NCBI RefSeq assembly: GCF_019052655.1
Contig: NZ_JAHQVB010000020.1
Location: forward strand, 1 to 32,888
Reading direction: 5' to 3'
Source: Holdemanella porci
GTDB lineage: Bacteria > Bacillota_I > Bacilli_A > Erysipelotrichales > Erysipelotrichaceae
Length of the DNA: 32,888 bases
Shown here: one piece after another, positions 1-32,888 of the stretch
Layout of the letters: the number at the start of each line of letters is the position of its first letter
How positions within the stretch are numbered: position 1 is the first letter of the stretch
Notes under the pieces: generated by a model
The model's database searches: none
What the model was told of the DNA's origin: nothing
What the model saw: only the letters and a program-made list of their open reading frames with translations
Program-made: the position numbers and the translations under genes

Positions 1-20
1 CATTAGAATTTAAAATTTAT

Positions 21-251
21 CTATTTTATGAGTCCTTTTTCTTGACGTAGTACCAATTCCTGGTAGAGAGAATCCAGATAGACTGTCGGTACGATTCTCT
101 GATCTCCATTCGGAATCGTAATACCTGTCAGCTTCAAACCATTGTTTTTTTCTACTTCCTGAAGTTTAATTTCTGCGTCCTTATAAGACTCTGGCAGATA
201 CTCCTTTACATTGTCTTTGACATATTCATAAAATTCTTTTCTGTTCATCAT
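21..251 (-). CDS. Short DUF5688-like protein, possibly truncated
   Basis: Encodes 76 aa starting MMNRKEFYEYVKDN and ending LRQEKGLIK. The start resembles the N-terminus of DUF5688 proteins found in ICEs of Clostridia, where I recall an opening of the form NKxEFYEYVKxNIKEYLP followed by a longer acidic protein of a few hundred residues. This copy stops after about 75 residues, so it is either a short variant or a remnant shortened by a stop or frameshift. The ribosome site AAAGGGG lies about 8 bases before the ATG pair. It follows the 46-aa gene by 6 bases, so the two are probably co-transcribed. Function is unknown; the family call is from memory. Confidence 0.6.
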   Translation of the reverse strand: MMNRKEFYEYVKDNVKEYLPESYKDAEIKLQEVEKNNGLKLTGITIPNGDQRIVPTVYLDSLYQELVLRQEKGLIK

Positions 252-257
252 ACGCTT

Positions 258-398
258 TTACCCCTTTCTGATCATGTGATGGTTCATTCTTTTTCTGTTG
301 ACCATCTGCTCGGATTTCTTCTGATAAGCCATCATTCTCTTTAAAGTTTTCTCCTGGTTTTTTCGTGCTTCCTGTCTTTTTTCCATTGCTTTCATCAT
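258..398 (-). CDS. Small basic protein, 46 aa
   Basis: Read by hand from the sequence. The frame opens with two ATG codons, is preceded by AAAGGA at good spacing, and ends six bases before the start of the 76-aa gene. The product, MMKAMEKRQEARKNQ onward, is rich in Lys, Arg, Gln and Met, has no hydrophobic stretch, and is predicted helical. It is the first gene after the terminator that closes the adhesin gene. I do not recognise it. Support comes from the ribosome site, tight spacing and lack of any competing gene. Confidence 0.6.
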   Translation of the reverse strand: MMKAMEKRQEARKNQEKTLKRMMAYQKKSEQMVNRKRMNHHMIRKG

Positions 399-432
399 AG
401 TTTTCTGTTCCTTTCTGTGATATTTTTGTATG

Positions 433-460
433 AAAAAGGGAGCCTCACATAGAAGCTCCC
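433..460 (-). terminator. Rho-independent terminator after the adhesin gene
   Basis: On the minus strand GGGAGC and GCTCCC pair around an 11-base loop and are followed by TTTTT. It begins 26 bases past the stop of the giant adhesin gene and separates it from the 46-aa gene. Confidence 0.85.
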
Positions 461-486
461 AATCATAACCGTTGGTTTTAGTTTCC

Positions 487-3400
487 TTATTTCCTTTTCC
501 TGCTGATATACAGTCCTGCCATACCTCCTGTGGAGATTACAAGAAGCAGGATCGGCAGCCAGATATTCGTGCTGTCACCTGTTTTCGGTGCGTTTGATAC
601 CTTTGTCTCTTCATGGGATTGTGGTGTGTTCGGTGTTTCTGGAACTTCCGGTTTCTCATTTGTCAGATTAAAGGTAACTTCTACAACCGGTGTACTGTCA
701 TCTGCATAGGCAAATGTCACTTCATGCTTGGTCTGATCCAGTGTGTATCCGTCCAGTGTCTTTGTTTCCACCAGATAATACTTGATAGCGGTATCATATT
801 TGCCGTTCTTAAATGTGGCAATCTCATACAGCTTACTTTCTGCATGACCGGCAGCATCTGTCTTTAAGGTTTCCAGAACTTTTCCTTTGCTGTCACGAAG
901 TTCAAATTCTACCCCTTTCAGCGGTTCTCCTGATGATTTATCTGTCTTATTGAGAATCACTTTTCCCTTGGCAGTGTCATCTTTCATAGCTACTTTCTGG
1001 ATCTTTCCAGTATCCTTTACTTCAAAACTAACATCCGATGTCAGAAGATATCCTTTCGGTGCCTGCTCTTCACGTAAGGTATATTTACCGATTGGAAGTT
1101 TTTCGATATAGTGTGCTTCCTCTGTGGAAGTCCAGCTCTCTACTACCTGATCATCCTCATCGAGAATCGTCAGTTTCGCACCTGGAATCTCAGTTTCTCC
1201 TGTGATATCAGTCTTACTGATCTCTACTTTTGTCACATCATCTTTCATCTCATGCTTCTGAACCTCTGCTGTATTCTCTACTGTGAAAGTAATACTTTCT
1301 GCAGTGACATATCCATCTGCCGGTTTTGTCTCTGTCATGGTGTATTTCTTACCAACAACCAGTTCTTTGATCACATGGGATTCTTCCGTAGAAGTCCATT
1401 CATCTACTGTATTGCCATCTGAATCCGTTACTTTCAGGTGTGCACCTGGAAGTTCTTTACCTGTTGTCAGGTCTGTTTTGGACAGCTCCACTGTGGTTGG
1501 CTGATTTTCAAAAGTAAAGTCGTAGCTTACTTCTGCCTGGTCTTCTCCGGCATATTCAAAGGTAAATTCCTGTACTTCTTCTGTTGTAACAAATCCGTCC
1601 GGCGCAAAGATTTCTTTCACATAGTATTTTCCGTCTACCGGAAGATCTGCCGTAAAAGTAATCTGTCCTTTTTCATCCGTTACCCGCTGCTCGATCAGAC
1701 TGTCTTTCTCAAGGAGTACCTCGCCCTTTGCATTTTTGATATCTTCACTGGTATAAAGACCAAAGACACCACCTGCAAGAACACGTTCTGTATCTTTTTC
1801 TTTCTTCAGAACCGTAACCTTTACTTTCTGACGGGCATTCTGCCATTTCTCATCATAAGTGATGACTGGTGTGTCCTGATCACGGTAGGAAAGGTCAACA
1901 TATCTCGGCTCTTTGTCCAGCACATAACCGTGAGCTGTTTTTACTTCCTTCACATAGTATTTTCCAGCCGGGAGATCTCCCATCTGTGCAATACCATTGG
2001 AATCTGTGGTAATGGTTCCTACTTTTTCATCTGCTTTGAAATAATCTTCACTGACACCATCTGCCGCTTTGATATCTTCCGCAGCAAATACATCGAAAGC
2101 CACATCTGAAAGGCTTCCGGTTACATACTCAAAAAGATGCTCCACGGTACCTTTTACATGATCCAAAAGTGTCACCTTATCCAGAAACTCTCCATTTTTG
2201 TTGATGATCAGAAGTCCTGTTGGAACTTCATCTTTCATCTCTACTTTCTGAATCTCGGCAGTATCTTCCAGTGTGAACTTCACATCCGTCGCTTTCAGAT
2301 ATCCATACGGTGCAATTTCCTCTCGAAGGGTGTATTCTTTACCCACAGTCAGTCGTTTGATCACATGTGGCTGATCTTTTACAGAAGTCCACTGATCCAC
2401 AACATTTCCTTCTTTATCAAGAACGGTGAGTTTTGCCCCATCCAGTTCCACACCTGTTGTTACATCAGATTTTGTGATTTCAACTGTTGTCGGCTGGTTC
2501 TTTTTCACTGTTTTCAGTTTTACTGTCTTCACATCCTGCCCCTGGTAAGAAGCATCCAGATTCAGAACTTCATCAGAGGATACAAATCCCGCCGGTGCTT
2601 TTAACTCTTTCACATAATACTGTCCAAGCGGCAGATCCAGCGTACATGCTGCAAGACCATCGTTATCAGAAGTCATTTCCTGCAGAAGTGTATCTGCCTT
2701 TACAATGATCTCACCTTTCTCATTCTTCAGATCTTCTGTGTTATAGATGCCAAAGACAGCTCCTGCTACGGGTGCACCATTTTCTGCATCCTGTTTTTCT
2801 ACCTGGATTGCAACTTTCTGGCGGTCATCGCCAACCATCACTTCCTGTTCGATCACAGGTGTATCCTGATCCGCATAGACAAATGAGACATCCGATCTGT
2901 CATGGTTCAGGACGAATCCTTCCGGTGCAGTCTTTTCTACCACATAGTAAGAACCAAGCGGCAGGTTATCAGCAACTGCTTTTCCGTCTTCCCCGGTCGT
3001 TACCGTTGTTACCAGTGCATCTTTTGCATAGATCAGCTGTCTGTTTCCGTTTTCATCTTTCTGATAATCCGGTGTATAGATATTTTCAGCTGCATAGACA
3101 TGAAATGATGCACCCTTCAGGTATCTTTCTTCATAAACAAAATCCTTTTTAAATCCGGTCAGCATCTCACCTTTTTTATAGATCGTCAGCTTTCCTTTTA
3201 CCGGATGGTTCTCGTAGTCTACCGTAATAATGGCATCTCCGCTCTCAGAATCCATCTGGTATGCTGTATTTGCATCCACCGCAATCTCTACATAGTTCTT
3301 ATTGATTGTGTACCCTTCCGGTGCGTTGACTTCCTCAATCCGGTAATGTCCGATCTTCAGATTCTTCGGCATGATCAGATATCCCTGGCTGTCCGTAAAA

Positions 3401-6400
3401 TAGGACTTGTGAGTAGTTGTCACTGGGTAAGTTGTTACCTGCTCCACATACTTCTTGTTGTCCAGGTCATATACCTTAAATTCTGTTCCGGCAATCAATA
3501 CAGATTTCTTTGTTTCATCGTCTTTTTTCACGATTTTCAGTTTTGCCTTAAACTCTTCATCCAGAAGCACTCGCCAGATCTGTGGCTCGTTTGGATGATG
3601 TTCTGTGATATTCACTTCAAAATCATCGACTGGCTTGTAATTGTGCGGTGTTGTAGTTTCACGCACGATATAGCTTCCAAATGGTAATGGAATACTGCAG
3701 GCATACCCTTTTTCATCTGTGAAAATCTCAGTTGCTCCATTTTCTCTACTCACTACTGGTTTGGCAGAATCAAAATCATAGCTTCCATCTGCTTTCTTTG
3801 TAAGGGAAGATTTCAGATAAACTGTAAATCCGGCTCCGGATAACAGATCTGCATCGGTCTTTCCATTGTTGGCTGCTTTGATGATCTGAAATGGCTGTTT
3901 GATGACCTGCTCACTGGAAGTGCACTCTCTTTTTACTTCTGCTGTCATATCTCCTTCATAACTGCACACAAGATCATGCTCTTCTGTATCTGCCAGGTAT
4001 CCGGTCGGCGGTGTGATCTCTTTGACATAATATTTGCCAAGATATAAACCTTTTACAGAAGACTGTCCTTTGTCATCTGTTGTAAGAGATGCTACCTGTT
4101 CTCCTGCTTTATAAATAGTTCCAGTTGCTCCGTCCGGATGCACGATATCTTCACGGGCATACAGACCATAAACTGCACCTTTCAGTGTGGCATCTCCCTG
4201 TGGTACTGCTTTTCCTGTTTCTTTATCAACTTTGAATAAATTGATCTTTGCTGTCACACGGTCATTGCTGAAGGTATGGGCAAATAATACGGTTGCTTCT
4301 TTATCATTGGTGTAAGAAAACTTGAACGTATACACATCTTCTGTATTTCTTACATAGCCTTCCGGCGCCTGATCTTCTTTTACGGAATAGGAATATCCAA
4401 TCGGAAGATCTGCTGTGAATTTTGCAGTTCCATCTGCTCCAGTAGTTGCTTTCTCAATCAGTGTTCCTTTTTTCACAACAACGGTTCCGTCTGCATTTTT
4501 AATATCATCGGATGCATACAGAGCAAAAATACCGCCATTCAGTGGTTTCTTTGTATCTTTATCCTGTTTTACTACGGAAACATCTGCTTTCTGTCTTTCG
4601 TTGTTAAAAGTCACATCTGCAAATACAACTTCTTTATTCTGTCCGGCATAAGTCAGAGTCACTGGCTTTTCTTCGCTGCCGTTATAGAAATTGTCCGGTG
4701 CTTTTGCTTCTTTCACCACATAGCTTCCAAGATGCAGGTTCTTCAGTGTAACAGAACCATTCTCTCCCGTAGTCAGATTATCTTTTACCAGGTCACCTTT
4801 GCTGTACACTTTTGTGCCATAAGCAGTTACGATATCTGCCCCGGCATACACGTTATACACTGCATTTTTCTGTCTGCGGTTTTCATACTGGAATACCGTT
4901 CCATTTTCACTGACATCTGCTCCGGTAAGAACCTGTCCTTCTTTGTAAATGGTAAGCTCTGCCAGCTGTTCCTTATTTTCCACAGTTACCGATGAGGTTT
5001 TACTTGCTACCAGTTTTACATTTGTTGCCGTTGCATTTACCACATATCCCTGTGGTGCGGTGATCTCTTTCAGATAAACAGTATCCTGTGTCTTGATGAT
5101 CGTAACAGAAGATTTTCCATTCTTATCTGTTGCCGGCATCTGAATGATCAGCTTTGTACAAGCCTCATCGCTGTATACACCGAACACTGCACCTGCAAGA
5201 TTAACATCCGCTGTATCGTCTTTCTTTACGATTTCGATCGTAGCCTGTTCAATCCAGGACACCTTTAAGCTTACATATTTTTCATCAGCGACACCTTCTC
5301 CAAACACAAATGCCAGATCCTGAACACTTGCATTCGTAGTCAGTTTATATGCTGAATAATCTTTTGTAATACTTCCCTTCATTTTTGCAGAAAAAGTAGC
5401 ACTTACATCTCTTGTCTGTGTCAGAGGAGCTGAAAGATAAAACGTGGTTCCGCCTCCAATTGTTACGCTTGCACCTGCCGCACTTACATTTCCAGTAGAT
5501 ACATTATAAAGCTTCACTCCCTTTGGTAAGTCCATTGTGATTTTCTGCTGGGAAGATGCATTGAACTTAATGTTCTCCGTTCTCTGAACATTTCCATCTA
5601 CATAAGCTTTTACATTCGGTTTGGAAAATGACATCGCTACATCTGGTATTTCCGGCTTATTTGCACAATAATTATAGAGTTCTTTTGCCAAAGCCTCGCC
5701 TGTAGCATTTGTTCCATAGAATGCATCACTGCTTCCATTGGCATAAGATGCAGCCATGTGAATAATGATGAATCTTTTTCCTTCTGAAAAATCCGTGTGT
5801 TTATTCGCAAAAAAACTTTCGCTTCCTGCGGCATCTGTACCGTAATAACACACTTTTGCTAACGCCTGATTGTCCCCGATCTTTGTGATTGTATAATTTC
5901 CAGATCCTGGTCCTGGTTTTGCCGGCTGTACACAATACGCAGTTGCTCTGACGCTTCCGTAGCTGATATAGTACGGCTCTGTCAGATAGGTTCCAAGATT
6001 ATAATCTGCATATCTATACAGAGGTCCTTTTTCGATTGTTACCTGCTGTGTACTTCTTGCTGAATAAGCCGAAACTGCTTCAAATGTTGCAATCTCTCCC
6101 TCTTCCATAGAATCAAGATCCACACCTTCGTCTCCTGCCTGTTCCAAAACATCGTGAAGCTCTAACCCGGATTCTTCATCATAGGTATCCTGATTCTGTG
6201 CCTGCTCTACTAAATCATCAAATTCATCAGCATCAATATCGGTAATTTCCGAGTCTGATTCTGAATCCTCCGCTTCTTCTGTCTGCTGTTCACTGCCAGC
6301 TGTTTCAGATTCGGTTACTGCTTCACTCCCTGCAGTTTCTGTCTGCACTTCTGTTTCTTTCTCACGCACAATCAGCTTTCGGCTGATCTGATACTTCGGA

Positions 6401-6768
6401 TGCTCCTGATTTACCGGTTCCACATAATAGACCGCTTTGTAAGTGTCCACATGATCTGTCGTAAAATCCTCATTCTTGTCGTTCTTTGCTTCCTCAAATG
6501 TGACTTTAACCTTGTCAGCATCCTTGATTTCCAGTCCTGTGTAGTCTGATTTCACATCAAATACACTGCCTGTTTCAAGTTCATAATCTTTGGCAGTCAC
6601 CACCTCCTCTTCATCCAGAAGGTCTTTCACTTCCTCATAAAGTGGCGGTTTTTCCTCTGGCTGGATCTCCGCTGCATATGCAGTCATCGGAGATAACACT
6701 GTACTAAGCATTGTCATGCCTGCCAGCAATCCAGATACTACTTTCCTAAAATTACCTTTTTTCTTCAT
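487..6768 (-). CDS. Giant Cna-B repeat surface adhesin with sortase signal
   Basis: A secreted, wall-anchored protein of 2093 aa, SpaA/Cna-B type. The start is set at ATG 6768 (MKKKGNFRK): GAGG precedes it, and the upstream in-frame extension reads through the terminator of topB. Order: signal peptide ending TAYA-AE; an acidic Glu/Ser/Thr-rich stretch; a thioester-domain-like region with AYCVQPAKPG and, further on, IIIHMAASYANGSSDAF; then about fourteen Cna-B-like modules, each opening with a Lys/Asp strand (IVKKDD, VVKQDKDT, ISKTD) and closing with an E-box such as KEITAPQGYV or REEQAPKGYL. Isopeptide bonds in such modules are known for the family. The C-terminus has a variant sorting motif APKTG, a hydrophobic segment and the tail SRKRK. 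Next to the transfer genes it probably helps attach mating cells or host surfaces; that role is inferred. Confidence 0.92.
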   Translation of the reverse strand: MKKKGNFRKVVSGLLAGMTMLSTVLSPMTAYAAEIQPEEKPPLYEEVKDLLDEEEVVTAKDYELETGSVFDVKSDYTGLEIKDADKVKVTFEEAKNDKNEDFTTDHVDTYKAVYYVEPVNQEHPKYQISRKLIVREKETEVQTETAGSEAVTESETAGSEQQTEEAEDSESDSEITDIDADEFDDLVEQAQNQDTYDEESGLELHDVLEQAGDEGVDLDSMEEGEIATFEAVSAYSARSTQQVTIEKGPLYRYADYNLGTYLTEPYYISYGSVRATAYCVQPAKPGPGSGNYTITKIGDNQALAKVCYYGTDAAGSESFFANKHTDFSEGKRFIIIHMAASYANGSSDAFYGTNATGEALAKELYNYCANKPEIPDVAMSFSKPNVKAYVDGNVQRTENIKFNASSQQKITMDLPKGVKLYNVSTGNVSAAGASVTIGGGTTFYLSAPLTQTRDVSATFSAKMKGSITKDYSAYKLTTNASVQDLAFVFGEGVADEKYVSLKVSWIEQATIEIVKKDDTADVNLAGAVFGVYSDEACTKLIIQMPATDKNGKSSVTIIKTQDTVYLKEITAPQGYVVNATATNVKLVASKTSSVTVENKEQLAELTIYKEGQVLTGADVSENGTVFQYENRRQKNAVYNVYAGADIVTAYGTKVYSKGDLVKDNLTTGENGSVTLKNLHLGSYVVKEAKAPDNFYNGSEEKPVTLTYAGQNKEVVFADVTFNNERQKADVSVVKQDKDTKKPLNGGIFALYASDDIKNADGTVVVKKGTLIEKATTGADGTAKFTADLPIGYSYSVKEDQAPEGYVRNTEDVYTFKFSYTNDKEATVLFAHTFSNDRVTAKINLFKVDKETGKAVPQGDATLKGAVYGLYAREDIVHPDGATGTIYKAGEQVASLTTDDKGQSSVKGLYLGKYYVKEITPPTGYLADTEEHDLVCSYEGDMTAEVKRECTSSEQVIKQPFQIIKAANNGKTDADLLSGAGFTVYLKSSLTKKADGSYDFDSAKPVVSRENGATEIFTDEKGYACSIPLPFGSYIVRETTTPHNYKPVDDFEVNITEHHPNEPQIWRVLLDEEFKAKLKIVKKDDETKKSVLIAGTEFKVYDLDNKKYVEQVTTYPVTTTHKSYFTDSQGYLIMPKNLKIGHYRIEEVNAPEGYTINKNYVEIAVDANTAYQMDSESGDAIITVDYENHPVKGKLTIYKKGEMLTGFKKDFVYEERYLKGASFHVYAAENIYTPDYQKDENGNRQLIYAKDALVTTVTTGEDGKAVADNLPLGSYYVVEKTAPEGFVLNHDRSDVSFVYADQDTPVIEQEVMVGDDRQKVAIQVEKQDAENGAPVAGAVFGIYNTEDLKNEKGEIIVKADTLLQEMTSDNDGLAACTLDLPLGQYYVKELKAPAGFVSSDEVLNLDASYQGQDVKTVKLKTVKKNQPTTVEITKSDVTTGVELDGAKLTVLDKEGNVVDQWTSVKDQPHVIKRLTVGKEYTLREEIAPYGYLKATDVKFTLEDTAEIQKVEMKDEVPTGLLIINKNGEFLDKVTLLDHVKGTVEHLFEYVTGSLSDVAFDVFAAEDIKAADGVSEDYFKADEKVGTITTDSNGIAQMGDLPAGKYYVKEVKTAHGYVLDKEPRYVDLSYRDQDTPVITYDEKWQNARQKVKVTVLKKEKDTERVLAGGVFGLYTSEDIKNAKGEVLLEKDSLIEQRVTDEKGQITFTADLPVDGKYYVKEIFAPDGFVTTEEVQEFTFEYAGEDQAEVSYDFTFENQPTTVELSKTDLTTGKELPGAHLKVTDSDGNTVDEWTSTEESHVIKELVVGKKYTMTETKPADGYVTAESITFTVENTAEVQKHEMKDDVTKVEISKTDITGETEIPGAKLTILDEDDQVVESWTSTEEAHYIEKLPIGKYTLREEQAPKGYLLTSDVSFEVKDTGKIQKVAMKDDTAKGKVILNKTDKSSGEPLKGVEFELRDSKGKVLETLKTDAAGHAESKLYEIATFKNGKYDTAIKYYLVETKTLDGYTLDQTKHEVTFAYADDSTPVVEVTFNLTNEKPEVPETPNTPQSHEETKVSNAPKTGDSTNIWLPILLLVISTGGMAGLYISRKRK

Positions 6769-6800
6769 GCTAAGGTCCTCTCTTTCATAATATTTGTATG

Positions 6801-6826
6801 AAAACAGACAGTCCTTAGACTGCCTG
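6801..6826 (-). terminator. Terminator between topB and the adhesin gene
   Basis: On the minus strand CAGGCAGTC pairs with GACTGTCTG (one G-U pair) around TAAG, followed by TTTT. It starts 12 bases after the topB stop. The T-run is short, so it may be only partly effective. The bases after it, TTTTCATACAAATAT, nearly match those after the terminator at 433-460. Confidence 0.65.
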
Positions 6827-6837
6827 CAATACATTAC

Positions 6838-8910
6838 TTATCGTTGTGGGAAAATCAGATTGAACTGCACATTTCCCTCGCCGGGATCAATCATTTCCAC
6901 AGTTGCTTCATACTGTCTCCCTGTTTTTCTGGATACCAGATCCTTATAATGGATTTTTCCTTTAGACAGGAACTTCTTTGCTGCCGCCTTATCCATCTTT
7001 TTCCCCTGGCTTGCAAGGAATTTATCATTCTTCCATAAGGTAAAAGCACAGTTCCGGTCGGAACAGTAAAAGTTTACTTTTCCTTCCCTGACATCAGCTC
7101 CACATCGGGGACATTTGCCAATGACTTCCCCTTTTGCTTTTCCCTGAAACTGCTCTTTCTTTTCTTCTGAAATAGCCTGATATCTGGCAACCAGTTCCTG
7201 CATCAGCTCTGTAATCCCATTTAGGAATTCATCTGCTGTCTCTGTATTCTGGGCAATGTGATTCAATGCCATTTCCCACTCTGCTGTCATCTTCGGAGAT
7301 TTAATCTCATCCGGCAAAACCGTAATCAGTACATTGCCATCATCTGTCGGCACCAGATTTTTCTTTTCCCTTTTCACAAAACCAGACTGAATCAGTTTTT
7401 CAATGATTGCTGCCCTTGTTGCCGGAGTACCAAGTCCTTTCTTTTCCGTATCTTCGGTCAGTTCTTCATTCCCAGCACGTTCCATCGCAGAAAGCAGGGT
7501 ATCTTCTGTGTACTGTTTCGGTGGCTGTGTAAAATGTTCCGATACAAAAGAATCACAAGGACCGTAATGCTTACCTGCCCAGATATCCAGCTCCGGCTCT
7601 TCTTTCTCACTCTTTACGCCAAAGAACTGTTTCATTTTATTTTCGATTGCCTTGAATCCTTCCTGCTTTGTTTTCTTTGCCGTGAGATAAAACGTATGAT
7701 AATTACAGGTAATCTGGCTTTTATGGCTTTCATAAATATAAGGATCTGCAGTTGCTGTCAGTACCCTGGCACTGATCAGATACAAAATCTTGCGGTTTCG
7801 CTCTTTCAGTTTACCTATATCTGCCTTTGCTACTTCCATGGTCGGGATAATTGCATGGTGATCAGATACTTTCTTTGAATTTAATACCTTACTCACGTCC
7901 GGTTGATATTCCAGGCTTTCAGCATAAGGCATTTCCCCAAGTAACATCTGAATCAGAGTTTCTGTGCTTTCTCCCATCTCATCTGTCAGATACTGGCTGT
8001 CTGTTCTCGGATAAGTGACAAGCTTCTGCTCATACATCTCCTGCACTGCATCCAATGTCTGCTGTGCGGTATAGCCAAACATTCTGTTAGCTTCCCTCTG
8101 AAGGGTGGTCAGATCATAAAGCTTCGGAGGGCGGACTGTTTTCTCTTTCACATCATCCTTTTCCACTTCGCACATCCGCTCCAGGCAGTCCGCAGCCACT
8201 TTATCTGCATCCTCTTTTTTCTGAAAATGCTCTGTAACTGCATCCATATCATCAAACTTGATATGAGCCATATAATATTTTTCTTTGGTAAATTCCTTAA
8301 TCTTCTGATTTCGATCCACGATCATGGCAAGTGTTGGTGTCTGCACTCTTCCGACTTTCAGATTCTGGTTATACAGAACGGAAAAAAGACGGCTCGCATT
8401 GATTCCCACCAGCCAGTCTGCCTTTGCCCTGCAAAGTGCTGACTGATAGAGACTGTCATAACACGAACCGTCTTTTAATGACGCAAATCCATCTTTAATT
8501 GCCTGTTCTTCCATGGAAGAAATCCAGAGCCGCTTCATCGGCTTTTTGCATCCTGCCTGCTCATACACCAGACGAAAGATTAACTCTCCTTCACGTCCTG
8601 CATCAGTAGCACAGATCACTTCATCTACATTGGAATCTCTCATCAGTTTTTTCAAGATTCCGTACTGCTTCTTTGTTCCATCCAAAACCTTGTGTCTCCA
8701 GCATTCCGGCACAATCGGCAGATCTTCATATCTCCATTTTTTATATTTTTCATCGTATTCCGATGCATCGCATAATCCAACTAGATGTCCTACGCACCAG
8801 GAAACGATATAACCGTTTCCCTCCACGTAGCCATCTTTTCTTGTTCTGGCTCCCAGTACCGAAGCCAGTGCCATCGCAACCGATGGCTTTTCTGCAATCA
8901 CTAATTTCAT
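6838..8910 (-). CDS. topB: DNA topoisomerase III
   Basis: Type IA topoisomerase of 690 aa. The N-terminal Toprim domain opens MKLVIAEKPSVA and carries the metal-binding motif ATDAGREGEL at residues 101-110. The catalytic tyrosine is Tyr300 in VTYPRTDSQYL. The C-terminus has a four-cysteine zinc ribbon (KCPRCG ... YCSDRNC) used for DNA binding in this family. Such plasmid/ICE TopB copies are thought to relax or decatenate DNA during conjugative transfer and replication. The start ATG abuts the stop of the DUF4366 gene, with GGAG just upstream, so the two are translated from one transcript. Length is normal and all key motifs are intact. Confidence 0.96.
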   Translation of the reverse strand: MKLVIAEKPSVAMALASVLGARTRKDGYVEGNGYIVSWCVGHLVGLCDASEYDEKYKKWRYEDLPIVPECWRHKVLDGTKKQYGILKKLMRDSNVDEVICATDAGREGELIFRLVYEQAGCKKPMKRLWISSMEEQAIKDGFASLKDGSCYDSLYQSALCRAKADWLVGINASRLFSVLYNQNLKVGRVQTPTLAMIVDRNQKIKEFTKEKYYMAHIKFDDMDAVTEHFQKKEDADKVAADCLERMCEVEKDDVKEKTVRPPKLYDLTTLQREANRMFGYTAQQTLDAVQEMYEQKLVTYPRTDSQYLTDEMGESTETLIQMLLGEMPYAESLEYQPDVSKVLNSKKVSDHHAIIPTMEVAKADIGKLKERNRKILYLISARVLTATADPYIYESHKSQITCNYHTFYLTAKKTKQEGFKAIENKMKQFFGVKSEKEEPELDIWAGKHYGPCDSFVSEHFTQPPKQYTEDTLLSAMERAGNEELTEDTEKKGLGTPATRAAIIEKLIQSGFVKREKKNLVPTDDGNVLITVLPDEIKSPKMTAEWEMALNHIAQNTETADEFLNGITELMQELVARYQAISEEKKEQFQGKAKGEVIGKCPRCGADVREGKVNFYCSDRNCAFTLWKNDKFLASQGKKMDKAAAKKFLSKGKIHYKDLVSRKTGRQYEATVEMIDPGEGNVQFNLIFPQR

Positions 8911-10341
8911 TTACTCCTGCTCCTCTTCTTCATCTTCCAGCACATTATCGTCAAAATCTTCATCTCTCAGGATTTCCGGTTCTGTACTTTCTTCCTGCTC
9001 ATCTGCATCATCTACTTCCCGTTTTTCTGACTCTGAATCTTCGGATTCATCTTCATCCTCTTCCATCTCATCCTCGTCATCATATTCATGTTTTGGTTTA
9101 TAGACTTTGAAGTAATATCCTCCTGCCGCAGCTCCGACTGCAACCAGTGCAATCAAAAGATACGTTCCAAATGGACTTTTATCTTCAGGCATCTGAATAT
9201 CATCCTCTACCTTATCTTTCTCATCTGTCTCTGTCGTTTCCGGTTTTTCTTCCTCTGCTTTTTTCTCTGGTTCTGCATAAACCGTATCCACTTCCGGAAG
9301 TGTCACCGAATCAGAAAGTGTGAAGTTCATCAGATCTTTTTCACTGACTTCTGTAAGAAAATACACATTATCCTGAGATTTTGAATTGTCAATAATCAGA
9401 TAGAAAATCTTACCACTCTTAGTTGAAATGGTATAAAACTCTTTTGTGCCTTCCGTAGCTGTTTTAGTAACAGAATCTGCTGTCTCGCCTTCTTTATTAA
9501 GCTGTTCCTCAATACCTGTCACTGTCCGATCATCCACGGTTCCTTTTGCATCTGTCGGCTCAGAAGCCTGTGCATCCTGCGGAAGCGGTGAAGTCGTTGT
9601 TTTCTCAGTCCCAGTTGCATCTGCACTGGTCGTGGTTGCCATTGCACCATTACTGTCAATGGAAGTTTTCTGTTTCTCTGCCTGCTTCTTTGCCCATTCA
9701 TAATAAGGATTCTGTAACACATACTTTTCAGACGTATTTCCGGCACCGTCTGTTACCGTAATCTCAATCTGTTTTGTAGTAAAATCTTTCTGTGTCAATT
9801 GCACTCTCAGCATTCCATCCTTCAAGTCTGTATAAGTGGTGCCATTGACTGTTACTGCAGTAATCCCTGATACTGTATCATTCCCCTGAATCGTCAGCAC
9901 ACCATCTGTCAGGGAAGCAGAGAGTGTAGGCTTTTCCGTGTCATAACACTTAATAGAGCGATTCTGCTCATAGACCTTCCCCTCACCATCTGTCACACGC
10001 ACATACACTGTCTGGTTTCCAGTGATCGTGATACTTCCACTTCCGGTTACATCCTGCCAGCTTCCATCTTTTCCTGCTTTTGCTTCAATCTTTGCTATTG
10101 AGAAACCTTCCGGCATATGACTGGAATCTACCGTAACAGCAATGGTTGTTTCTCCCTGTTTCCAGCCATCCGGTTTCTCAATCGTGATTGCAGGCGTGGT
10201 ATTCTCAGCTGCATAAGCAGTCTGTGTCTGGAGCAAAGGTGTTGTCAGGCAAAGAAATGTCGTTGCTGCAAGCAAGCTCTTTTTTACCCTGCTTTTAGTA
10301 ATTGTTCTCTTCTTCTGTTTCATTTTTTCCAGATTCATCAT
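8911..10341 (-). CDS. DUF4366 (CD1107-type) membrane-anchored ICE protein
   Basis: 476 aa. It has a signal peptide ending QTAYA-AE, then about 180 residues of beta-rich, Ig-like sequence (DGEGKVY, TVTDGAGNTSEKYV), then a domain around residues 280-350 (KEFYTISTKSGKIFYLIID). A transmembrane helix near residue 400 (YLLIALVAVGAAAGGYYF) follows, then a strongly acidic Asp/Glu tail that would lie in the cytoplasm. This matches the DUF4366 family found beside DUF4315 and topB in these ICEs, presumed part of the transfer channel. AGGAGG lies 12 bases before the first ATG. The first 47 bases overlap the end of the DUF4315 gene in another frame; an internal ATG at 10323 would cut the overlap to 29 bases. 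Confidence 0.85.
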   Translation of the reverse strand: MMNLEKMKQKKRTITKSRVKKSLLAATTFLCLTTPLLQTQTAYAAENTTPAITIEKPDGWKQGETTIAVTVDSSHMPEGFSIAKIEAKAGKDGSWQDVTGSGSITITGNQTVYVRVTDGEGKVYEQNRSIKCYDTEKPTLSASLTDGVLTIQGNDTVSGITAVTVNGTTYTDLKDGMLRVQLTQKDFTTKQIEITVTDGAGNTSEKYVLQNPYYEWAKKQAEKQKTSIDSNGAMATTTSADATGTEKTTTSPLPQDAQASEPTDAKGTVDDRTVTGIEEQLNKEGETADSVTKTATEGTKEFYTISTKSGKIFYLIIDNSKSQDNVYFLTEVSEKDLMNFTLSDSVTLPEVDTVYAEPEKKAEEEKPETTETDEKDKVEDDIQMPEDKSPFGTYLLIALVAVGAAAGGYYFKVYKPKHEYDDEDEMEEDEDESEDSESEKREVDDADEQEESTEPEILRDEDFDDNVLEDEEEEQE

Positions 10342-10597
10342 CGGCTTTTGTTTCCTCCTTCTGTATTTCTACCCTGCCGGGCAGTTCATTTTTCATTCTC
10401 TTTTTGAAAGCTTCCAATTCTGGAATACTCATATCCATTGCACGGATAATTCTTACAATTTCCAGATTTTCCGCTTCTGTTTTGGCAATCTCCGCAGCCT
10501 TGAAACGCTTTAAATCTGCTTCATATCTGGCTTTGGAGGCTTCCATTTTCTCTTTGGCTTTCTCATAATCCGCCGTTGCTTTTTCAAGACTTTTCAT
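10295..10597 (-). CDS. DUF4315 family coiled-coil protein
   Basis: 100 aa, soluble and highly charged. Residues 1-60 are predicted to form a coiled coil (KATADYEKAKEKMEASKARY); a short conserved-looking helix MSIPELEAFKKRMK follows, then an acidic tail. It matches DUF4315, which in CTn elements nearly always sits between the cell-wall hydrolase and DUF4366, as here. The start has GGAGA at good spacing. Its role in transfer is unknown; close coupling to DUF4366 suggests the two work together. Confidence 0.85.
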   Translation of the reverse strand: MKSLEKATADYEKAKEKMEASKARYEADLKRFKAAEIAKTEAENLEIVRIIRAMDMSIPELEAFKKRMKNELPGRVEIQKEETKADDESGKNETEEENNY

Positions 10598-10611
10598 CGC
10601 TTCTCCTTTCC

Positions 10612-10638
10612 GGACGGCTGATACAGCCGCCCTTTTTT
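10612..10638 (+). terminator. Hairpin with T-run facing the plus strand
   Basis: GGACGGCTG and CAGCCGCCC pair around ATA and are followed on the plus strand by TTTTTT. It sits in the 42-base gap between the hydrolase stop and the DUF4315 start. As read from the minus strand there is no T-run after the stem, so it would stop antisense rather than operon transcription, or merely stabilise the mRNA end. Confidence 0.55.
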
Positions 10639-10639
10639 C

Positions 10640-13456
10640 TTACCATCGTCCGAATCCATAGAAATGGCTCTGCCAGTATGGGGAATTGATGGACGTATAC
10701 TGCACCGGATGTCCACAATGGATCATCTGACCATTGCCTACATAGATTCCGATATGCGTTACCGGCTCCCCTGCGTCGTAAGTTCCAGTAAAGAAGATCA
10801 AATCTCCCGGCTGTGCCTCCGACTGGGATACTGGTGTACAAATGTTGTACAGTCCCTGTGCTGTTAGTCTTCCTGTATTCCTTACACCAGAGTTTGTCAG
10901 ACAGTAGCTTACAAATCCGGAACAATCGAATCCACTTGGGGAATATCCACCCCACACATACGGTGTTCCGAGATATCTCGCTGCTTCATTTAACAAACGC
11001 TGTGCTGCTTCACTGGTATATTCATTGCCGCCAAAGCCTGCTCCTTCTCCAGTTTCCAGATAAAAGATCGGGTTTAACCGCTCTCCATTTTTCAGAAGTT
11101 CAATATGAAGATGGCTTCCTGTGGAATTTCCAGTATTTCCTACAAGACCTATCTCATCACCTTTCGTGACGGATGCTCCTGCAGATACACTCCGGCTGCT
11201 TAAATGTGCATACCGTAGTTCATAGCCTTTACTGTCCTTGATTACAACATAATTGCCATAGCTGTCGTTATAAGCAGAAGTTGTAACTGTTCCTGTCAGT
11301 CCTGCCATCACTTTTGTTCCTTCCGGTGCCCCGATATCCATGCCATTGTGTAACTGATTAGCTCCAGAAATCGGGTGAATCCTGTATCCATAATAGCTGG
11401 TCACACTGGAATACCAGTTAAAATCAACCGGTGTCGCAAACATCTGCAAGTTGCCTTTTGTATCGTTGTAGGCACTGAACAGTTCTTTCTGGAAAAATCC
11501 CAGCCTGTCCTGACAGATCGACATCAGATTTCCGCTGTTTAAGGTGACATTCAGCACATCTACATCTCTTGTCCTGGTCACTTCCACTTCCTGGCTTCCA
11601 TTATCATCTGCCAGATAGCATTCCCAGGTCTTATGACCATGTGCGGATGCTGCCGCATGACTGTCATAATAGACATCAAACTGTACACCGTATCTTGCGA
11701 AAGCTCCGGTATCTTCTACCGTATATTCGACACCATTCATGACCACCTTTGTTCCCATTGGAACAAACGGATTGGAAGCATCTACTGCTAAGGTATGATT
11801 GGCTGTTGGATATGCTCCACTGGCAGTCGGTCCTCCACTCCAAATACCACAACAGATTGGACAGTTACAATATCCGCTTGTTACAACCTGTCCCAACGAT
11901 TCTCCAACTCTTACTGTTGCTGTCTCTGTCACAGTTTCATTGACTGCTTCAGTAGTCAGATGATATTGCTCTGCAAACAATGCATCCAGTTCAGGCTTGA
12001 CCTGTTCAAAAGTAAACTCCTCATACTTTGCTGACAGATAACTGATTAGGATAAACGGATCATGCTCAATAGGTCCGATGTTATATCGGTATTCCTCATG
12101 TCCCGGTTCTTCAGACTCCATGTTGTTAATCCGCTCCTGCAGATTAGCTTCCAACTGTGTATAATACAGTTCCGCTTCCCGGATTGCCTGATCCGATGAC
12201 AGATAACTGGTTCCCGTGTAAGTGATCACATTTTGTAAAAATACTGCAGAGCATGACGTGACATTCGTTATAATCAGAAACATCAATCCGATCAGAACTG
12301 CCACACTGATATACACCTTCCGGTTTTCTTTAAAGAAGTTGGTGACTTTGCCGCCAATCTTCTTGATATAATCAATCGTACCTTTTGTAGCTGTTCCTAC
12401 TGTCTGTTCACTTCGTTTTGCTTTGGCATAATCCCGTTTGATCTGTTGCTTCTGAATCTGTTTTTTTAGCTTCTTCTGCTCCTGACGGGCTGCCGCCTGT
12501 GTCTGTTTCTCTGCCTGTCTCTCCAGTCTGCTTCTCTTTCTGGAAGCCCTCTGTTTCCTTTGTCTGGCACTTCTCTGTTCCAGCCGGTAAATACCTTCGC
12601 AGCCTTCTTCCAACTTATGGGCACCTTCTACTGCCGCATTATCGTCTTCATTTTTACTGATCTCACGGTGCAATGCTGCGGAAGTTGCACTTCCTGCTTT
12701 CTTAACAACAAAAGCTTTTTCTGTTTTCACAGATTCCCCTTCGCCAAACTTCAGGCGGGATTTCTTCTTTCCAGAACCCTCTCCTTCATTTGCCTGATAA
12801 ACCTGTGCCTTCTTGGAATGCTGCTTTGCTTCCTTTTTCTTTCTTGGTTCCTCATAAGAAAACTTTTTGGCTTTTTCCTTCTGTTTCTGATGACGGAAAT
12901 TGACTCCATCCGTATCCATCTGGTTCAATTTCTCCATATCTTTGTCATTTTTCACAGAAGCACCAGTCTCTTCATAAGCAAATTTCAGACGCTGTTTCTG
13001 CTTTGGTTTCTTACTTCCACCATTCTTCTTACTCCGGCTGTCTCCTCTGTTTTCTGAAAGATCCGCACGTTTTTCTTTCAGTCTCCCTGACTGGCTGGCT
13101 TCGGATTTTTCCGCAAATCTTGATTCTTTTCTGTTCACAGCACGGATTCTTTTCCGGTTTTGTTGCTTTCTATTTTGTCCAAAATCCTCACTTTGGTTCT
13201 CCGTTCGCATCAGTTCCGGTGCATCCCTGGATTTTTGCACAGAGGGACGGATATTTTTCCCACTTCGCTTAGACTGGCGGGGAGACTTATCCACAAGGTT
13301 TTCTGCTTTTTCCCCCTGTTTTATTCCCATCTGCACATCACTGACACGGTTACTGACACGAACAGAAGATTTATCCGTCAGGTTTTCTTCCACCAGACCA
13401 TCTTTGGTCATCTTCTGGACTTTCTTATCCCTGACTTTCATTCTCTGTTCTGCCAC
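10640..13456 (-). CDS. Three-domain cell-wall hydrolase of the transfer apparatus
   Basis: 938 aa. The start is GTG at 13456, with GGAGG eight bases upstream; the next ATG is five codons in. Residues 1-375 are very basic and low in complexity, with loose repeats (RLKFAYEE, KKFSYEE, SRLKFGEG). A single membrane helix lies at about 381-403. Outside the membrane come a 3D-type domain (about 525-612; cysteines CNCPICC, Asp-rich EDTGAF and QFDVYYD), an M23 endopeptidase (about 690-797; His703, Asp707, HLH at 782-784) and an NlpC/P60 peptidase (about 815-938; Cys845 in FDCSGF, His901). It fits the VirB1-like role of opening peptidoglycan for the channel. Having three wall-active domains in one chain is richer than the usual lysozyme plus NlpC/P60 pair. 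Confidence 0.92.
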   Translation of the reverse strand: MAEQRMKVRDKKVQKMTKDGLVEENLTDKSSVRVSNRVSDVQMGIKQGEKAENLVDKSPRQSKRSGKNIRPSVQKSRDAPELMRTENQSEDFGQNRKQQNRKRIRAVNRKESRFAEKSEASQSGRLKEKRADLSENRGDSRSKKNGGSKKPKQKQRLKFAYEETGASVKNDKDMEKLNQMDTDGVNFRHQKQKEKAKKFSYEEPRKKKEAKQHSKKAQVYQANEGEGSGKKKSRLKFGEGESVKTEKAFVVKKAGSATSAALHREISKNEDDNAAVEGAHKLEEGCEGIYRLEQRSARQRKQRASRKRSRLERQAEKQTQAAARQEQKKLKKQIQKQQIKRDYAKAKRSEQTVGTATKGTIDYIKKIGGKVTNFFKENRKVYISVAVLIGLMFLIITNVTSCSAVFLQNVITYTGTSYLSSDQAIREAELYYTQLEANLQERINNMESEEPGHEEYRYNIGPIEHDPFILISYLSAKYEEFTFEQVKPELDALFAEQYHLTTEAVNETVTETATVRVGESLGQVVTSGYCNCPICCGIWSGGPTASGAYPTANHTLAVDASNPFVPMGTKVVMNGVEYTVEDTGAFARYGVQFDVYYDSHAAASAHGHKTWECYLADDNGSQEVEVTRTRDVDVLNVTLNSGNLMSICQDRLGFFQKELFSAYNDTKGNLQMFATPVDFNWYSSVTSYYGYRIHPISGANQLHNGMDIGAPEGTKVMAGLTGTVTTSAYNDSYGNYVVIKDSKGYELRYAHLSSRSVSAGASVTKGDEIGLVGNTGNSTGSHLHIELLKNGERLNPIFYLETGEGAGFGGNEYTSEAAQRLLNEAARYLGTPYVWGGYSPSGFDCSGFVSYCLTNSGVRNTGRLTAQGLYNICTPVSQSEAQPGDLIFFTGTYDAGEPVTHIGIYVGNGQMIHCGHPVQYTSINSPYWQSHFYGFGRW

Positions 13457-13459
13457 TAC

Positions 13460-13570
13460 TTACTCCTCCTTTTTCGGATACCCTTTCCCTGCCTGTAATA
13501 AACAGAGAAAAGCGATGCCAAATACAGCACCGCCACTAAAAGTTAATACATATGAAATTGCTCGTAACAT
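13460..13570 (-). CDS. DUF3789-like small membrane protein, 36 aa
   Basis: Read by hand. The frame MLRAISYVLTFSGGAV onward is one hydrophobic helix followed by QAGKGYPKKEE. AAGGAGA lies a few bases before the ATG. It begins 16 bases after the virB4 stop and ends three bases before the GTG of the hydrolase, filling that gap exactly. Size, composition and place match DUF3789 proteins of these ICEs. Its last codons (AAG GAG GAG) also form the ribosome site of the hydrolase, so the two are probably translationally coupled. Confidence 0.75.
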   Translation of the reverse strand: MLRAISYVLTFSGGAVFGIAFLCLLQAGKGYPKKEE

Positions 13571-13586
13571 TGTCTTCTCCTTTGAT

Positions 13587-16043
13587 TTAACCTGCTTCGG
13601 AAGTTTCCTCTAAGCGGGTTGTCATGATTTTATAGAGGGAATTCTTCGGGAATCTGTCTACGAACGGGATAATGACATTTCCATAGAACAGAAGTCCTTC
13701 CCCCTCATTACTGTTGGTTACATAGGACAGCTGGGTTGGTGAGATATTCAGCTGTTTTGCAAGAATCTGCCTGTCTCCGGAAGCCTGGTTCAGCATATAA
13801 ATAAAATCTGAATTTTCAAATATATTCTCTATTTCCCTGGAAGACAATAAATCCTTAATATTCTGGGTGATGCCCGTTGGGATACCACCCCATTTACGGA
13901 ATCGCTTCCAAATCTCCACGCTGTAGGCTGCAGTCTGCTCTTCCTTCAAAAGAAGATGGAACTCATCCACATAGTATCTGGTGGACTTATGGGCAGAACG
14001 GTTCATCGTTACCCTGTTCCAGACCTGATCCTGGATTACGAGCATCCCAATCTTTTTCAGCTGTTTTCCCAATTCTTTGATGTCAAAGCAGACAATGCGG
14101 TTATTGATATCCACGTTTGTCTGATGGTTAAATACATTCAAAGAGCCTGTAACATAGATCTCTAATGAAGTAGCCAGCCGCTGTGCTTCCGGCTCTTCCT
14201 GTTTTCTCAGAAGGTTGTATAAGTCCTCCAGGATTGGCATCTTCTCCGGTATTGGATCGGCAAGGTATTCCTGATATACTAACCGCACACAACGGTCAAT
14301 AATCGTTTTTTCTACCGGTTCCAATCCATTCTTTCCTCCAACAATCAGCTCACACAAAGACAGGATAAAATCTGCTTTCAATGACAGCGGATTATCTTCC
14401 TCAGAATAATTCAGGTTCAGATCCATTGGATTGATATACTGGTCAGATACCGGCGAAACTCTTACCACCTGCCCATGCAGCGCCTGCACAAGTGCCGAAT
14501 ATTCGGCTTCTGGATCACAGACAATGATATCGTCCTCCGTAATCAAAAAGCAGTTTGTAATTTCCCTCTTTGCTGAGAAGGACTTACCGGAACCTGGTGT
14601 ACCAAGAATCAGTCCATTCGGGTTCTTCAGACGTTTCCGATCAACCATGATCATGTTGTTGGATAATGCATTCAATCCATAATAAAGAGCTTCCCCTTCC
14701 TGAAACAGTTCCTGTGTCGTAAATGGCACGAAGATCGCTGTTGAAGATGTGGTAAGCCCTCTCTGAATTTCAATTCGATTGACTCCAAGCGGAATACAGG
14801 ACATGAGTGCTGCTTCCTGCTGATAATCCAGCTGTTTTAAGGAACAGTTATATTTCTGTGCGATCCCCTGCACCTGGAAAATATTATTATCCAGCTTCTG
14901 ACGCTTCTTTGCGGTATTCATTACCAGAACTGTCACAAGGAACATTCTCTCATTTCTGGACTGCAGATCTTCCAGCAGATTCTTTGCCTCTTCGCCATAA
15001 GTCACAAGGTCCGATGGAAGCACGTCCATATCATAACCGGAACGTACCGCACGCTTCTGCTCTTCGATCTTCATCTTATCAAGATCAGAAATCTTACTCT
15101 TGATCATCTTGATTGCTGAACTCTGATCAATGGACTGGATATGAATGTTGACATTGATGCTGTCATCCACATCCAGAAAATCTGCAAGCATCCGGTCTGT
15201 CAGCTCCGGTGCAAGAATCTGAAGGTAACTCACACTTCCCATCGTTCTTCCCATCAAAAATGTCTGATTCTTGGAAAAGTTAAAGGAAGTCGGTGCAATA
15301 AAATCTTTGGTCTTTAATCCGGTTTCCGGAAGCATCTTGTACTGGAACTTAAATGGTTCAATCCGATCCTGGTTGAACACATGATACAGAATCTCCAGCC
15401 TTTCCAGTCCATTCAAAGAATGTGCCTGTGCTCCCAGAACCTTAAAGTTATTTAAGATATCTGTTTCGATTCTTTCAAGCCTTGGTCTTGCTACCTTCAG
15501 ACTTTCTGCTTCAATTCCAAAAGTGATATACTTCGTCTTTACCAGACCATTATTTCCTTTGGAAAGCTGATTTTTCAGCATAGTACGGTATTCTTCACGA
15601 ATGGCATTGAAGTCATCGTTCTGATCCGGAATATCAATACTTTTCTCAAATTCTGCCACATCCACCTGCTGATTGATAAAGGACAGCTGCACACTGATGG
15701 AAGAATCAAAGTAATTTAAGAAATCACAGTAATTCTCAAATATCGTGGTCTTATCCTCATTTAAAGCCAGCTGATAATTGATGTCATAAAACTGAATCGT
15801 CTTAGAGAAAAAGGTCTTTGTCACCTGGCAGATACCATCCTGCAGCATCCGAATATACGGAATGCTCTGCTGTGCAGTTGTAGGAATGCCTTTCTGTTTC
15901 CTGCGATTCCGTTCCTGTTTCTTCTTACGCTTTTCCTGTTCTCTTTCTTTTCTGCTTTTTTTGTTTCTTCTTTCCTGACGGTTTCTTTTTTCCGCCAGAG
16001 ACAGACGCTCCTGCTGAGCCTCCTGCTTTGTCTTTTTTGCCAT
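13587..16043 (-). CDS. VirB4-like conjugation ATPase
   Basis: 818 aa from ATG 16043 (MAKKTKQEAQ), which has GGAGG nine bases upstream; an in-frame GTG three codons earlier is too close to that site. Residues 1-52 are an extremely basic Lys/Arg/Gln stretch. The C-terminal ATPase domain has Walker A GTPGSGKS at 481-488 and Walker B IIVCDPEAEYS shortly after. The rest matches the VirB4/TraE ATPases of Tn1549-type ICEs. It powers channel assembly and DNA transfer at the inner face of the membrane. It overlaps the PrgI-like gene by 119 bases. Confidence 0.94.
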   Translation of the reverse strand: MAKKTKQEAQQERLSLAEKRNRQERRNKKSRKEREQEKRKKKQERNRRKQKGIPTTAQQSIPYIRMLQDGICQVTKTFFSKTIQFYDINYQLALNEDKTTIFENYCDFLNYFDSSISVQLSFINQQVDVAEFEKSIDIPDQNDDFNAIREEYRTMLKNQLSKGNNGLVKTKYITFGIEAESLKVARPRLERIETDILNNFKVLGAQAHSLNGLERLEILYHVFNQDRIEPFKFQYKMLPETGLKTKDFIAPTSFNFSKNQTFLMGRTMGSVSYLQILAPELTDRMLADFLDVDDSINVNIHIQSIDQSSAIKMIKSKISDLDKMKIEEQKRAVRSGYDMDVLPSDLVTYGEEAKNLLEDLQSRNERMFLVTVLVMNTAKKRQKLDNNIFQVQGIAQKYNCSLKQLDYQQEAALMSCIPLGVNRIEIQRGLTTSSTAIFVPFTTQELFQEGEALYYGLNALSNNMIMVDRKRLKNPNGLILGTPGSGKSFSAKREITNCFLITEDDIIVCDPEAEYSALVQALHGQVVRVSPVSDQYINPMDLNLNYSEEDNPLSLKADFILSLCELIVGGKNGLEPVEKTIIDRCVRLVYQEYLADPIPEKMPILEDLYNLLRKQEEPEAQRLATSLEIYVTGSLNVFNHQTNVDINNRIVCFDIKELGKQLKKIGMLVIQDQVWNRVTMNRSAHKSTRYYVDEFHLLLKEEQTAAYSVEIWKRFRKWGGIPTGITQNIKDLLSSREIENIFENSDFIYMLNQASGDRQILAKQLNISPTQLSYVTNSNEGEGLLFYGNVIIPFVDRFPKNSLYKIMTTRLEETSEAG

Positions 16044-16389
16044 CCGGCACACCCTCCTTTTTTACAAGGGTGGAAATCTCCTGATAAAAATTTTCTGTCT
16101 TATATGGTCTTACCGCTGGACAGATAAACTTCTGTCGAATGATATTTGCCACCACTTTTTCAAAGGGAAGCCCGTCTTTTTCATACATCGCCATGAAGAA
16201 AAATGGAAGCATGATCGTTACCATCAGAATGGCAGCAATACTGGAACCGATTGGTTTTCTCATGAACAGATAAAACGGAATCCCCACAACTGCGGCAAGT
16301 GAAAAGAAAATCAGCTGCCGCTTTGTCAGATTTAACGCTACTTTTGTTTTGACCTTGGTAAGGTCTTTTGGTACTGGTACATACGCCAT
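15925..16389 (-). CDS. PrgI family (VirB3-like) membrane protein
   Basis: 154 aa. The N-terminus MAYVPVPKDLTKVKTKV is typical of PrgI proteins. Two closely spaced hydrophobic helices lie at about residues 27-43 and 49-68, then a conserved FEKVVANIIRQKFICPAVRPYKTEN segment in the cytoplasm. The last 50 residues are Gly/Ser/Lys-rich and end in a run of Lys/Arg; that part lies entirely in the overlap with virB4. AAGGAG precedes the ATG. VirB3-like subunits pair with VirB4, which fits the gene order. Confidence 0.9.
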   Translation of the reverse strand: MAYVPVPKDLTKVKTKVALNLTKRQLIFFSLAAVVGIPFYLFMRKPIGSSIAAILMVTIMLPFFFMAMYEKDGLPFEKVVANIIRQKFICPAVRPYKTENFYQEISTLVKKEGVPDGKKDKAGGSAGASVSGGKKKPSGKKKQKKQKRKRTGKA

Positions 16390-16412
16390 GGTATGCGCTC
16401 CTTTCCTGCCCG

Positions 16413-17282
16413 TTAATGGGCATTGAATATTGATTTGCTAAGGCTTCCGGTCTTGAATAATGAAAATGCAAGAATCACGGTATAAGCCGCTACTGAAAAC
16501 ATTGCTGCATGAAGGTCACTGGATATGGTCATTGCATTTACTAAAACTGCATAAATTCCCACACAGACCATCATGAAGAATCCCTGAAATGCCAGTGCGA
16601 ACAAGCCTTTTAAATAGTTGTTTCCGATATTGCCCCATTCCTTATTGGTCATGGTGGCAAACGGAATTGGTGCTATGGAAGTATAAAGGTAAATTTCTAT
16701 CATTCTTCCGTACAAAATAACGGTTATGATGATTGACAGAATCCGCATGGTAATACTGATCAGCAGCGTTTCCATGGATAGCAGGAACAAATCCCCTAAC
16801 TCCATATCCTCCAGGGCATCCACAATCCGTGTAATTGCTTCTGTTGCATCCACCGCAGTGTTTCCTGATATCACCCCGGCGGCATTGTTGACCACATGTT
16901 GGCCAACGTCAAAGACCGCCATCGTGATATTGAACGTATTTGTCACCAGATAAATGGCCACATACGCTTTGAAGATCCAGAGGAAAATGTTATAAGTCTC
17001 AAATTCATGGAAATTGTTTTTCTGTGTTACCATCGTGATCAATTCATAGCACAGGACAAAGGTGATGATCAGTCCCGCAATGGGGACGATCACCGTTTGG
17101 GATATATTCTGAATCAGATTAAAAATCCCTGCATTCCATCCCTGCGGTGTCTGTCCCACCTGCCCGGCTATGGTTCCCACCTGCTCATTGACAGACGTGA
17201 ACATGTTATCCAAACATGACTTGATAAGTCCGATCAGGATATCCTTTATCGCTTCCGTAATTCTCTCAATGATGGTGTTCAT
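16413..17282 (-). CDS. VirB6/TrbL-like channel protein (CD1112 type)
   Basis: 289 aa with several membrane segments, e.g. around residues 60-85 (TVIVPIAGLIITFVLCYEL), 100-125, 165-200 and 225-285. It matches the multi-spanning VirB6-like subunit that follows Maff2 in CTn elements. The soluble part between the first helices contains the Gln/Gly-rich QVGTIAGQVGQTPQGWNAG, and a later loop holds YTSIAPIPFATMTNKEW. AGAGGAG lies just before the ATG. It probably forms the membrane pore of the transfer channel. Confidence 0.88.
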   Translation of the reverse strand: MNTIIERITEAIKDILIGLIKSCLDNMFTSVNEQVGTIAGQVGQTPQGWNAGIFNLIQNISQTVIVPIAGLIITFVLCYELITMVTQKNNFHEFETYNIFLWIFKAYVAIYLVTNTFNITMAVFDVGQHVVNNAAGVISGNTAVDATEAITRIVDALEDMELGDLFLLSMETLLISITMRILSIIITVILYGRMIEIYLYTSIAPIPFATMTNKEWGNIGNNYLKGLFALAFQGFFMMVCVGIYAVLVNAMTISSDLHAAMFSVAAYTVILAFSLFKTGSLSKSIFNAH

Positions 17283-17294
17283 CTACCACTCCTC

Positions 17295-17510
17295 TTAAGA
17301 GAACAATGTTGCCAGCTGTGGAATCAGGGTAGTTCCCAGCAGCATGATTCCGGCACCAGCCATCAGCTGTTTGATGCCCTGGCTCTTAGCGCCGGGATTG
17401 TCATTTCCATATCCTTCCAGAAGGTTTACGACACCCCACACACCAAGACCTGCGCCGATAGCGACTACAAGAGTTTTTAAAGTTGTAATTGCGCTGCTAA
17501 AAAATGCCAT
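17295..17510 (-). CDS. Maff2 family small membrane protein
   Basis: 71 aa from ATG 17510 (MAFFSSAITTLK), the usual Maff2 start; an in-frame TTG five codons upstream is possible and has GAAAG near it, so the start is not certain. Two hydrophobic helices flank the family signature NLLEGYGNDNPGAKSQGIKQ. By place and size Maff2 is thought to be the VirB2-like component of these secretion systems. It ends 12 bases before the VirB6-like start. Confidence 0.9.
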   Translation of the reverse strand: MAFFSSAITTLKTLVVAIGAGLGVWGVVNLLEGYGNDNPGAKSQGIKQLMAGAGIMLLGTTLIPQLATLFS

Positions 17511-17556
17511 ATATTCATAAACCAAAACTGACTTCTTTCAGGTGTTTACGGGAATG

Positions 17557-17582
17557 AAAAAACACCGACTAAAAAGCCGGCG
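17557..17582 (-). terminator. Hairpin with T-run between virD4 and Maff2
   Basis: On the minus strand CGCCGGCT and AGTCGGTG form an 8-bp stem (two G-U pairs) around TTTT, followed by TTTTTT. It lies in the 123-base gap after the coupling-protein gene. It may reduce transcription into the channel genes, so that VirD4 and the channel are expressed at different levels. Confidence 0.7.
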
Positions 17583-17633
17583 CACCTAATGTCAGTTATT
17601 CCTTTCCTCATTATTTTTCGTTCATTCCCAAGG

Positions 17634-19520
17634 TTACTCCGACAGTTCTACATGAATCACTTCCACCTCTTCTTCGGGTTTCGGTGTGTACTGCGGATTT
17701 AACTCTTTCTCTACTTTGTACCGGTTCTTCTCGTTTTCATCTGCAAGAAGCCGATAGTTTTTGTGTTTCGTGATATCATATTTATCCGAGAAAAATGGTC
17801 TGGCACCACGGATCTGCAGGATACATTTTCCTCCATCCATGACTGCAATCTCATCTTCCGTCATCAGCTGTTTGCCCGTTTTCTGGTAATTCAATCCAAA
17901 AGACTTCTGATTACTCCTCGTTTCCGAAGTGTTATACAGGTCAATGGTTTCCTTCCCCAGAAGCTCACTCATTTCCTTTAAGGTGGTTTTCTCTTTGCCA
18001 CCAAGAAAAAGTGTAGTATCACAGTTGCCCAGAATGGTATCTGCACTATCCTTATACATTGCCTTTAACTGACTCTGCGACTGCAAAATAATAGAAGCAG
18101 AGATTTCCCTGCTTCGAATGGTTGCAATCAGCTTGTCAAACTGAGGAATCTGTCCGATGTTGGCAAACTCATCAGCGATGACACGCACATGCACCGGAAG
18201 TCTTCCACCATATTCATCATCTGCCTTATCGCAAAGCAGATTAAAAAGCTGTGACTGTAACATGGCAATCACAAAGTTGAATGTGGTATCCGTATCGGAC
18301 ATGATCAGAAACAAGGCTGTTTTCCTGTCACCGATCTTATCCAGTTCCATTTCATCGTAAGACATGATCTCACGAAGTTCTGCGATATCAAATGGGGCAA
18401 GTCTGGCTCCACAGGATATCAAAATACTTTTCGCTGTCTTTCCAGCCGCCATTTTGTATTTTTTATACTGTCTGACCGCAAAGTGCTGCGGATCTCTTTC
18501 TTCCAGTTCCTGGAACATCATATCCACAGGATTCTGGTAAGTTTCATCCTCTTCACGCGTTTCGCTTTCATTCAAAAGATCCAGAAGGGTATTCAGATTC
18601 TTTTCCTCTTCATCCCCTTCATACCAGATAAAAGCAATCAGTGCTGTGTACAGCAATTTCTCTGCTTTCACCCAAAAATCTTCGGAAGCTTTTTCCCCTT
18701 CGCCTTTGGTATTCACAATGATTGTTGTCACCAGCTTCAGGATATCTTTTTCAGACCGTATATAAGCAAATGGATTGTAATGAAGCGATTTTGAAAAGTT
18801 AATGGTATTCAAAACCTTAATCACATATGGCTCATGAACCACTTTTCCGGATTTATCTTTCATGATATTTCCATTCTTATCTTTCTTAGGCGGTCCCTTT
18901 GCTAACATCTTCCCGCACTCCTCAATGAGAGTGCCCTTTGGATCTGTAATGACCATGGAACAGTTCATCTGCATGACCGACGGCTTTACAAAAAATCGTG
19001 TCTTTCCGGAACCACTGCCACCGATGACCACGATATTTTTATTTCTCGCATACTTCGGCTGCTTTGGTCTGCTCTCCATGGTCAGTGCTTCTGTTGCTGT
19101 CAATGGAATGTTCATCCATGGATCTTCTGACATATAAGGCTTGATATCCTCTGCATTTCCCCATCTGGCTGAACCATACTCGATTCCTTTCCGGAGTTTC
19201 TTTGCATCTGCCTGTTTCTGCCAGACCAACACTTTCAGAACGACTGCAACAACAATACCTGCTAGCAGATCTTTCCAGTTATTGCTTAACACAAAACCAG
19301 CAAAAATCCGGTCTGCGTGTTCCATTGCATATAATAGTTTGTTCCCCATATCTTCTCCCGGACTGTTCCGGTAAAGAAAAAATGCCCGGTCTGCATAGAA
19401 AGCAGCCAGAGCATAAGGAATATTTGTAAGAACCAGTTTCTTTTTATCCAGGGCGGACAGCCTGACCCTGATCTTATTCTTCCATTTTTGCATCAGATTT
19501 TTACCGATTTGCTTTTTCAT
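17634..19520 (-). CDS. VirD4/TraG-type coupling protein
   Basis: 628 aa. Two N-terminal membrane segments (about residues 30-50 and 82-100) are followed by the ATPase domain: Walker A GGSGSGKT at 167-174, then MVITDPKGTL, and VIADEFANIG as the Walker B region in the second half. It matches the type IV coupling protein that recruits the relaxosome and pumps DNA into the channel. The ATG overlaps the pcfB stop by four bases (ATGA), so translation is coupled. The C-terminus is acidic (PKPEEEVEVIHVELSE), which is ordinary for the family. Confidence 0.95.
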   Translation of the reverse strand: MKKQIGKNLMQKWKNKIRVRLSALDKKKLVLTNIPYALAAFYADRAFFLYRNSPGEDMGNKLLYAMEHADRIFAGFVLSNNWKDLLAGIVVAVVLKVLVWQKQADAKKLRKGIEYGSARWGNAEDIKPYMSEDPWMNIPLTATEALTMESRPKQPKYARNKNIVVIGGSGSGKTRFFVKPSVMQMNCSMVITDPKGTLIEECGKMLAKGPPKKDKNGNIMKDKSGKVVHEPYVIKVLNTINFSKSLHYNPFAYIRSEKDILKLVTTIIVNTKGEGEKASEDFWVKAEKLLYTALIAFIWYEGDEEEKNLNTLLDLLNESETREEDETYQNPVDMMFQELEERDPQHFAVRQYKKYKMAAGKTAKSILISCGARLAPFDIAELREIMSYDEMELDKIGDRKTALFLIMSDTDTTFNFVIAMLQSQLFNLLCDKADDEYGGRLPVHVRVIADEFANIGQIPQFDKLIATIRSREISASIILQSQSQLKAMYKDSADTILGNCDTTLFLGGKEKTTLKEMSELLGKETIDLYNTSETRSNQKSFGLNYQKTGKQLMTEDEIAVMDGGKCILQIRGARPFFSDKYDITKHKNYRLLADENEKNRYKVEKELNPQYTPKPEEEVEVIHVELSE

Positions 19521-20008
19521 CGGCTCTGCTCCTGATGCCGGTTCTTTACTTTGTCCTTCGATTTCTTTGGCATCATTGCCCGGTAAGCTGCAAGACGCTT
19601 ATGAATAGAAGGCTTATTCGCTTTTTGAATCTGTTTCTGGGAAAACTCACGGAAAGCAGCATTGAGGGCATCCTGATCACGTCCCTTGAAAAATACCAGA
19701 TAAACCGGCGGCTCTTTGCTCTTGTCTTTTTTCAGAGCATAATTGATCCCGTATTTTCTGGCATAGCGTTCAAAGGACTTGATATTCTTATTTGTGATCT
19801 CGATATTGACCATCCCGGCATTCTGTTTTGCCAGCTCTTTTACCGTGACCTTTCCCTGTTTCGGCTGATTTTTCTGTGCTTTCTTCTCTACTGATTTCTG
19901 CCTCTGATGACGCAGATACGCAACAAGAACCTTTTTCAACAGGTCTGCCGTAATCTTAGTAGCCCGAATACAGAACGTGACCGTTTTCTGAGTTACCTCT
20001 TCCTGCAT
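19517..20008 (-). CDS. pcfB: PcfB (DUF3801) transfer accessory protein
   Basis: 163 aa, basic, no membrane helix. It opens MQEEVTQKTVTFCIRATKIT, the usual PcfB start, has a Lys/Gln-rich middle, then a compact domain containing FERYARKYGINYALKKD and YLVFFKGRDQDALNAAFREF. The tail is basic. In the enterococcal pCF10 system PcfB cooperates with the relaxosome and coupling protein, which matches its place directly before virD4. AAGGAGGG lies just before the ATG. Confidence 0.88.
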   Translation of the reverse strand: MQEEVTQKTVTFCIRATKITADLLKKVLVAYLRHQRQKSVEKKAQKNQPKQGKVTVKELAKQNAGMVNIEITNKNIKSFERYARKYGINYALKKDKSKEPPVYLVFFKGRDQDALNAAFREFSQKQIQKANKPSIHKRLAAYRAMMPKKSKDKVKNRHQEQSR

Positions 20009-20090
20009 GACTTTTCCCTCCTTTCAGCGATTCAACTGCTGTCCAGATCTGTAATCATGGCAACCACCCCCTTTAATGAAAAAAGACAGA

Positions 20091-20888
20091 TTAACCGGTA
20101 ATCAGGTTCTGCACCTGTACGAGTTTTTCTGTCCCTTCTTCTTTTCTCTTATCTTCTCCACCACAATAGATGGGAACACACATTTCAAGTATTCTACTGT
20201 AAATACGCTGATGGGCAGTATCCAAGTCTGTGGATTTCATTTCATTCAGTCCCAGATTCGTTGTTACGATCAGCGGAAGCATTTTACAATAGCGGCTGTC
20301 TATCACATTATAGACCTGCTCCAAAGCAAACTCAGAATTTCGTTCTATTCCTAAATCATCAATAATCAGCAGCGGATAATCCACAAGATTTTGTATAATC
20401 TGGTTCTTATCTGCCTGATAGCTGGTCATTTCATTTAAAATCCTGGAAAAATTCGTCATCATGACACGTTCTCCCTGTTCCAAAAGTGCATTTGCAATAC
20501 AGCCTGCAAAGAAACTTTTCCCAGTTCCAACTGGTCCCATCAAAAGCAATCCTACATTTTTTCTCTTCATATCTGTCCAGTTTTCTACATACTGCCTGGC
20601 AATTAGTGTCTTCTGGTTGCTTCCATTGTCATTTTCAAATTTCCATTCCCAGAATCTTCTTTCCCGAAGTCCGACGGATTTTCTCTGATAAAGCAGCCGC
20701 TGTGCTTCTTCCCGCTGCATCTTCTCATCCAGTTCCTGTCTGGCTTTCACCTCGCATTCGCACAAACAGGATACTACATGCTCAAATCCCATCAGACTGA
20801 CTTTCATCTGTTTTCTTTTTCCACAGATGCCACAATGAAGACATCCCTCTTTGTCCAGATAATCTGCTGTTACTTTATTTTCCATCAC
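20091..20888 (-). CDS. DnaC-like helicase loader ATPase
   Basis: 265 aa. An N-terminal cysteine cluster (CLHCGICGK at 16-24 and CLCEC at 41-45) may bind zinc. The AAA+ domain has Walker A GPVGTGKS at 118-125, Walker B LLIIDDLGIE, and an arginine-finger region IYSRILEMC. It matches DnaC/DnaI-type proteins that load the replicative helicase at plasmid and phage origins. The start overlaps the RepA stop (ATGATGG, four bases), so it is made together with the initiator. It probably serves ICE replication, not transposition (IstB) since no transposase is nearby. Confidence 0.9.
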   Translation of the reverse strand: MMENKVTADYLDKEGCLHCGICGKRKQMKVSLMGFEHVVSCLCECEVKARQELDEKMQREEAQRLLYQRKSVGLRERRFWEWKFENDNGSNQKTLIARQYVENWTDMKRKNVGLLLMGPVGTGKSFFAGCIANALLEQGERVMMTNFSRILNEMTSYQADKNQIIQNLVDYPLLIIDDLGIERNSEFALEQVYNVIDSRYCKMLPLIVTTNLGLNEMKSTDLDTAHQRIYSRILEMCVPIYCGGEDKRKEEGTEKLVQVQNLITG

Positions 20889-21703
20889 AGGCTTTCTCCT
20901 TCCTGAAATTCATATTTATCCATTCCTGCCCTGGCTCCATCCCGTTCTGCCCAAAGACAGATTGTTGCAAAATGGTTCTGATATTCTTTTCCACTGGATT
21001 TCATATAAACAGAAAGATGATCAATTCGTTTCTGGTAATCCCATGGAAAAAGCATCATCAACTCCCGCAGTTCAGCTTCCGACAGAACAACATTTTTAAA
21101 TCTCCCATACAGACTGAATTTTTCTTCCAAAGCGGAAGTATTGCCCTTACTCTTATCAGTATGATTCTTTTCAGTCTTATTTATCTTAGTATTATTTCCA
21201 TCCAGATTCTTGCAGTCCGGACTTCTATTTTTTTGCGTTCCGGACTTCCAGTTTCTTGCAATCCGGATTTCCAATTCTTTGCAGTCTGGATTTCCAGTTT
21301 CTGGCGTTCCAGAAGCAACGTATCTTACTGGCTTTCCTCTGATCCGTTTCACAAAATTTTTCACATATATGACAGAAGGACGATTATTCCCCTGCCGATA
21401 CCGTTCGATCAATCCAATCCCATGCACACTGTCAAGCTCATAAAGAAGCTTTGTCACTGTCGTATGCGACATTCGCAACAGCTCCTGCAATTCTGCGATC
21501 GTGTAAATAATATAGACATAACCATCACCGTCAATCCAACCATTTTTCTTGGATAGGCTGATTCGATCAAGCAGAATTCCGTAAAGGAGCTTTGCGTCTG
21601 TGGACAGGCTTGCAAACTCTTTTTCTGTGAACAGAGCTTTTGGTATCCGAAAAAAAGAAAACTGGTCAGATTCTTCTGCTCTGAAATATTCAAAATCTGC
21701 CAT
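20885..21703 (-). CDS. RepA_N-type replication initiator with internal iterons
   Basis: 272 aa. Residues 15-120 form a RepA_N domain (FFRIPKALFTEKEFASLSTDAKLLYGILLDR; winged-helix part ending NRPSVIYVKNF). A low-complexity linker at about 131-167 (NPDCKELEI, NWKSGTQKN, SPDCKNLDG) is encoded by a 23-bp direct-repeat array. The C-terminal domain at about 195-272 contains LMMLFPWDYQKRIDHLSVYM. In RepA_N plasmids the origin lies inside the rep gene between the two domains, which is the layout seen here. It starts 9 bases after the second RepA_N-like gene and is coupled to the helicase loader. Confidence 0.88.
   Translation of the reverse strand: MADFEYFRAEESDQFSFFRIPKALFTEKEFASLSTDAKLLYGILLDRISLSKKNGWIDGDGYVYIIYTIAELQELLRMSHTTVTKLLYELDSVHGIGLIERYRQGNNRPSVIYVKNFVKRIRGKPVRYVASGTPETGNPDCKELEIRIARNWKSGTQKNRSPDCKNLDGNNTKINKTEKNHTDKSKGNTSALEEKFSLYGRFKNVVLSEAELRELMMLFPWDYQKRIDHLSVYMKSSGKEYQNHFATICLWAERDGARAGMDKYEFQEGESL
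21210..21313 (-). repeat. Five 23-bp direct repeats (iterons), candidate oriV
   Basis: Plus-strand cores: TTGCAGTCCGGA at 21210, TTGCGTTCCGGA at 21233, TTGCAATCCGGA at 21256, TTGCAGTCTGGA at 21279 and the weaker TGGCGTTCCAGA at 21302. Start-to-start spacing is exactly 23 bases each time. The three-base-odd period shifts the reading frame from unit to unit, so the similarity is held at DNA level. The repeats continue past the core (CTTCCAG or TTTCCAG follows). Position inside repA matches RepA_N plasmid origins. Confidence 0.88.
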
Positions 21704-21712
21704 AATATTTTC

Positions 21713-22591
21713 CTACTCTTCTACATCGAAATCACAATTTGCCGCACTACCTGTACCATGACATAATTCATCAAGCACATAATTGAATGCATTCATCGCC
21801 TCTTCCAAATAGATTTTCCTAGCCTCTTTATCACACGCATACATATCGGCAATAAATCCTTCATCATTTCCTATTGCGTGTACCAGAGTCTCCAAAACTT
21901 TCATAAATTTCTTTTTTGAACACTTTTTATTCTGCCTGTTCACATATTTCTGAATATCCAGTACTCTATCAGCATTTTCCTCATTCTCTTCAAGAATTCC
22001 AAACGCCAGATCCATGCCAAATTCATAGCCATCACAGGAAATCTGATCAACATCAAGCTGTCCCAGCTCATCTCGATAATTTCTTTCTTCCATTGAAGTC
22101 AGTGGTGTCCCATATTCATCCAGATATCCCATATCTGCAATTGTTTCCAGAATATCTCTGGATGCTTTCACCATTTTGTCCATAATGATTTCTCTTTCTT
22201 CCATCGGCATATTTGCCATAATGCTGTCTAATGTCATCATTGATTCTTCCTCCATCTCATTTTCATAAATATCGTTGATATAAAAGTGGTTTGCTTTTCC
22301 ATTGTTCGGAATGATACGCACCAGATTTCCAACCTCCACCAGTTCCTGTACTGCCTGATCTACCCCATATCTGGTTGTATTCAGGTCTTTCTTCATTTCA
22401 CTTTTTGGATAAATTACATACAAATCCCCCTTACCATCTACCCAACCATTCTGCACCGCAAATTTCAAACGATCCAGAAATAAGCTGTATAAAATCTTTG
22501 CTGTATTTGACAGATTTTTGTATTTTTCCATCTGGAACAGCACCTTCGGCACCTGCAGACAATCTACCGGCATATACTCCATCTTACTCAT
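21713..22591 (-). CDS. Second RepA_N-like protein
   Basis: 292 aa. Residues 8-112 are clearly related to the RepA_N domain of the next gene: VPKVLFQMEKYKNLSNTAKI against IPKALFTEKEFASLSTDAKL, and both contain a GW(V/I)DG(K/D)G motif. The remaining 180 residues are acidic and helical (MPMEEREIIMDKM, LGQLDVDQISCDGYEF) and do not resemble the other copy. No iterons are seen in it. It may be a copy-control or co-initiator protein, or a regulator built from a RepA_N head; I cannot decide. GGAGG lies just before the ATG, inside the end of the upstream gene. Confidence 0.8.
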   Translation of the reverse strand: MSKMEYMPVDCLQVPKVLFQMEKYKNLSNTAKILYSLFLDRLKFAVQNGWVDGKGDLYVIYPKSEMKKDLNTTRYGVDQAVQELVEVGNLVRIIPNNGKANHFYINDIYENEMEEESMMTLDSIMANMPMEEREIIMDKMVKASRDILETIADMGYLDEYGTPLTSMEERNYRDELGQLDVDQISCDGYEFGMDLAFGILEENEENADRVLDIQKYVNRQNKKCSKKKFMKVLETLVHAIGNDEGFIADMYACDKEARKIYLEEAMNAFNYVLDELCHGTGSAANCDFDVEE

Positions 22592-22976
22592 TGATTGTTT
22601 CCTCCTTCTGTTTGTACAGCACTTCGGCTGAATTAATATTGATTTCCAACATCCCTACAAATACCTGATAGTACAGAAGGCATATCTGTTCATCCTCTCT
22701 TGCCAGATACAATCCTTCCAGTTCATCGGACGGATGTTTCATTCCATATACTGCCTGACAAATATCATGGATTTTCTCACATTCCACACTTCTAAGATGC
22801 TGCTCCAAGGTGTGGTTAAATCTCTGCCAGTCCTCCAGTTTCTGATTTACTGACATCATGCACTGGAACAGTTCCGCTGCTTCACATGCTGCTGACAGCA
22901 CTACATTTTTGTTATTGATACTTCCATCGGCATTTTTCATATGCCCTACCATATACGCCTGATCTACTGAAACCAT
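22584..22976 (-). CDS. Unrecognised 130-aa protein between ssb and the RepA pair
   Basis: 130 aa, soluble, mostly helical. It opens MVSVDQAYMVGHMKN and contains NNKNVVLSAACEAAELFQ and YLAREDEQICLLYYQVFVGML. I do not recognise a family. It has a strong TAGGAGG ribosome site, overlaps the next start by eight bases, and holds that gene's ribosome site in its last codons. Its place among replication genes suggests a replication or control role, but nothing in the sequence shows one. Confidence 0.75.
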   Translation of the reverse strand: MVSVDQAYMVGHMKNADGSINNKNVVLSAACEAAELFQCMMSVNQKLEDWQRFNHTLEQHLRSVECEKIHDICQAVYGMKHPSDELEGLYLAREDEQICLLYYQVFVGMLEININSAEVLYKQKEETINE

Positions 22977-22989
22977 CTTTTATCCTCCT

Positions 22990-23388
22990 CTATCTAAACG
23001 GCATTTCCTCTTCCATGCCCTCTGGGATCTCTAAGAACCCTTCCGCATCTTCTGGAAACGGTGGTCTGTCAACCATTTTTGCACCAGCGAATTCAATCCG
23101 GTTTGCATACACTTCAGTGGTATAGATCTTTTTCCCAGTATCCTTATCTTCATAATTACCTGTGACAATCTCGCCTTCCACCATGACCTTCGTTCCCTGC
23201 ATCAGATAATCTCTGGCAAATTCTGCTTTCTTTGCAAAAGCCTTTACCGGAATAAAACTGACTTCATCGGAATAATTTCTTCTGACTGCCAGAACAAACT
23301 TGGCAATCTTATGAAGTCCTTTTTCATTCTCCACTTCGTTGTATCCGGGATTTCTTACCAATCGCCCGGAAATAACTGTTGTATTCAT
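22990..23388 (-). CDS. ssb: Single-stranded DNA-binding protein
   Basis: 132 aa with an OB fold: MNTTVISGRLVRNPGYNEVE, then FVLAVRRNYSDEVSFIPVKAF and GTKVMVEGEIVTGNY. The C-terminus is acidic and ends EEEMPFR, a variant of the usual DDDIPF tip that binds partner proteins, with one extra Arg. ICE-borne SSBs coat transferred single strands and support replication. It lies 13 bases after the cysteine-rich gene and 13 bases before the next. Confidence 0.92.
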   Translation of the reverse strand: MNTTVISGRLVRNPGYNEVENEKGLHKIAKFVLAVRRNYSDEVSFIPVKAFAKKAEFARDYLMQGTKVMVEGEIVTGNYEDKDTGKKIYTTEVYANRIEFAGAKMVDRPPFPEDAEGFLEIPEGMEEEMPFR

Positions 23389-23401
23389 TGGCTTAACCCT
23401 C

Positions 23402-23800
23402 CTATGCTTTCATTGATTTGTAACAGATACCGATACATGGTCCATATTTTCCATAGGCACATCCGTAACATTCATCTTTTTCCAACTCTTCCTGCTTCAT
23501 TTCATCGGCAAACATTTCTAACAGCGTTGTGTAAATCTTTTTCATTGCCAGGAACTTTTCTTCTGCTTTTTCCATCTTCTCTTTGTAAAATGGAATCAGT
23601 CCACGAAGAACTGGATGGAAACGTTCATTTTCATCATCCCAGGCACAGATTTTCATCATACAGCGTGGCTGTTTCTCATAATTGCCCAGATAATACGGGC
23701 AGAACGTACAGCCTCTTTCTTTGATAATATCAACCGGAATCACTGGCATCTGACTTTTGATTTCTTTTGTTACATGCTTGCTTTCAATTCGCTCTCTCAT
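23402..23800 (-). CDS. Cysteine-rich protein of unknown function
   Basis: 132 aa from ATG 23800 (MRERIESKH), with GGAGG eight bases upstream; the longer in-frame start would be a TTG overlapping that site. It has two cysteine clusters: CTFCPYYLGN with CMMKIC further on in the N-terminal half, and CYGCAYGKYGPCIGIC near the C-terminus, joined by a long charged helix. Nine cysteines in this spacing suggest zinc or iron-sulphur binding. I do not recognise the family. It is the first gene after a strong terminator, so it may head the operon for ssb and the replication genes. Confidence 0.75.
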   Translation of the reverse strand: MRERIESKHVTKEIKSQMPVIPVDIIKERGCTFCPYYLGNYEKQPRCMMKICAWDDENERFHPVLRGLIPFYKEKMEKAEEKFLAMKKIYTTLLEMFADEMKQEELEKDECYGCAYGKYGPCIGICYKSMKA

Positions 23801-23865
23801 AATGAAATCCTCCAAAATTTATATTTGCAAAAGGGGTTTACCCTGAATTGCCTGTTTTTAGGAAC

Positions 23866-23912
23866 AAAAAAAGAGGCAGACTTACGATTTTATTTTCGCA
23901 AGCCTGCCTCTT
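23866..23912 (-). terminator. Strong rho-independent terminator after the DUF6050 gene
   Basis: On the minus strand AAGAGGCAG pairs with CTGCCTCTT; the stem extends through a further seven pairs after one mismatch and is followed by a run of seven T. It closes the parA-parB operon and separates it from the replication operon. Confidence 0.9.
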
Positions 23913-23926
23913 ATCAAACTAATTTT

Positions 23927-24238
23927 CTACCTTTCAATGATATACCGTATAAAAACGTATATCGCTCTGATCACATACACTGGAATCATGATACTTCCGA
24001 TCAATGCTCCAATGATGACACTTAATGCAGCCATACCAAGTGTTGCTGTGGTATCCATTCCTCTTGGGATTAGAATCAGCCGCATTTTATGTATTCCAAA
24101 TGGAAGACCGGAAAGAAATATCCACCAGAACAAGTCTGTCTTTCCACTGACTTTCATAATTGTTTTTGTCATCCAAAACCAGAATACCATAAATGCCAGC
24201 GGCAGAATTGATTTTTTAATTACGTCTTCAATCGTCAT
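23927..24238 (-). CDS. DUF6050-like membrane protein
   Basis: 103 aa with three or four hydrophobic stretches (ILPLAFMVFWFWMTKTIM, WWIFLSGLPFGIHKM, LGMAALSVIIGALIGSIMI, VYVIRAIYVFIRYI). The signature PFGI-KM-L-LIPRG is as I recall for DUF6050 proteins of ICEs. It starts inside the last codons of the 55-aa gene (11-base overlap) and is the last gene before the terminator. Role unknown; a membrane role in transfer control or exclusion is only a guess. Confidence 0.7.
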   Translation of the reverse strand: MTIEDVIKKSILPLAFMVFWFWMTKTIMKVSGKTDLFWWIFLSGLPFGIHKMRLILIPRGMDTTATLGMAALSVIIGALIGSIMIPVYVIRAIYVFIRYIIER

Positions 24239-24395
24239 CTTTTTTCTCCTTCTGTCTGATTCCTTCTGCCACCTCCCGATTAAGGTTTGCCAATATTTCT
24301 CTAACCACAGGAGAATCCAATCGAAAGGTTTCCAGCTCTTTCACCGTAAGCCCCCTTCCGTTCGCATCATATCTTCGCACAATTTTTAAAGCCAT
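24228..24395 (-). CDS. Small protein, 55 aa
   Basis: Read by hand. MALKIVRRYDANGRG, then a charged helical part (TVKELETFRLDSPVVREIL) and a Lys/Asp-rich end. GGAAGGAAG lies seven bases before the ATG. It begins 4 bases after the 44-aa gene stops and overlaps DUF6050 by 11 bases, so it is embedded in a tight operon. I do not recognise it. Confidence 0.7.
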   Translation of the reverse strand: MALKIVRRYDANGRGLTVKELETFRLDSPVVREILANLNREVAEGIRQKEKKDDD

Positions 24396-24399
24396 ACTT

Positions 24400-24534
24400 T
24401 CACTTCCTTCCTGCTGATAATCCTAATGTTTTCAACAAATGTTTAAACTTCTCTCTTTTTATCTGTTTAACACGTATCTTTTCTATCTTTTTCAGATAGA
24501 CTTGTATTCTACTTGCCATATCTTCATTGCTCAT
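24400..24534 (-). CDS. Small basic protein, 44 aa
   Basis: Read by hand. MSNEDMASRIQVYLKKIEKI onward, ending SAGRK; very rich in Lys and Arg, one long amphipathic helix. The ATG overlaps the parB stop (ATGA), and AGAGGG lies upstream, so translation is coupled to parB. I do not recognise it; a small DNA-binding or regulatory partner is possible. Confidence 0.65.
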   Translation of the reverse strand: MSNEDMASRIQVYLKKIEKIRVKQIKREKFKHLLKTLGLSAGRK

Positions 24535-25436
24535 TCTTTACCCTCTCTTTCTGCCCACGATGCCAGAAGCATAAATATAATTTCTTCCATCTGAGTCTTT
24601 GTATATGTCTCTGGAAAATATTGTTTCAATTTCTTCGCCGGAATCTGCACCTGAACTTTTTCAATACTTTCATTAAAACAGATCTGGTCAATCTCTGAAT
24701 ACGTCAACATCCGCTCTTTTGAAATCTGCTTCAATTCCTTTGCCTGCTTCATGGACGGTACCATATTGTGATTACTCATATACTGAAGCAATATCTGTTG
24801 TTCTTCACTTCTCAAATATGAAACTTCAACAGCTGTATTAAAGGGAAGCTTCTTCTCGTCTGCCAGTTCTAAAAGCTCTGTGATTAACTCTGTCAGATGA
24901 ATATATCGAAGAATCTGTCTGGAACTATCTCCTGTATTCTGACTGACTTCTTCCGCCGCCAACTTCTTGCCAACTTGGCAAGAAGTTAAATCAGACCGTT
25001 TCCCCTGACGCTTTAACGCCTCATATTTCATTTTATAAGCAAATGCCTTTTCGCTGATCAGCAGCTCTTCTCGTTGAATGTTGGAATCTACCATGATCAC
25101 CGTCGCTTCATCATCTGTAAGATCTTTGATGATAACAGGCATTTTCTCTAATCCTGCAAGTTCACATGCTCGTTTTCGCCGATGACCAGCTACAAGCTCA
25201 TAACCACCGGACTCTCTCAACCGCATAATACCAGGAACCAACACGCCATACTGTGTAATGCTATCTGATAATTCTTCCATTTTCTTATCATCTTTTACTT
25301 GAAATGGGTGATTCGGAAATGGATGAAGGCTTCCTATTGCTATCTCACTAATTCCATTGGTCATCTCTTCATTTGTTCCAAACAACGCATCAAGTGGCTG
25401 TAAGGAAATGGTAGTTGCTCTTTTTTTAGATGGCAT
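24531..25436 (-). CDS. parB: ParB/Spo0J-type partition protein
   Basis: 301 aa. The N-terminal nuclease-like ParB domain has IGSLHPFPNHPFQVKDD, the CTP-site motif GHRRKRA and DSNIQREELL. A helix-turn-helix region follows (SCQVGKKLAAEEVSQNTGDSSRQILRYIHL), then a C-terminal dimerisation part. It overlaps parA by 11 bases and has GGAGG upstream. ParB binds parS sites and works with ParA to segregate the replicated or circular ICE. Candidate parS DNA is described at 26246-26298. Confidence 0.93.
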   Translation of the reverse strand: MPSKKRATTISLQPLDALFGTNEEMTNGISEIAIGSLHPFPNHPFQVKDDKKMEELSDSITQYGVLVPGIMRLRESGGYELVAGHRRKRACELAGLEKMPVIIKDLTDDEATVIMVDSNIQREELLISEKAFAYKMKYEALKRQGKRSDLTSCQVGKKLAAEEVSQNTGDSSRQILRYIHLTELITELLELADEKKLPFNTAVEVSYLRSEEQQILLQYMSNHNMVPSMKQAKELKQISKERMLTYSEIDQICFNESIEKVQVQIPAKKLKQYFPETYTKTQMEEIIFMLLASWAEREGKE

Positions 25437-26211
25437 CTTTCAGCACCTCCTCCGTCACTCTCCGATAGGCTTCTGTAGCTTTGCCTTTCGGATCATAAGA
25501 GAAAATACTCTGTCCTTCTCTGACTGCTTCCTTCATTCTTACAGAAAATGGAATATAATTATCAAAAATATGAATTTGACTTCCATATACATTTCTAAGA
25601 AGTTCCATATTATTTCTGGCATCATTTGTATGAGCATCGACCATCGTGAACAGAATCCCACCGACCTGCAGCTTCGGATTAATCTGCTTACGAACCTTAC
25701 CGATCGTTTTTAACAATTGCTGCAATCCTTTGATTGGCAGGTAGGACGCTTCAACTGGAATGAGGACTTCATCTGATGCAGCCAGCGCATTGATCGTAAT
25801 CATTCCCAATGATGGCATACAGTCAATAATGACTGCATCATATTGATTCTTGATACCATATAAAATCTGTTTCAATACATATTCCCTGCTCATTGCATTT
25901 ACCAACTGTACTTCCGTACCTGCCAGTCCAATGTTAGAACAGATAATGTCTATTCCCTCTGCTTGATGTCTGATATAACAGTCTGAAGGAATATCTTCAT
26001 CTTTCATTACTGCATCCATAAGAGCTGTAAGTGTTTCATTACTGTCATCACAATCACGATATCCAAATCCTGCGGATACATCAGACTGTGGATCGGCATC
26101 TACAATCAACACTTTCATATTCTTTTGTGCTAATCCTACTGCTAAATTAGCTGTACATGCGGATTTTCCCGTTCCCCCTTTTTGGTTTACAATAGAAATA
26201 ATTCTAGCCAT
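25426..26211 (-). CDS. parA: ParA-type partition ATPase
   Basis: 261 aa. Deviant Walker A KGGTGKS at residues 11-17, then VLIVDADPQSDVS, and the Walker B region VIIDCMPSLGM. It matches small (type Ib-like or Soj-like) ParA proteins without an N-terminal DNA-binding domain. GAAAGGTGATG precedes the ATG. It is the first gene of the ICE from the right end. Its leader holds a long dyad that may act as operator, partition site or attenuator. Confidence 0.95.
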   Translation of the reverse strand: MARIISIVNQKGGTGKSACTANLAVGLAQKNMKVLIVDADPQSDVSAGFGYRDCDDSNETLTALMDAVMKDEDIPSDCYIRHQAEGIDIICSNIGLAGTEVQLVNAMSREYVLKQILYGIKNQYDAVIIDCMPSLGMITINALAASDEVLIPVEASYLPIKGLQQLLKTIGKVRKQINPKLQVGGILFTMVDAHTNDARNNMELLRNVYGSQIHIFDNYIPFSVRMKEAVREGQSIFSYDPKGKATEAYRRVTEEVLKDAI

Positions 26212-26245
26212 TTTTCATCACCTTTCATCGTCGTCAATCAAAAAG

Positions 26246-26298
26246 AGGACTGAATTAGACAACCGGAATCTATATTCCGTGCGAGCTAATTCAGTCCT
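26246..26298. repeat. 13-bp inverted repeat with nested dyad upstream of parA
   Basis: AGGACTGAATTAG at 26246-26258 is exactly mirrored by CTAATTCAGTCCT at 26286-26298. Between them CGGAAT (26264) and ATTCCG (26274) form a second perfect dyad. A third copy with one change, AGGACTAAATTAG, is at 26429-26441. The minus-strand hairpin ends in CTTTTTG, so it could also end read-through transcription from outside the ICE. Candidates: parS or an autoregulatory operator. Confidence 0.75.
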
Positions 26299-26489
26299 AT
26301 AATTACAATAATTCTGTTGTTTTTACTCTTGTCTTACACAAATCCATTTCCAGTCTGGATCTGTAATAATTCATATTCTGGAATGACAGCGCTGCCTTAT
26401 TTTTCCCTTTTTCAGGGAGTTAAAGATAAGGACTAAATTAGTGCAACCCCTTGTATTTACTGGAGTTTTCTAACTTGTCCCTATTATAA
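26299..26489 (-). promoter_or_regulatory. ICE right-end leader region of parA
   Basis: About 190 bases without a gene. It must hold the parA promoter. A TTGCAC hexamer (minus strand, just upstream of the third 13-bp copy) could be a -35 box, but no convincing -10 follows at the right distance, so the promoter is not assigned. Otherwise only a short CCCT/AGGG dyad at 26404-26417 is seen. Confidence 0.35.
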
Positions 26490-27531
26490 CTCGACCATGT
26501 GGTGTAATATTAGGCAATTCCTTCTTGTAGATGCTGTTATACTTTTCTACCGCATAATGCATATGCTTATTCCAATGTAGTGAATATAGAATACTGCCAT
26601 TTCTATCAAAAGCTAAAAAGCCAGATACACCATCAACTGATGGTTCTTTTCTTTTAAAATTAGGTCTATTTTGAATCATTCGTTTAAAACAACTTTCCAC
26701 ATCGCTTGTCATAGGAATGATACGCGTACCCGCTTCTGACTTTGTTTCTTGAATATAGTATTCACGATTCTTTTTCATCAACTGCTTGTTGATGTTGATC
26801 GTATGATTTTTAAAGTCTACATCATCTAGTGTTAGACCACAAAACTCAGATATACGCATACCTGTATTGAACAAGATATAAAAGCCATCATAAAACTCAC
26901 TAAAGTGCTTATCTTCTTTCACAAATTTCAAAAATCGTCTCTCTTCATCTCGAGTAATTGCTTCACGAGTCACTGAATCGTTATAAATTACATCTACCAA
27001 TTGGAAGTTAAATGGATTCTTACGAATCAAATCATCGTCATGTGCCATTTGAAAAGCTGGTCTTAATACACCACGAATACTAGTGATTGAACTATAGCTA
27101 CGACCATCCTTTTTTTGAAGTTTGATCAACCAACACTTCGCATCCGATATTTTAACATCACTAATTTTCATCTGGCCAAAACGATCTTTTTTTAGAATAT
27201 TCACCACAGTTTGATATCCAGCTTTTGTATTGATTCGAACATTTAACTTCGTAGAAATATACTTTTCAACTAGCTCTAACACCGTGATACTCATTCCGTC
27301 AGTATTGATGCCTTGCATCATCTCAAATTGGATCTTTTTTTCCATCTCGCGAAGTGAAATACCTTTTTTCTTACCACGTGGAGCTCTATCTTTTTGACAT
27401 AAACGTAAACTATAGATAACCTTCATCTTTCCATCTACATCTTTATACTTATAACGATATCTACCATCTGACATCTGTACTTCGCCTGTATGAAGCAATC
27501 TTCCCTTGTTATCATAACGTCTTTCTTGCAT
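26470..27531 (-). pseudogene. int: Tn916-type tyrosine integrase, C-terminus lost
   Basis: 353 codons from ATG 27531 (MQERRYDNKG), which has AGGGGG upstream; an earlier in-frame ATG at 27579 is less likely. The sequence follows Tn916 Int through the N-terminal arm-binding domain, core-binding domain and catalytic domain: Arg226 in NTGMRISEF and the beta-hairpin Lys264 region (TKSEAGTR) are present. It reaches NITPH, the first His of the HxxR motif at residue 345, then changes to GRVIIGTS and stops. The second Arg, the last His and the nucleophile Tyr are missing (Tn916 Int has about 405 aa), so the product cannot be active. The break coincides with the ICE end. Confidence 0.92.
26490..26496. 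other. Inferred junction of the nested ICE and the integrase gene
   Basis: Homology to Tn916 Int stops at codon 345 (26497-26499), followed by GGT and CGA. If the intact gene encoded ITPHGLRHT, as many related integrases do, GGTC would be common to both sides. A GA dinucleotide at 26493-26494 would suit a TndX/TnpX-type serine recombinase, which recombines at such dinucleotides. The precise base cannot be set without the other end of the ICE. Confidence 0.6.
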
Positions 27532-27561
27532 ATTTATTTTCCCCCTATCATATATATAAGA

Positions 27562-27606
27562 AAGACCGTTGACACCCATATATTAGCGTACCTACGGCCT
27601 TTTTTC
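27562..27606 (+). terminator. Hairpin between xis and int with T-run on the plus strand
   Basis: AAGACCGT (27562) and ACGGCCTT (27594) form an 8-bp stem with one G-U pair, followed on the plus strand by TTTTTT. Loop is 24 bases, so stability is moderate. On the minus strand the stem ends in TTTCTT, a weak T-run that could lessen xis read-through into int. Confidence 0.45.
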
Positions 27607-27613
27607 CACTCAT

Positions 27614-27817
27614 TCAAATCGAATTTGTGTCATCTAAATATTTTTCGAAAAGTACACGCTTAATCTTTACATGCGACCCTACTTCCAAAATAAAGGATTC
27701 ATACGGATTATCTTCAATGATTTGTCGAATCCTCTTCTCACCAATGCCGAAATAGATAGCCGCTTCCTGTACGGTTAGAGCATACTTTCTCCAAATTGGA
27801 TATTCCGCATCTTTCAT
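27614..27817 (-). CDS. xis: Tn916-type excisionase
   Basis: 67 aa, basic, with a winged-helix MerR-like fold: YALTVQEAAIYFGIGEKRIRQIIED followed by HVKIKRVLFEKYLDD. Length and sequence match Tn916 Xis, which bends DNA at the element ends and steers Int towards excision. GGGGAA precedes the ATG. It stands directly upstream of the truncated int, the usual order. With int broken, it has no partner in cis. Confidence 0.93.
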   Translation of the reverse strand: MKDAEYPIWRKYALTVQEAAIYFGIGEKRIRQIIEDNPYESFILEVGSHVKIKRVLFEKYLDDTNSI

Positions 27818-27840
27818 TTTCTATTCCCCAAACATAAGAA

Positions 27841-28659
27841 TTACACTAAATTACGGCGTAATTTTCTGTATTTTCTATTAACCACTTTAACAACCGGAAT
27901 TACTTTGCCTTGGTTTTCATCCAATGCTTTTTCAAGTTCTCGAACTCTTTCATACAAAGACTGATTCTCTTCTTTTAGTTGATCAATTTCAACAACACTA
28001 CCGTCAAGTGATTGTTGTGTCTTATTTAGTGTCTCAATCAAAATTGATTTACTGTTTTCAACATCTTCTAATTGTGCAACTATAGCAGCTTTATCTTCAT
28101 TTAACTTCTTGATTTCTTCCTCATTTTGTTTCGTAATGGCTGTGTTTTTTTCTTTCTCACTAAGAAATAATTCTTTAAAAGATTCCACATTGTCTAAGTT
28201 TTCTTGTAAAGAATTATTGGTTTTTCTCAATAAAGCGTTTTCTTCTTTTAAATCACCAACCACTTTTTGTGATTTTGAAAATGAGACATCCTTATCTTTC
28301 ATATCCGCTTCAAGCTTGAACACCTTATTGTTAAGTTCAAAAATCATCTTTTCTTTCGCCTTAATATCATTTTCAACTTCAGTCCTGATCAAATTTTCTT
28401 GATTTTCACATTCGCAAATCAATCCTTGAAAGATGCCACGAACGGCATTCGTATAACGCTCAAAATCACTGATAGATTTCTCGTGCTGTACATGTTGGTT
28501 CGCAAACTCATCATTTCTATATTTATCCATCAGAAATGTCATCACTTCTTCAGCACTCATTTTCTTTTCTTTTTTGATATCATCAAAGCACTGTTTATCC
28601 AATTCTCTCATTCGGATTGACTGAGGTTTGATGTTATTGGTTTTATTGTTATTATCCAT
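27841..28659 (-). CDS. DNA-binding-like coiled-coil protein (KfrA-like architecture)
   Basis: 272 aa from ATG 28659 (MDNNNKTNN), which has AAGGAG upstream; a longer in-frame start lacks such a site. Residues 10-45 (SIRMRELDKQCFDDIKKEKKMSAEEV) look like a ribbon-helix-helix or similar DNA-binding head. Residues 60-255 are almost unbroken coiled coil rich in Glu, Lys, Leu and Asn. The tail VVKVVNRKYRKLRRNLV is basic. The shape recalls KfrA-type plasmid proteins that bind DNA and form filaments, but I see no specific homology. It lies between the loader gene and xis. Confidence 0.7.
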   Translation of the reverse strand: MDNNNKTNNIKPQSIRMRELDKQCFDDIKKEKKMSAEEVMTFLMDKYRNDEFANQHVQHEKSISDFERYTNAVRGIFQGLICECENQENLIRTEVENDIKAKEKMIFELNNKVFKLEADMKDKDVSFSKSQKVVGDLKEENALLRKTNNSLQENLDNVESFKELFLSEKEKNTAITKQNEEEIKKLNEDKAAIVAQLEDVENSKSILIETLNKTQQSLDGSVVEIDQLKEENQSLYERVRELEKALDENQGKVIPVVKVVNRKYRKLRRNLV

Positions 28660-28743
28660 ATTAATTATCTCCTTTTCATTTTTATCCAAATCCAACAAGT
28701 ATTGAACCCATGTTCAACGCAGTATATTTACACAACATCTATA

Positions 28744-28783
28744 TAAAGTGGATGCGTATGCACTTATTACTTCATCCACTTTA
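28744..28783. repeat. 11-bp inverted repeat upstream of the coiled-coil gene
   Basis: TAAAGTGGATG at 28744 is exactly mirrored by CATCCACTTTA at 28773, separated by 18 bases. It lies in the 157-base gap between the loader stop and the coiled-coil gene start, with no T-run, so an operator is likelier than a terminator. The left arm is preceded by TATA, making a TATATAAAG like the palindromes at 30492 and 32475. Confidence 0.6.
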
Positions 28784-28816
28784 TTAGCATTGTCTATCAC
28801 TTATTATTCGAATCCA

Positions 28817-29551
28817 CTATTTTAAGCGGAAGTTTCTATCCCCATTTTCATCCGATATCTCAGTAAAATACTTAGATTTTGTAGCCTTTTCGCAGATTCT
28901 ACCAAACATAGCTTCATCCAATGCGATTAATTCAGCTTCTTTTTTCTCAGTGGAGATGATGGTACATTTATCTTCCTTGTATCGATAATCGAGTATCTCA
29001 AACAGCTCAAGATTACACTTCGCATCCTCAAATTTAAACAAATCATCTAGAAATAACACATCTGTGTGTTTGGCTTTATCCACCAAGCCATCTGCATTAA
29101 ACATCTTAATATCACGAACCAATGAGGGATAAGTCATGTAGCTAACGCGCTTACCTAATTCCATCAATCCATTCGCCGCAATTGAACATAAATGCGTTTT
29201 ACCAGTCCCAGTTTTACCCATGAATAGCAACCAAGGTAATGGATTCTGGTTTTTTATTGCTAGCTTAGAATCATTTAAATAACTTTGAACCACTTCCTTG
29301 CAATACTGTTGCCAACTTTCATTAGTTTGAAAATTGTCCAGACTTTTATTCAACAGATTACCCATGCCAGATATCTCTTTTAGATGCTCAATTTTTTTCT
29401 TCCTGAATTCAACGATTTTTTCACAAGTAAATCTATCTTGGCATTGATATGTATATTCAACTGGTAAATCATATCCTTTCTCGATTTGATCGTAATTGAA
29501 TATTCCTTTCCCCCCGAAAGCAAGACATATTTTGCATTTTTCTCCATTCAT
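28817..29551 (-). CDS. Second DnaC-like helicase loader ATPase
   Basis: 244 aa. An N-terminal cysteine pair (CKICLAFGGKG) with further Cys at 37 and 43 may bind zinc. The AAA+ domain has Walker A GKTGTGKT at 112-119 and Walker B VLFLDDLFKF; the arginine region is MFGRICEKATKS. It matches phage and satellite DnaC/DnaI-type loaders and is only distantly like the ICE copy. It overlaps the initiator stop by four bases (ATGA), so initiator and loader are made together, as in many Gram-positive phages. Confidence 0.88.
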   Translation of the reverse strand: MNGEKCKICLAFGGKGIFNYDQIEKGYDLPVEYTYQCQDRFTCEKIVEFRKKKIEHLKEISGMGNLLNKSLDNFQTNESWQQYCKEVVQSYLNDSKLAIKNQNPLPWLLFMGKTGTGKTHLCSIAANGLMELGKRVSYMTYPSLVRDIKMFNADGLVDKAKHTDVLFLDDLFKFEDAKCNLELFEILDYRYKEDKCTIISTEKKEAELIALDEAMFGRICEKATKSKYFTEISDENGDRNFRLK

Positions 29552-30336
29552 ATAACATTCCCCCTTCTTTTATAGTTTTCATTTGATTTTTGACAATCAT
29601 TAAGATAGATTTCAAACTTATCACCAAACAAAGTTGATGGTCTAAGATACTGTGCATACTTCGTATTCGTCCATTCTTTGCATTTTTGATCAATAACAGA
29701 AATCATATCTTGTTCACTAAAACCTTTAGCAAGAAGTGCATCAATATAATCAATAAACACCTCTGAGTCTAGCTTATAAGATTTGTCACATTTCAAATTA
29801 AAATGTTGAATGATGTTCGAGTAAATTTCCCTATTCTTCTCTTCTTTAATTCTCTCTTTATACTTCTTATCTTTATTTATATATAAAGAAGTCTCAGAAT
29901 TTGGAATTGTACATTTCCCTTTTTTAGAACTTGTACATTTCCCAATTTCAGAATTTGTACATTTCCCATTTTGATGACTTGCATTTACTAATTTTTGGAA
30001 CTGCTTATGATAGTACATTTCCAACAATGACCATCCTACGTCATCATACGTATACCAATACGTTCTATCCCATGGATTCTTACCGTGATGAACACGCTTG
30101 AACAACTTTAATTCTTCCATTTTTTTTAGTAGAACATATACCCTATTTTTCTTAAAAAAAGGAAGATACTCAACAATTCTTCGCGCAGGCATAAACACGC
30201 CTTTTTCTACATCAAATCCATCATTACAACAATATTTATCAATAAAGTAAGTGAAAAAGCTAAATATAATAGCAATCTCAATACCATATTGAACCGCAAT
30301 GTTGATAACAACAATCTGATACAATACTTTTTCCAT
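29548..30336 (-). CDS. Phage-type replication initiator with internal iterons
   Basis: 262 aa from ATG 30336 (MEKVLYQIVV), with AAAGGA upstream; the longer in-frame start would place the promoter dyad inside the gene. Residues 15-130 form a winged-helix replisome-organiser domain (FMPARRIVEYLPFFKKNRVYVLLKKM). The linker has three in-frame GKCT repeats encoded by iterons. Residues 165-250 resemble the conserved phage replication C-terminal domain (Phg_2220_C/DnaD-related): VIDQKCKEWTNTKYAQYLRP and TLFGDKFEIYLN. It would open the origin and recruit the adjacent loader. Confidence 0.85.
   Translation of the reverse strand: MEKVLYQIVVINIAVQYGIEIAIIFSFFTYFIDKYCCNDGFDVEKGVFMPARRIVEYLPFFKKNRVYVLLKKMEELKLFKRVHHGKNPWDRTYWYTYDDVGWSLLEMYYHKQFQKLVNASHQNGKCTNSEIGKCTSSKKGKCTIPNSETSLYINKDKKYKERIKEEKNREIYSNIIQHFNLKCDKSYKLDSEVFIDYIDALLAKGFSEQDMISVIDQKCKEWTNTKYAQYLRPSTLFGDKFEIYLNDCQKSNENYKRRGNVI
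29907..29967 (-). repeat. Three 24-bp direct repeats (iterons) inside the initiator gene
   Basis: The core TTGTACATTTCCC occurs without change at 29907, 29931 and 29955, exactly 24 bases apart. AGAA precedes the second and third cores. A degraded unit follows at 29979 (TTGCATTTACTA) and an isolated GTACATTTCC lies at 30013. The array codes for the linker of the initiator. Replisome-organiser genes of Gram-positive phages commonly carry their origin in this place. Confidence 0.85.
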
Positions 30337-30358
30337 ATTTGTTTGTCCTTTCTTTCTA

Positions 30359-30379
30359 TCAATTTGTTGAACAAATTGA
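30359..30379. promoter_or_regulatory. 21-bp dyad, candidate rep operator
   Basis: TCAATTTGTT and AACAAATTGA are perfect mirror arms around one base. The dyad lies 22 bases before the initiator ATG and about 15 bases downstream of a TATAAT, so a bound protein would block rep transcription. Confidence 0.7.
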
Positions 30380-30393
30380 AAACAATACAATCG

Positions 30394-30399
30394 ATTATA
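30394..30399 (-). promoter_or_regulatory. TATAAT box, candidate rep promoter
   Basis: Perfect -10 hexamer on the minus strand, 58 bases before the initiator ATG. No good -35 hexamer is found at 16-18 bases upstream, so the promoter may need an activator or have a weak -35. Confidence 0.45.
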
Positions 30400-30491
30400 T
30401 TTATTTGTAATACGTCTTACACTTATATAATGCCTGTTTTTCGCCCTTTTTTTATTTTTTCTTTATTTTTTTGATAGATATCATAAATATA

Positions 30492-30503
30492 CTTTATATA
30501 AAG
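30492..30503. promoter_or_regulatory. CTTTATATAAAG palindrome, copy 1
   Basis: Perfect 12-bp palindrome inside TTTATATAAAGCACTTTT, which recurs exactly at 32477 upstream of the 209-aa gene. The two are in separate intergenic regions, which suggests a shared regulator. Confidence 0.55.
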
Positions 30504-30570
30504 CACTTTTTTTAAATAATCATATTATTCATAACTGTATTGCTTCTCTGATTTTTTATGAAAAAGCACT

Positions 30571-30680
30571 AAAAAAGTGGCATTATTGCCACTAATTCAT
30601 TTCTATATCAATCAAAAAAAGATGGCACTGTTGCCACAATTTAAAAATTGCCTATCAAAAAAGGTGGCACGGCTGCCACC
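30571..30680 (-). repeat. Three tandem GTGGCA-N4-TGCCAC hairpins with T-runs
   Basis: Stems at 30576-30593, 30623-30636 and 30663-30680, spaced by about 42-46 bases. On the minus strand each is followed by a run of six or seven T. Loops differ (TTAT, CTGT, CGGC on the plus strand) while stems are conserved. They begin 20 bases after the stop of the 304-aa gene. Each alone looks like a terminator; three in a row, plus a fourth at 32784, is unusual. Confidence 0.85.
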
Positions 30681-30699
30681 ACTATAAAAATCTAAAATC

Positions 30700-31614
30700 T
30701 CACGAAATATAATCGTAGTTTAAATGTGATAAATGCTCTTCAATATCAATTGGCTCTACACCTTCTAATGTTGAACAAGCGATAATATCACTATCCAAAA
30801 TGGATCTAGCTACTTGTCCATGTCTGTCTTCAATAAAACAGTCATATCTAGTCTCATAGTACAGCAAATGTACCTGAGATGTGCACACCTTAACGTAGTA
30901 ATATCCAGACTCTCGTGGTCTCAATGTATCGTAATCCATCCATTCAAGGACATACATATTCCCATCTTCATATATGTAGGTTGTACCTAGATAAGTCATA
31001 TAAACCGCCGAATCCGTGTTTTCAACATGTCCTAAGTTCAATCTAAAGTATTCCGACGCAATACTTTGAACAACCGTATCGATATAAAAATACTTGGAAT
31101 CACAAGAATATAATTTCGCCAAGATATTAATAAGTTTCTCACATTTTTCAGCATTTAATCCGGTGATTTTTTTTGTGACAACCAAAGTTTCGATATATTT
31201 TTGATGTAGATATTCCCTTGGCGGAATGAAATAGTAAAAAGATTCAACATAATCAATTAATTGCTTGCAAAAAGTCACTTTTAAAACGTCAATTCTGTTT
31301 TGTTCGTTTTCCAGAAGACTTAATAGTTGATTCACATCGATTTCACTTAGATCCATTAAAGTAAAATATCTTTTTTCTTTAGTAATCAGCTTCTTGTCTT
31401 GCCACTCACGGTCATCCAAACATATATTTTTCAAAACTTCTTCATCATATTTAACAAATTTACTATTAATGATTTTAGAACCGAAATGTTCTTCTAAACC
31501 ATCCAGTACATCTTTCTTACTCCACTCCACCAGAGATTTAACATTTCGAACCTCTTCATTCTCACGTGGTTTAAACATATCTTGAATTGATGATAAACTT
31601 TTCTTTTTTACCAT
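30700..31614 (-). CDS. Unrecognised 304-aa protein with WSK domain
   Basis: 304 aa, soluble. Residues 29-72 (EWSKKDVLDGLEEHFG then KYDEEVLKNICLDDREWQ) align with residues 33-74 of the next gene's product. The middle is helical (DVNQLLSLLENEQNRIDVL). The C-terminal 90 residues look beta-rich (TYLGTTYIYEDGNMYVLEWM, ESGYYYVKVCTSQVHLLYYE). I recognise no family. AAAGGA precedes the ATG. It follows the 209-aa gene by 17 bases, so they share a transcript, and it ends at the triple hairpin. Confidence 0.8.
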   Translation of the reverse strand: MVKKKSLSSIQDMFKPRENEEVRNVKSLVEWSKKDVLDGLEEHFGSKIINSKFVKYDEEVLKNICLDDREWQDKKLITKEKRYFTLMDLSEIDVNQLLSLLENEQNRIDVLKVTFCKQLIDYVESFYYFIPPREYLHQKYIETLVVTKKITGLNAEKCEKLINILAKLYSCDSKYFYIDTVVQSIASEYFRLNLGHVENTDSAVYMTYLGTTYIYEDGNMYVLEWMDYDTLRPRESGYYYVKVCTSQVHLLYYETRYDCFIEDRHGQVARSILDSDIIACSTLEGVEPIDIEEHLSHLNYDYIS

Positions 31615-31631
31615 AATACATAATCCTTTCT

Positions 31632-32261
31632 TTATTTTTTCTTAGTTGGCTTCATTAGTCTTTTGATTTCATTGAATTTCTCAGCTTTTCCATTTGGAGC
31701 ACGATCAAAAGTTTGTAGAATGTTGACATACTTACCAGATACCATCTTCTTTTTTAAACATGAATGCTCGATATAATAGATCCAGTTCCCTCTTTTGATT
31801 CCATACCTTTTGTACCAATTAAGGTAGTGGCGTGAATTATATGTACTCCATTCTCCGTATTCAAATCGACATTTTATTTCTGACATATCCACTTTCTTCT
31901 TCTCTTCTTTTTTTTGTTTTCTTTCTTCCTTTAAGTACTTATCTTCAGAGTCCAAATCCTTAAACATTTGAACCAAATCTACATCTCTACCATCGATTAC
32001 TTGATAGAAGTCTGTCTCATTTGCGTACGAACCAGTATGATGCCAACTTGTCCATTCCAAGCATACATTTTTTATAGCCTGAGCACTGTATTTGCTTAAT
32101 TTGGCGATGGTATCATCATCTAAGTCATTTTCAAGATCACAAATAATATCCCATTTGCTCCACTTCGACATAGGTCGTTCACCGCTGTCATATGCTTCCT
32201 GAGCACGTTCGCTCATTTTACATCCTACGTAGCCAGATTGGCCGTATCTAACTTTAGCCAT
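31632..32261 (-). CDS. Unrecognised 209-aa phage-like protein with WSK domain
   Basis: 209 aa. The start MAKVRYGQSGYVGCKMSERA and the stretch SWHHTGSYANETDFYQV resemble motifs I recall from small hypothetical proteins of Gram-positive phages. Residues 33-74 (KWSKWDIICDLENDLDD, then KYSAQAIKNVCLEW) align with the next gene's N-terminal part. A Lys/Glu-rich coiled stretch at 105-125 leads to a Trp/Tyr-rich C-terminal half (YNSRHYLNWYKRYGIKRGNW). AAAGGGGG lies a few bases before the ATG. Function unknown. Confidence 0.8.
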   Translation of the reverse strand: MAKVRYGQSGYVGCKMSERAQEAYDSGERPMSKWSKWDIICDLENDLDDDTIAKLSKYSAQAIKNVCLEWTSWHHTGSYANETDFYQVIDGRDVDLVQMFKDLDSEDKYLKEERKQKKEEKKKVDMSEIKCRFEYGEWSTYNSRHYLNWYKRYGIKRGNWIYYIEHSCLKKKMVSGKYVNILQTFDRAPNGKAEKFNEIKRLMKPTKKK

Positions 32262-32474
32262 ATATATTCCCCCTTTTGTTAATTCATAGCTATGGCTTGC
32301 TATGCATTTACTTCAAACCAATGACATAAACTGAAATTCATGTTAGTAATCAAAGATGCATTCTCTTTATGATTAACATCGCAATATCAACTAATATCAT
32401 CTGTTCATACCTTAATTAAACCGTAGTTTTGTCCCATTTTTATTTTTTGTTGAATTATTTTATATTCATTTTCT

Positions 32475-32488
32475 GCTTTATATAAAGC
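32475..32488. promoter_or_regulatory. GCTTTATATAAAGC palindrome, copy 2
   Basis: Perfect 14-bp palindrome within the same TTTATATAAAGCACTTTT found at 30493. It lies 214 bases upstream of the 209-aa gene. Confidence 0.55.
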
Positions 32489-32606
32489 ACTTTTAAAATT
32501 TATGAAAAAGAAAAAAGTCAAAAATCGATGCATTTTGATTATTTTTAGAGATTTTTGTTTTTCAGACAAGAATAACTGAAATAAATTCTTTAAAATGCAA
32601 AAATAA

Positions 32607-32738
32607 TGTGAGTACCCATCAGATAACCCCTAAGCATTTTTTTCTTTCTGACAACAACATTTTTCCTCAATTTACAGCTTATTTATTAACGTTCTTAACG
32701 CTAAATTATTAATTGGAGACGTCATGTGTGTACTCACA
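32607..32738. repeat. TGTGAGTAC inverted repeat pair
   Basis: TGTGAGTAC at 32607-32615 is exactly mirrored by GTACTCACA at 32730-32738. The 9-bp arms are 114 bases apart, too far for a simple hairpin but suitable for paired binding of a recombinase or regulator. Confidence 0.45.
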
Positions 32739-32776
32739 AAATCTTTTAAACCCGCAAATTTTTAGATTGATAAATT

Positions 32777-32799
32777 AAAAAAAGTGGCACATTTGCCAC
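32777..32799 (-). repeat. Fourth GTGGCA-N4-TGCCAC hairpin
   Basis: Stem at 32784-32799 with loop CATT, followed on the minus strand by seven T. Same design as the three at 30571-30680. It would end transcription entering from the right of the window. Confidence 0.8.
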
Positions 32800-32888
32800 C
32801 ATGTAAACAGTTTTTCACGTTAACTAAATATAAGGCGCTGTAACGGATAAAGAAGTTTCAGCTTAATAAAAAAGGACCGAATATTCAA

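Follow-up and report, generated by a model that had tools for sequence, protein, structure and literature searches.

A likely RepA_N-type theta origin inside the repA gene of a CD1115/Tn1549-type ICE, next to an element-encoded gene for a proposed helicase loader

In the plasmid pSK41 the replication origin with its Rep boxes lies centrally in the rep gene and encodes the linker of the Rep protein, which also has a separate C-terminal effector domain. A Rep from which the linker has been deleted still works in trans, and the C-terminal domain binds the host DnaG (PMC5703833, accessible part). RepA_N iterons are direct repeats with inverted arms that converge on a poly-A tract, a pattern that is not always discernible, and the opening process of RepA_N initiation is called unknown in a 2019 paper (PMC7145576, excerpts). 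RepA_N genes, partly accompanied by ParA, are also carried by ICEs of the TnGBS1/2, Tn5252 and Tn1549 families; replication is reported for the maintenance of TnGBS1/2 and suggested for the other two families (PMC4701971, accessible part). Chromosomal RepA_N genes beside recombinases were suggested to have other roles because conjugative transposons need not self-replicate (Weaver 2009, via excerpts of PMC7145576). RepA_N theta origins inside rep and RepA_N proteins on ICEs are already known from the accessible parts of PMC5703833 and PMC4701971, respectively. The proposed coupling to a helicase loader gene and a 15-bp element appear to be new here. In the open-licence literature, covered by titles and the beginnings of abstracts, no in-gene iterons of a CD1115/Tn1549-type ICE repA, loader coupling or 15-bp element were recognised.

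The locus lies in a stretch of 32,888 nucleotides from Holdemanella porci, here called the window. The region belongs to an ICE with a conjugation module of the CD1115/Tn1549 type, and the genes that surround the proposed origin are the following.

17634..19520, minus strand: VirD4-like coupling protein of the CD1115 family, marking the conjugation module (NCBIfam NF045973)
20091..20888, minus strand: DnaC/IstB-like AAA+ ATPase, the proposed helicase loader (Pfam IstB_IS21, NCBIfam PRK08116)
22990..23388, minus strand: SSB, upstream in the same gene block (Pfam SSB)
24531..25436, minus strand: ParB-like partition protein (Pfam ParB_N)
25426..26211, minus strand: ParA-like partition ATPase (Pfam AAA_31)
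26470..27579, minus strand: Tn916-type tyrosine integrase of the element (Pfam Integrase_DNA and Phage_integrase)

Further left are a TrbL/VirB6-like protein (TrbL_2), a VirB4-like ATPase (P-loop_TraG) and a CD1107-like protein, as well as a peptidoglycan hydrolase and a topoisomerase. VirD4, TrbL/VirB6, the VirB4-like and the CD1107-like protein form a conjugation module of the CD1115/Tn1549 type, which is joined by the integrase and ParA. On its left side the element probably continues beyond the window. A very large surface protein (2115 aa), in which a thioester domain and 14 SpaA-type stretches were recognised, is encoded at 487-6834 (minus strand) and is probably an adhesin carried as cargo. 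A search of the window for RNA families at gathering threshold and for tRNAs found none.

The DnaC-like gene overlaps by 4 bp the gene that contains the proposed origin.

20885..21703, minus strand: repA-1, 272 aa, RepA_N initiator holding the proposed origin (Pfam RepA_N, E 6.2e-27)
21125..21340, minus strand: DNA of the predicted disordered linker, residues 122-193 (AlphaFold pLDDT below 50)
21288-21310, minus strand: first iteron, 23 bp
21265-21287, minus strand: second iteron, 23 bp
21242-21264, minus strand: third iteron, 23 bp
21219-21241, minus strand: fourth iteron, 23 bp
21196-21218, minus strand: fifth iteron, 23 bp
21147..21195, minus strand: AT-rich segment made up of some three units of 15 bp, AATACTAAGATAAAT, AAGACTGAAAAGAAT and CATACTGATAAGAGT, the proposed DNA unwinding element
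21713..22591, minus strand: repA-2, a RepA_N paralogue without iterons (Pfam RepA_N, E 1.5e-21)

The RepA_N match (PF06970) covers residues 16-90 of the repA-1 product. The PDB relatives of this N-terminal domain are the four solved RepA_N domains, 4pta, 4pt7, 4pql and 5kbj, the last being a Rep-DNA complex. With phmmer the domain finds 4pta (E 4.2e-24) and 5kbj (E 5.1e-21), and Foldseek with the predicted structure, a modest model (mean pLDDT 62.4, pTM 0.42, 0 residues at 90 or more), finds 4pql (E 1.2e-8) and 5kbj (E 1.4e-7); all four entries are reached by either route. By sequence and by predicted fold the protein shares the winged-helix N-terminal fold of the solved RepA_N proteins, and the significant PDB matches of both kinds cover its N-terminal part only. 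The model is ordered to residue 121, falls below a pLDDT of 50 over residues 122-193 and continues as an ordered helical part to about residue 256. The DNA for the linker encloses both the iterons and the AT-rich segment.

The array consists of five units of 23 bp on the minus strand at 21196-21310, central in the rep coding sequence as in RepA_N replicons. The locus does not resemble a Rep_3 iteron plasmid, since the Pfam match is to RepA_N only and the iterons lie within the gene. A repeat search places copies at 21201, 21224, 21247 and 21270 (spacing 23, 23, 23), and Tandem Repeats Finder gives 21201-21310 with period 23, 4.8 copies, 72% matches and 0% indels; the two agree on the period, and the five core copies at 23-base intervals in coding sequence of the original prediction are confirmed. 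The core TTGCnnTCCGGA is exact in three of the five copies, TTGCAGTCTGGA differs at one position and TGGCGTTCCAGA at two. One arm is degenerate in each of the two outer iterons, the right arm in the case of the fifth. The codon offsets of units 1-5 are 0, 2, 1, 0 and 2, and because the offset rotates from unit to unit the peptide PDCK is encoded only by units 2 and 5, which lie 69 bp apart, in agreement with the original prediction. The span first given for the array, 21201..21324, is about 14 bp too generous at its right edge, and the functional region likely reaches left to about 21147. The origin target to test is about 170 bp.

An iteron search of the whole window that allowed up to 3 mismatches gives 14 matches where chance predicts 11.7, and all three matches with 0 or 1 mismatch fall inside the array. 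One of the two with two mismatches lies outside it, at 16034-16048; further iterons beyond the array were rejected. DnaA boxes were also discarded as part of the origin, the window holding 11 loose matches against about 5 expected with no cluster at the origin. A loose match, TTTTTCACA, is located at 21357-21365 (plus strand), about 47 bp from the iterons.

The array and its surroundings are likely to constitute an in-gene theta origin of the RepA_N type on a CD1115/Tn1549-type ICE, at which RepA would recruit the element's own loader. Autonomous replication would proceed in the following manner. After excision, dimers of RepA would attach with their winged-helix N-terminal domains to the five semi-palindromic iterons of 23 bp, upon which the adjacent AT-rich segment of 15-bp units would melt. 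The C-terminal domain, attached through a flexible linker whose coding sequence is the origin itself, would recruit the DnaC-like loader from the next gene, and the loader would place the replicative helicase on the DNA for theta replication. Until the circle re-integrates, its replication and segregation would be assisted by the SSB and ParAB of the element. A candidate in-gene origin had been proposed at the outset, and the correspondence in position with the RepA_N anatomy of pSK41 (PMC5703833, accessible part) argues for this interpretation. The original prediction did not include the AT-rich element, the coupling to a loader or the paralogue without iterons, which are added here.

Relatives were collected by a genome scan (16 related loci), a viral-contig scan (one locus) and a family-level search around the nearest genome, in which 114 of 299 genomes had a match. 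The last contributed 49 loci, and six more came from annotated records. Twenty of the added regions were picked by hand, mainly among matches that reached the C-terminal end, and blind to repeats and DnaC genes. The sample comprises 75 ORFs of the repA-1 class, 67 of them distinct, from 65 loci including the window; L015 and L042 contribute two each. Protein identity to RepA-1 of the window ranges from 97% to 30% among 27 aligned relatives. The relatives are phylogenetically linked, and thinned sets were used for the Thr codons, the 15-bp motifs and the CTD-loader counts only.

One alternative is that slippage maintains the array as a neutral tandem repeat of a disordered linker and that it has no DNA function. 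The linker is indeed predicted to be disordered, which implies weak protein constraint, and one relative (L010) carries a single 15-bp in-frame insertion. Set against this are the phase of the repeat and its behaviour under codon shuffling. Period 23 is the top or tied period in 17 of 17 loci of the first scans. When periods of 12-40 bp are tested, a range that excludes the double unit of 46, the best period is 23 in 62, 22 in four and 20 in one of the 67 distinct ORFs. Thus 66 of 67 have a period of 22-23, while the frame-keeping spacings 21 and 24 are best in none. The period of 22 (L022, L025, L028 and L029, of which L022 is not above its shuffles) is not a multiple of three either. In the window the period-23 score of 54 out of 69 exceeds all 100 of 100 synonymous-codon shuffles that leave the protein unchanged (maximum 50), and 60 of the 67 distinct ORFs surpass all 100 of their protein-preserving shuffles. 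The seven that do not are L010, L022, L027, L041, L063, the first part of L015, which is a piece of a split gene, and the second ORF of L042, which is short. Related ICEs devoid of any repeat, or units diverging freely in spacing, would have spoken against the original prediction; neither pattern emerges from these counts, and the spacing shows no drift.

In the alignment of the window with 16 of the first 17 loci (L016 left out) letters change and spacing is kept. Several right arms read GC in L013 and L014 where the window has AA, a parallel change in more than one unit. Codon identity, counted where the amino acids of both genes agree, is 17/20 in the iterons between the window and L013, compared with 50/107 for the N-terminal part and 26/44 for the C-terminal one. 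With the close relative L012 the contrast is weak (iterons 24/31, AT-rich part 18/20, N-terminal 75/116, C-terminal 62/71). The repA-2 class is an internal control, with the same domain and mostly on the same element: none of its 17 distinct ORFs has the array, as none exceeds all shuffles or has a period of 22 or 23. A repA-2-type paralogue adjoins repA-1 in L001-L015 too; regulator and co-initiator are candidate roles for it. The repA-1 relative of L015, a MAG, is split into two frames within the iteron region (about 2983-3767), and such a split might arise when the number of 23-bp units changes; it could be real decay or an assembly error.

The consensus units provide a further argument. 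In 61 arrays (44 distinct), with arms of 9 bp and a centre of 5 bp, a mean of 6.32 of the 9 arm positions pair, against a mean of 4.87 and a maximum of 5.16 in 200 shuffles of the letters. A recount over the full dyad gives 7.23 of 11 pairs against 5.61 when shuffled (maximum 6.05). The window consensus, GGACTGCAA-AAAAC-TGGAAATCC, pairs at 6 of 9 positions and at 6 of 11 over the full dyad. Units of relatives are AGAATTGTG-AAAAT-CACAATTCA in L035, AGAAGTTCG-GAAAT-CGAACTTCC in L032 and GGAATGCAA-GAAAC-TTGCAGTCC in L013, and the semi-palindrome is clearer in L035 and L013 than in the window. Of the 44 units, 33 have an A- or T-rich centre, 27 of them at the usual dyad point and six, all in the L049-L066 group, at the opposite one; 11 of the 44 lack it at both points by the cut used. 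The A-poor unit centre seen at first in the L049-L066 group was recognised as an artefact of rotation, the A-run being at the opposite dyad point in six consensus units. The iterons are semi-palindromic with arms that converge on an A-tract, as described for RepA_N. The arms differ between lineages yet still pair. Together with the absence of the array from the paralogue class and the synonymous conservation relative to L013, this speaks against a neutral linker repeat, which the codon-preserving shuffles and the phase lead us to reject as highly implausible. The array is a conserved DNA feature, and the original claim that conservation acts on the DNA is supported by the shuffles, the synonymous identity and the semi-palindromic arms.

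Directly after the last iteron on the coding strand come the AT-rich units. By nearest-neighbour duplex energies no 50-bp stretch of repA is less stable than the one that starts at 21147, which ranks at the 99.6th percentile of the 32.9-kb window. Codon identity between the window and L013 over 21131-21200 is 12/12. The region could be anchored by its amino-acid pattern in 55 of 64 genes, the other nine being left out, and in these 55 the third-position GC is 0.30 in the segment versus 0.48 in the N-terminal part; it is lower in the segment in 52 of them. This extends to the GC-rich L070, with 0.22 in the segment and 0.69 in the N-terminal part. In 26 thinned genes the Thr codon is ACT in 43 of 56 cases within the segment and in 32 of 250 elsewhere; other amino acids shift less than Thr, and glutamate displays no clear shift. 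Near or after the end of the array, AATACT occurs in 24 copies in 16 of 31 thinned genes (codon-shuffle mean 6.5, maximum 12) and ACTGA in 35 copies in 17 of 31 (mean 15.1, maximum 25), a set that includes two pieces of L015. Neighbouring motif copies are 15 apart in 21 of 22 cases. Among the thinned genes the two motifs were not found in the L049-L066 group and some others; this group keeps a different AT-rich stretch. Like patterns exist in two rep genes without a 23-bp array, from Planococcus with a significant 30-bp period and from Lactiplantibacillus by eye and not significant. The AT-rich segment is likely an unwinding element, and the opening step in RepA_N initiation may rely on its 15-bp unit.

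The iterons could instead be RepA sites that serve mainly control (autorepression, handcuffing, incompatibility) or partition and not initiation, since iteron arrays also function in the copy control of Rep_3 plasmids (PMC5703833, accessible part) and ParAB is encoded nearby. We consider this unlikely. The array sits in the middle of the gene, parB being about 3.2 kb away, and the 50 bp with the lowest duplex stability in the gene come right after it. Relatives retain the array whether or not their fetched stretch contains ParA or ParB, and the same position is the origin in pSK41 (PMC5703833, accessible part). It is similarly improbable, and slightly more so, that the array serves for assembly of the machinery of second-strand synthesis or priming once conjugative transfer has taken place, and not for theta initiation on double-stranded DNA. 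In favour of this, the element is conjugative and has its own loader and SSB near repA, whereas semi-palindromic double-strand sites next to a weak duplex segment fit melting of a duplex, and the relative pSK41 initiates theta replication from this position (PMC5703833, accessible part). With a complete-looking theta origin in 22-23-bp steps at 65 loci, autonomous replication becomes the default expectation for these ICEs.

The C-terminal domain of RepA would connect the proposed origin to the proposed helicase loader. All 37 loci with a RepA C-terminal domain of the window type have an adjoining DnaC-like gene of the same orientation, compared with 0 of 28 loci in which the C-terminal part is of another kind or cut short, as judged from the fetched stretch, which in a few of the 28 stops at a contig end. 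Thinned to less than 70% identity in the N-terminal domain, the counts are 10/10 versus 0/13 (Fisher 8.7e-7). The 23-bp array is present in both groups, and ParA or ParB is found in the fetched stretch of 20 of the 28 loci without loader. The simplest reading is a common origin and DNA-binding domain with exchangeable effector ends, of the primase type in pSK41 and of the loader type here. We infer a contact between RepA and the loader; the pairing could also be linked inheritance without contact. The pairing yields a concrete hypothesis for host range.

A more general proposal, which we advance tentatively, is that RepA_N origins are bipartite in ICEs and plasmids alike, with lineage-specific iterons, a shared unwinding repeat of the AATACTGAT type and cassette exchange of the CTD and loader. 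It is conceivable, if less than even in probability, that iterons in 22-23-bp steps generally precede a sequence-specific 15-bp repeat of wider distribution than their own, which RepA perhaps reads as a single strand. The DnaA-trios of chromosomal origins follow a comparable logic. With similar reserve, the ICE branch may have exchanged the primase-type CTD, as a cassette, for one with an element-encoded helicase loader. Should this be true, the ICE would be free of host helicase loading and may therefore replicate in many hosts.

The origins of lambda O-like phages have the same layout, with iterons inside the initiator gene, an AT-rich segment after them and an adjoining helicase loader gene, and belong to an unrelated initiator family. 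An example of such a phage-type in-gene origin is apparently contained in the same window. A phage-type replication protein (Pfam Phg_2220_C) is encoded at 29548-30390 (minus strand), with in-gene repeats at 29900-29972 made up of three GGGAAATGTACAA units about 24 bp apart. The stretch that follows is, at the 99.9th percentile, among the least stable of the window, and a DnaC-like gene (28817-29551, minus strand) adjoins. The whole lies right of the ICE integrase and is likely an in-gene origin of the phage type.

The PLE satellite of Vibrio cholerae likewise encodes a RepA_N protein, which binds its semi-palindromic iteron. Unlike in the window, the PLE origin is noncoding and RepA alone is insufficient without the phage (PMC7145576, excerpts). 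The accounts of TnGBS1/2, Tn5252 and Tn1549 are silent on iterons and on an in-gene origin in the accessible part of PMC4701971. The circular 115.6-kb plasmid pAPRE01 of Anaerococcus prevotii (L067) carries, in the same order as the window, a repA with a 23-bp array, a DnaC-like ATP-binding protein, PcfB and a CD1115-type VirD4. It differs by a RepA identity of 35% and an extra gene before VirD4, and the block resembles an ICE lodged in a larger plasmid. Because its annotation includes at least one further possible initiator gene, pAPRE01 does not prove that repA drives replication and was set aside as proof of autonomous replication.

Among 11 plasmid rep genes tested the array is present in three (L067, L069 and L072) and absent from eight, seven of them from Lactobacillales and one from Planococcus, and a universal 23-bp unit for RepA_N was rejected on this count. 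The original premise that RepA_N plasmids keep their origin inside rep agrees with the anatomy of pSK41 (PMC5703833, accessible part), and the eight rep genes without the array limit how far the 23-bp form of it extends. L068 and L071, from records labelled plasmid, also have the array; a 591-kb Aerococcus record with this label was left out as plasmid evidence and may be misassigned. In the two Staphylococcaceae plasmids, L069 and L072, the 23-bp array is followed by an AT-rich stretch. There is a close likeness to the pSK41-type staphylococcal replicons, which share with the window, as interpreted here, a RepA_N N-terminal domain, an origin within rep, a linker and a separate C-terminal domain (PMC5703833, accessible part). 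The window differs from pSK41 in its location on an ICE and in a C-terminal domain of another type, which is paired with a DnaC-like gene encoded by the element.
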